Source: Polytrichum commune (Eukaryota; Streptophyta; Polytrichopsida; Polytrichales; Polytrichaceae). From it: a stretch of DNA of 64,000 bases. The notes under the pieces were generated by a model. It saw nothing but the letters and a program-made list of their open reading frames with translations. It made no database searches and was not told where the DNA came from. This document shows positions 1 to 64,000 of this stretch, piece by piece. Positions within the stretch are counted from its first letter, which is position 1, and each line of letters begins with the position of its first letter. The stretch is taken from positions 43,672,758 to 43,736,757 of the forward strand of contig OX485805.1 of assembly GCA_950295325.1 (NCBI GenBank), in the 5' to 3' direction. The position numbers and the translations under genes are program-made.

Positions 1-3000
1 GCTGGATATGTTAACAAAACCGATGGGGATAATCTGAAAGGCATGGTTTACGAGATTGGAATTTTCATAATGGAGGTTCTAGGCGGAATCAAGAACCACG
101 ATATTGATACCTTAGATCAATATGCAACAAGAGCAGGTCCACAGTGGGTGCAAGGCTTCATTGACCCGAGGCTGAATACTGGTTACCATACAGGCCAAGC
201 TGGTACTCTCTTGACCCTCAGTCTAATGTGTATACATTCTAATGAGCATGCGAGGCCAACCATCTGGTCAGCTCGGGATATAATTACGTCAACTGCGGAT
301 ATGGCAACAGATCTGACTCGTTCTCAAGTCCAAGGGCAATTTTCAGCTCTTCATTTAATTTCCTCGAGTACAACGAAGCTTCTGAATACACATGTCAAGA
401 AGTGAGGGACATAACTAGCAATTTCTCAACACCCAAAGGATATGGGAAGTACCTCGGGATATTGTCAAATGGAGAGAAAGTACTGGTGGACCAGTTGCAT
501 CCTAGTTCTGCATCTCCAAAAGAGTTCATCGATCAGGTATGCAAGTTCTTTTCAGTGTCTCACAAGGCCATTCTATGCTCTTTGAGAAACAATTGAGAGG
601 TTTTATAAGAATTTGGGAGCTAGAGTATTATCTCGACTGATGTGCCTGGTTTTAATGCTTCAATTTGTGTAGACCAGTGTTGGTTTGGTATATGCGTGAA
701 TGCATGGTATCAATAACCAACATCCATAATGGTATAGAAGAACCACCCGTGGGTGTTAGAATTGTACACCAATCAAATATTGATATTTGGTTGGTATGTA
801 AAGGTGAGAGAATATATTGAGAGCTTTGATTTCTTTGTTCTAGGTCAAGATGTACACAAAACTGTTGGGAAAAACTTGGGGTTTGGTCATGAAGCCAATT
901 GCCTTCTGCGTGGAGGAGGGTGAGCGAATACTCATATACAGGGATATGGAGACAATGTCTGCGCAAGTATATCTAGGTGAGTCACAGTAGTTTCGTAGGA
1001 ATTTGATCCTACTAGATTCAAATCTTGCAGTGATTAATATGATTGTTGCCCTTTTTGCAGTTGTATCTCGTGTATGTTGATGTTTTGAGGATAGAATTTT
1101 GGTTTTTGTCACAGGGAATAATGCAGAGGCTCCTTTAATTACAGCCAAAGAACACTTAAAAGCATTGCAGGACGAAAGAGGTAAAGAGGTTCTTAAACCA
1201 TTACCACTTAATTTCCAAAATCATTGTTCTTAGAATGCCATCCGTAGATTGTGCACATTTTAAGCAATATTATATGCATTGATTATGAGATACTTCATTC
1301 CCTTCATTCCCAAATGTTAAATAAGGATGTGGTTATGGACACGATATATAGAATCTTAGGAATGTGATCCTATCATATTCAATCTTGCCATGATTGTTAT
1401 GTTTGATTTTGCTTTCTTGCATCTGTATCTAGTGTATGTTGATGTTTTGAAGATAGAAATATGTTCTTTGGCAGAGGATGATGCAACGGTTTCCCTAATT
1501 ACAACCAAACCACACTCAATAGCATTGCAAATCGCAAGAGGTAAATTGACTTTTCAACCATCGCCACATTATTTTGCAAAAACAATCAGTCGCACAATCA
1601 TTGTTCTTAGAGTGCCACCCTTGGATTAGGTGGATATTTCAAGCACTATTCTATATTAGATACTTTGACACCTTCATCCCTAGATGTTTGATGAAGCTTG
1701 TGGTTGTGCACGAACTAGGCTTGAATTCGTTATGCAACATGGGCATCGTCCTCCACAACACAACTTTCGATAATATTCATGTGACAAGAAATGGATGTGT
1801 AATGTTTGGATTACAATTTGAGGAAGAAAACAGCTTGACGAAGTCTGAGTAAGGACATTATTTCTCATTAGCTCTGAAGTCTTGATTTTTAGATAGGCTA
1901 TGTGTGTCACCATCACGTTGTGCTTGAATAGTTAATTATTGGCCTAGTGAACCAGATTATCCTTGTGATCTACTGGTAGGATTCGTGTCACAGTTTAAAG
2001 TCCATGTATTTCATCCCCCATGATCTTGGTTATGCAGGAAACTCTCAAAGCAAATGGTAGATTTTGGTACCATACTGGGGCAGCTTGTATGCGGGCCAAA
2101 ATGGCAGTCATCTTTTGGTACACCTATGCACTTGAAGAATATGGTAATATTGTCCTTTTTAAATCATGAATTTTCTTTCATTACCCTTGTGAACTACAAG
2201 AATCAGTTGGGCTCATCACATGCTCCAAGCGTGTGACGATTGCGTCCAATATCATGACACATCCACAACTTTTCTTATCTATCTATCTATGCATTGGATT
2301 GGGATTATTTTTAATTCGTCTTTTATGGATTCAAAATTCGACTTCCATGAATACAACATATGATTCTCAAGAATCATGAGATGAATATTGCGGTTGTGAT
2401 GTTCATGGGTCATGAATTAAGTAAGGTGGAGCATCCTAAACCCATTATCCCACCCAAAACCGACATTCTAAAATCTTCCGCAATAAGTACATCTTGATTT
2501 TGAGAATATTCACTAGCTTAACATCAACCTCGCGAGTTCCCTGATGCATTTGGATCATGTACCAATAAAACTTTGAATCCTTGTAACTATTGCATACGGC
2601 ATTGGGATAAGGCATAATGTGATGCATTGGAATCCCTTTCAATTGTGAATGAGAAACATTAGGCCTTTGTCCATCTAATATAAGTAGATATACTAAGGGT
2701 TTTTTACAACAGTTTTAGCATTGTCTACTCTATGTGGCCACTTCAACAACTTTGTCAATTCACATGGAGGCATAAATGACTATGTTAATTCAACGTTCAA
2801 CGTGAATGATTTGTTATTCTACACGAAATGGTAAAGGAGGAACTGGAAGTTTAATAAGTGGAATAGGCTTAGATATTTGTGTACATAACAAGCCATGAAT
2901 ATCAAGAGTTTTGCTTTTGAATGTCTCACTTTATAGATAAAAATAAAAAACTAAAAACTAAGACGAATGTTGCAGGCAGTTCATATTGAGCAGTTTGTGG

Positions 3001-3510
3001 ATCCTGGGTTTCGCAAATTCAACAACTTGGCGATGTCACAACTTGCAATTTTAGCATCATTGTGCCTAGAAGAGGGGCATGCAAGATTGAGAATGGTCAA
3101 TGTCATTCAAAAGCTAGAAGGAGTGGCGAAATCATGGAGAGGTATGGAAGTTCAGGTTTGAGTTGTGTTTCTTACTGATAGACCTATTTCCTTGTCATTG
3201 TTCTCATCAATTTATTTTTGTGCGAATGTTTAGGAAAGGTTATCATTTTTATGAACGTCTACCACCTCAACGGTAGTTGAATTGGTTAGAATGTATAGCT
3301 TGGAATAGATGTCCAACAATGAGCCAACAACTTGAGTAGTTGGGATACATCTTTAGCTGAGATACATCTTTAGCAGGGATACATGTGACATTCAGATCTT
3401 CGCCAAATCACGCTACTGGTACCCATTGTAATTCACCCACAAATTCAAAGGTCACCAGATCAACCGGTCATCTTAGGAATTGTAGACACTGAGGGGCTTA
3501 GCGAAACTAG

Positions 3511-4527
3511 TTACACTTTATACTTGGGGCCGGATTGAGGGCCGGCCGGAACTCTCAAAATTTGGGCCAATAGGATCGCTCGATTTCATCAAATCGGGTC
3601 CAAGGGCTTTACACTTGGGGCCGGTCCGAACACTCACTCATCCCATGTGGTGTACTAGGTGGCACAATTTTGGCGCCAAACCATCGGGCCATAGATGAGA
3701 GTTCGGGACGAGCTTTTCCTCGGCCCGAACTCCCGATAATAAGTTAGGGTTAGTCTAATAAGGCAACACTTAGTATAAGTATGTTAGCAATAGGGTAATA
3801 ACACAACAATTAAGACACTAATCATACAATTAAGATAAAAAAAATGAAACATTTTAAGTTGTCAATCAAGAATTTGGTGTGCATTAGGCAATGGGTTAGT
3901 CCAATAACACAATAACTAGCACAAATATGGTAGCATTAGACTAATAACACAACAATTAGGGTGTTAATTACACACTTAAGATAAAAATGAAGCATTTAAT
4001 CAAGCATATGGTACAACTTAGGCTATGGGTTAGTCTAATAAGACAACAGTTGGTATAAACATGGTAGCATTAGACTAACAACACAACAATTAAGGTGTTA
4101 ATGATACACTTAAGACAAAAATGAAACATTTAAACCGTTAATCAAGAATATGGTGTGCCTCCTAAACCACACTCGTCAGTTAATCCATTGAACATGGTAG
4201 ATAAATTTATAGGAGCATTTTTACACCGGAGTAGATTCAAAGCACCCAATTTAGTCTAGTGAGACCCAATTTCAATTCATTATTCACAACCCTATAGATG
4301 TCATCCCCATAGTATTAAGTGTTGTGAAACTTAATTGTTGAGAACACTGAACCATGGTAAGTTCTATGAAACTTAACCTTCAAGACCATCGGGCCCTAGA
4401 ATCGGGCCTCACCACTTTACATGTGACAAGGTTGGGCCCCAAAAAAGCTCATAAAGTGGGGCCGGATTGAGGGCTTTATCGGGCCGGTGCTCCGGCCAGC
4501 CCCAGACCGTGTATAAAGCCGCCCTTA
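3511..4527. repeat. GC-ended repetitive element with internal ~140-bp tandem repeats (copy A)
   Basis: Sequence in the intron of copy A starts near a TTTATACTTGGGGCCGG motif and ends at GCCGCCCTTA. Both ends are rich in GGGCCGG/CCGGCCC. The AT-rich middle repeats a unit of about 135-150 bp containing GGGTTAGTCTAATAA and CACAACAATTA. The ends share loosely inverted blocks, so this is probably a non-autonomous DNA transposon. The same element occurs at the same intron position in B and C, so it predates the tandem duplication. Copy A has fewer internal units than B and C. It has no coding capacity I trust. Confidence 0.5.
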
Positions 4528-5039
4528 GGGGCGGTTTACACTATGAACCAAGAGCCATGACCAAGAAAATTAAATCATTTTCATGGTCACAGCTCTTGGC
4601 CAAGAGCCGTGACCATGAAAAATCAAAAATGGATTTTTGAGTGGCTTGGTCACTCTTGTAGTGTAAAGTGGATTTGGACCGGGACAACTTTGGGCTGATT
4701 TTTTAAATATTTCTATCCCAACGATCTACAGTAACGTCAAAAAAAATCGGGAAAACAAAATATTAAAAAAAATCGGCCAATGGCTGATTTTCAACCTTAC
4801 GGCTCCTTTGATTTCCGTTGAGTCGAGCATTTTGCCTCGCCTCAACGGAAAACCCGTTGGACCATGGCACATTATCCAAATGGCAGATTTTAGTAGTTTT
4901 TGGGGACCTCAAAGTTAGTGGTCATTCTTCTTTTTTCAAGGTAGTGTAAAGCCAAATGGGACCAAGAGCACTTTACTCTCCAATCACAGATTTTAGAATT
5001 TCATGGTCATGGCTCTTGGTCCATAGTGTAAACCGCCCC
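4528..5039. mobile_element. PIF/Harbinger-like MITE with TTA target duplication
   Basis: The element begins GGGGCGGTTTACACTATG and ends with the reverse complement, with inverted repeats of about 35 bp. It is flanked by TTA at 4525-4527 and 5040-5042. Copies B (around 32691) and C have an uninterrupted site here, so the insertion is specific to A and its ends are exact. A TTA target site and GC-rich ends are typical of PIF/Harbinger (Tourist-like) MITEs. Inside, 4579-4619 is a near-perfect palindrome built from TCATGGTCAC and CCAAGAGC blocks. Confidence 0.85.
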
Positions 5040-5447
5040 TTAGTTATACTTTCTAGGAGTATGTACCAATGATTCTATGGTTCTAATTTGAAAAATAAGT
5101 GTTTGAGATGGTATATTATTATACAATGCTCACTAATTTGGAGCTGAAGTTGGTGGGAATTCTGATGTTAAGATAATATGTAACAGATTATGCAGGTACT
5201 TTGGGATTGGTAAGTTCATATGAGACTATTGCCCAGGAGTTTACTGTCCATGAGCCTAGGCCTGAATCACGTTGGCATGTGCTGGAGGCGAAGCGGGAAG
5301 GGTATCGTTTCAGGCAGGCAAGTGAAGGCATCATGTTTTATGACCTGGTGAATGTGTTTCTCCTTTGCAGTTTCCTGCCAAGGACAAAATTTGTTTTCCA
5401 GTTCTTGTGGCTCATGGGGGGACACTACTACCACATGTGTCCTGTGG

Positions 5448-5510
5448 CAACGGACCATGCAACTGTCACTGGTCATTGCAACTGCCACGATGCACTGCAA
5501 CTAAGATCAG
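5448..5510. repeat. Left subterminal repeats of the CACTA element
   Basis: Several copies of TGCAACT lie close together (ATGCAACTG, TTGCAACTGCC, CTGCAACTAAG) just inside the left terminus. The same heptamer and its complement recur inside the right terminus. By analogy with En/Spm these would be binding sites for the TNPA-like protein. The binding role is inferred. Confidence 0.55.
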
Positions 5511-8500
5511 GCCATGTATCATTTATGGGGAACAATTATCTTTTGAGGGAAGGGGGGGGGGATTCCATGTAGTTGCACTGGACAAATGAACATACAATTT
5601 GCTCTTCAATTAGTTGCACCCCCTGGGTTCCCATTCAAAAGTATAAATCAACCCTCAGTGTGATCATTATGTGCAAAATGAAATTCAAAGTGAAGTGGCC
5701 TCCATGAATATATTTCTACTCAACATAAGAAAAAACCCATTTCAAATTAAGATTAAGGAGTATATGAGGATGATGGACAACATGTAGGAGGAATACTTTC
5801 CTCATGTAAGTATTATGAGCATGGGTGGGGGTTAATTCATGAGATAGCGCTGAATTGAACACCATATTCTACGAATCTGGACCTCATAAGTATGCCATGA
5901 AACATCATACCGTCAAAATATTGCACTAGAAATGCCATATTTCTACGACAAAAGCGAACTCAAGGCATCCACAAAATCATGCAATACGAAATGATTAGGC
6001 TCACACCCACATAGACGTACTACTTTCACACCGGCTGATACACTAAATTCAATTTTAATTTCATTAGAGAAAAGACACCAATTTGTGTCGCGCGAAACAA
6101 GTATGTGATATCCTCTCTACATTATATCTATGCTATAAGATCTACCCTGCAATCCCCACTGCAATATGCTCACTCTTCCGAGCCATATCGCAGAGTGCAA
6201 AAAAACATCAATTGGCCTCACAACCAAAATTGTTCCGGCAAGCCGGGTATGTCTTCATCTCCTGCTTGTCCATCAACATCCGATGCACTCGATGACTCGC
6301 CCGAAGACCATGCTCCACCCCAAGCTGTTTCCCGACGTAGACCTCGGGCCACTCGTGCACCACCGGTCGCAACCTCGGCTACCACCTCGGGCACATGGCC
6401 TGCATCCAACTCTGCTCCCACGGCCCCCACTATATGCATGTGAGCCTCCAACTCCTTGTTCACAGGGGCTGCTCCAAGCTGAACCCCATCGCCCGGACGT
6501 TCCACACGACTACTCCGACTGTCCTTTTGGAGAACCACCTTCCACCCTGCATCAATTGCATCCTCGAAGAAAAACACTTGTCTCACTTGGTGGGGGAACG
6601 CATATGGTTGCTCAGTAGCACGTTGTCTACGGTTGAAGTTGGCGAGCCAGAAGCCATATTTGTCTCGCTTAATTGAAGCATTCCCATTCTCCTGTGGGGG
6701 AACCCAACTTCCCCTAAAAAGAATAACAGGCGTCTGATCATACGACATTCGAATGATTTCACGAAGTACTCCGACGTACGAAAGCACTGCCTCCTTCACG
6801 TTTGTATCCGCCGTACTGGTCCGTGAACCTTGCTCTGCAATTAAGGCGATGCCACTATCAAATGTAGTGTGCCCGGTATCCCCGTCACCTGCCACTACTC
6901 TAAAGTGATTCCCGTATGCTTTGCAGCTGCGGAAAGATAGAATCTGAGGAGACAGTGGAAATGCAAATGTAGTGACCTCCAATGGAAGTTCAATGCCTGC
7001 TGCCATTTCCTCCCGCACTTTGACTTGCAACCAATTCGGGAAGTTGCCTACAACAGCTAGTGCTGGAGGGTAGACCATACGAGATCGGCCTCGTCTTCGA
7101 TTCCGGGCTCGATACGCAGCCCTACCTGCCTCCATTTCCTCCCGTGTGCACAACCACTCCCTGACAAGCACAACCCTCGTGAATGATTCCCCAACCACTA
7201 ATCCGTAACCTCAGTGTCCAGGACAATCCAACATGGCACATCCGATGCCATTGCACACGTTCTATGAAATCAGCAATGCCCAAGATACCTACATACCAAT
7301 AACAACATCCACATGAGACACACTTGCATCACCAAGTTCGATGGAAATTGGACAACCTGTAATAAGACTCAGTGGCAGGGGAGTTTGTTACAACATGCAA
7401 ATGGGCAGCATTCAACTCCACGTCCGCCAAACGTCGTGCACTCCCGTAACCTTCAAGCTCCACTCCACTAATTCCAGGCTCCTCTTCTGCATCCCAAACC
7501 CTTGTTCTTGTATGTTGGAAACCCTGCAAAAACTCTGTGCACAACCCTAGTGCCTCTTCGACAATGTAACCCTCCGCCATTGACCCCTCTGGGAGAGAGC
7601 GATTCCGCACGTACTTCTTCAATACTCCCATGTACCTCTCCATGGGATACATCCACCTGCATGCAACGGGCCCACATATTGCTAGTTCGTCAACTAGATG
7701 AATGACAAGGTGTGACATTATATCCCAAAATGAAGGAGGAAACCATGCCTCCAATATGCACAGCGTCTCCGCCGCATACTCCTTCAGCCACGATATTTCC
7801 CCTGGTACAACAACCTTTGCACAAATCTTTTGGAAAAGAACACTTAGCCTTATAATTCCTGCCCGTGCTCCAGGGTGAAGTACATGTCATACAGCCACCG
7901 GCAAAATTTGTTGGGAAAGTATGTGCATGTCGTGCGACTTTAGGTTCTGGATTTTTCCCTTCACCACATGTTTACGCAAAGAACCTGAATACCCTGAGGG
8001 AACTTTTAGCTTCCCAATTCCTACCAAAAACTTCGTCCGGCTCACACGATCAAGGACATATGGTGCATGTGGTTTCAACTTCGTTCCAGTTGGGATGTCA
8101 TCCCGCTCTTGCAACCACAAACCTGGTCGGATTGACAGCTCTCGCATGTCTTCCCTCACGGCTGGAGTGTCTTTATCACCTAACATGGTCCTCAATATAT
8201 TATCCATGACATTACGCTCTATGTGCATAACGTCCAGTGTGTGTCGCACTAGAAGGTGCTGCAAACAATGTCAACACCACCACAATTCTTCTTTCAAACC
8301 AACATGCCAAACTCATAATATTAACACACTTGGGGATTCCAAACGCAAAATCCACTCATGACATCTGGCATACTTCCCCCTCACATTCCCATCAGTGCCA
8401 CTAAGAAGATAAAATCTAAACTCCCTCCAATGTAAGATGCACAACATATAACATTAGCCTTACGTTATACCAATGACCTTTGAAAATGTTGAGTTACAGG

Positions 8501-9047
8501 TAAATCTCCAAGTTCCATGCGGTACATCGTACCTCCCAATACGGTAAATCATATAATGCGCTCCTCCTCTTTATCCCTGTCACTCGAACAGGATCCTCTC
8601 GCATAGGCCGCGTACCATCCACCATGAACCTCTCTCTCGCATCTGCCCATTCCAAAACTTGAGCCGAAGTCACCCTTGGTGGAGCAGTCCGCCACTCAGG
8701 AACAAAGTTAAATGCCTCCCCACCGTGTCTGAAGTTATGCAACACATTCAACCACTTCCTGTGTTGACCATCATAAACTGTCTTCCGCAAATGAGTAGAA
8801 TACCTGCCACAAGTTGCTGGTCCACAATGTGGGCATGCAACATAGCCCTTTGTTGCGCACCCGCTTATCAATCCCAACCCTGGAAAGTCTGTCACAGTGT
8901 ACAAGCACACCGCGCGCATCAAAAACCTGCTAGCATTTCCCCGTGTCATTGCATCATCCACCCATACGCCTGGATTCCATAAGTCCTTCAACTCCTCGAT
9001 GACAGGAGCAAAATATACATCAAAAGTCTTTGAGCTCGGTGCATGGG

Positions 9048-10017
9048 TGTCGCAACCCTTGCTAAGCCCCCTTGACAATCTTGCCAATTTTCCATTTTAG
9101 CAAAGGTTACGAGCGCTAACCATTCGCATTCCGCCATGCTAATGGTGAGCTCCTCCTACCCCGGACCTTATAGTTCATAGGAGGGAACCAACCCTCCTAC
9201 TTTGCTTTTGGGACTCACCCCTTAATCGGTAACCATTCCTTAGATGTGGACTTCCATCCATGGAAGCCCAATCCTATGTTGATCATCGCATTGCCGGAGC
9301 AACACTACAACAACCCGAACCATACTAGGCAACTATGGCCTCACAATGAGCCAATGCCCATGGACGCCTTGCCGTTTGGCCTCGGGTGGGTGAGGCCACA
9401 CCACCTCACCCATATAAGCCTCTAGGACTCTACGCGGGGCCCCTACCCCACCGTCAACCAACCTCTTGTCTCTACCAAGAGTTGGGGCCAAGTGGACAAT
9501 TTCCCTTAGCCGCTGGGCCTAGAAGCCCCCACAGCTTCAGACCATCATAACTTCCTTGTATGATCTTTGATGCTAACACTTGACCACTCCATCTTCATCT
9601 ACGCTTCACGTAGATGCCGATGCACTCCTCACTTGCCCCATTCGGGCAAGTGGTGAGGAAGTTATACCTGTTTGAACCTTGGCAGTCCCGGGAATCACTC
9701 CCAGGCACTGCTGTACCAGGGCGCTGTCCCGGGACAGCGCCCCACTCAAATGGCCATAACTCCTAGCTCACACCTCCGATTGAGGTGTTCTTGAGCATTC
9801 TAGAATCACCACGCCATGAGCTACGCATAGCTCATGGCCTTACCCTAGTGCCTCCTAGTCTCCGTGGGTGGGAGGCGTTCCCAACGCCCGCGGCCCTCAC
9901 CCACACTAGGATCACTTGGGCCCTCTCACCAACGGCGCCACAAGTCCCGGGTGTCACTCCGGGGTCCCCCTTGTGCCCATGGTGTTTCGGGCACTCCTCA
10001 TGGAGAGGTGCGCGACA
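9048..10017. mobile_element. Solo LTR inserted in the transposase exon
   Basis: A 970-bp GC-richer block starts TGTCGCAACCC and ends GGTGCGCGACA, the TG...CA ends of an LTR. It is flanked by exact 5-bp duplications ATGGG at 9043-9047 and 10018-10022. The transposase protein is continuous across the block once it is ignored. No second LTR, primer-binding site or internal gag/pol is present, so it is best read as a solo LTR left by recombination. Copia or Gypsy origin cannot be told from this sequence. Confidence 0.88.
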
Positions 10018-11157
10018 ATGGGGCCCTGGAATGAGTAGCGTCAAAAGTATGAAAAATTTCTTGCACATGACCCACGGAGGTAAATTCAGAATGACAATAA
10101 GCACAGGCCAAATTGACCAGCTGCTGCTTTTGAATGAAAACGGATTTAATCCGTCAGTGCTTATGAGAAGCCTAGGATTCCTCGCCTCCCCACCAAAGTC
10201 CAGGTACATGGCATCTACATGCTTCCAAGCAGGTGCATCCGCAGGGTTTCGCATCAATCCATCTTCCGAAGGGTTCTCAGCCCACCATGTCATCATTTTT
10301 GACAAATATTCTGTTCCGTACATTCTTCTCAATCTAGGAGTTATAGGAAAGTGTCGTACCACCTTCACCGGTTTCTTGTCTTTGCCACGGCGATAAAATC
10401 TTGGAGTCAAACATTTTGGGCAACGATTCAACAATGCATAGGGACCCCTAAAAAGTATACAACCCTTCAAACATGCATGAATCACCGTGTACCCTAATCC
10501 AAGTGCTCTCAAAAGTTTTGTTGCTTGCCTTTCTGTCTTTGGAAGACAGTTTGGTTGTGGCAAGATTTCATTACTCAAGGCCCGAAGAAGCTCATCTACA
10601 CATGTATTGGGCACACCATGGGCTTTGCAGATGGTAAGGATAACAAGAAGTGCACCCAATAAGGAAACTGTGGCGCTTGCGTACAGGGGAATCCTATCTG
10701 CTTCTCCCAAACGACGCAGAAGTTCATCCTCCATCTCCATTGTAGCCTCGTCTGCATCTGCCCTTGGAAAATCCCAGGTTGTTGGCCTTGAGTCTCCTTC
10801 ACCCTCACCTCCGTTATCTTCACTATCAAAATATGTGTCATCTACCTCCTCCTCGTCGATGGATACTTCAGCATTCTCATCCGCAGGCGACCTTGAAATA
10901 TCGTCCTCGACTAAAGGTTCGGAGGCATCAACAGGAGCACTACCCGCATCGTTGCGCTTCAAAATCAGAGGATCATCACTCCTACGGAAAGCTGCAGCTA
11001 CAAGTTCAGTCATCTCAATCTGAGTGTCCAGTGCAACGGGAACTGGTTCCAAGTCGTCCGGTGGGAGACCATTTGGGCCTCCAAATTCAGCATAGTTGGC
11101 TCTCAGGGCACGCTCGTGCCACACCCACTCCTCATCGCTTGAATCCTCTGCTTCATC

Positions 11158-12724
11158 CTGCAATCATCCATTATTCCTTAATGCAGTCACATAATTTTCC
11201 ATGGCTATATCATGCAAAAGGAACTAAGACATCAACAAGGAATATAGGAGAATTGTATTGACCGTCATCTATCCATTGACTATGTAACTCCATGGATCTA
11301 CTGTGGGCACTTCCTTACTCCACATGAGCCGAAATTTGCAATCGTATTTCATCTTGCCATCATGGTAGCCATCATAACCCCTGATGTCATAGGGCGATAA
11401 TTTGTATGAACTTCTCGTACAAATCATGTATAGGTAACAATTGGACACATCAACCACAACTGCAAGCATGCAAAAGACACATAAAGATAGTTAGTACACC
11501 CGGGTCACTTACAAACACCACCCCAGACTTTTGGCTTCCCGGACTTTAAAATCAATCTCATTTCATTGGGATTAACTACAACGCATGCCATTCCTTCCCA
11601 CACATTTGCCTCTCGCATAGGCCATTGTGATACAACCTTGGACATAGGCACTTGGTAACTTCTGGGAGGACTTTCATTATTCTAACAGGTGGCTGCAAAG
11701 GGGCAGATGAAACAAGTACCTGGTTTTACCCACATTCCTTCCCACAAATTTGTGGACCCAAACTATCATGAAGAACGTGGACAGAAACCAACCAACAATA
11801 AATGTTCACTTGAAGCCAACAATCCTACACTTGCTTGGGATTTCATAGGAAGCCACTTTCTGCAAGGAAGTTCTCAATGGAATTTTTTTCTCCACTTGAG
11901 ACTCCAATCCAGCTGAATGTGCATGTGAGTTTAATTATTTCAATAACACCAGAATTTGTAAAGTCATCAAAGATAAGAAGTGTAAATCTCAAAAGTGATA
12001 TTTGAGTGAATGTTTGTGAACTCTTTTGCATTGCATTGGCCGTAAGAATGTCAGGAGATTCTCCAAAATTTGATGTGCAACTCGTCATTTTTTCTACCTC
12101 CAAAAAAAACTTCCACTGTTACACTCTTCACACCACCTAACACAAATACTTTATAATAAACCAATTGACAAAACATGGACGGCCAAAAACAATATTGAAT
12201 TTTGGAGAATCCCAACCGCACTCATCCATACAGTTAGATCTCCCTGAAAGTAAGCGGATCTCCATGAACAAAATCACAAACCGTTGAAACTGAAATCACA
12301 TGTTTTCACCCCACAATCACCAAAAGCATTTAGGGGTTAAACGCAGCATATAAGGGTTTTGAATGGTTGAACCCTTACCAACTAACATGCTCATGCAAAG
12401 AGAGAAGTATGTACTCCCCCACAGTAGCGACTCAAAGGTCTGTAAGCCATTAGGGCAGAACCTGATTCTGTATTCGGGACACCATACATAGCGATGACAA
12501 GGGTAGCACTGAAGACATCACATCAATTACTTTGGACACAACATGGGGACCAACATTGAGAATGAAGCACAACGTTCGCAAATGAATCTAGATCTGGTAT
12601 GTCATCCTAACCGGGGTCTTCAATGCTGCAAACTTGTAGAGTACCTCTATCATACCCACACCACAAAATGAAGCATAACTGACGTGACCTAGAGAGTAAA
12701 GGAAATGAACAAAGGGCACATTAC
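11158..12724. other. Intron/spacer region of the transposase gene
   Basis: This lies between the zinc-finger-like first exon and the acidic second exon of the transposase gene. A minus-strand open stretch at 11269-11469 follows an acceptor-like TGCAG and could be an extra exon (SPYDIRGYDGYHDGKMKYD). It matches no family I know. The rest shows no feature I can support. Confidence 0.3.
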
Positions 12725-12958
12725 CCAGAGGTTCGCCCTGCACCGAGGATGCCTCTTGAAGGTGCGCAAATGTTTTGCAACCGTCTTCCTCCTCAGTGAA
12801 ACTGTCCTGCCGCATATGCAGCAAGGACACCACATGCTTCGGGCCCCTGTCTCATCAGCCCGGTGTTCCTCTCTCCACCTCAATTTTTCATCCCGAGCGG
12901 CAACGCGGATGGGATCTGCAATGGGTAGACGCCGAGTCCCTTCCTCTTCTCCTTCCAT

Positions 12959-13954
12959 GTTCCTAAAGTTTTGGTGCAGGGTGTAGCCCAACTACCTTCC
13001 TATTCGTACAAGTGGTTCCTTAATTGAATCTCAAGAGCATCATTAAATGGCGTTCACGACAACCCTCTCATGGCGTTGAGAATGAACCTACACTCACTCC
13101 TCCCAGTTGTTGCGTCTTGCTTCTTGCCCAACACAGAATAAGGTTCGGCCGACTACAGCCTCGAAGTTAACGATGAGTTCGGTGATAGCAGCAGAGGATG
13201 GCGTGCTGAATGAGTACGAGGCCCTTCGAGCAACAAAAATCGCTCGTAACATCTCCATCATGAGAGCATTGGGCTTGGGATCTCCAAAGAGGTTCGTATT
13301 TCCACACCACAAAGGTCATCTGGTAATCAAAATCCTGGATCCGTGAAGTGTTTGGCTGCATCGAAGGCTTACAAAGCGGTCTCGTCCGATGTGTATTCCC
13401 GTTGGTGTTCTTGGTCGAGGGTTTTGGGTGGGGGGGTTCAAACCATACAATGTGTTCATACCCGCTTCTCCGAGATCCATGCCCGTTGTTGTAGAGGTAC
13501 ATAACCGGAAGTCCGAAGTCCTTACCCGGCAGAGTAGCTCTGATACCCATGAAATCATAACATAGATGTATGTGACACACGTGAGTATGTCATACACTGG
13601 CGGGTATTAAGGTACGGGCTACAAGTTAACTACTGCCCATGGTGGTGGGCGTGCCATAGTTACACCTGAGGGTGGTGGGTGTCTCCATCTCATGTTGGGG
13701 ATGTTGCCAGGTGTGCATATGGAGGGTCCATCCCCTTTTGATCCACGTGTCTGTGATGTGGCCTAATAAGCCGCCCAACATGGTTGCTATTATGATAGTA
13801 ATTATGCCTCATCATTGGATGTACGTAGCAGGGAATCACGGCGATGGGAATGGAGGATGGCGGCGGGGTTGTGGAGATTTGGGATGCACGCACACACTTG
13901 CATGGTGAGGTCATGTTCTGCATGCCGCTTAGGTTGTTTGCTTTGTGAATGCAG
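12959..13954. promoter_or_regulatory. Divergent intergenic region between the two CACTA genes
   Basis: The transposase gene reads left from about 12958 and the TNPA-like gene reads right from about 13955, so this ~1-kb interval must hold both promoters or untranslated exons. A minus-strand open stretch at 13312-13100 (ALMMEMLRAIFVARRASYSF) could be a further 5' exon of the transposase transcript. I see no convincing TATA box. The promoter assignment rests on gene orientation only. Confidence 0.35.
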
Positions 13955-14488
13955 GTTGTTGGATTGTCGTGAGGAACAACTTGGTGTAGCTGCGGAGGCA
14001 ACAACTGTGTGTTTGGGATCGGAGTTGCGGAGGAGCTCTCGAATTGCCAGCATGACCCCGAATACGTATGCAGAGGAAGGCGGGGAGGGAGAGTGGAACA
14101 CAGTTGCAGACGAGGACTTTGATCCGAACGGGGAGAATTGCGATGCTCCGGAGTCCCCTATCACGCAAGGGGGTCGAGGGTGAGGTGGGCATGGGAGGCG
14201 TGGCAGGGGCCGCAATGCAACTTCTGTGGGCCGAGGATTTCACCCCGAAGGCACCGTTGTTCAAACTGGTGGACGCGGTAGAGGGGTGGTATGTTTTCTG
14301 TCATTGTGGTGATAAAACTTCTAGGTGTTATGTGGTATAGGTTTGAACTTTTTCTAGCTTTGGGTGTTGACATGAATGTGGATGTTTGTTGGGTCATGCG
14401 AGGTAAGTTGTCCTTATTGTGGTGATGTCGTTTTTGCTGCAAGGGACGGCATTCGAAGCCACCCAGGAAGTCCACAAATTCTCCGAGT

Positions 14489-17400
14489 TTGGCTACCTCC
14501 CAAATGTTGGAGGGTTCGATGGGGTTGATGGGAAGCCCCTTCCCACAAATGACGCCTCAGTACAGTCACTACCAGTTTCATGGAGGGAACGGGACCGTGT
14601 TCATGATGCCACAGGGAGGGGCATCACCACATGCGCAGGTCTTGCATGGTGTCGGCACTGCTCACGGGGAAGCCGGACCCTCGAATGCTACCCATACCCA
14701 AAGCACTCCTTTCATGCAGGCGCATGCGACATACATTTCACCCCAAGGGCAACATATGGCCACGGCTGTGCATACCGAAGGAGGATATATGACTCAAGGG
14801 GGAATGACTTATCAACGGCCTTACGGTGCAGTGCAGGCTGCACCACCACATGCAGCCCAAGGTCATGGTGTCTTCAAGGTGCCTCTTACTCCTGGTAGTA
14901 GGAGTGTGCAGAGGAAGCAGGTCGAGGAAGTGGTGGATCTTGAGGTGAGCAGGAAGACTAATCACAAAGCCAGGAGAGCTCACAATAGGAATCTTCACAA
15001 GGAATTTGAGGCCCAAGTGAGATCTATTCAGGAAAGTGGGTCGGCTCCAGTGATTCGTTTGAGAACAAATTCTGATGGTGTAGTGTGCGAGCTGAAATCC
15101 AAATGGCATGCCGCGATCAAGTCATTATGTCACAGATATTTGCGCTATAGCATCCGAGAGTTTGACAAACAAGATAAAAAATTTGTGAGGTGCATTATCG
15201 ACACTATCACTAACAAAATGTTCAGATACGAGCCATATCCACTTGCGGAAGATGCGGTGAAAGACTTCTTGCAGTCCCACCTGAATGTGTCTCGCTCTAG
15301 ATTCAGGAAATATTGGTTCGATAATGGGTGCGATGATTTCATACCCCACCCGAGCATGTGTCCCGATGATTGGCGTGAATGTGCAAGGTTCTGGGAAAGT
15401 GAGGAGGGGAACGCGCTTTCCGAGTGCATGACTCATGTCCGCGCATGTGTCGGGAACAGGAAAATTTCAGATAATGGAGAGCCGTATCCTCTACTGGCAG
15501 ATGCAAGCCCGGTTTGTGTTTGCTTTTGACTTCTTTTTTTCCTGCATTGTGTGGATTGGCAGGCCCCTAACAACATTGGTCATTGATTGGCGGGGGGGTC
15601 GGGATTGTTTTGCAGAAGACCCAAATTGGGCACCCAGAAAACCATTTCGATGTTCCTCCATGCACTCCACGTGGGCGCGGTCGTGGCAGGGGGGCTTTTG
15701 CAGGCGCATCAAAGCAGGTGGAATTCGGTGTTGGTTCAACGACTATCACTGAGAAGGTAAGACGTATATGTCATCCCCTGCACAGGTTGGACTTGTCATA
15801 GTGAAGGATGATGTGGTGGTTCCTATGTGAGTCCAGAAAGTATTGCATGGCTTCATTTGGTATAGAGAAGTGTGCATGCCAAAAATTAGAGAGCGTAGTG
15901 AGAAATGTCATAACCTCAAACATGTCCGGGCATTGTTTTGATCCCATGCAGCAATTGACGGCGTATATGAGAGGGCAGTATACACTGTACGATGAATTTT
16001 CTTTTTGGAGAGGTGAATGTAGAAATGACCATACAAAGCTTCGCGAGAAGTTACTAGCGTTGCAAGAGACAGTGGAGGACTTACGACGCCTTGCGTTGAA
16101 GGAGTCTCCGGCAGCGAGCCCTACTCGCATCTTGGAAGATGGTTACTCACCAGATATTCAAAATCGTCCAACCAAACCTTCAGAGTGGTTGGCGTCCGTG
16201 CTTTGCGGCCAAGTACCAAGCTTGAGGAAGCTGCCTTGCAAGGATTTGACCGATGTTTTTTCCGACTACGATGATGTTGAAGAGACGCGGCTATTGCCAG
16301 TCAATGAAGAGAGCATCCCCGTGCAGGTGATGTCACTAGCGTCGCGTGGGCGGGGACCCAAAGGTGCTCGAGGCAACACAGTTCCTGCGAGGGATTGTGC
16401 GACCACTCCCTCTTCATCCCAAGGGAAATTGAAGAGGTCAAAGGCAGTTTGTGCGCCTTCAGGTTTGTATATTGTGCCTATATTATGTCATGTATTCATA
16501 ACGCATATGGAGTGCCGCAAACCTTGATTTTGTATGTATGTTGAGATATTTGAAGTGGTTGGGTAAGGGAAAGGTGCAGTTGACGTAGGTCAGCATTTAT
16601 TGCCATGCAGAGATGCAAACGAAGGTTGGTTCCCGAGACATTGAAGGGGGGCCATCTTGTGGGGTGCAATCAAAAGCTAAAGTGGCAGGCAAACATGGAA
16701 AAGAGAAGGTATGTTAGATGGTTTGTTACAATGGGTGCTCTGTGGATTTATTATGTGGAAATTGGCTATGCTACATGTATTTGGGATAGGGTGTCAGGTG
16801 AGTGCAATGTTGGTGAGTTGGGAAATCTCTTTGGGTGCATTGGTTGTTGCTCTTGAAGGCAATGCTGAGAAGCAAGGTGGGTGTGGGCTACAAGATGCCT
16901 ATTTGGGACAAATTTTTGTCTAGCAGAGCTGGGAGCGCTCCGGCTTGCCCCGCGAAGGCAGCAACAGTCGTTGTGGATTGCCCGCTCGGCGCAGGCTCTG
17001 ATTGCGAAGATGTAACTGATCAGGTATGATTTTCTAACGTTTGAGCATGATGTTAGCCTCCTCAAGCCTAAAGAGGACCAAACATGAAATTCATCATTGG
17101 ACAAAAAAAAAATTTACATTGGATGTAAGTGTAGTGCACTCAAGTAGGCACAAGTTTTTGGCATGCATGAATCGGTCAGGCTTGATTGTTGGGAGGGTTT
17201 TTTTAGCAGGAATATAACTTCCTCAATGCTATGTGCTACACCTGGCCATGTGCAGGTAACCAAATCTGTAGATTCATGTGTTGCACAGTCCGCCTATCCA
17301 AAGGGTTCTTTAGTGGAGCTATTGCATCCGCAGTACGACACGGAGATCGTGGGGAAAGGTCGGGCAGGACGACATTGCGTCCTGGAAGGGGAGGATGCCT

Positions 17401-17576
17401 TGAATTATCCTAAGGGAGCCCAGTTCGTGGTTGTGACAGAGTCTACAAAGGAAGATGTAATCCCATTGCTAGCTGTGACAATTGAACCTACTCCCAAAAA
17501 TTTGGAGGGCACCGTGGGATACGAGATAATGTGGCCAGTGGAATTCCTACAAATGCTCCGGAAGCCAAAGCAGTAA
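14489..17576 (+). CDS. TNPA-like CACTA accessory protein, multi-exon
   Basis: This is the second gene of the CACTA element. Exons join in phase: 14489-15511, 15616-15756, 15952-16462, 16611-16708, 16859-17023 and 17256-17576, predicting about 752 residues. The N-terminal ~130 residues are rich in Gln, His, Gly and Pro, followed by a basic stretch (SRKTNHKARRAHNRNLHKEF). A conserved-looking block comes next (FRYEPYPLAEDAVKDFLQ, SRSRFRKYWFDNG, CPDDWRECARFW), resembling the middle of plant CACTA TNPA-like proteins. The 15952 exon holds a helical, possibly coiled-coil segment (KLREKLLALQETVEDLRRLALK). The last exon (LVELLHPQYDTEIVGKG ... VGYEIMWPVEFLQML) resembles the C-terminal domain of such proteins. 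An upstream exon at about 13955-14183 (ELRRSSRIASMTPNTYAEE) may belong to it, so the start is provisional. It probably binds subterminal repeats. No break is seen. Confidence 0.7.
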
Positions 17577-18563
17577 CAAGGTGGATGGTCATTTACTAGG
17601 CACAATGACCCGTGGAGGAAACACATGGGCTTTGTAATGACCGGGCCAACTGTGTTGAATGGGATGTGGGAGGGGAATTGTAGTGATTACTGTGTATGGG
17701 ACCGAGCAGTTTCAGGAAGCCTTACATTTTGTGCCTTGTGGCAGCATTTTGATAGGGATATGTCTGGAGTACAGGTTTGATTTGTAATCGCATAGCGTGG
17801 CGCTCTTTGGTAGCAGCCTGCTTTTTTTCAATTTCTGCCATAGCCATGTTACCAATGTAGCAAAGATGAAATCTGCGTTTCCTGAAGTAAAGCAAGGATT
17901 GACTCATATGTGCTCATTGTGGAATGGTGTGACGTTTGAAATTTTTATCTGTGTGTGCATATTGCGTGATGAAATGTATGGTTGAGCACATGGATCGACA
18001 AATTTTTTTGGTGTCTTTGGGATCATTGGACTCGGACATGTTCATGACCCTATGTGCATTTTACAGGCATGAATCATGAGTGGAATTTTTTTTTGTGGGG
18101 AGCTTGCATATAACATACAATTCCAATTTAAATTGTGCAACTAGTAGTCAGTATGTAATGCTAGCTGGAAAATGCTTACTAAAGTTAGCCCGGAGTCATG
18201 TACTAGGTAGGGCCCAACTTGAAAAGATTTGATGCGTAAAACCCTACAAACGACGTTAACTTGGAAGTTCAAATGTCTCCACAATCACTATGGCAGTGCG
18301 CACCCATGTTCAAACGTCATATTAAGATTATGACTTGGTCACTATAGTTAATTAATTAGCATCCTCGATCTGTTGTTTGAGAACTCCGCAGTTGCATTGG
18401 TCATTGCATTTAATGCAGTTGCAGTGAATATGTTTCTTAATGTTATTTTTCATGTGTATGCTGTCCCTCGTCGGTCTTGCCAATTGCAACATGTCCATTG
18501 CAACTATGAGTTACATTTGTCGTACGCAACACAAAATCTAGCTATTTTGGCTGTGACGAAAAC
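17577..18563. other. 3' untranslated and right subterminal part of the CACTA element
   Basis: There is no coding sequence here. TTGCAACT/AGTTGCA motifs cluster from about 18388 to 18515 (GCAGTTGCATTGGTCATTGC, AATTGCAACATG, CCATTGCAACTATG), mirroring those at the left end. Confidence 0.5.
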
Positions 18564-19288
18564 CACATATGGTGGTAGTGTTGGTTGCCATTGCTGTTCA
18601 TTCCGCTTAGGGAACACCTCTCCCACACTTGGAATTCACATCCATCATCATCCTCATTGGATTTGCTCTTTGAGGCCCAACAACATTGCGATTCATTTGT
18701 AATTCTCCATATGCTAGATTGGCACAACAAATAATATTGTTGACCTCTAGTGATGTCCTCCTAGACATGCTTCACTGAACCTTACTTGGGGGTTTTAATT
18801 ATTTTTTTATTAATGTCATTTTATTAAATATTTACCAATTGGATATAGCTCCTTCATGCAAGAAACAAAGAATAACTACCATTGAAGCTCACTAGGAAGT
18901 TAATGACCATCACATGCAAGCATGCATCTGATGGGTGCATGGCTGCCAAAACGAGAGATCTAGCATTGGCCTTGTGGCATTGGTCACCACCACCATGTTC
19001 TTCATTAACCAACCCACATCATGCTTAACCATGCCTCAATTAACACAGTAATCTACACTCCATAGGTAGCAAATCGTCCATATTTGCACCTATCGGTGCC
19101 GCTATTGGACTTTAATTCCACTGGTGTTTTTTTTATAGTTTTGAATCTTCCAACTTATAGGCTAGGCTACAAAGGCTAGTGGTCATGGAGTTATGACGGT
19201 GATAGGAGGTTTTACCTAAAATCTTCATCAATTTGAAACCTCTAAGAATCTAGTTTAGGCCCTTGGTAAATAGTGTATGTGACACTAA

Positions 19289-20516
19289 GGGCCGGCTTAC
19301 ACTATGGACCATGAAGTCGGACCATGAAAGAAGGCCTTTTTCAATGGTCCAAATTCCATGGTCCGACTTCTTAAAATGTTAGTTTTAGAAGCCTTGGGCC
19401 CCTCACTAGGTGTAAACTGAATGTGGACCAAGAAGAACGACCATGCGTCAAAAAGTGAATGTGCTGATTGTTTTTAATACATGCTCAAAAAGGGCAGTTT
19501 TGGAAAAAAATCAAGTTTGACCATTCTCTTGGGCTACACTTGTCTTCACATCTTGTTAAATGTGTTGAAGATGTGGCGTGCAAATCTTCTCACAATAATT
19601 TTTACAAAACAATGTGTATTTTAATTTGTACATGTTCAATGTAATTTACATGTGACACGTACCTTGTGTTGTCACTACACTAAATAAGATATATAATGTT
19701 TGAGTATATTTAATGTTGTCACCATTGTACCTTGCTCAACACTAATGATCAATTCTTTGATAATTAATGTTAGAAGATTCTCTAGACGACATGTTATAAT
19801 TCTCCTTTTATCATTGTTAATTTTTTTTCATATCCTTACTAACACTAAATTAAAACATGTAACTTCCACATATTAAAATAGTTGATATTTAGTGTTTGAG
19901 TTTACATATAATGTTACTTACTTTCATAGGATTATTGATATTTAGTGTATGTGTACGTATCTAGTGTACCAATTATTAAATATCCTATTTAGTGTAGTAG
20001 AAAACTATGCAAAAAAGAACCGCAATTGTTTTCCCATTGCGAATCTTTTGACCACCCTGATTTACAGTCGCTAAACAACTACATATTTGTTTGTTTGTTT
20101 TGCGACTAATATGTTTTTTCTTTTGGGGCGTGTAATATACTGTTGGAAAGGTATTTCCAAGACCTTTCCAATGGTATATTACAAGCCCCCAAATTCCAAA
20201 CATTTTAGTTGGTAGACCAAAAAAACAAATCTGCACTCAAATTCTTGAGTTCTAGATGTCCCATATTGTTTGATGAAACATATGGTATCCTTCCTTTTCC
20301 TACCTGACCACATTTCTTGCCTCTCTCACCGCAAAACCCGTTGGACCATGTCAGTGTATTTGTTAGGCCTTATAAATTGTATTTTGGGGACAGCGACCTG
20401 CATGGTCTCTTTGCCATACTTTCTTAAACCAAATGGTCCCGGGACGAGTTCAGCAGCCAATCAACGCTCTTACAACGTCCTTTTCCTACTTCCTGGTGCA
20501 TAGTGTAAACGGGTCC
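19289..20516. mobile_element. Harbinger-like element with nested MITE (unit B)
   Basis: The left end GGCCGGCTTACACTATGGAC and the right end (read inwards GGACCCGTTTACACTATG) are imperfect inverted repeats, flanked by TAA at 19286-19288 and 20517-20519. The termini resemble those of the copy-A MITE at 4528. An imperfect hairpin of about 50 bp sits at 20130-20182 (GGAAAGGT / ACCTTTCC arms). The counterpart in C is 48227-49670. A second CTACACTAAATA-type MITE is nested inside. No transposase is present. A further terminus-like block at 20611-20637 suggests a compound insertion. Confidence 0.6.
19674..19998. mobile_element. CTACACTAAATA-type MITE nested in the Harbinger-like element (B)
   Basis: It begins ACTACACTAAATA and ends TATTTAGTGTAGT, is 325 bp long and AT-rich, and has no coding capacity. 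Inverted repeats of about 18 bp match at all but one position. The same nested insertion lies at 48613-48936 in C, so it predates the B/C duplication. The ends can be read as CACTAAATA with a TA target, so the superfamily is not settled. Confidence 0.65.
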
Positions 20517-20639
20517 TAAATACCATAAACGGTGTAGGACTCGAAAGGCAACCTTATAGAACAGGGGGGACGTTAAGTTTCACCACTCAATCCCACGGCC
20601 TCTTGACTTGGACGGCCATAGTATGAACCGGCCCTTAAT

Positions 20640-21540
20640 TGAGTGCAAGGCCTAAGTTTTTACAAGTATTCATACACATTCAAACTAATTAAGGCCGATT
20701 CAGTGCAAGTAAGTGCATTTAGCCTAATTAAACGTAATGAAGCGTAAACAAGTGTAATTAAGCACACCATTCCTCATATCTGAATTAAATCATGATTAAT
20801 TCCAGTACGTGTATTTTATAATTAATTAGGATTAATTAAATTGGTAAGCATACTTTCTGATTGAATTGGGCTTAATTAGGATTAATTATTATTAATTACA
20901 TTCAATCACACTTAATTAGTTTAAATATATATGAATACTTTATGAAAGTAGAAGGTATTAACTAAAAATATTTAAAAAAAACTAGTTGTAGTGGCATTTT
21001 AGAATCACAAAGACCCTTTCAATGGTAAGTCACAAAAATTACAACCTCAATGTTAATGAGGGTTTTGTAATACTTTTGACATCCAAGTTAATTACATGCT
21101 TTATTGACAGTTTCACTTCAAAAATGAAATCCCAATCAAAGTGCTTCATTACTCTATGAAAGTGAACATATATATTGGATTTTGAACTTTGAAGGTGAAA
21201 TGCACTCAATATGGAATGTGTTTATTAGTGGCCTTAAAAAATGCAAGGACAATGATTTTTTTAAGTCGGGCAGGACGGGCAGTAGGTTTAGAAAATCTGG
21301 ATTTCTTTCTGGGGAGCTGCCCCTGCCAGTGTCTACCTTCCCCGAAAAGCTCGTAGGGGGAGGTTTAATGTACGCCTTGACCTACTCTCTCAACTCCAAC
21401 CCGGGAAGCTGCCAGTGACTCCAAAGCTGCTGCAAAGCTGCTGCAAATCTTCAAAGTCGGTTATCTGAAGGTTCTTAGAAAGATATACACACACACACAT
21501 AAAGACGGACTCTCGATCAGTTGGGCCAAGCAGCTTATGT
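20640..21540. other. AT-rich spacer present only in unit B
   Basis: It contains many TTAATTA/AATTAAG motifs with no gene or clear element. It lies within the 1617 bp that B has and C lacks. Confidence 0.3.
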
Positions 21541-22165
21541 GGAGGTTCTTTGTGTACTGTGTCGGTAGAGGCTTTGTTGGTCGAGAATTGTTGTAATTCG
21601 GAGACAACAACAAATACTAGTAGTTGAACACGGTTGTGGAGTGGTGTTTGGTCAGTCCGTTTCTTAGAGTGGCAGTAGTCCTCCTCTTCCAAGTTATGCT
21701 TGCATTCCTATCTCATGTGTTGCTTATCTTATATAGACGATCTTGGTGTCCTCTATCGGTAGAATTTTTGTTGGTCGAGGATTGGGATTCGGAGACATCA
21801 ACAACCAGTTGAGGAAGATTGAGTGCTGCTTATCGTATGCGGAGGATCTTGTGTGTCATGTGTCGGTAGAAATTCTGTTGGTTGAGAACTGGGATTCGGG
21901 GACGACGACGACAACAACAACAACAAAAACTAGTTGTGCCAAGGTGGAGTACTGCATATCTTATGTGGAGGATCTTGGTGCCCTATGTCGGTAGAACAGT
22001 TGTTCGTTGAATATTGGGATCCGGAGACGATGACAACAACAGCAACTAGTTGAGGAAGGCTAAGTACTGCATAACTTATGTGGAGGATCTTGGTTTCCTG
22101 TACCGGTAGAACTTTTGTTGGTTAAGAAGAATCGGGATTCGGAGACATCATCAACAACTTGTTGA
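21541..22165 (+). repeat. Degenerate tandem array, five units
   Basis: A unit containing GGAGGATCTTGG, then TCGGTAGAA, TTGTTGGT, GGGATTCGGAGAC and a CAACAACAA run occurs five times, starting near 21541, 21736, 21841, 21967 and 22082 (105-195 bp apart). The fourth spacer includes an expanded GACGACGACAACAACAAC tract. It is found only in B, immediately upstream of the conserved kinase promoter region, and C has lost it. No function can be assigned. Confidence 0.6.
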
Positions 22166-22519
22166 GCGGCCCATAGAACAGGAACACGTGGCAGCAGCGG
22201 CCGTGGTGGCATTCTTCAAAGGCAGCCGCTGACCAACCGACAACGAGGAAGGAAAGACGACAATCCTCCGATGTTGCCACTGACGTGATTTTATGATGTT
22301 GATGGTGATTCTGAAGCGTCGAGGAAAATGGAGAGAGAGAGAGAGATCGGAGGGGACTATAAGAAGACTTGTGAAGGCCTAAGAAAATGCGGTGACGAGA
22401 GATATGGTTCGATCTCGTCTTCCTGTTGTGTTCAAGTACGAAGAGGGCGAGAAAGATGGACATACCTGGAGGTATGAGGATGCTCCGCCTTCTCCACTCT
22501 CTGATTCTCCTCCTCCGCC

Positions 22520-22600
22520 TATGGAGGCACCCATATGTATATAGCAGCTGAGATGGAAACGCAATTTCATATGGGACTCATTAGTGGCAGGCAGCAGCAG
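22520..22600 (+). promoter_or_regulatory. Candidate promoter of kinase gene B
   Basis: A TATA-like CATATGTATATAGCAG lies at about 22529-22545, downstream of a GAGAGAGAGAGA tract (about 22330-22346). It is conserved in C near 50065-50082. It precedes a long conserved leader that ends at the splice acceptor before the start codon at 25138. A transcript would be needed to confirm it. The alternative is chance TATA in AT-rich DNA. Confidence 0.35.
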
Positions 22601-22840
22601 GTACTGTAGTTTAATTAAGGAGAGACTCTTTCCCAAGAGCCGGGCGAAGGCAAATGGTTCTGAGCTGGCTGCAGGAGGGGACTCACGGGAAGCAGTTGGG
22701 GAGGGCCTGGGCAGCGTGGCCTTTGGGCTTGGAACATCACTGGCACCCACGAGGCAGAGCTCGTTGGCGAGTGTTTAGCAACTTACGGGCCCTTCAACCT
22801 CCTGTCGGTAAATCCTGGCCATGGCCGGCCTGCACTAAGT

Positions 22841-23209
22841 TTGAGAATTCATACTTCGCGTAGTAGTCTTAGTCTGCGATTGCGGTCGTGGATGTGCAGC
22901 GGGAAAGGGAAGGACGATCGGGTGGAAGAAGATGGCCCTCGTATACAAATTTCTGTCAGGTTTTGCTCATCCCCGCCTGTGTCTCCTTTTGTCGGTGTAG
23001 GAAAATCTTGCTTTCGCCCGACAGAGATGCCAACCTTGGTAGGAATAGGCTATGAACTCTATAATTCGATCATGTATTCTGTTTGGCTGCACATGTTAAG
23101 AATCCTCCTTGCATCGGTGAGTGGAATCCCACAAAGGCTGATCATGGAGCTGAGCATTCAAGTTTCAGAAGCAGAGTTGAGATGCAAAAGTTATACGAGG
23201 TCTAAGTGA
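22841..23209 (+). other. Conserved leader ORF upstream of kinase B (unconfirmed)
   Basis: This is a 122-codon open stretch (GVGKSCFRPTEMPTLVGIG, then LLASVSGIPQRLIMELSIQ), conserved in length within one residue and in sequence with 50371-50745 upstream of copy C. It may be a 5' leader exon, an upstream ORF or a small gene. It resembles no family I know. Recent duplication alone could explain the conservation. Confidence 0.3.
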
Positions 23210-25137
23210 AGAGTCCTTTACATTTAGGAAAACTGGTTCGTAGCCGTTTCGTGATAGTGGATCCCCATTTCCTCGAGGCCTTTTGTAGCAACAAGTACGA
23301 GATAAGGATCACAAAGATCAAGACGTATACCAGAAATACAATGAGATTCCGCACTCTCTGGATGATCGATAGCCTGATCTCCGTGCCCTCTCTCTGTGAT
23401 AAAGTTTCATCGATCCTGTTACTTGTCTCGTGATTCAAGCTTATGTAGAAGCAGACCAAGGATTTCCATGTCTTATGCATGTTGTTGAATCTGGATATCA
23501 CCTGTATACACTCAATGCTCTGTCATGCTAGCCGTAGGGAACTGGTTTGACAACCAACAAATCCATTTGTCATAATTTGACTATATGCACCCAGGAGTCT
23601 CTTCAGTAGGAGTACGTTTACAGAACTTCGGTTTGTAATTCGGCTCTCATTTTACTTCCCGTGCAACTTTTGTTCAGAGTGGAATTGTAGACATACCGCA
23701 TGCACATATCCATGTACCCATCCGATCATTGCGGACTTACGGTGTCATTTCTGCAGTATATGTTCCTGTTATTAAGTGATACGTCAACCTGGGCCTCATC
23801 TCTAGATTGATAATTGGTCATTGTGCTCTGCAGATCTGTGTTCCAAGCTGCAGGAACCCTTTCTGAGGGACGTCGTAAGACTTCTGGTTCTTGTGTAACA
23901 CACGGTACTATGAAGAAAAATCATGTGTAGGTAATTGAATACATTTCAGACGGTCCATGTTGTTGACATATTAATTCAGAGAACAGGAGTCCTTGTGTAA
24001 TATAGGTTGTTATATTTTCATCATTATTAAATGGCATGGAGTCTGCATCGTTTGGATTAGGAACATGTGGCACTACTGGAACTGGCCAACAAATAAGGTT
24101 GTGCATCAAATTGTGGCAAGCGATTTTACCAAAGGCGATTTCTTCTCAATGCAGGTCTCTGCAAAGATTGGCCATAGGGAAAGCTTTCAAAGATATGGAT
24201 AAAGTTGTTTAAAAGAGGTGCATGAAATGAGAAAAATAAATTGATATTAAAGTCCAGGAAGCTCAAAGGGTTATCGGACTAGAAGTACATCAAGATGGTG
24301 TATAAAGAATAATATTGTGTGGGGATGGAAATTCTTCCAAGTATATTCTTCTAGGTCAATTGTGGAAGATTTGGTCTTGTAGATATTATGCGGGATTCCA
24401 GATTATTTACGCAGTAATGAAAGGCCAGAAAGGAAGTAGAAAGACCACATTGGTATTGGTATTGTAATTGCCATCTCCTTGAAGATGTTGGCCATCTACA
24501 CGCGGACATATACACATGGACATTTACATGTGCAAGATATGCATCTCCAGAGAGAATAAGTTGTTACCACTTATCGTGAGGGAAGTGTTCTTTGTGAAGA
24601 TCTTTGTTGGGGGTCACAACGTGCATTACAATGGCAGTTCGTGGGTATTAAGTATATCAATGAAAGGGGAGAGCTGGCTACTACTCACAGTTCAACTGGT
24701 TCGTTTTCCCTAATTTCGGGTTTAAAATTCAAACTCTAGGAAATTTACCGAACTACATTTTTGGGAAATTTTCCTACTTATGTTAGAATACAATGAACAA
24801 CCGAAGCGTTTCATTGAATATCCGGTTGTCAATAAAGAAGTAAAGAGAGTGACCGAGTTGGCTCAAATTTCTCCTCGTTCACTGAAGTATATCCCTGGTG
24901 TTGCTTAACTAATTGCAGAACTCCGTTGAAGTTGAAGGGTGCTTCTGCCCATCCTCAAATAATCTTTTATATGTTATATTTCTTACTTGGTCAAGGTGTG
25001 TTTTCTGTGGTCATGTAAGTGAACTAATTTTCACCTCGAAGTAATATTCTTGTCATCTCTTGCTCTTGCGTGCAGGAACTTCAGACCAGGGCGCACTGTG
25101 CACTTCCTGATTAGGCAGGATATGCTCGCTGACATCA

Positions 25138-28100
25138 ATGGCTAATTATTTGAGGTTTTCTGGAGCTGTCCTAGATGAAATTGAGAGTGGTTTGTCGACC
25201 AGGAGGATCATCTTGCAATTGAACGACGCACAGTGCAGTCGCCTCCTTGGAAATCTTAGGGAAACTCATGATCATTTTTACCAGAGCCTATTGTTCCCAA
25301 GACGTACACTACGTGAGAAATGTCTTCCATTTTATAAGGAGTTCTATCGCATTGTGGATCATACAGAAGCAATCGTGAAGGAGTGCAGTAAGCCAGATTG
25401 GCTGGAAGCAGCCATCATGCAAGCGGGCAACCAAGAGGTATTTAAACAGATGTCCCGGAAGCTCCATTTCTGCATCAATGGGTTTACTGAGACCGTTGAA
25501 CCTGTTCTTCACATCTGCAGTAACATTAAGTTCACTGCTCTAAGTGTAACAGTGGAGCAACATGAGAGGGATGAGGACTTCCGTCAAGATTCTTTGAAAT
25601 TTATGGAACGACTTAAGGAGGTCGTGAACCAACAGGTTTCAGAGGACACCATCCTAGATCCTAGGAAACACCAACTCGCAGAATACCTCATTGAACGTGA
25701 GAATTACGTGCCGTCCACAAACCTTGACTTGTATACATCTCTCCCACAATTCTACGTTGCAAAGCGTGAGTACCCAAGAGTTGGGGAACCCATTGGGTCA
25801 GGCGCAGCTGGATCGGTTCTGAAGGTGCGCTGGTTGGGGCTAGAATGTGCTAAAAAATACTTTGCTACTAATCCTGATGAGAGTAACTCACCACGGAAGT
25901 TGGAGCTAATGAAGGAGGTGAGCGCCCTGATGCATTTAAGCCATCCACATATTGTAAAGCTGCTCTGTGTGAGTATGGAACGTGAGGCTTCTTTTTTGAT
26001 GGAGCTCATGCCGATGAGCCTCCATAATTTCATCAAGAAACGATGGAAGGGGCAGAAATACGTCCCCTTTACATTGGCAGCTGCCACTGACATTATGTTG
26101 CAGATTGCCCTAGGTATGGAATATCTTCATGGCAAAAGAGTGGTCCATCGCGACTTGAAATCCCAGAATATCCTTGTCACCCCTTCAGCTTGTGAAGGAC
26201 TCTCTGATGAGGGCTATGGAGACATTAAGGTGACAGATTTTGGGTTGTCTAAGACACTGACTCATGAGTTAACTGAGCCTACTGGGATATTAGGAACTAC
26301 TCGTTGGATGGCACCCGAGGTGTTAAGATTGAAAGAAGGCTTGAAACCAAAACTTGACTGGAGAAAAGCCGACACTTACAGCTTTGCAATGACGTGTTCG
26401 GAGATACTCACTGGGGCTACACCTTTCTCTGAAGGTGATTGCAGAATAGATATGCTGTATGCAAGGATCACCAAGGGTGAAGAAAGACCAAAGCTGCCTT
26501 CGGCATGTCCAAAATTTCTAGCATCTTTGTTGACACAATGCTGGGATACAAATCCAGCTCTCCGTCCCAGTTTCACCGAGATCTGCAACATGCTTCAACT
26601 CCTCCAAGGTTTCCTATTCAGAGGCTCTGAACTGATCCACAGGAGCTGGTCATTAGCAGAAACTTCGAGTTTGGATCAAACGAGTGCACTCAGACGTGCA
26701 ACAGGGCCAGAGCAGGACATACTCGTTAAAGTAGGCTTATCCTCGTTGAAGCAGTCCATATTTGACACGTTCTTCAGGTCCTCCAAGATCTTCAGGTCGC
26801 AGTTGATAAGTCCCCAGTGTGATGAGGAGGTTTTGTCAACCATCCTCATGGGGAATTTCCCACAACCAGTGGGTTTACGGGGAGTACAGGTATTTGAATT
26901 TAATTCCTCTCTAATTTACGAGTCAAGGAAGGAATTGGAATTGAGGACGATGACAAAGTGTAGATATTTTGTAGAGGGGATGAAGACATTGACTGACAAT
27001 CCTCGTAACCATCTGGTGAAATTGCAATACTGGCATTACGCTTCTTTGAAACACTCAGAACATAAGAAGCTTTATGTTGTGTATGACGCTTGGTCAAGCA
27101 CTCTTTACGAGCATCTCAGTGGATTAAAGAAGACGCTCCCGTGGAATACACGGTTACATATATTAACTGGATTCATGGCATGTGTTGTGTACTTCATGGA
27201 GCTGATTGAGCTCAATGTGATTAGCTCCATTTCTCTCAGCACCAAAAGCGTCCTTCTGGACAAGAGCTACAACTTACACTTTACTGATGTAAGTCTGGTG
27301 CACGACGCTGGACATGTTAAGGCAACCAACGGGGATAATCTGAAAGGCATGGTTTACGAGATTGGAATTTTCATAATGAACGTTCTAAGTGGAATCAGGA
27401 AGGACCATATTGATACCTCAGATCAATATGCAATAGGAGAGAAACTTACCTTAGATCCACAGTGGGTGCAAGGCTTCATTGACCCGAGGCTGAATACTGG
27501 TTACCATACAGGCCAAGCTGGTACTCTCTTGACCCTCAGTCTCATGTGTACACATCCTAATGAGCATGCGAGGCCAACCATCTGGTTAGCTCGGGATATA
27601 ATTACCTCAACTGCGGATATGGCAACAAAGTTAACTCGTTCTCAAGTCCAAGAGCAATTTTCAGCTCTTGATTTCCTCGAGTGCAACGGAGCTTCTGAAT
27701 TCACATGTCAAGAGATGAGGGATATGACTAGCAATTTCTCGACGCCCAAAGGATATGGGAAGTACCTCGGGACATTGCCAAATGGAGAGAAAGTATTGGT
27801 GGACCAGTTGCATCCTAGTTCTGCATCTCCAAAAGAATTTATCGATCAGGTACATTTTCTAATGAAATAATTGTGGATGGAACACAACCACCGCATTTCC
27901 TCATTTCAATAGCTCTCATATTATGGTATTTATATGGTATGAAGTGACCAGGCCTGGTATGAAGTGACCAGGCCTGGTATGAAGTGACCAGGCCTGGTAT
28001 GAAGTGACCAGGCCTGGTATGAAGTGACCAGGCCTGGTATGAAGAGTTTGAGATTGCACTCAGGAGGTATGCAAGTTCGTTTCAGTGCCTCACAAGGCCA

Positions 28101-30961
28101 TTCTATGCACTTCGAGAAACAATTGAGAGGTTCGATAAGAATTTGGGAACTAGAGTATATCTCAACTGAGGTGCCTAGTTTTAATGCTTCAATTTGTGTA
28201 GACCAATGTTGGTTTGGTATATATGTGAATGCATGGTATCAATAATCAACATCCATGATGGTATGGAAGAACCACCCGTGGGTGTCAGAATTGTACACCA
28301 GTCAAATATTGATATTTGGTTGGTATGTCAAGGTGAGAATATTTGTAGAGCCGAATTACTATTTGGGTCAGTACCATTCGAAGCCATATTGATACTCGGG
28401 GATTTTTTCCTAGGTATGAAGGTTCTTGCAATGTTGATAGACCCGAATTGTATCGAAAACAAAAGTAACGTCAGCTCTCTATACCCTACTGGTCTCAAGA
28501 AATGTGAAATCCTCATCATAGATATGCAGTGGGTATGAGAAAAGGACAATATGAGACCAACACTGGTCTAGACTATATTGAGAGATTTGATTTCTTTGTT
28601 CTAGGTCAAGGTGTACACAAAACTGCCAACTTGGTGTTTGGTCATGAACCCAATTGGCTTCTGCGTGGAGGAGGGTGAGCGAATACTCATATACAGGGAT
28701 ATGGAGACAATGCCTGCACAAGTATATCTAGGTGAGTCACATTAGTTTCGTAGGAATTTGATCGTACCAGATTCAATTCTTTGTAGTGATTGATACAATT
28801 GTTGCCCTTTTTGCAGTTGTATCTCGTGTATGTTGATGTTTTGAGGATAGAATTATGATTTTTGGCACAGGGGTTCTTGCAAAGGCTTCTCTAATTACAA
28901 CCAAACAACACTCAAAAGCATTGCAGGACGAAAGAGGTAAAGAGGTTCCTCAACCATTACCACTTAATTTCCAAAATCATTGTTAGAAGGACAAACATTG
29001 TTCTTAGAATGCCATCCGTAGATTGTGCACATTTAGGGCAATATTATATGCATTGATTATGAGATACTTTGACACTTCATTCCCGAATGTTTAATGAAGC
29101 ATGTGGTTATAGACCTGAGGGATATGGAGACAATGCCTCGAAAAGTATATCTGGGCGAGTCACACTAGTTTCGTAGGAATCTGATCCTATCAGATTCAAT
29201 CTTGCCGTGATAGTTATGTTTGATTTTTGCAGTTGTATCTAGTGTGTGTTGATGTTTTGAAGATAGAAATATGTTCTTTGGCAGAGGATAATGCAAAGGT
29301 CTCCCTAATTACAACCAACCCACACTCGATAGCATTGCACATCGCAAAAGGTAAATTGACTTTTTAACCATCACCACTTCATTTTGCAAAATCATTCAGT
29401 TGCACAATCATTGTTCTTAGAGTACCATCCTTGGATTTTCAAGCAACATTGTATATGAGATACTTTGACACCTTCATCCCCAGATGTTTGATGAAGCATA
29501 TGGTTGTGGACGAAATAGGCTTGAATTCGTTATGCAACATGGGCATCGTCCTCCACAACACAACTTTTGATAATATTCATGTGACAAGAAATGGAGATGT
29601 AATGTTTGGATTACAATTTGAGGAAGAAAACAGCTTGACGAAGTCTGAGTAAGGACTTCATTTCTCACTAGCTCTGAAGTCTTGATTTTTAGATAGGCTA
29701 CGTGTGTCACCATCACGTTGTGCTTGTATAGTTAGTTGTTGACCTAGTGAACCTGATTATTCTTGTGATCTATTGGTAGGATTCATGTCAAACTTCAAAG
29801 TCCAGGTAATTCATCCCCCATGATCCTGATTATGCAGGAAACTCTCAAAGCAAATGGAAGATTTTGGTACCATACTGGGGCAGCTTGTATGCGGGCCAAA
29901 ATGGCAGTCATCTTTTGGTACACCTATGCACTTGAAGAATATGGTAATGTTCTCTCTTTTAAATCATGAATTTTCTTGCATTAGCCTTGTGAACTACAAG
30001 AATCAGTTGGGCTCATCACATGCTCCAAGCGGGTGATGATTGCGTCCAATGTCATGACACATCCGCAACTTTTCTTATCTATCTATCTATGCACTGGATT
30101 GGGACTATTTTTAATTCGTCTTTCATGGAATTGAAATTCGACTTCCACAAATAAAACTTATTATTCTAAAGAATCATGAGATGAATCTTGCCTTTGTGAT
30201 GTTCATGAGTGATGAATTAAATAAGGTGGAGCATGCTAAACCATTACCCCACCCAAAACCGACACCCTAAAATCTTCCACAATAAGTACATCTTGATTTT
30301 GAGAATGTTCACTAGCTTAACATCAACCTCCCGAGTCCCCTGATGCATTTGGATCATATACCAACAAAACTCTGAATCCTTTTAACTATTGCATACGGCA
30401 TTGGGATAAGGCATAATGTGATGCATTGGAATCCCTTTCAATCGTGAATGAGACACATTAGGCCTTTGTCCATCTAATATAAGTAGATATACTAAGGGTT
30501 TTATACAACGGTTTGAGCATTGTCTACTTTATGTGGCCACTTCAACAACATTGTCAATTCACATGGAGGCATAAATGACTATGTTAATTCAACGTTCAAC
30601 GTGAATGAATTTGTTATTTTACACAAAAGGCTAAAGGAGTATCTGCAAGTTAAGTTGAATAAGCTTAGATATTTGTGTACATAACAAGCCATGAATATCA
30701 AGAGTTTTTCTTTTGAATATCTCACTTTTATTATAGGTAAACATAGAAAACTAAAAACTAAGACGAATGTTGCAGGCAATTCATATTGAGCAGTTTGTGG
30801 ATCCTGGGTTTCTCAAATTCAACAACTTGGCGATGTCACAACTTGCAATTCTAGCATCGATGTGCCTAGAAGAGGGGCATGCAAGATTGAGTATGGTTGA
30901 CGTCATTCAAAAGCTAGAAGGAGTGGCGGAATCATGGAGAGGTATGGAAGTTGTGTTTTGA
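25138..30961 (+). CDS. HeLo/DUF1221-like tandem-kinase protein, copy B (kinase plus two pseudokinases)
   Basis: Exons 25138-27849, 28605-28731, 28871-28936, 29285-29350, 29444-29648, 29838-29943 and 30776 onward join in phase, ending at a TGA at 30959-30961 (about 1155 residues). Residues 1-190 match the DUF1221 (plant MLKL HeLo-like) pattern: LQLNDAQCSRLL, KEFYRIVDHTEAIVKEC, PDWLEAAI. Kinase 1 (about 211-490) has a GSGAAGSV loop at about 221, Lys239/240, HRDLKSQN at 337-344, DFG at 367-369 and APE at 392-394, so it looks active (Ser/Thr type). Module 2 (about 590-870) lacks HRD and DFG (SISLSTKSVLLD, FTDVSLVHD) but keeps a C-lobe. Module 3 starts at EFTCQEMRDMTSNFSTPKGY, has VLVDQL for the usual Lys strand, HNTTFDN at the catalytic loop, and a C-lobe CLEEGHARLSMVDVIQKLE. 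An acceptor TGCAG at 25081-25090 region precedes the ATG exon. Downstream exons are orphaned by loss of an acceptor near 32841. Location is probably cytosolic. A role in defence or cell death is inferred. Confidence 0.8.
27941..28040 (+). repeat. Five copies of a 20-bp repeat in intron 1 of copy B
   Basis: The unit GAAGTGACCAGGCCTGGTAT is repeated five times without change. Each unit contains the perfect palindrome ACCAGGCCTGGT. C has one unit (about 55500-55519) and A lacks this part of the intron. Recent replication slippage is the simplest cause. Confidence 0.95.
28697..29530 (+). repeat. Internal ~420-bp tandem duplication carrying a 66-nt exon (copy B)
   Basis: The sequence from GGATATGGAGACAATGCCT (28697) is repeated from about 29119, covering an exon end, an intron, a 66-nt exon and the following intron. 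The duplicated exons are 28871-28936 and 29285-29350. Both begin and end in the same phase and encode related 22-residue segments (SLITT, then H, then AL). Equivalent duplications are in A (about 957-1700) and C (about 56169-57000), so it is older than the gene duplications. Confidence 0.8.
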
Positions 30962-31295
30962 GTTGTGTTTCTTACAAATAGACCTATTTCCTTGTCATTT
31001 TTCTCATCAATTTATTTTTGTGCAAATGTTTAGGAAAAGGTTTGTCATTTTTATGAACGTCTACCACTTCAACAGTAGTTGAATTGGTTAGAATGTATAG
31101 CTTTGAATAGATGTCAAACATCGAGCCAACAACTTGAGTAGCTGGGATACATCTTCACCAGGGATACAGGTGCGATTCAGATCTTTGCCAAATCACGCTA
31201 CTGGTACCCATTGTATTTCACCCACAAATTCGAAGGTCACCGGATCAATCGGTCATCTTAGAAATTGTGGACACTGAGGGGCTTAGCGAACTTAG

Positions 31296-32694
31296 TTACA
31301 CTTTATACTTGGGGCCGGATTGAGGGCCGGCCTGAACTCTCAAAATTTGGGCCAATAGGATCGCTCGATTTCATCAAATCAGGTCCAAGGGCTTTATGTT
31401 TGGGGCCGGCCCGAACACTCACTCATCCCATGTGGCGTCCTAGGTGGGACAACTTTGGCGCCAAACCATCGGGCCGTAGATGAGAGTTCGGGACGAGCTT
31501 TTCCTCGGCCCGAACTCCCATCTAGGGCCCGATTGGGCTCCTCCGTTGGATTGAGCTCATCTTGTCCGTTAATCATTAGGGGGTAAATTCTTTTCCTCTC
31601 CTCTTCACTCCACTTCTCTTCACTCCATTCCTCTAATAGCATAATAATAAATATAAATATGATTGCATTAGACTAATAAGGCAACAATTAGGGCGTTAAT
31701 CACATACTTAAGAAAAAATGAAACATTCAAGCATTTGATCAAGCATATAGTATGATTTAAGCTATGGGTTAGTCTAATAATGCATTAATTAGCTACAATA
31801 TGATAGCATTAGGCTAATAACACAACAATTAAGGTGTTAATCACACACTTAAGATAAAAATGAAACATTTGAGCATTTAATCAAGCACATAGTATGACTT
31901 AGGCTATGGGTTAGTCTAATAAGGCAAAACTTAGTATAAGTATGTTAGCAATAGGGTAATAACACAACAATTAAGATGTTAATCATACAGTTAAAATAAA
32001 AATGAAACATTTTAAGTTGTCAATCAAGAATTTGATGTGCATTAAGCAATAGGTTAGTCCAATAACACAATAATTAGCACAAATCTAGTAGCATTAGACT
32101 AATAACACAACAATTAGGGTGCTAATTACACACTTAAGATAAAAATGAAGCATTTAATCAAGCATATAGTACAACTTAAGTTATGGGTTAGTCTAATAAG
32201 ACAACAAGTAGTATAAATATGGTAGCATTAGACTAACAACACAACAATTAAGGTGTTAATTATACACTTAAGACAAAAAAAAAAAAACATTTAAGCCGTT
32301 AATCAAGAATATGGTGTGCCTCCTTAACCACACTCGTTGGTTAATCCATTGAACATGGTAGATAAATTTATAGGAGCATTTTGACGGCGGAATAGATTCA
32401 AAGGCCCCAATTTAGTCTAGTGGGACCCAATTTCAATTCATTAATCACAACCCTATAGATGTCATCCCCATAGTATTAAGTCTCATGAAACTTAATTGTC
32501 GAGAACACCGAACATTGACCGTGGTAATTTCTATGAAACTTAAGCCTCAAGACCATCGGGCCCTAGAATCGGGCCTCACCACTTTACATGTGACAAGGTT
32601 GGGCCCCAAAAAAGTTCATAAAGTGGGGCCGGATTGAGGGCTTCATCGGGCCGGTGCTCCGGCCGGCCCCAGGCCGTGTGTAATGCCGCCCTTA
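31296..32694. repeat. GC-ended repetitive element with ~140-bp tandem units (copy B)
   Basis: It is the same element as at 3511-4527. GGGTTAGTCTAATAA-type landmarks occur near 31760, 31910, 32049 and 32184, about 135-150 bp apart. GGGCCGGATTGAGGGC occurs near both ends in direct orientation. It ends GCCGCCCTTA, and the copy-A MITE is inserted at the equivalent TTA. Open frames at its left edge (31265-31642, both strands) are not genes. Confidence 0.5.
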
Positions 32695-32843
32695 GTTATA
32701 CTTTCTAGGAGTATGTACCAATGATTCTACGGTTCTAATTTGGAAAATAAGTGTTTGAGATGGTACATTATTATACAATCCTCACTAATTTGGAGCTGAA
32801 GTTGGTGGAAATTCTAATGTTAAGATAATATGTAACAGATTAT

Positions 32844-33271
32844 GTACTTTGGGATTGGTAAGTTCATATGAGACTATTGCCCAGGAGTTTACTGTCCATG
32901 AGCCTAGGCCTGAATCACGTTGGCATGTGCTGGAGGCGAAGCGGGAAGGGTATCGTTTCAGGCAGGCAAGTGAAGGCATCATGTTTTATGGCCTGGTGAA
33001 TGTGTTTCGCCTTTGCAGTTTCCTGTCAAGGACAGAATTTGTTGTCCAGTTCTTGTGGCTCATGGGGGGAGACCGGGGAAATGTGCAGGTTCTTAAAATG
33101 AGACAGCTGGATCGAAATGAATCCCAAGGCTATCAAGAACCTCTTGTAGAAGACTTGCTGCAAAGTCTGTCGTATCGTAAGGATCATGAGAATTTAGTTG
33201 GATATTGTGGCCATAACAACGACCTTTACTTGTTGTACAATGTGCACTATGAGTGTTATATCCCTCCATAA
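32844..33271 (+). pseudogene. Orphaned module-4 exons of copy B
   Basis: The region matching exon 5196-5347 of copy A (SSYETIAQEFTVHEPRPES, RWHVLEAKREGYRF) is at 32844-32995. The next exon at 33019-33271 reads ICCPVLVAHGGDRGNVQVLKM, RQLDRNESQGY, LLQSLSYRKDHENLVGYC and LYLLYNVHYE, which looks like a receptor-kinase N-lobe with a possible Lys strand (VLKMRQLD). B lacks the four bases CAGG that form the acceptor in A, so splicing from 30941 would fail or shift. A stop TAA lies at 33269. C shares the lesion. Confidence 0.6.
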
Positions 33272-33360
33272 TCTCCGAAGTCTTTAGAGAAGTTCATTAC
33301 CTTTCCTAATCTAAACTTGTTACAAGGTCTTGAATTTGCTGTCTAAGTTGCGAATCATTA

Positions 33361-34312
33361 GACTACTGTACGTTAAGGGCAGCTTCGGCACAAAATAATT
33401 CTAAAAATAGATGCCGAACTTTTTGGAATATTATTAGCATTTTTGCCGAATATAAAATTAATTATTTTTCAAAATTGCCAAAATGTAAGAATTTTTTACT
33501 TCTCACTAGAGTTTTACTTAAAGTGGAAGCATATGTGAATTTTGAAGGAGAGAAGGTGCTCATTTTGTAATCAAGCTCACTTACATTAGCCCACAAAGAA
33601 TATGGGTTAAGAAGTAGCAAGACTCTAGGTGAGGCTTTTCAAATGTGTTGTACACAAATGTTTGGAGTCCAATTGAGCATAGAAGATGAAGTTTTATAGA
33701 ATTTTGTCCAACTAACAAAAGTTGAGAAATCAATCTTTCTTCCACCTCCAACACGTTTTGTGTCAAAATAAGTCTTTATGCAAAAGATATGGACAAAACA
33801 TTGCAGCCGTGTAAAGATCAAAAAATTAAAATGCGTTCATAACAGTTTTTCGGAGCTCATTTGTGCATAGAAGATCAACTTTTTTGGAATTTTGTGGGTC
33901 TAAGAAAAGTTTAGAAATCAAGTAATCTTTCACCTCCAACAAATTTTATGTCATTTGAAGACTCTATGCAAAAGTTATGCGTGTTATAAAAATGAAGTCT
34001 AACTAGGTGCTTCACCTCAAAGTTTACATATCCCATATGCATTGTTGAACACAACTCCACTCTACTTGCATAAAGCACAGAGCATTCTCAACTCTTTACT
34101 CACATCTTACTTGTCATTCAATGCGAGAGAGATGTACAAGATATAAGCTTAAATAGAAAATTAAAAATGAATTTAAGCCGAATTTTTAAAAATTAAAATA
34201 GAATATTGCCGAAAATATGAATATACTATTTTAAGGTACTGAACCTACTTTTTGAACTTTAATTAAATATTTGGCAGCAAGGTGCCGAAGCTGCCCTTAA
34301 CGTACGGTAGTC
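33361..34312. mobile_element. 952-bp element with ~31-bp inverted repeats, unit B only
   Basis: The ends GACTACTGTACGTTAAGGGC and its complement (GCCCTTAACGTACGGTAGTC) flank AT-rich non-coding DNA. The inverted repeats continue inward with AGCTTCGGCAC and differ at one position. The true boundary and target duplication are ambiguous because the flanking bases are themselves palindromic (GTAC). It lies between module-4 exons in B. C lacks the whole interval through a larger deletion. Confidence 0.65.
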
Positions 34313-34378
34313 AGGAAGTTGTGGAATGTTTCAAGAGATGCCTACCATGTGAGCTTGAGAGATGATGCGGGTTCAGCG

Positions 34379-34645
34379 CGAAAGAGGAGACTTTTGAATT
34401 TAAGCCTTGCAAAATGCATTGACGGCAAATGTTATTACGCATTAGTGAACTTGCAATGTAATTGATTATCGAGATGTCCAAGGATGATTCAACACAAGAT
34501 TGATGACTATGCAGCTCGTGATTTGAACTGTTGTCGTTTCATTATTCCTACGTATACTCATTCCTATAAGCCTTATAAAGCATTTCAAGAGCTCCTCTAC
34601 CTAGAGGGAGGAGACCCGGTGGGAAAGAAGGGAAGGAAGAGTTGA
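34379..34645 (+). pseudogene. Kinase module-4 remnant downstream of the 952-bp element
   Basis: The open phase RKRRLLNLSLAKCIDGKCYY resembles the helix before a kinase catalytic loop. After one stop (34463) the same phase stays open for 59 codons (IDDYAARDLNCC, YKAFQELLYLEGGD). It is probably decayed coding sequence of the fourth module. The family call is weak because no catalytic motif is intact. Confidence 0.35.
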
Positions 34646-35082
34646 AGATTGTTTGAATACGGTATGTGGGTGTTATTTGGTCAATCGTTTTTGTTCTCCA
34701 TCTTCTATTGGTCATATTTTACGTCTTCAAATTTGTGTTGCAATAGCAAATGTATGATGAATCACCAAAAAAATTAGGATTTCCCTTGATTTAGTTACAT
34801 AAATTATGGGCAGTGCATGAGTTACTTCCTCGCTGAATGAGCACATAGAGGTTCCTCTAATTGTGTTGAGTATCGAGTATACTAGAGTAGTTAATACAAT
34901 TTGAAGTTGGAGTCCAATTTCTTTTAAACGTGTGTTTTATGGTGTTTGTAGGTTCTTAGATCCACATCTAACCACACATTAATCAATTATAATTGTCCAA
35001 TTAAGAAATAAAATTGGATAGCACTTGCATACCTTACTAACATGTTGAAATATTGTAAGAAACATGGTTTTCAAGTGAAACT

Positions 35083-35152
35083 TCATATATGTATGTATGT
35101 ATGTGTGTGTGTGTGTATGTATGTGTATGTATGTGTATATGTATATGTATAT
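35083..35152 (+). repeat. GTAT/GT microsatellite (B)
   Basis: ATGT/GTAT repeats with a (GT) core. The equivalent in C (61013-61085) is an almost pure GTAT tract, so it is a variable-length locus. Confidence 0.9.
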
Positions 35153-35548
35153 TTTGAAGAATTCTTGCTAAAAATTGTACTTGTGAGAATTTATTCGATT
35201 AGAGCACAGAATTTTAGCATTATATTATTAGAATAAAGTCTATAGTTGGTTTTGAATAATTCAAATATGGATACCATAGTTTATGGTTCTCATTCATTGT
35301 CATAAAACAAGAAAATAATTCAAAATGTAGTCTACGAGTAGTCTATGAGACATATATGAGAAATTCGAGCTAACTTGGTCAATATCCTTACTTCTTTATT
35401 TTCAATCAGTTATTCATTGAAGTGCTATGGTTATTCTTTGTAGTATTACTCAACTTAGATTTCTTTTCTTTCAGAGTATGGTACACTTGATTTCCTAGAG
35501 TTTTGATTTTGAATTGGTGATTTGGGAAATTCAACCTGTACATTTATA

Positions 35549-35945
35549 ACTACACCAAATATGATATTTAGTGTCATGCGGCATTTTATGTCACTATGGT
35601 AAGTTTATGGATGACACTTCTTATGAATAAGTGAACAAATATTATCATGGATGATGGATGAGTTCGTCCATTGGCCAAAACTCTATCTTCTCTTGCCAGC
35701 AACTTGCGATGAAATATTGTCATGGGTGATTGAAATTTGGATGAATGATCACTTGGTAAGTGACATTAATTGCAACACTGTAAATCTATACTCCCCAAAA
35801 TCTTTTACAAGGAATGACAAATAATGTTGGGTTAACATACCTTGGTCGACAATTAGTATTGAGCAAAGAAAGAAGAATTGGTGACAATAAATATCATATT
35901 TAGTGTAGGTACTACACTAAATATGATATTTACTATCACCAATTC
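35549..35945. mobile_element. CTACAC(T/C)AAATATGATATTTA MITE(s) with end-to-end palindrome (B)
   Basis: The left end is ACTACACCAAATATGATATT. The right end (ATATCATATTTAGTGTAG) is near 35891-35908. Immediately after comes an inverted copy of the last ~33 bp, so 35875-35945 is a palindrome with GAATTGGTGAC outer arms. It matches 61489-61884 in C and, without the palindrome, 43505-43883. It sits inside a kinase-like stretch (NLYIYN before it, LVHDAG-like after it in C). Confidence 0.7.
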
Positions 35946-36372
35946 TAGTGGTATGGTGCATGACGCTGGATATTAGAAGGCAAGCAGATAGATAGAAACT
36001 CCAACCCCTTTCAAGCAAGGGGCCGGCGTGAATAAAGTGTCCGTTCGTAATGCCAATGACCCGATGCCCACTGGACAAGGGGACGTTAGGACAATACTAC
36101 TCTCCCCTTTCGAGGATGGACAATATAGTGACACACTATACAAGTTCCTAGCTAGCCACTAGTGCCTTGAAGATACCGGACATGGTATCCCCCCAAAGGG
36201 CTTTGAGGTGCCCATACAACAAGGTCCAAGGACCCCCCACCATAGTTGGGTGGACTAAGGTGGTGAGCACCACGCCGGCATGGGGAATAGAACCCACAAC
36301 CTCCTCATTGGGGGTCATGAGCCCTAACCACCAAGCCAAGGCCCGTGGTGCCTGAAGGCAAGCAGGGATATA
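35946..36372 (+). pseudogene. Kinase-like fragment at the 3' edge of unit B, split by a SINE
   Basis: GGTGCATGACGCTGGATATT resembles the pseudokinase-2 sequence that reads LVHDAG in exon 1. In C the same fragment reads LVHDAGYYKASRDICKGMV, close to LVHDAG...LKGMV of module 2. In B it is broken by a stop and the SINE at 35988. It marks the end of B/C homology. Confidence 0.45.
35988..36353 (-). mobile_element. tRNA-derived SINE with 12-bp target duplication
   Basis: On the minus strand the head has a Pol III A box (TGGCTTGGTGGTTAGGGC) and B box (GGGTTCTATTCCC), and the body ends in TTTCTATCTAT. It is flanked by GAAGGCAAGCAG at 35976-35987 and 36354-36365. Unit C has the empty site at about 61920-61931. 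A truncated relative is at 63009-63167. It is not a functional tRNA gene. Confidence 0.92.
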
Positions 36373-36794
36373 TTGAGTGCTTTATGTACCCGTTGTTAGA
36401 GTATAAATGCCTAGTGATGTATGAGACTTATTGGTTTTTATTGATTGTTTATGTCTTGTTGTACAAAGAACACAAGGGCAGCTTATCCTATAGAGTTCAT
36501 CCCCAACATCAAGTTGCCTTGCGTGGTGCTTTTATTTATTTTGATAAAACTAAAAAATATATCAATGAAATGAAGAATGCTAATGAAAAATCTCAATTTC
36601 AATGAGATTTGTTAGTTCAGTTGAGAAAAATGAAAAAAAATTACTAAGTTTTTTTTATTGAAAATTTTCAATTTTTTTTTTTCATCCACAAATTAATCTA
36701 CAATCATGGATTAAGAGTGTTGCTTAACTTTTTACTTTGACATCTTAATTATGATTTAGTAGGTGAGTTTGTTTTTGAATAAAGAGACAGTAGC
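36373..36794. other. Spacer between unit B and the next repeat
   Basis: AT-rich with poly(A/T) runs. The short open frames show no known motif. I see nothing I can support here. Confidence 0.3.
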
Positions 36795-37586
36795 CTCGGG
36801 GGGTGCATTGTACTAAACATGTACGAGTATACGTGAGTGCACAGGAGGGGTATTGATTTGGACCTTGCCGTATTACGTATACATATGGTATACATGTTAT
36901 AATTTATAGTTACGTACATATATGGAAGGTCTTTAAAAAGTATACAATAATTGTACTTGTATGATATTGTTACTATACTACATATCATAAGTTTTCATAT
37001 TGGATGAAATTAGGATTAACTAGGATTAACGATTTTCGTTAGCAACCTTATAGGGTAGTATGAACCATGTACAAGGTGTCAAGCGAGGTGTCAAGGTAGT
37101 ATCGGGGAAAGAGGCAATATTAGGGTTTTGAAATGATTCGTTCAGCTCAAAATAACAAGGAGATTGGTTTATGTTGGTATCAAAAAGGGGCTAACAACAA
37201 GTGGACATATGATCTTACTGATCATTTGATGGTAAACAATAATTGCATTGGCTACAATGACATATATTGGTGAATCAAATGTTTATGAGTTACATCCGGG
37301 AGATGAAAAAGTTTTCAACGACTTTGCTGATGAAAGCTAGGATATTTTGTTATACATATTATAGGGGTTGATTATTGTTCAAAAGTACTTTTGTATACTT
37401 ATGTTAATGACTATATATGAATGGATGTTTTTTTTGTGTATACATATTGTCACTTGTATATTTATTGTTGCAATTGTATGTGTATTACTTCATTTCACAA
37501 AAAATAACTTGTATATAGGGGGTTTTTAGAGTATGCAGTGAACGCACGTGATTCTAGGTTTTAATGAAAGGTGCACCCCCCGAGAC
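36795..37586. mobile_element. Putative 792-bp element with 13-bp inverted repeats
   Basis: CTCGGGGGGTGCA at 36795-36807 is the exact inverse of 37574-37586. The DNA between is AT-rich and non-coding, with repeated TATACATAT-like motifs. TAGC occurs at both flanks but not at equal distance, so the target duplication is unclear. Confidence 0.45.
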
Positions 37587-40156
37587 CGTAGCACATAACT
37601 CACAAAATTTAATAATTTTTTATAAGTATGTGGAACATTGAATCATGTTTCAAATAAGAATTGGTAATTATTTTTAATATGCAATTGGTAGACAATATGA
37701 TTTTGGGGCGGAATGATAATTACAAAGGCTAAAGCCAATTGAATTAGTGACCTTGTTACTTCCCCCAAGTAATAAATTTTGTGACAAAGATTGTTTGTGG
37801 GTTCCAAACACTTCAAGGTCCATATCTTGGAGACGAATTCACCTGCTCATCTTGACCAAGAACCTATATTTGAATGGCATGTGGCTAAGGGCTCTTGAAA
37901 TGGGCACCAAAACAACATGTCTTCAAAAATACCGGACTACGTGCTCAAAATATGATAACCATTATAGGCTCAAATAATAATCCCCTTTGTTTTTGTTTTT
38001 TTTTGATGAGGTTGTTGAATAACCCTTTAATGAGCACGAGAATCACAGTTTTGATAATGATTAAGATCTTCATGTGGGCTCTGAAAAATTATGAAGAAAG
38101 TGACTTACGGCCTTATTTGGATTTGCGAACCATCTCGTTCTAATTGCATGTTTCTTATCCTAGGAGAGGTGAGCTAGTAAAAATTTAAAAAATTTCTACA
38201 CCCATCTATCTTACATCAATTTGCTCTAGATGACAAAGGACTCTATTTGTCTTTGAAAAATGCTTGAAACCAGTATTTGCAATAACTTCTTAGGCATTTA
38301 CGGGTTATATTACTCCCGAGCCTTGCAAGTTGGGCAATAATCAAACATGACATTATCGGAACAAGGACCCTCCGAGAATGGTACTAGTCTAAATTTTTGC
38401 ACGCAAGTCCATGTTGTTCTCAGAATGAAAAGGCTTGAGGTGAAGTAATAATAAAAATGAGCTTGAGTGCCTCACTCATGTTGACTTTCAGATCAAAAAG
38501 ACTTGTTCCAATTAATGGTGCCAACGTTGACGATAGAAAGCAAGCTCCTGAAATTGGGTAGTCGACTTTCCAGAACTTTAACTGAAGTTAAACAATGATC
38601 GCAATTAATTAGCAGTTATATAGGAAGGCGGAGTTCCTGCCAATGTACGGGGAGTACCAACATTTAGTTACGAGCTAGCCGAAATTTTTTGGAGATTTCA
38701 GAATAAGTTCGAATGTGTGATTCAGATGAGGTATCGCTGTAAAATTGTCAAGGTCGGAAATCAACTGGTTCAAGGGAGAATAGGCCAACAATATGGCCGG
38801 TTGAGGCATCATAGTTCGGGATATTTACCAAGTTAATTTCTTAATTTTAGACAAGTAGCCGAAGGGACTAGGGATAGGGTAAAATTGTTACTAGGGTGAT
38901 ACTAGAGTCATCATTCATAAGGTCAGAACCATGGAGGCTAATTTATGGTTGGTTCCGTTGTCATTAGGCTGATTAGGGTTTTGAGGCTCTAAGCAGCCAG
39001 GGACCCTCTCTCACAAGTATAAGAAGAGTTTGAGCCCCTTGGGTAAAGTACCTCGCTCCTCCATTATGGTTTTTCTCTGTACCCCATTCTTGCTCTAAGC
39101 TTCCGCCTCTGCTCTTGTATTTTCAATTGATGTTTTCAAGCTCCATGTTTGGCTTCAAGCTTAGTGGGTGGTTTCCGATCTTGCACCACTTGTCAATCTC
39201 GTTCAAGGGTACATTGAATTAAGTGCTAAAATGCTAGTTTTTTTTCCATCTTTTCTTTTGGTTTTGCAATTGTGGGTAATAATAGTTATGGTGATTATGG
39301 CCATGTCTTGACAATAGATCGATTGTAGGTCGAGTGATGATGTTTGCGAATGCATGGAGGTTTGAGAAACATTTATGTTAGATTTTCATGTTGGTGGGTT
39401 GTTGAAAGTTGTGGGTGCTTATGTTGGTTTGGGGGATCAAATTCAGTTGTCGGTTGTGAGTGATTCAAGGCCCGCTGGGTTGGAACCAAAAATTTGGAAG
39501 CTATTCTTAGAAGTGCTTGGGAGGGGCTAGATGAGAACTTTGTTAATATCATTGAAGAGGCAATTCCTTTGTGGAAAAATGGAACTAAGTACCGGTTCCT
39601 ATATGCCAACCATTCGCGTTATATGTCTTTTGCAAGTGACGTTTTTGGTTCAATAACTTCAATTATGTTCCCAATTCTAAGGATGTCGATTAGTTTCAAG
39701 GTTGCATGTATTGTTGTACTAACCAACCTCTAAAACATGTATGCACCCTCTTTGGATCCATACATTTTTCAAAGGCTACATTCTTGACCCCAAAATGGTG
39801 GGGGTTTGGCAAGGTTCAACTCCTTCCAAGGATACTTAGGATTTCTTTCAACACAAATTCACTCCCTTAAAAGCATTACACCAATTTTATTTTATATAAA
39901 AAAATCCGACTTAATATACTTTACTTCGGAAATATACCGAAGTAAAATCTAGAAACTAGGAAAATTGCCGAATGGTAAAGGTACATCTCGGAATTTAAAC
40001 GAGAAAAAAAACTGGCTTTCGGTAGCTTCCAAGTGAGTGAAAAATAAATATATATATATATATCCGAACCATTTTATAAAAGGTAGGAAATGTACCGATT
40101 TTAGTATAGAACTCCCCGGACTGTGGTTCCTGCAAATTGCTTTGGAAGTCAGCAAG
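37587..40156. other. Unassigned 2.6-kb spacer
   Basis: Mostly AT-rich, with no supported gene. The stretch 38500-39130 is more GC-balanced (AGTATAAGAAGAG, then pyrimidine-rich CTCGCTCCTCC) and could be a decayed LTR, but I found no paired ends. A 79-codon frame at 39494-39733 (LYANHSRYMSFASDVFGSIT) is unrecognised. A perfect 10-bp hairpin (TTTACTTCGG / CCGAAGTAAA) lies at about 39921-39948. Confidence 0.3.
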
Positions 40157-40479
40157 CACTAGAAGGAATGGGGGTCCTTTCTAACATACCCCTATGACAC
40201 GGAGGGCCCCCTGTGTGGGATATTTGCACACACTCGAATTTGGGGCTCAAATTTTGAGCTCCGCGACACATTTTTTACATGTGTGGGAGTTGTGTCACTT
40301 TTGTGTCATACAAAAAGTCCATGAAGGAATGTTCTATAATTAATGCGTTTTATAGATCTTCTAGCTAGATTTAGACCTAGATATAAGTCACCTACTTCAT
40401 TAATTACTAAGATAAGAGAGAGGCAATTACCGCATACAAGTGTATTTTTCATTCATCCGACATCAAAGCATTGTAATAG

Positions 40480-41005
40480 TACTTAGTAAATAATAAACAT
40501 GAAATATTTCAGGGTATATAGTAACCAATATACTATAAACAGTAAATAATAAGACCATGACATAAATATTTAATAATATACTATAAACAGACAATAATAC
40601 TAACATGCCATAAATAGTAAATAATATACAATAAAGAGTAAATAATAATAACATGCCGTAAATAGTATATATTATACTATAAACAGTAAATAATTATAAC
40701 ATGCCGTAAATAATAAACAATATACTATAATATATAAATAAATAATAAAAGACCGTAAATAGTAAATAATAAATTAGTAAATTAAATAATATACTATTAA
40801 AAATTAAAAATAGATAGTAGATCATAAATAGTATGAAGTAAATAATAAATAGTAGACTGTAAATAATAAACCATAGGTAGTAAATTATAAATAATAGACA
40901 ATAAATAGTAAATACTAGACAATAAACAATAAATAGAGGACAGTAAATAGTAGACAGTAAATAATGGACTGTAAATAGTAGACAGTAAATAGTAGAAGTA
41001 GTGAG
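40480..41005. repeat. Degenerate AT-rich minisatellite
   Basis: About 525 bp of variants of AGTAAATAATA and ACTATAAACAGTAAATAATA. It opens a long Leu/Tyr/Ile-only frame on the minus strand that is low-complexity and not a gene. Confidence 0.85.
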
Positions 41006-41057
41006 CGAATAGAGGCCCCCATATACAAAAGCTTGAAGCATTCCTCATATATCATGA

Positions 41058-41240
41058 GAAGTTGAGTGGCTTGGTGGCTAAGGCCTCCAAGTGGGAACCA
41101 TGAGGTTGCATGGTTCGAATCCCTTGGCCTTCCGCGCCCTATACTTGGATTTGTAGGTGGTTTGTAACCCCCTAGGGAAGGTGGGTTAGGTTATAAGTGG
41201 CCCTGTTAGGTCTTCAGTGGTAGACACCTACCTTACAAAA
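41058..41240 (+). mobile_element. tRNA-derived SINE inside the non-autonomous CACTA element
   Basis: A box TGGCTTGGTGGCTAAGGC at about 41067 and B box GGTTCGAATCCC at about 41112 are spaced as in tRNA-derived SINEs, followed by a body ending near CACCTACCTTAC. The boundaries are approximate because I did not find the target duplication. It shares its head with the SINE at 35988 but the body differs. Confidence 0.75.
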
Positions 41241-41799
41241 TCATTTTTAATGTGATATGCACTAATTAAACTTTACATAAATTATTCATAATAAAAAAAT
41301 TACCGCTGATCGAGGTCAAAGTCTATACTTGCTAATTAAAACCACGACACGATTCCGACATCTCATGTGTTAAAAATTAGGACTGGTCCAAGATGACACC
41401 TTCTGCACAGTGGCTGCAACTACCCACGACATGTGTCATGGTCCTTGAAAAGTGTTAATTTTGTGTTGTTTTTGTGTGTGAAAGGACCCCCTTTCCTAGT
41501 AGTGAAGTCAACATTCTATAATTTGCAATAAGCTAATCCGAAGAGTGAGATTTTAACACAATGAAATGTTGTAGATCGGTTTTCAGTTCAAAGACTGATT
41601 GATTTGGAAGTGGTTTGGAGCTCAATGTTGCTACTATGATGTGCAATGAATAATAAAAGAAAAGTAATGTCGGGGTTTGGTTTAGGAACCAACGTGAATA
41701 GGAGCCATATATTCCTCTATATTGTGTTCATGTTTGACCAAGCGTCACCGTAAGGGTACTCCCTCCCTCTCAGAAGGCGGGCTTCTTTAGTTTCCAAGA

Positions 41800-42990
41800 A
41801 AAACGCGGTACGTAACATCTAGTGGGGGGGGGGGGTCTATAGGAGGTTGTTTGTTGTCTAACTTCCTTTTGTTTAGTATTAGGTATGTGAGGTATTTAGT
41901 GGCAATTTGGTGTAGATGTTTCACAAGTATTTTGATCTCGTTTTTGGGTGTTTTGAGTTTTTCTAAGTCTTTAATTGGTTGTTCGTGAATAGCCCCTCTA
42001 ACACTTGTTGTGATGGTGATGAGAGGGTTGAATTTGCCAGCCGGCTGATCAAAGTGTTTGTATGAGTTGGTTGTATTTAACGGTTTTTTCACTGTGTGTG
42101 GTATTTGGGAATTTGTCGTGGCAATAGGTGATTTCAATGAACTGTATGACATTTGGTGAGGTTTGGTGTTAGAGGGAGGGGGCTTGGCTGTCTATGGGAG
42201 CACCTAGTGCGCATAGTATGTCCGGATTAAGTCCGGCTAGGCATGTGCATGGTATAGTGGGGCATGTGTATTAGAGTAGCCATTGTGGGACTATGTTGTC
42301 TTGTGGTCTAGAGTTTTGGTTGCTTGCATTTATGAGTGTGTAATATCTCGTGTGTTTATTTAATTGTAGCGTATGTGCGATTTGGTGGACTGCTTTATTA
42401 TGGCGTGCTATACGCAAGCCCTTTATGTGTGGCTTTGAACATGTGAAGAGTAGGTGTGGCCATGTGTCTATGGCATTTGGGGCATAGTGTACAATTTGGG
42501 TTTAGGTATAAGTTAGGCTAGAATATATTTTTATGGTGGTTACCCATATATTGGGCATATCAAAATTTTAGAGTATGTGTGATTTGGGTGTCTGTAGTCC
42601 CGGGGTTTTTCCCAAAGTGATTGGAGAGTTTGTGGTTGATTTGGTCATTGGATGTCTATTTGTCTATGTATGTGAATTTGGATTGGGCCACTCTTAGTTC
42701 TTGGTTTGTGTGTTCCTTGTTGATGTATGTTTGTAGGTTGCGTATAGCACCCGTGTGGGAACCTGTCGGGACCCCATTGAGACAGTCTAGCGTAGTATGG
42801 GCCGTATGTATCCCCGGGGTGTTGGCGGGTTTGTCTAGGAGGGCTCCACCATTTTCTAGTTGATCCGTGATTTCATTGCCTATCATGCCTGTGTGTTCTA
42901 TGAGTTTTTCAATTGTGATTTTTGTGTGTGGACCAAGTTATACGGTTGACTATAGTGGTGATGAATAATTTATCCGGGTGGGTGTGTTGG
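41800..42990 (-). pseudogene. 5'-truncated LINE remnant (RNase H and C-terminal zinc-finger region)
   Basis: On the minus strand, DKLFITTIVNRI, then a GNEITDQLENGGALLDKPAN block (about 42880-42810) matches the end of a LINE RNase H domain. Next come HTLKF.YAQYMGNHHKNIF and NPNCTLCPKCHRHMATPTLH (about 42550-42440), a C-terminal cysteine-histidine motif. A final open stretch at 42152-41830 reads IKDLEKLKTPKNEIK and YLTYLILNKRKLDNKQ. Several stops and frame changes interrupt it. The reverse transcriptase part is missing, as in many 5'-truncated LINE copies. Confidence 0.7.
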
Positions 42991-43504
42991 GATGATGAGT
43001 GTCGTATGTGGTTATGTATTAGGTATATAATATTAGATATATTAGATATATTAGGTATATTCTTACTATACGATCCATTCATCCAAGCAATAATAATCTC
43101 AAATAATTCTTTTTCCATGATTATATAGATAGATAGTGGTTTAATAGATTTCTGACAATGATCTCCTTGTGCACAAGATTCGAGGTATGTTTTTCCATTT
43201 TCTTTTTACTTCATGTTTATGTTGAGATAGGATGACATTGGATGAAAACATTTTTATAATTGTTTTATGTACTCAAACAAATATTGGATATCGAATACCA
43301 AAATGGGTCTCTTATGGATAAAGTAAATCCATATCTACAGTATATATATATAGACACACAAACTAACTCTTATCCTATACGAATACATTTATGTATGTTA
43401 AATATAAATTAATGGATAAGATTTCCTCAATTTTGCACTCTTTGAATGAAATATGTTATTTATTCATGATAAGATTTCTTCTAGATTATGGCTCTACGGT
43501 TAAC
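42991..43504. other. AT-rich spacer
   Basis: Contains short TATATTAGATATATTAG-type repeats near 43025-43065 and no gene. Confidence 0.3.
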
Positions 43505-43883
43505 TATATTAAATATGATATTTAATTTCATATGGTATTTAACGTCACTGTGGTAATTTTGCGGATGACACTTCTAATGAATAAGTGAACAAATATGGTC
43601 ATGGATGATGGATGAGTTCATCCATTGGCCAAGACCTTGCCCTCTCTTATCAACAACTTGTGATGAAATATTGTCATAGGTGATTGAAATTTGGATGAAA
43701 AATCACTTGGTAAGTGACAATAATTGCAAGACTATAAATCTATAATCCTCCCACAAAATTTACAAGGAATGACAAATTACGTTGGGTTAACATTTAGTGT
43801 TGGTGACACTATACCGCTGTCCAAAATTAGTATTGAGGAAGACAATTTGAAGTGGTGCCACTAAATATCATATTTAGTGTAGT
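43505..43883. mobile_element. CTACACTAAATATGATATTTA-type MITE
   Basis: It begins ACTATATTAAATATGATATT and ends ATATCATATTTAGTGTAGT. The interior (GAATAAGTGAACAAATAT, TGGATGATGGATGAGTTCA) matches the elements at 35549 and 61489. It is 379 bp long and non-coding. Confidence 0.75.
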
Positions 43884-44139
43884 CGCCCAATGTAGAATCT
43901 TTTAGCATCCACACTTGCAATGATTGAATTCAACTTGTGGTTGTGAGCCATATAGGATAACTTGCATTTTGCTATATTGTTTATATAATACAAGAAGAAG
44001 TGAAGGTTGGCAATCACGAGGTAAAAATAACTGGGAGTTATTTGCAAAATTCATAAGGTTCACATACCATCCGAAGATCTAGTGCTCCAAAAAAGGTGCA
44101 ATGCACATCAAATCTTTAATACATAACATAAGATTTTAC

Positions 44140-44390
44140 ATCTGGATCCTTTTATCTTTATATATTAATTGACATAGTCTCTTTGTGGGCTAGGTATGCC
44201 CTTAACCAATATTTCTCCCACTTGAAGGTTATCAAGTTATTTAGAGTCTTGAAATCCATGAATTTGCTCTTCGTCATTTTGAGAGGAATCACTTGAACTT
44301 TCTCTTTGCATAAAAGTCTACTAAGGTCCATTTTGGTCAACATTACATCTTTAACGAGAGGAGAAATTCTTGCTCCTTTGAATCCAACCC
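44140..44390 (-). repeat. Repeated coding-like fragment (relative of 63455-63690)
   Basis: It is about 85% similar by eye to 63455-63690. In the shared minus-strand frame both read SSSDSSQN, then GFQDSK, then GIPSPQRDYV, although this copy has a stop. Unrecognised; probably part of a dispersed element or a captured gene fragment. Confidence 0.4.
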
Positions 44391-46871
44391 TTATATTTAT
44401 TGTTATTGGTTTTAGGGTTTGTAGAGGTTTAAGCTCACCCATTGAGCCAAATCCTCCTTCCTAATCTTTAGTACTTACATTGACCATTCTCCAAATGTCC
44501 GTATATATTCTAAATGTAGTCTTGAATGGGTTGAAGTAGGAGATGTTAAGGGATTGCAATCCATGTGGGGTGGGTGAGGGAAGACTCAACGTATCAATGC
44601 TAAATTTGTGTGTTTTCTTAAGAACCTTTATAGAGACATGATTTTTATGCCATAAAAAATTAGCAACAGTCTTCTAGAAATTCCAAACTTTTATTTCTTC
44701 TTATGGTATTTAATGAAGTAGTATATTTGCTTGATTTTTTCTGGTCCATATAGTCATTCACTTGCATGGCAATGCATGTTCCATTCTTGCAAAGTGTAAT
44801 GGACATTTGTCTAGGTTATCTTTTCCTTTAAAATTATAGTAATTAGGCATGGTACCACTAGCTACATTTATTGCCACACAAACTTATCTCCATCTTCTTT
44901 TCTTTTTCTTCATTTGAAACAATTGTGCCCTCTTAGTAAGAACACCATTCTCTCCATTCTTATTTGGTTGGGCACCTGTTTCATCATAATTCCATATTTA
45001 CCAAGGTTCGTAGTGATGTTTTTCATGAAATTCCTCCAAGTTTTGTTAAAGTCTAACAACAAAGTTTGGATCAAGAGTTCTCTCTCTATTCATCTTAAGA
45101 TATTCAAATACCTTGATAATCAAAATTTGGATGTCTATGGATGAACCATTTAAGACAAAACTTTCTAGGCATTTCATTTGTAAAAAAATTCAACCTAATT
45201 TGAATTATATCATCAAGTTATTTTTCTTCACTTGATAGCTATTTAGAAGGGTAGTCCAATCTCTCCATTTTTTCCATGTATCTTATGAGCTCTTCTTCTT
45301 GAGCCATAATGAAGACAATTTTAGCACTTACGTTTTTACTTTTGGTTTTCTCATAGTAGGGGCCCTTAAGACTAGTTATAGGTATCCCATATTTCTTGCA
45401 AATTTGCTTGAATTTGTATCTATTGTCGAGGGCAACTATAGTTGATTGTAAAGCATGCTTAGTTCACGAACCATTTTCTTAATTCTTCTTCAACCCTTGC
45501 TTCTTGCAGGCTCTTCCAAACTTGGAAGTTGTGGCATACCACTTGACTCTTGTACACAGGGACATAGGCCGGGGATTCGTGGCACTCATGTATTTTCATT
45601 AGTGAGAGTTCATTCATCTTTGCGGATGAGATGAACCACTTTAGACACTACCTCACATTGTCGGCTCCTTGTCTCAAGGGTTTCAAAAATATCAAGTTTT
45701 AGTAGTTCTAAATGATCCTAGTCTAATCTAATACTCAAGGCAATAATACAAAGGGGATTAGATAAAATAAAAATGCCTCATATAGAAACAAGTGGGTGCA
45801 TCATGCGTTGCCAACCTATGATTACTAGTCCGGTTATTTTTAAGAAATTAATATGGGCGGACATTAAATACCCCCTCACGAACTTTCGGGGTTGCAAATC
45901 CGGGCTAGGGCAACCCTCTAAAGAAATTTCTAAACCTAATAAAAAATTGTTGCCCATCCCGCCCAACTTCGAAAAAAAACATTGCCCTTGCATTCTTGAA
46001 GGCCGCTTGACTGCAAATCCCATATTGAGTGCACTTCACTTCAAGGTCTAAAATCCAATATATATGTGCACTTCCAATTAGTAAATAAGCAATTGACTGG
46101 GATTTCATTCCGGAAGTGAAACCATCAATGAAGCACGTAATTAACTTGGAGGTCAAGAACGTTGCAAAATCCTCATTAACATTGAGGTTATAATTTTGTG
46201 ACTTAAAACTATCTTTGTCATCCTAATGAGAGATTAGTGCAAGTGTTCATAAAAAGACCAAAATGAAACAAATGAATGTAGAATATAAAAATACAACAAT
46301 ATATATATATATATATATATAAATCAATCTTATTTTTTAGGTAATACAATATGAGCTATAAATAAATGGTATGTTATTTGGAATTAGACTTGTGGGACAA
46401 CGTTATGGATGGGGTATACTCAGAAAATCATAAGTTTCTGACTATAGCCTATCTTAAATATTGTAAGATTCTATCCTCATCAAATATTGTATTATCTTTA
46501 AAATCGCATGGTGTATATTAATTATTTTCAAATAAATGTTATATAATAATAATAATAATAATAATAATGAATTTATTTTTGAGTTCACCAATTTACCATA
46601 AGTTGATATATATTATAATGACATATTACAAATGTTCGAGCAATCACACCCGTGCAAAATAAAAGAATTATGAACAAAAAAGGTCTATGACAACACATCA
46701 TAATTATATGTTGCACACGTTGATATCTTGCGATATTTATCAAAATAACCATGCGGAATTCAAAGCCACATCATGGCCTTGGAAACTACTTATGGGAGGT
46801 TAGAAAATAGGCTTAGAGCATCCAATGCCACATCGTTGCCTCTTGCCAACTAATTGATATTTACAAAATAG
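44391..46871. other. Spacer with microsatellites and unassigned fragments
   Basis: (AT)n lies at 46299-46321 and (AAT)n at 46542-46569. Short frames at 45773-46051 (both strands) are unrecognised. The 25 bp at 45564-45588 recur inverted at 47002-47026 inside the next ORF. No gene is supported. Confidence 0.4.
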
Positions 46872-47429
46872 CTAGTAGTTCACAATAGCTATGAGGGAGA
46901 AAATAGGTCTTACATGCCAACTCGGAGGCGTTTCACTAAAGTAAGCTCCATCCGAGCTTCTTGATGGACTCGTCCGATTTTTGTTACCGGACGACTTTAC
47001 TTGAGTGCCACGAATCCCCGGCCTATCCCTCATACTGCAATGAGTAACTTCATCATTGTACTGCCCAACAATCTCTTCTCCTTTGCCACTTGTATATTGT
47101 CCATGATCTAATTTGAAAGCTCTTTGATTATGCATGGCAACTACGGGTGGATCTACTTTCCTCATATGATTGGCGGCACGATTGCCTTGTTCCCAATTAC
47201 CTTTGTCCCAACCAATGCTATGAATTTTGATGTTGTCATTGGATAGCGTTGCAGTGGTCTTCTCTCTCATTCTCTTCGGAAAGTCAACTTGTAGATCCAA
47301 TTGGTGAAGTGGGATGCTCCTCCTACATCCTTTATCACCTGAGTTTGACTCATTATTATTGTTGGCATTTTGGTACCAAGAAGCAAAGGAGATCCAAGGC
47401 ATCTTGTATATAGTTGCAACATCCTTCAT
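46872..47429 (-). CDS. Hypothetical protein, 185 residues
   Basis: A single open frame with no recognised domain. It is polar and Asn/Ser/Arg-rich, with SRSSDGAYFSETPPSWH near the C-terminus. A donor-like GTAAGACC after SWH suggests it could be an exon. The block RDRPGIRGTQV recurs as RPGIRGTHV in the opposite orientation near 45564-45588. It may be a fragment of a mobile element or a captured gene, and the coding status is uncertain. Confidence 0.3.
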   Translation of the reverse strand: MKDVATIYKMPWISFASWYQNANNNNESNSGDKGCRRSIPLHQLDLQVDFPKRMREKTTATLSNDNIKIHSIGWDKGNWEQGNRAANHMRKVDPPVVAMHNQRAFKLDHGQYTSGKGEEIVGQYNDEVTHCSMRDRPGIRGTQVKSSGNKNRTSPSRSSDGAYFSETPPSWHVRPIFSLIAIVNY

Positions 47430-48226
47430 ATCTTGTATATAGTCTTTGTGTGATTCGTCTAGACCATCCCATTCATGACATTGAGATTATTTTTCCTCCT
47501 TATGAATATTTTCGTCACTTTGATTTCCATTGTTCTTTATTCCGCTTAGGGAATACCTCTCTCACACTTGGAATTCACATCCATCATCATCCTCATTGGA
47601 TTTGCTCTTTGAGACCCAACAACGTTGCAATTCATTTGTTCTTCTCCATATGCTAGATTGGCACAACAAATGATGATGCTAACCTCTAGTGATGTCCTCC
47701 CAAACATTCTTCAGTGCACCTTACTTGGGGGTTTTAATCATATTTTCTAATATTATTTTATTAAATATTTAACAATTGGATTTAGCTACTTCATGCAAGA
47801 AACAACGAATAACTACCATTGAAGCTCACTAGGAAGTTAATGACCATCGCATGCAAGCATGCATCTGATGGATGCATGGTTGCCGAAATGAGAGATGATC
47901 TAGCATTGGCCTTGTAGCATTGGTCACCACCACCATATTCTTCATTAACCAACCCACAACATGCTCAACCATGCCTCAATTAAGACAATAATCTGCACTC
48001 CATAGGTAGCAAATCGTCCATATTTGCACCTATCAATGCCGATGTTGGACTTGAATACCCACTGTTTTTAATTTTATATTGAATCTTCGAACTTATAGGG
48101 TAGGCTACGTAGGCTGGCGGTCATGGAGTTGTGACGGTGATAGGAGGTTTTACCTAAAATCTGCATCAATTTGAGACCTCTAGGAATCTAGTTTAGGCCC
48201 TTGGTAAATAGTGTATGTGACAATAA

Positions 48227-49670
48227 GGGCCGGCTTACACTATGGATCATGAAGTCAGACCATGGAAGAAGGCCTTTTTTAATGGTCCAAATTCCATGGT
48301 CCGACTTCTTAAAAACTTAGTTTTAAAAGCCTTGAGCCCCTCACTAGGTGTAAACCAAATGTGGACCAAGAAGAACGACCATGCATCAAAAAGTGAATGT
48401 GCTCAATGTTTTTTAATACATGCTCAAAAAGGGCAGTTTTGGACAAAATCCAAGTTTGACCATTCTCTTGGGCTTCACTTGTCTTCACATCTTGTTAAAT
48501 GTGTTGAAGATGTGGCGTGCAAATCTTCTCAAAATAATTTTTACAAGAAAATGTGCAATTTAATTTGTACATGTTCAATGTAATTTACATGTGACATGTA
48601 CCTTGTGTTGTCACTACACTAAATAAGATATTTAGTGTTTGAGTATATTTAATGTTGTCACCACTGTACCTTACTCAACACTAATTATCAATTCTTTGAT
48701 AATTAGTGTTAGAAGATTTGCTAGAAGACATGTTAGAATTCTCCTTTTATCATTGTTAATTTTTTTCATATCCTTACTAACACTAAATTAAAACATGTAA
48801 CTTCCACATATTAGAATAGTTGATATTTAGTGTTTAAGTTTACATATAATGTTACTTACTTTCATAGGGTTAGTGATATTTAGTGTATGCGTAAGTATCT
48901 AGTGTATCAAATACTAAATATCCTATTTAGTGTAGTAGAAAACTATGCAAAAAAGAACCGCAATCGTTTTTCCATTGCGGTTCTTTTGACCACCCTGATT
49001 TACATTCGCTAAGCAACTACAGATTTGTTTAGTTTGTTTTGCAACTATAATGTTTTTTCTTTTGGGGCGTGTAGTATACCGTTGGAAAGGTATTTTCAAG
49101 ACCTTTCCAACAATATATTACAAGCCCCCAAATTCCACACATTTCAGTTGGTAGACCAAAAAACACAATTTTGCATTCAAATTCTTGAGTTCTAGATGTC
49201 CCACCTTGTTTGATGAAACATGTGGGAGCAAGTTTAAGGGGTAGGGGCATGGAAGAAATTGAATGTCTCATGGGTTATGATATGATCTAGGCACAAAGAG
49301 GGTGGACTTGCTTCTCAATATTCATTATATCATATAGATGTTGAAAAGTGTGCTTTGCGGGTTGGAAAAAGTTGTATAATATAAAGCCCACAAAAATATT
49401 TCATTTAAAAAGTATTACAAAGGCATGTCTCTCCCATGGTATCCTTCCTTTCCCTACCATAGCACATTTCTTGCCTCTCTCACCGCAAAACCCGTTGGAC
49501 CATGTCAGTGTATTTGTTAGGCCTTATAAATTGTATTTTGAAGACAGCGACCTGCATGGTCTCTCTACCATATTTTCTTAAACCAAGTGGTCCCGGGACG
49601 AGTTCAGCAGCCAATCAGCACTCTTACAGCGACCTTTTCCTACTTCCTGGTCCATAGTGTAAACGGGTCC
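48227..49670. mobile_element. Harbinger-like element with nested MITE (unit C)
   Basis: Counterpart of 19289-20516 with the same TAA flanks (48224-48226, 49671-49673) and GGGCCGGCTTACACTATG left end. The nested CTACACTAAATA MITE lies at 48613-48936. It includes the ~210 bp not present in B. Confidence 0.6.
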
Positions 49671-50059
49671 TAAACACCATAAACGGTGTAGGACTCGAAA
49701 GGCAGCGTTATAGAACAGGAACACGTGGCAGCAGCGGCCGTGATGGAATTCTTCAAAGGCAGCCGCGGACCAAGCCACAACGAGGAAGGAAGGACGACAA
49801 TCCTCCGATGTTGCCACTGACGTGATTTTATGATGTTGATGGTGATTCTAAAGCGTCGAGGAAAATGGAGAGAGATCGAGATCGAAGGAGACTATAAGAA
49901 GACTTGTGAAGGCCTAAGAAAACGCGGTGACGAGAGATATGGTTCGATCTCGTCTTCCTGTTGTGTTCAAGTACGAAGAGGGCGAGAAAGATGGACATAC
50001 CTGGAGGTATGAGGATGCTTGCCTTCTCCACTCTCTGATTCTCCTCCTCCGCCTATGGA

Positions 50060-50745
50060 GGCACCCATATGTATATAGCAGCTGAGATGGAAACGCAAAT
50101 TCATATGGGACTCATCAGTGGCAGGCAGCAGCAGGTACTGTAGTCGAACAAGAGACTCTTTCCCAAGAGTCGGGCGAAGGCAAATGGTTTTGAGCTGGCT
50201 GCAGGAGGGGACTCACAGGAAGCAGTTGGGGAGGGCCTGGGCACGCTGGCCTCTGGGCTTGGAACAGCGCTGGCACCCCCGAAGCAGAGCTCGTTGGCGA
50301 GTGTTTAACAACTTACGGGCCCTTCAACCTCCTGTCGGTAAATCCTGGCCATGGCTGGCCTGCACTAAGTTTGAGAGTTCATACTTCGCGTAGTAGTAGT
50401 AGTAGTAGTCTGCAATTGTGGTCGTGGATGTGCAGCGGGAAAGGGAAGGACGAGCGGGTGGAAGAAGATGGCCCTCGTATACAAATTTCTCTCAGGTTAT
50501 GCTCATCCCCGCCTGTGTCTCCTTTTGTCGGTGTAGGAAAATCTTGCTTTCGCCCGACAGAGATGCCAACCTTGGTAGGAATAGGCTCTGAACTCTATAA
50601 TTCGATCATGTATTCTGTTTGGCTGCAAATGTTAAGAATCCTCCTTGCATCGGTGAGTGGAATCCTGCAAAGGCTGATCGTGGAGCTGAGCATTCAAGTT
50701 TCAGAAGCGGAGTTGCGACGCAAAAGTTATAAGAGGTCTAAGTGA
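50060..50745 (+). promoter_or_regulatory. Candidate promoter and leader of kinase C
   Basis: The TATA-like CATATGTATATAGCAG near 50067 and the conserved leader ORF 50371-50745 correspond to those upstream of B. The AGT triplet run at about 50391-50409 is longer than in B. Confidence 0.3.
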
Positions 50746-52680
50746 AGAGTCCTTTACATTTAGGAAATCTGGTTCCGTAGGCGTTTCGTGATAGCGGATC
50801 CCCATTTCTTCGAGGCCTTTTGTAGCAACAAGTACGAGATAATGGTCACAAAGATCAAGACGTGTACTAGAAATACAATGAGATTCCGCACTCTCTGGAT
50901 GATCGATAGCCTGATCTCCGTGCCCTCTCTCTGTGATAGAGTTTCATCGATCCTGCTACTTGTCTCGTGATTCAAGCTTATGTAGAAAGAGACCAAGGAT
51001 TCCATGTCTTATGCATGTTGTTGAATCTGGATATCACCTGTATACACTCAATGCTCTGTCATGCTAGCCGTAGGGAATTGGTTTGACAACCAACAAATCC
51101 ATTTGTCATAATTTGACTTTATGCACCCAGGAGTCTCTTTAGTAGGTGTACGTTTACAGAACTTCGGTTTGTAATTCGGCTCTCATTTTACTTCCCGTGG
51201 AACTTTTGTTCAGAGTGGAATTGTAGACATACCGCATGCAAATATCCATGTGCCCATCCGATCATTGCGGACTTACGGTGTCATTTCTGCAGTATATGTT
51301 CCTGTTATTAAGTGATACGTCAACCTGGGCCTCATCTCTAGATTGATAATTGGTCATTGTGCTCTGCAGATCTGTGTTCCAGGCTGCAGGAACCCTTTCT
51401 GAGGGACGTCGTAAGACTTCTGGTTGTTGTGTAACACACCGTACTATGAAGAAAAATCATGTGTAGGTAATTGAATACCTTTCGAAAGGTCCATGTTGTT
51501 GACAAATTATTTCAGAGAACAGGAGTCCTTGTGTAATATAGGGTGTTATATTTTCATCATTATATAATGGCATGGAGTCTGCATCGTTTAATTTGGATTA
51601 GGAACATGTGGCACTACTGGAACTGGCCAACAAATAAGGTTGTGCATCAATTTGTGGACAGCGCTTTTACCAAAGGCGATTTCTTCTCAATGCAGGTCTC
51701 TGCAAAGATTGGCCATAGGGAAAGCTTTCAAAGATATGGATAAAGTTGTTTAAAAGAGGTGCATGAAATGAAAAAAAAAAATTAATATTAAAGTCCAGGA
51801 AGCTCAAAGGGTTACGGGACTAGAAGTACATCAAGATGGTGTATAAAGAATAATATTGTGTGGGGATGGAAATTCTTCCAAGTATATTCTTCTAAGTCAA
51901 TTGTGGAAGATTTTAGTCTTGTAGATATTATGCGAGATTCCATATTATTTACGAAGTAATGAAAGGCCAGAAAGGAAGTAGAAAGACCACATTGGTATTG
52001 GTATTGTAATTGCCATCTCCGAAGATGTTGGCCATCTACACGCGGACATGTACACATGGACATTTACATGGGCAAGATATGCATCTCCAGAGAGAATAAG
52101 TTGTTACCACTTATCGTGAGGGAAGTGTTCTTTGTGAAGATCTTTGTTGGGGGGTCAGAACGTGCATTACAATGGCAGTTCGTGGGTATAAGTAGATCAA
52201 TGAAAGGGGACAGCTGGCTACTACCCACAGTTCAACTGGTTCGTTTTCCCTAATTTCGGATTTAAAATTGGAACTCTAGGAAATTTACCGAACTACATTT
52301 TTGGGAAATTTTACCACTTTAAGTTAAAATACAATGAACAACCGAAGTATTTTAATGCATAAGCGGTTGACAATGAAGAAGTAAACAGAGTGACCGAGTT
52401 GGCTCAAATTTCTCCACGTTCGCTGAGGTTTATCCATGGTGTTGCTTAAACTAATTGCAGATCTCCGGTGAATGTTGAAGGGTGCTTCTGCCCATCCTCA
52501 GAGAATCTTTTAGGTGTTATCTTTCTTTCTTGGTCAAGGTGTGTTTTCTGTGGTCATGTAAGTGAACTAGATCTCACCTCGAGGTAATCTTCTTGTCATC
52601 TCTTGCTCTTGCGTGCAGGAACTTGAGACCAGGGCGCACTGTGCGCTTCCTGATTAGGCAGGATATGCTCGCTGACACCA

Positions 52681-55600
52681 ATGGCTAATTATTTGGAGTT
52701 TGCTGGAGCTGTCCTAGATGAAATTGAGAGTGGTTTGTCGACCAGGAGGATCATCTTGCAATTGAACGCCGCAAAGTGCAAGCGCCTCCTTGGAAATCTT
52801 AGAAAAACTCATGATCATTTTTACCAGAGCCTATTTTTCCCAACACGTACACTACGTCAAAAATGTGTTCCATTTTATAAGGAGTTCTATCGCATTGTGG
52901 AGCATACAGAAGCAATCGTGAAGGAGTGCAGTAAGCCGGATTGGCTGCAAGCAGCCATCATGCAAGCGGGCAACCAAGAGGTATTTATACAGATGTCCCG
53001 GAAGCTCCATTTCTGCATCAATGGGTTTACTGAGACCGTTGAACCTGTTCTTTACATGTGGAGTTCTTTACATCTTTACATTCAGTTCACTGATCTAAGT
53101 GTAACAGTGGAGCAACATGAGAGGGATGACGACTTCTGTCAAGACTCTTTGAAATTTATGGAACGACTTAAGGAGGTCGTGAACCAACAGGTTTCAGAGG
53201 ACACCATTACAGATCCTTGGAAACACCAACTCGCAGAATACCTCATTGAACGTGAGAATTACATGTCATCCACAAACCTTGACTTGTATACATCCCTCCC
53301 ACAATTCTATGTTGCAAACCGTGAGTACCCAAGAGTTGGGGAACCCATTGGGTCAGGCTCAGCTGGATCGGTTCTGAAGGTGCGCTGGTTGGGGCTAGAA
53401 TGTGCTGAAAAATACTTTGCCACTAATCCTCATGAGAGTAACTCACCACGGAAGTTGGAGCTAGAGAAGGAGGTGAGGGCCCTGGTGCATTTAAACCATC
53501 CGCATATTGTAAAGCTGCTCTGTGTACGTGAGTATGGAGCGTGAGGTTTCTTTTTTGATGGAGCTCATGCCGATGAGCCTCCATAATTTCATCAAGAAAC
53601 GATGGAAGGGGCAGGAATACGTCCCCTTTACATTGGCAGCGGCCACTGACATTATGTTGCAGATTGCCCTAGGTATGGAATATCTTCATGGCAAAGGAGT
53701 GGTCCATCGCGACTTGAAATCGCAGAATATCCTTGTCACCCCTTCAGCTTGTGATGGACTCTCTGATGAGGGCTATGGAGACATTAAGGTGACAGATTTT
53801 GGGTTGTCTAAGACACTGACTCATGAGTTAACTGAGCCTACTGGGATATTAGGAACTACTCGTTGGATGGCACCCGAGGTGTTAAGATTGAAAGAAGGCT
53901 TGAAACCAAAAATTGATTGGAGAAAAGCTGACACTTACAGCTTTGCAATGACGTGTTCGGAGATACTCACTGGGGCTGTACCTTTCTCTGAAAGTGATTG
54001 CACAATAGCTATGCAGTATGAAAGGATCACCAAGGGTGGAGAAAGACCAAAGCTGCCTTTGGCATGTCCAAAATTTCTAGCATCTTTGTTGACACAATGC
54101 TGGGATACAAATCCAACTCTCCGTCCCAGTTTCACCAAGATATGCAACATGCTTCAACTCCTCCAAGGTTACCTAATCAGAGGCTCTGAACTAATCCACA
54201 GGAGCTGGTCAACAGTAGAAACTTGGAGTATGGATGAAAAGAGTGCACTCAGACCTGCAACAAGGCCAGAGCGGTACATACTCGTTAAAGTAGGCTTATC
54301 CTCGTCGAAGCAGTTGAAGTTGGACAGGTTCTTCAGGTCCCTCAAGATCTTCAGGTCGCAGTTGATAAGTCCCCAGTGTGATCAGGAGGTTTCGTCATCC
54401 ATCCTCATGGGGAATTTCCCACAACCAGTGGGTTTACGGGGAGTACAGGTATTTGAATTTAATTCCTCTCTAAACTATGAGTCATGGAGGGAATTGGAAT
54501 TGAGGACGATGACAAAGTGTAGATATTTTGTAGAGGGGATGAAGGCATTGACTGACAATCCTCGTAACCATCTGGTGAAATTGCAATACTGGCATTACGC
54601 TTCTTTGAAACACTCAGAACATAACAAGCTTTACGTTGTGTATGACGCTTGGTCAAGCACTCTTTACGAGCATCTCAGTGGATTAAAGAAGACGCTCCCG
54701 TGGAATACACGGTTACATATATTAACTGGATTCATGGCATGTGTTGTGTACTTCATTCAGCTGATTGAGCTCAATGTGATTAGCTCCATTTCTCTCAGCA
54801 CCAAAAGCGTCCGTCTGGACAAGAGCTACAACTTACACTTTACTGATGTAAGTCTGGTGCACGACGCTCGATATCTTAAGCCAACCAAGGGGGATTATCT
54901 GAAAGGCATGGTTTACAAGATTGGAATTTTCATAATGGAGGTTCTAGGTGGAATCAGGAAGGACCATATTGATACCTCAGATCAATATGCAACAGCAGAG
55001 AAACTTACCTTAGATCCACAGTGGGTGCAAGGCTTCATTGACCCGAGGCTGAATACTGGTTACCATACAGGCCAAGCTGGTACTCTCTTGACCCTCAGTC
55101 TCATGTGTACACATCCTAATGAGCATGCGAGGCCAACCATCTGGTTAGCTCGGGATATAATTACCTCAACTGCGGGTATGGCAACAAAGTTGACTCCTTC
55201 CCAAGTCCTAGTGCAACATTTAGCTCTTGATTTCCTCGAGTGCAACGGAGCTTCTGAATACACATGTCAAGAGGTGAGGGATATGACTAGCAATTTCTCG
55301 ACGCCCAAAGGATATGGGAAGTACCCCGGGACATTGCCAAATGGAGAGAAAGTATTGGTGGACCAGTTGCATCCTAGTTCTGCATCTCCAAAAGAATTTA
55401 TCGATCAGGTACATTTATTGATGAAATCATTGTGGATGGCACACAACCACTGCATTTCGTCATTTCAATAGCTCTCATATTATGGTATTTATATGGTATG
55501 AAGTGACCAGGCCTGGTATGAAGAACTTGAGATTGCACTCAGGAGGTATGCAAGTTCATTTCAGTGCCTCACAATATGCAGTTCGAGAAACAATTGAGAG

Positions 55601-58600
55601 GTTTTATAAGAATTTGGGAGCTAGAGTATTATCTCAACTGAGGTGCCTAGTTTTAATGCTTCAATTTGTGTAGACCAATGTTGGTTTGGTATATAGGTGA
55701 ATGCATGGTATCAATAATCAACATCCATGATGGTATGGACGAACCACCCGTGGGTGTCAGAATTGTACACCAGTCAAATATTGATATTTGGTTGGTATGT
55801 CAAGGTGAGAATATTTGTAGAGCCGAATTATTATTTTGGTCAGTACCATTCGAAGCCATATTGATACTCGGGAGTTTTTTCCTAGGTATGAAGGTTCTTG
55901 CAATGTCGATAGACCCAAATTGTATCGAAAACAAAAGTAACGTCAGCTCTCTATACCCTACTGGTCTCAAGAAATGTGAAATCCTTATCACAAATACGCA
56001 GTGGGTATGTGAAAAGGACGATACGAGACCAACACTGGTGTAGACTATATTGAGAGATTTGATTTCTTTGTTCTAGGTCAAGATGTATACAAAATTGCCA
56101 ACTTGGGGTTTGGTCATGAACGCAATTGGGTTCTGCGTGGAGGAGGGTGAGAAAATACTCATATACAGAGATTTGGAGACAATGCCTGCACAAGTATATC
56201 TAGGTGAGTCACAGTAGTTTTGTAGGAATTTGATCCTACCAGATTCAAATCTTTGCAGTGATTGATACGATTCTTGCCCTTTTTGCAGTTGTATCTCGTG
56301 TATGTTGATGTATTGAGGATAGAATTATGATTTTTGGCACAGGGGTTCTTGCAAAGGCTTCTCTAATTACAACCAGACAACACTCAAAAGCATTGCAGGA
56401 CGAAAGAGGTAAAGAGGTTTTTCAACCATTACCACTTAGTTTCCAAAGTCATTCTCAGAAGGACAAACATTGTTCTTAGAATGCCATCCGTAGATTTTGC
56501 ACATTAAGGCAATATTATATGCATTGATAATGAGATACTTTGACACTTCATTCCCGAATGTTTAATAAAGCATGTGGTTATAGACCTGAGGGATATGGAG
56601 ACAATGCCTCGAAAAGTATATCTGAGCGAGTCACACTAGTTTCGTAGGAATTTGATCCTATCAGATTCAATCTTGCCGTGATAGTTATGTTTGATTCTTG
56701 CAGTTGTATCTAGTGTGTGTTGATGTTTTGAAGATAGAAATATGTTCTTTGGCAGAGCATAATGCAAAGGTCTCCCTAATTACAACCAACCTATACTCGA
56801 TAGCATTGCATATCGCAAGAGGTAAATTGACTTTCTAACCATCACCACTTCATTTTGCAAAATCATTCAGTTGCACAATCATTGTTCTTAGAGTGCCATC
56901 CTTAGATTTTCAAGCAACATTGTATATGAGATACTTTGACACCTTCATCCCTAGATGTTTGATGAAGCATGTGGTTGTGCACGAAATAGACTTGAATTCG
57001 TTATGCAACATGGGCATCGTCCTCCACAACACAACTTTTGATAATATTCATGTGACAAGAAATGGAGATGTAATGTTTGGATTCCAATTTGAGGATGAAA
57101 ACAGCTTGACGAAGTCTGAGTAAGGACTTCATTTCTCACTAGCTCTGAAGTCTTGATTTTTAGATAGGTTATGTGTGTCACCATCACGTTGTGCTTGTAT
57201 AGTTAGTTGTTGACCTAGTGAACCTGATTATTCTTGTGATCTATTGGTAGGATTCATGTCAAACTTCAAAGTCCAGGTATTTCATCCCCCATGATCCTGA
57301 TTATGCAGGAAACTCTCAAAGCAAATGGAAGATTTTGGTACCATACTGGGGCAGCTTGTATGCGGGCCAAAATGGCAGTCATCTTTTGGTACACCTATGC
57401 ACTTGAAGAATATGGTAATGTTCTCCCTTTTAAATCATGAATTTTCTTGCATTAGCCTTGTGAACTACAAGAATCAGTTGGGCTCATCACATGCTCCAAG
57501 CGTGTGATGATTGCGTCCATTGTCATGACACATCCGCAACTTTTCTTATCTATCTATCTATGCACTGGATTGGGACTATTTTTAATTCGTCTTTCATGGA
57601 ATTGAAATTCGACTTCCACGAATAAAACTTATTATTCTAAAGAATCATGAGATGAATCTTGCCTTTGTGATGTTCATGAGTGATGAATTAAATAAGGTGG
57701 AGCATGCTAAACCATTACCCCACCCAAAACCGACACCCTAAAATCTTCCACAATAAGTACATCTTGATTTTGAGAATGTTCACTAGCTTAACATCAACCT
57801 CCCGAGTCCCCTGATGCATTTGGATCATGTACCAACAAAACTCTGAATTCCTTTAACTATTGCATACGGCATTGGGATAAGGCATAATGTGATGCATTGG
57901 AATCCCTTTCAATCGTGAATGAGACACATTAGGCCTTTGTCCATCTATTATTAGTAGATATACTAAGGGTTTTATACAACGGTTTGAGCATTGTCTACTT
58001 TATGTGGCCACTTCAACAACTTTGTCAATTCACATGGAGGCATAAATGACTATGTTACTTCAATGTTCAACGTGAATGAATTTGTTATTTTACACAAAAG
58101 GCTAAAGGAGTATCTGCAAGTTAAGTTGAATAAGCTTAGATATTTGTGTACATAACAAGCCATGAATATCAAGAGTTTTGCTTTGGAATGTCTCACTTTT
58201 ATTATAGGTAAACATAGAAAACTAAAAACTAAGACGAATGTTGCAGGCAATTCATATTGAGCAGTTTGTGGATCCTGGGTTTCTCAAATTCAACAACTTG
58301 GCGATGTCACAACTTGCAATTCTAGCATCGATGTGCCTAGAAGAGGGGCATGCAAGATTGAGTATGGTTGACGTCATTCAAAAGCTAGAAGGAGTGGCGG
58401 AATCATGGAGAGGTATGAAAGTTGTGTTTTGAGTTGTGTTTCTTACAAATAGACCTATTTCCTTGTCATTTTTCTCATCAATTTATTTTTGTGCAAATGT
58501 TTAGGAAAAGGTTTGTCATTTTTATGAACGTCTACCACTTCAACAGTAGTTGAATTGGTTAGAATGTATAGCTTTGAATAGATGTCAAACATCGAGCCAA

Positions 58601-60634
58601 CAACTTGAGTAGCTGGGATACATCTTCACCAGGGATACAGGTGCGATTCAGATCTTTGCCAAATCACGCTACTGGTACCCATTGTATTTCACCCACAAAT
58701 TCGAAGGTCACCGGATCAATCGGTCATCTTAGAAATTGTGGACACTGAGGGGCTTAGCGAACTTAGTTACACTTTATACTTGGGGCCGGATTGAGGGCCG
58801 GCCTGAACTCTCAAAATTTGGGCCAATAGGATCGTTCGATTTCATCAAATCGGGTCCAAGGGCTTTATACTTGGGGCCGGCCCGAACACTCACTCATCCC
58901 ATGTGGCGTCCTAGGTGGGACAACTTTGGCGCCAAACCATCGGGCCGTAGATGAGAGTTCGGGACGAGCTTTTCCTCGGCCCGAACTCCCATCTAGGGTC
59001 CGATTGCGCTCCTCCGTTGGATTGAGCTCATCTTGTCCGTTAATCATTAGGGGGTAAATTCTTTTCCTCTCCTCTTCACTCCACTTCTCTTCACTCCATT
59101 CCTCTAATAACATAATAATAAATATAAATATGATTTCATTAGACTAATAAGGCAACAATTAGGGCATTAATCACATACTTAAGAAAAAATGAAACATTCA
59201 AGCATTTGATCAAGCATATAGACTAAGTATGATTTAAGCTATGGGTTAGTCTAATAATGCATTAATTAGCTACAATATGATAGCATTAGGCTAATAACAC
59301 AACAATTAAGGTGTTAATCACACACTTAAGATAAAAATGAAACATTTGAGCATTTAATCAAGCACATAGTATGACTTAGGCTATGGGTTAGTCTAATAAG
59401 GCAAAACTTAGTATAAGTATGTTAGCAATAGGGTAATAACACAACAATTAAGATGTTAATCATACAGTTAAAATAAAAATGAAACATTTTAAGTTGTCAA
59501 TCAAGAATTTGATGTGCATTAAGCAATAGGTTAGTCCAATAACACAATAATTAGCACAAATCTAGTAGCATTAGACTAATAACACAACAATTAGGGTGCT
59601 AATTACACACTTAAGATAAAAATGAAGCATTTAATCAAGCATATGGTACAACTTAAGTTATGGGGTAGTCTAATAAGACAACAAGTAGTATAAATATGGT
59701 AGCATTAGACTAACGACACAACAATTAAGGTGTTAATTATACACTTAAGACAAAAAAAAAACATTTAAGCCGTTAATCAAGAATATGGTGTGCCTCCTTA
59801 ACCACACTCATCGGTTAACATGGTAGATATATTTATAGGAGCATTTTGACGCCGGAATAGATTCAAAGGCCCCAATTTAGTCTAGTGGGACCCAATTTCA
59901 ATTCATTAATCACAACCCTATAGATGTCATCCCCATAGTATTAAGTCTCGTGAAACTTAATTGTCGAGAACACCGAACATTGACCGTGGTAATTTCTATG
60001 AAACTTAAGCCTCAAGACCATCGGGCCCTAGAATCGGGCCTCACCACTTTACATGTGACAAGGTTGGGCCCCAAAAAAGTTCATAAAGTGGGGCCAGATT
60101 GAGGGCTTCATCGGGCCGGTGCTCCGGCCGGCCCCAGGCCGTGTATAAAGCCGCCCTATATTAGTTATACTTTCTAGGAGTAGGTACCATTGATTCTACG
60201 GTTCTAATTTGAAAAATAAGTGTTTGAGATGGTACATTATTATACAATCCTCACTAATTTGGAGCTGAAGTTGGTGGAAATTCTAATGTTAAGATAATAT
60301 GTAACAGATTATGTACTTTGGGATTGGTAAGTTCATATGAGACTATTGCCCAGGAGTTTACTGTCCATGAGCCTAGGCCTGAATCACGTTGGCATGTGCT
60401 GGAGGCGAAGCGGGAAGGGTATCGTTTCAGGCAGGCAAGTGAAGGCATCATGTTTTATGGCCTGGTGAATGTGTTTCGCCTTTGCAGTTTCCTGTCAAGG
60501 ACAGAATTTGTTGTCCAGTTCTTGTGGCTCATGGGGGGAGACCGGGGAAATGTGCAGGTTCTTAAAATGAGACAGCTGGATCGAAATGAATCCCAAGGCT
60601 ATCAAGAACCTCTTGTAGAAGACTTGCTGCAAAG
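52681..60634 (+). pseudogene. Tandem-kinase gene, copy C (frameshifted in kinase 1)
   Basis: Exons match copy B: from 52681, then 56077-56203, 56343-56408, 56756-56821, 56915-57119, 57309-57414, 58247-58412, with acceptor-less module-4 exons at 60313-60464 and 60488-60634. At 53526-53529 four bases (ACGT) are inserted after CTGCTCTGTGT, shifting the frame in the kinase N-lobe. Translation from the first ATG stops at 53544, giving 287 residues: the DUF1221/HeLo-like domain plus G-loop GSGSAGSV and Glu replacing one Lys (CAEKYF). The downstream frame stays open from 53522 to 55471 with HRDLKSQN, DFG and APE intact. Module 4 is cut at 60634 by the 1.5-kb deletion. A short HeLo-only product remains possible. 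Confidence 0.78.
58767..60160. repeat. GC-ended repetitive element with ~140-bp tandem units (copy C)
   Basis: Same element and position as 31296-32694. The right edge reads CCGCCCTATATTAG instead of CCGCCCTTAG. Confidence 0.5.
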
Positions 60635-61011
60635 CGTTAGTTGGTCAATCGTTTTTGTTCTCCATCTTCTACTGGTTATATTTTACGTTTTCAAATTTGT
60701 GTTGCAATAGCAAATGTATGATGAATCACTAAAAAAATTAGGATTTCCCTTGATTTAGTTACATAACTTATGGGCAGTGCATATGAGTTACTTCCTCGTT
60801 GAATGAACACATAGCTAGAGGTTCCTCTAATTGTGTTGAGTATGGAGTATACTAGAGTAGTTAATACAATTTGAAGTTGGAGTCCAATTTCTTTTAATCG
60901 TGTGTTTTATGATGTTTGTAGGTTCTTAGATCCACACCTAACCACTTGCATACCTTACTAACATGTTGAAATATTGTAAGAAACATAGTTTTCAAGTGAA
61001 ACTTCAAAATA

Positions 61012-61012
<1 letters not shown>

Positions 61013-61047
<35 letters not shown>

Positions 61048-61085
61048 TGTATGTATGTATGTATGTATATGTATATGTATATAGA
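61013..61085 (+). repeat. GTAT microsatellite (C)
   Basis: A nearly pure run of about twelve GTAT units with flanking TATA repeats. Confidence 0.9.
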
Positions 61086-61488
61086 TGTATATTTTAAAGA
61101 ATTCTTGCTAAAAATTGTACTTGTGAGAATTTATTCAATTTCATCATAGAATTCTAGCATTATATTATCAAAATAAAAACTATAGTTGGTTTTGATTAAT
61201 TCAAATATGGATACCATAGTTTATGGTTCTCATTCGTTGTCATAAAACAAGAAAATTATTCAAAATATAATCTATGTGTAGTCTATGAGACATATATGAA
61301 AAATTTGAGCTAACTTGGCCAATATCCTTACTTCTTTATTTTCAATCAATTTTTCATTGAAGTACTATGGTTATTCTTTGTAGTATTATTCAACTTAAAT
61401 TTCTTTTCTTTCAAAGTACGGTACACTTGATTTCCTAGAGTTTTGATTTTGAATTGGTGATTTGGGAAAATCAACTTGCACATTTATA

Positions 61489-61884
61489 ACTACACCAAAT
61501 ATGATATTTAGTGTCATGCGGCATTTTATGTCACTATGGTAAGTTTATGGGTGACACTTCTTATGAATAAGTGAACAAATATTATCATGGATGATGAATG
61601 AGTTCATCCGTTGGCCAAAACTCTATCTTCTCTTGCCAGCAACTTGTGATGAAATATTGTCATGGGTGATTGAAATTTGGATGAATGATCACTTGGTAAG
61701 TGACATTAATTGCAACACTGTAAATCTATACTCCCCAAAATCTTTTACAAGGAATGACAAATAATGTTGGGTTAACATACCTTGGTCTACAATTAGTATT
61801 GAGCAAAGAAAGAAGAATTGGTGACAGTGAATATCATATTTAGTGTAGCTACTACACTAAATATGATATTTACTGTCACCAATT
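61489..61884. mobile_element. CTACAC(T/C)AAATATGATATTTA MITE(s) with palindrome (C)
   Basis: Counterpart of 35549-35945. The palindrome is at 61815-61884. It separates GKINLHIYN (upstream frame) from GLVHDAGYYKAS (downstream frame), which would be adjacent in a kinase C-lobe. Confidence 0.7.
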
Positions 61885-62180
61885 AATTCTAATGGTCTGG
61901 TGCATGATGCTGGATATTATAAGGCAAGCAGGGATATTTGTAAAGGCATGGTTAAATCAAAGTGCTTTCGTCGAATTGCTTTGCACAATGGCGTCGATTT
62001 ATTGTCGAAAAAGAAATCAATTATCATTGTATAGGTCCAGCTGTCGACACAGTATTGGCACATAGAGAAAACAATCCTGGACATTTTGGGATAGTCTTAC
62101 GAATGGGGCCAAGACAAGTGGCACCATTTGTAAAAGATAAATCCGGCGAATTCAGCAGTGTAACTATAGATGAGGTGTAA
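61885..62180 (+). pseudogene. Kinase-like fragment and adjoining unrecognised ORF
   Basis: LVHDAGYYKASRDICKGMV at about 61898-61954 resembles pseudokinase 2. Homology to B ends at about 61938. An overlapping frame at 61962-62180 (VDTVLAHRENNPGHFGIVL, RMGPRQVAPFVKDKSG) is open for 72 codons and unrecognised. It may be an unrelated captured fragment. Confidence 0.35.
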
Positions 62181-62994
62181 AACATTAATCATGTTAATTT
62201 ACATCTATGAAAGTACCCCACTGACACCTAAAGGCATCCCCACCAAATTGGGTATACGTCAAATAAATTGTATAATATTTTATACTTTTGGGGAGCCCTC
62301 CATCTTGGGCGGGGCAGCTCATCTTGAGTTAAAGCCCACCAAAGCCTAGGCATACCCCCAGTATAATTAGGAAGCAATCAATAAGACAACGACACTTATT
62401 ATCTTACATGGGATAAAGTAGGATATCGGAGTATCGGATATTAAAGTAATCTCTTGGCGGGCCGAAGGAGTTCCGTTATATGAACCATTTATGGCGGGGG
62501 AAGGTCTTTACTATACCCGGACCGGTTCTAAACTGGGGACCGGACATTTGCATGTGGGATAAGAGCAAAGCATGACCTAGTAAATGTCATAGAATTGTCA
62601 ATTCCTAAAGAAACTTAACATTTATTAACATTATGCACATCAAGTTGAGAGAGAAACTTGTGATAAAATCCATAGCGATACTCATGATGGACTTGAGAAA
62701 TCCAAGGTCATCAATTTTGATACTTGAAAAAGGATGTGTTTAAATTACTATATTCTTCACTATAATAAGTTTAATAAGTAGGACATACACACGTTGTTTT
62801 GTTTATTTTGGGCACAAATTGATCAAATGCACATGTTGATATCAATAGTTTGTACATTTGTAGCTAGAATACTACATCTTAGTGAACATTTTTATAATCA
62901 ATAACACCACCACTTCCCAATTGTGACGGAGAATTTGCCCACATAAACTGGATGATAAAAAAATAAGGATATGTTGAGAGGCTCATTCCACATG
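62181..62994. other. Unassigned spacer
   Basis: A GC-rich patch at about 62280-62560 (GGACCGGTTCTAAACTGGGG) stands out from AT-rich surroundings, but no gene or element ends are seen. Confidence 0.25.
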
Positions 62995-63008
62995 TGTTTA
63001 CACTACAT

Positions 63009-63167
63009 TTGGTTACTGGCTACTACAGTGTCCATCCTCGGAAGGGGAGAGTAGTATTGTCCCAATTTCCCTTTGTCTTGTGGGCATCGGTTCATTGGCA
63101 TTACGAACGGACACTTTATTCACGCCGGCCCCTAGCCTTTAGGGACCGGAGTTTCTATCTATCTATC
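63009..63167 (+). mobile_element. 5'-truncated SINE with 14-bp target duplication
   Basis: It matches the 3' half of the SINE at 35988-36353 (GGCATTACGAACGGACACTT, CACGCCGGCCCC) and ends in TCTATCTATCTATC. It is flanked by TGTTTACACTACAT at 62995-63008 and 63168-63181. 5' truncation with a long target duplication indicates target-primed reverse transcription by a LINE. Confidence 0.88.
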
Positions 63168-63454
63168 TGTTTACACTACATGAAAAAGTATGCAACCATA
63201 CAAAACGCAATTTCAAAATACATAGATGTTTCATATGTTGGCACCCTCGACTTAATCTAATACTACTTGTAGAATTTCTAACCAATACGGTCGCGATTTC
63301 TTCGAATGATCTTTGAAGACCAACACCTAATGTTGATCATATGTTACTAGACATCAATGTAGGGATACTTTTTTTTTTTCCATGACACTCTAGGAAAGTT
63401 ACTAAATGGTTATGATGATGAAGATTTAGCCAATGTGGAATCACTTGAAAGAGA

Positions 63455-63690
63455 AGGGTTATCACCCTTTATATTTATATATTGATAGACATAATCTCTT
63501 TGTGGACTAGGTATGCCCCCAACCAATATTACACTCACTTGAACGTTATCAAGTTTTTTAGAGTCTTGAAATCCATAAACTTGCTCTTCTTCATTTTGAG
63601 AGGAATCACTTGAACTTCCTCTTTGTAGAAAAATCTTACCAGGGCCCACTTTGCCCAACATTACATCTTTAACAAGAGGATAAATTCCTG
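63455..63690 (-). repeat. Repeated coding-like fragment (relative of 44140-44390)
   Basis: A minus-strand frame at 63661-63410 reads SSSDSSQNEEEQVYGFQDSK and GGIPSPQRDYVYQYINIKG without a stop, and it is conserved with the copy at 44140. Ser-rich ends, no known domain. Confidence 0.4.
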
Positions 63691-63767
63691 CAAATAATTC
63701 ATCTTTCTACCTACAATACCTACTAAATAAAATCTCATGTGCAATTATCTTCGAATTGCTTTACATA

Positions 63768-64000
63768 CACTAGAAGAAAACTTGTCCATATCAACCGGCC
63801 GTTGCGACTTGGCCATTGCGACTCATGCTAGGAAAATGAAAAAAAAATATCAATATGATTGTCAATTGGAGTATTTTAGTTAGTCATCATCCAAAACATC
63901 CGGGTGGACAACCACAAACATTTTTTTATGCATTTTCCTAGCATGAGTCGCAATGGCCAAGTCGCAACGGCCGGTTGATATGGACAAGTTTTCTTCTAGT
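63768..64000. mobile_element. CACTA-ended foldback MITE (right edge cut by the window)
   Basis: It begins CACTAGAAGAAAACTTGTCC. Positions 63769-63838 are the exact inverse of 63931-64000 (70 bp, no mismatch), with about 92 bp between. The last base of the window is one short of the expected terminal G. Left flank ATA. The ends resemble the non-autonomous CACTA element at 40157 (CACTAGAAG). Its transcript would form a long hairpin. Confidence 0.85.

Follow-up and report, generated by a model that had tools for sequence, protein, structure and literature searches.

Pto and PBL2 are kinases known as effector targets or decoys. Plant MLKL proteins, in which a helical domain precedes a kinase, are conserved across seed plants according to the portion of a review on which we draw, and wheat Pm13 is presented, in the part of the report used here, as an MLKL_NTD followed by a kinase with intact kinase motifs (PMC10951266). 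For tandem kinase proteins a decoy role has been proposed, and a survey counts 92 proteins with two kinase-like domains and, in the excerpts available, no additional conserved domains (PMC6170490, PMC11006675). In mosses a kinase-NB-ARC-LRR (PNL) class is known from Physcomitrella and is called moss-specific in the section of the source consulted (PMC3352924). Chia and collaborators, in a text likewise seen as excerpts, treat PNLs as kinase-type NLRs and report that one moss kinase domain gave a modest and variable response (PMC11218826).

Here we compare with these systems a gene cluster of the moss Polytrichum commune, part of which lies in the 64,000-nucleotide stretch of DNA that was analysed, hereafter the window (C3:43672758-43736757). 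A sequence-only reading had proposed that one locus of the window, copy B, joins the MLKL and tandem kinase designs in a single polypeptide, with a DUF1221/MLKL-like helical domain followed by four kinase-like modules, and had known of no described protein with such a layout. Our search of the open-licence PMC literature agrees with the latter, as no paper with this domain layout was found in it; later tandem kinase atlases could name the layout. We tentatively regard the cluster, with a confidence somewhat short of an even chance, as immune-receptor-like genes that would encode an executor of the MLKL/PNL type, with several kinase decoys in series as its sensor.

Methods

The genome searched comprises 408 Mb in 64 contigs. 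In the whole-frame genome search the best 50 of 779 candidates were scored, so that the numbers of copies and family members are those among the scored candidates. In the genome search for NB-ARC the best 126 of 466 candidates were scored, and all NB-ARC counts are lower bounds. A local NB-ARC profile was built from seven of the family's long frames. The family profile of the helical domain was made from 25 aligned domains, 20 of which come from outside the cluster; as a control, L017 was removed, the member whose own DUF1221 score exceeds the cut-off.

Results and discussion

Nine copies and the first exon

Copy B contains one open frame (window 25111-27870), in which exon 1 extends on the forward strand from an ATG at 25138 to a donor at 27849 and comprises 904 codons with no stop. 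The layout read earlier from this exon stands: a helical domain is followed by an active-looking kinase, a pseudokinase and the N-lobe of module 3, all in one frame (Table 1). The whole-frame search identified, among the best 50 of 779 candidates, nine paralogous copies, eight of which lie at C3:43.650-43.861 Mb (approximately 210 kb) in an arrangement of tandem duplication and one at C1:66.118 Mb. A further 39 matches are 32-38% identical and cover the helical domain and kinase only. The exon 1 frame is open in five of the nine copies (B, c1, c5, c6 and c9) and broken in the other four, with frame shifts in C, c7 and c8, and a stop plus frame-breaking indels in c2. To judge from its sequence, the cluster appears to encode single proteins that consist of an MLKL-like front end, an active kinase and a chain of dead kinases similar to known targets of pathogens; provided that the genes are expressed as predicted, one molecule would both sense and execute.

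Table 1. Coordinates of the features in the window.
Feature	Position	Strand	Remarks
Copy c2, 3' part	1..4525	+	Exon 1 begins upstream of the window; one stop and frame-breaking indels
Copy B helical domain, DUF1221/MLKL-type, residues 1-212	25138..25773	+	Family profile, AF2 model
Copy B module 1, kinase, residues 213-500	25774..26637	+	PF07714, 3.1e-47
Copy B module 2, pseudokinase	26710..27630	+	phmmer against PDB, alignment to lectin-type receptor kinases
Copy B exon 1 end, module 3 N-lobe	27691..27849	+	Lysine replaced (VLVD); donor CAG/GT (exon/intron), phase 0
Exon 2, module 3 (predicted)	28605..28731	+	Phase 0 to 1; no in-frame stops in nine copies
Exon 3, module 3 (predicted)	29285..29350	+	Phase 1 to 1; no in-frame stops in nine copies
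Exon 4, module 3 catalytic-loop region (predicted)	29444..29648	+	Phase 1 to 2; open in 8/9 copies, shifted in c5
Exon 5, module 3 (predicted)	29838..29943	+	Phase 2 to 0; no in-frame stops in nine copies
Exon 6, module 3 C-lobe end (predicted)	30776..30941	+	Phase 0 to 1; no in-frame stops in nine copies
Insertion-like stretch, intron following exon 6	31290..32690		Largely absent from c1, c7, c8 and c9 (alignment); flanking repeat
Copy B open frame with module 4 remnants (RLCK-VII/PBL-type N-lobe)	32789..33271	+	44% identical to PBL exon over 54 residues; ends TAA
Copy B stretch unmatched in other copies	about 33245..34308		BLAST blocks; adjoins end of module 4 remnant
Copy C exon 1	52681..55471	+	4-base insertion between the modules' open frames breaks the exon

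The helical N-terminus

The kinship of the N-terminus with DUF1221 and MLKL that had been proposed earlier holds for the family, but not for copy B taken by itself. Searched against PDB, the 25-member profile retrieved 6lba at 2.1e-6 and 6ka4 at 0.23, both of which we take to be Arabidopsis MLKLs (the PDB title of 6lba is Protein kinase family protein), and when L017 was left out 6lba was still the top match (1.5e-4). In single-sequence Pfam searches of the 25 members, at E-values up to 1, DUF1221 was matched by six (best 7.5e-7), MLKL_N by nine (best 0.0036), RPW8 by three (best 9.2e-6) and ATG17_like by seven (best 2.1e-4). The helical domain of copy B alone matched no Pfam family, and the profile made of the five intact copies only gave seven weak PDB matches with no MLKL among them. 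The AF2 model of the copy B domain is all-helical with a pLDDT of 76; Foldseek placed MLKL executioner domains second and eighth among its 25 matches (the second with probability 0.72 and E 2.1), none of which reached an E-value of 0.001 or lower. Genome-wide, DUF1221 was seen once (C1:75400340) and MLKL_N 37 times at E-values up to 10, with at least eight of these over or about the cut-off. The comparisons support a placement of the helical N-terminus with DUF1221 and plant MLKL at the level of the family, reached via its relatives rather than via copy B.

An active-looking kinase shared with moss PNL receptors

Module 1 was confirmed as an active-looking kinase. PF07714 is the sole Pfam call on the open frame of copy B (residues 216-486), and the G-loop, the lysine, HRDLKSQN, DFG and APE are all present. 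HRD and DFG are kept in all nine copies, and the exceptions among the other motifs are an altered lysine in copy C and an altered APE in c5. When residues 1-500 were compared with PDB, 6lba came first (7e-44, aligned over 147-494), followed by EGFR and, in third place, 6ka4 (1.8e-39). The kinase directly follows the helical domain, and the best PDB match to the pair is 6lba, as befits the MLKL type. The cluster genes are hence like plant MLKLs, Pm13 included, in having a related helical domain and then a kinase, with the kinase motifs intact as in Pm13 (PMC10951266, in the part used). They differ by two or three extra pseudokinase modules, and by their host, which is a moss, whereas the portions of the literature drawn upon describe plant MLKLs for seed plants.

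The same front end is found in receptors of the PNL class. A Pfam scan of three long frames of the family (L008, L009 and L012) gave a helical domain, a kinase, NB-ARC and LRR, and the local NB-ARC profile scores, in addition to its seven source frames L008-L014, also L025 and L023. At least 23 of the 39 family matches outside the cluster have, on their own strand, an NB-ARC match no more than 5 kb downstream. In the window, in L001-L007 and in L031 (10 kb stretches with sister copies) the local profile found no NB-ARC at E-values up to 1, and none of the 126 NB-ARC matches scored, of 466 candidates, lies near the cluster; the cluster genes thus have no detected NB-ARC after the kinase, by which PNLs are defined. 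What they have in common with moss PNL receptors is a homologous front end of helical domain and kinase, at the 32-38% identity given above, and what sets them apart is that pseudokinases stand where the NB-ARC would be. By its sequence, the PNL front end in this genome looks like an MLKL. In the tree the window copies form their own long branch, and their placement is unsure because long branches meet.

The seven source frames (L008-L014, at C4:11941500, C6:617000, C2:16396500, C2:17387500, C6:798000, C2:23921500 and C6:6665000) are PNL frames with a DUF1221/MLKL-type helical domain before the kinase, and L008 carries a very long stretch of near-identical LRRs. At L016:1829-5239 and L015:3549-6500, both on the reverse strand, one open frame holds two successive units of helical domain plus kinase, with HRD and DFG in both units. 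This is a second tandem design within the helical-domain-plus-kinase family.

A second module that has lost its catalytic motifs

Module 2 is a pseudokinase without HRD and DFG, as had been read. Its catalytic loop is SISLSTKS and DVS replaces DFG, and HRD is lacking in nine of nine copies. No Pfam family was called for the module. A single-sequence phmmer search of PDB matched the lectin kinase 6cth (9.4e-7), and the identity to two lectin-type receptor kinases of the same genome is 24-25%; the AF2 model is poor (pLDDT 46). A profile search, which also had 6cth as top match, was set aside as biased, since the profile itself held two lectin-type kinases. With all 52 candidates scored, module 2 and its neighbours occur only in the nine copies, the exceptions being weak matches to receptor kinases and, on C2, one decayed fragment.

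Modules 1 and 2 stand in one uninterrupted exon, and the presence of an active kinase and a pseudokinase in one chain is the likeness to tandem kinase proteins (WTK1/Yr15 and others). Compared with the surveyed tandem kinases, the cluster genes add a DUF1221-type domain and have three or four kinase-like modules that derive from different kinase families. The proteins might also work in the manner of wheat tandem kinases, together with a separate NLR: the pseudokinase would bind an effector, the kinase would be freed and the NLR would execute, while the helical domain would regulate or assemble rather than kill. A tandem of kinase and pseudokinases is what this predicts, the WTK3-WTN1 pair provides a precedent (from a review, in the part available), and NB-ARC genes are many in the genome (126 scored of 466 candidates). 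Nevertheless, we consider it quite improbable, given that described tandem kinases are without an MLKL-type domain in the excerpts used (PMC6170490, PMC11006675) and that in other plant proteins domains of the MLKL type are linked to cell death (PMC10951266 and the review on plant MLKLs, both in part).

Module 3 and the exon chain

Module 3 continues beyond exon 1 through five small exons in phase, which accords with the earlier proposal; we infer all the exon joins from the sequence. In ungapped columns all 11 splice dinucleotides, donors and acceptors together, agree across the nine copies, as compared with 58 of 91 GT and 53 of 79 AG dinucleotides in the introns. Exons have 20 indel events (5.9 per kb), of which 13 are multiples of three, and introns have 59 (21.7 per kb), again with 13 multiples of three. 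The frame of exons 2-6 was judged by stops, indels and splice sites because dN/dS does not discriminate between frames: it is 0.50 in the coding frame and 0.57 in one of the wrong frames, which has the lower value of the two for exons 2 and 6. Two other exon candidates were dropped, 28871-28936 because c1 and c9 lack it or have it in altered form, and 29780-29805 because it has a stop in seven of nine copies. Exons 1-6 of copy B, joined in phase, would give a chain of approximately 1,130 residues.

At the HRD position module 3 has LHN. Spliced from c1, the module scores 20 bits against the Pfam kinase cut-off of 23.1, just below it, and its first PDB match is 2qkw (3.8e-8), presumably Pto bound to AvrPto. 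It may therefore be described, as a sequence, as distantly Pto-like. Within its module 3 region c1 also repeats short pieces of exons 2, 3 and 4, and in intron 1 of copy B there is a 20-base tandem repeat (window 27950-28040, forward strand) that is shorter in other copies.

Read without splicing, the copy B frame stops seven codons past the exon 1 donor; exon 6 of copy B, read on into the intron, would stop after a few residues. The first of these stops would suit a product of exon 1 only, a helical-domain kinase with one pseudokinase (910 residues) that is regulated in cis as in Janus kinases, the later exons then being decaying remnants. The four broken copies of exon 1, the stub to which module 4 is reduced in copy B and the poor separation of frames by dN/dS in exons 2-6 point the same way. 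Such a product would, however, terminate within a kinase N-lobe, and it would leave unaccounted for that exons 2-6 are in phase, with splice dinucleotides identical throughout the nine copies, and that four of these five exons lack in-frame stops in every copy, the fifth being shifted in one; we hold it to be unlikely.

Module 4, complete in two sister copies

The claim of four modules had to be transferred from copy B to its sisters. In copy B module 4 consists of N-lobe remnants only, at about 32879-33271, with a stop beside an insertion-like stretch. It is complete in two of nine copies only, c1 and c9, both outside the window, for which ten exons in phase predict chains of 1,429 and 1,439 residues with no internal stops. 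Of the proposed union of MLKL-type and tandem kinase designs in one polypeptide, what remains is that N-terminus, kinase and pseudokinases share one unspliced exon with a continuation predicted in phase; the four modules in copy B do not. Exons 6 and 7 were joined on the basis of matching phase; no in-frame ATG lies between the stop that precedes exon 7 and the kinase homology in this exon.

Module 4 of c1 is matched by the Pfam kinase at 2.9e-19, has PBL2 as first PDB match (7.3e-49) and shares 66% identity, across 126 residues, with the main exon of the PBL-type gene L028. Three intron positions are common to module 4 and the intact L028, and a GC donor (GCAAGT) is present in c1, c8 and L028; in c9 it was located by script. 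From these common intron positions and donor it follows that a complete PBL-type gene was probably captured, introns included. In module 4 of c1, c8 and c9, CGN takes the place of HRD and NGF that of DFG, so the catalytic motifs are lacking, and the activation loop is shortened. Closest kinase and gene structure both assign module 4 of c1, c8 and c9 to RLCK-VII/PBL; the window copies have a remnant only. Module 4 has the look of an RLCK-VII/PBL-type gene that was captured and now lacks HRD and DFG. It is like the kinases of that group (PBL2, BIK1, RIPK) in sequence, intron positions and GC donor, and unlike them in its lost motifs, its short loop and its fusion at the C-terminal end of a larger protein.

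In c1 the N-lobe exon of module 3 occurs a second time, after module 4 (L001:8571-8914), and L007 has it at the matching place. A fifth module was rejected, as 20 kb of c1 contained no further full match to exons 2-6 and no following exons were found there.

Selection and decay

Values of dN/dS for intact and broken copies, respectively, were 0.74 and 0.82 for exon 1 as a whole, 0.73 and 1.43 for the helical domain, 0.61 and 0.37 for the kinase, 1.38 and 1.82 for the linker, 0.80 and 1.09 for module 2, and 0.35 and 0.29 for the module 3 N-lobe. A rough simulation, in which substitutions fall at random up to the divergence observed, gives an expectation of 2.7 stops per lineage, with none in 5% of lineages. 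Constraint thus seems weak, yet visible in the open frames.

Values near 1 for parts of the protein, the four broken exons, the shifted exon 4 of c5 and the insertions and truncated module 4 of several copies are what one would see if a fused gene had been amplified by local duplication and the cluster were now dying and mostly functionless. We find this improbable, since five of nine copies keep some 904 codons open where the rough model expects stops, indels are rarer in exons and more often in threes, and module 1 has its HRD and DFG in every copy. The linker value in intact copies, the tandem duplication and the frequent decay fit a fast-evolving defence family.

Proposed mode of action

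According to the reading that we prefer, of an executor with a row of kinase decoys as sensor, the executor would be the MLKL-type unit, a DUF1221/HeLo-related bundle plus the kinase with intact motifs, which also fronts the PNLs of this genome. The place of the PNL NB-ARC and LRR would be taken by the pseudokinase chain: the receptor-kinase-like module 2, module 3 with its distant likeness to Pto and, in c1 and c9, the RLCK-VII/PBL-like module 4. These pseudokinases could serve as bait to pathogen molecules directed against receptor kinases and RLCKs. Once a bait is bound or altered, the active kinase and the helical bundle would be released from restraint, and the two could then signal or damage the membrane, leading to cell death. 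The decoy role is suggested by the kinship of modules 3 and 4 and by the precedent of tandem kinases (PMC6170490, PMC11006675, in excerpts). We infer bait function, release and membrane action, as well as the joining of the RNA and the production of the protein.

We counted in favour of an executor with decoys that module 1 retains HRD and DFG in nine of nine copies while module 2 is without HRD in all nine, along with the fused frame open in five copies, the MLKL kinship of the front end, the nearest kinases of modules 3 and 4, the gene structure of module 4, the ten-exon chains of c1 and c9 and the indel pattern of the exons. Against it we counted the weak selection, the broken exon 1 in four of nine copies, the four-module chains in two of nine and the poor separation of frames by dN/dS in exons 2-6, and further the N-terminal domain of copy B that is not recognised alone, its fold match at E 2.1 and the exon 6-7 join by phase only.

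It is rather doubtful, though worth stating, that the cluster represents a fourth way in which plant intracellular immune receptors are built, with the MLKL-type executor that is also carried by moss PNL receptors being driven here by captured decoys from three kinase families instead of NB-ARC-LRR, RLCK-VII included, with bait, kinase and bundle in one chain and no NLR needed. If the proposal is right, MLKL-type executors and tandem-kinase decoys, which are known separately, would be joined in one protein outside the flowering plants, and an RLCK-VII gene would have been captured whole as a sensor. It would also suggest that moss PNL receptors have an MLKL-type unit as their kinase front end, and such a unit might kill cells under the control of either NB-ARC-LRR or pseudokinases. 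The cluster proteins could then show tandem kinase signalling without a partner NLR.

Other features of the window

An open frame of approximately 180 codons lies upstream of copies B and C (22664-23209 and 50194-50745, forward strand); it is conserved between both, has no Pfam match and could belong to the repeat unit as a 5' portion. On the reverse strand, window 6218-11163 contains what is left of a tnp2/Transposase_21 element with DUF4216 and DUF4218.
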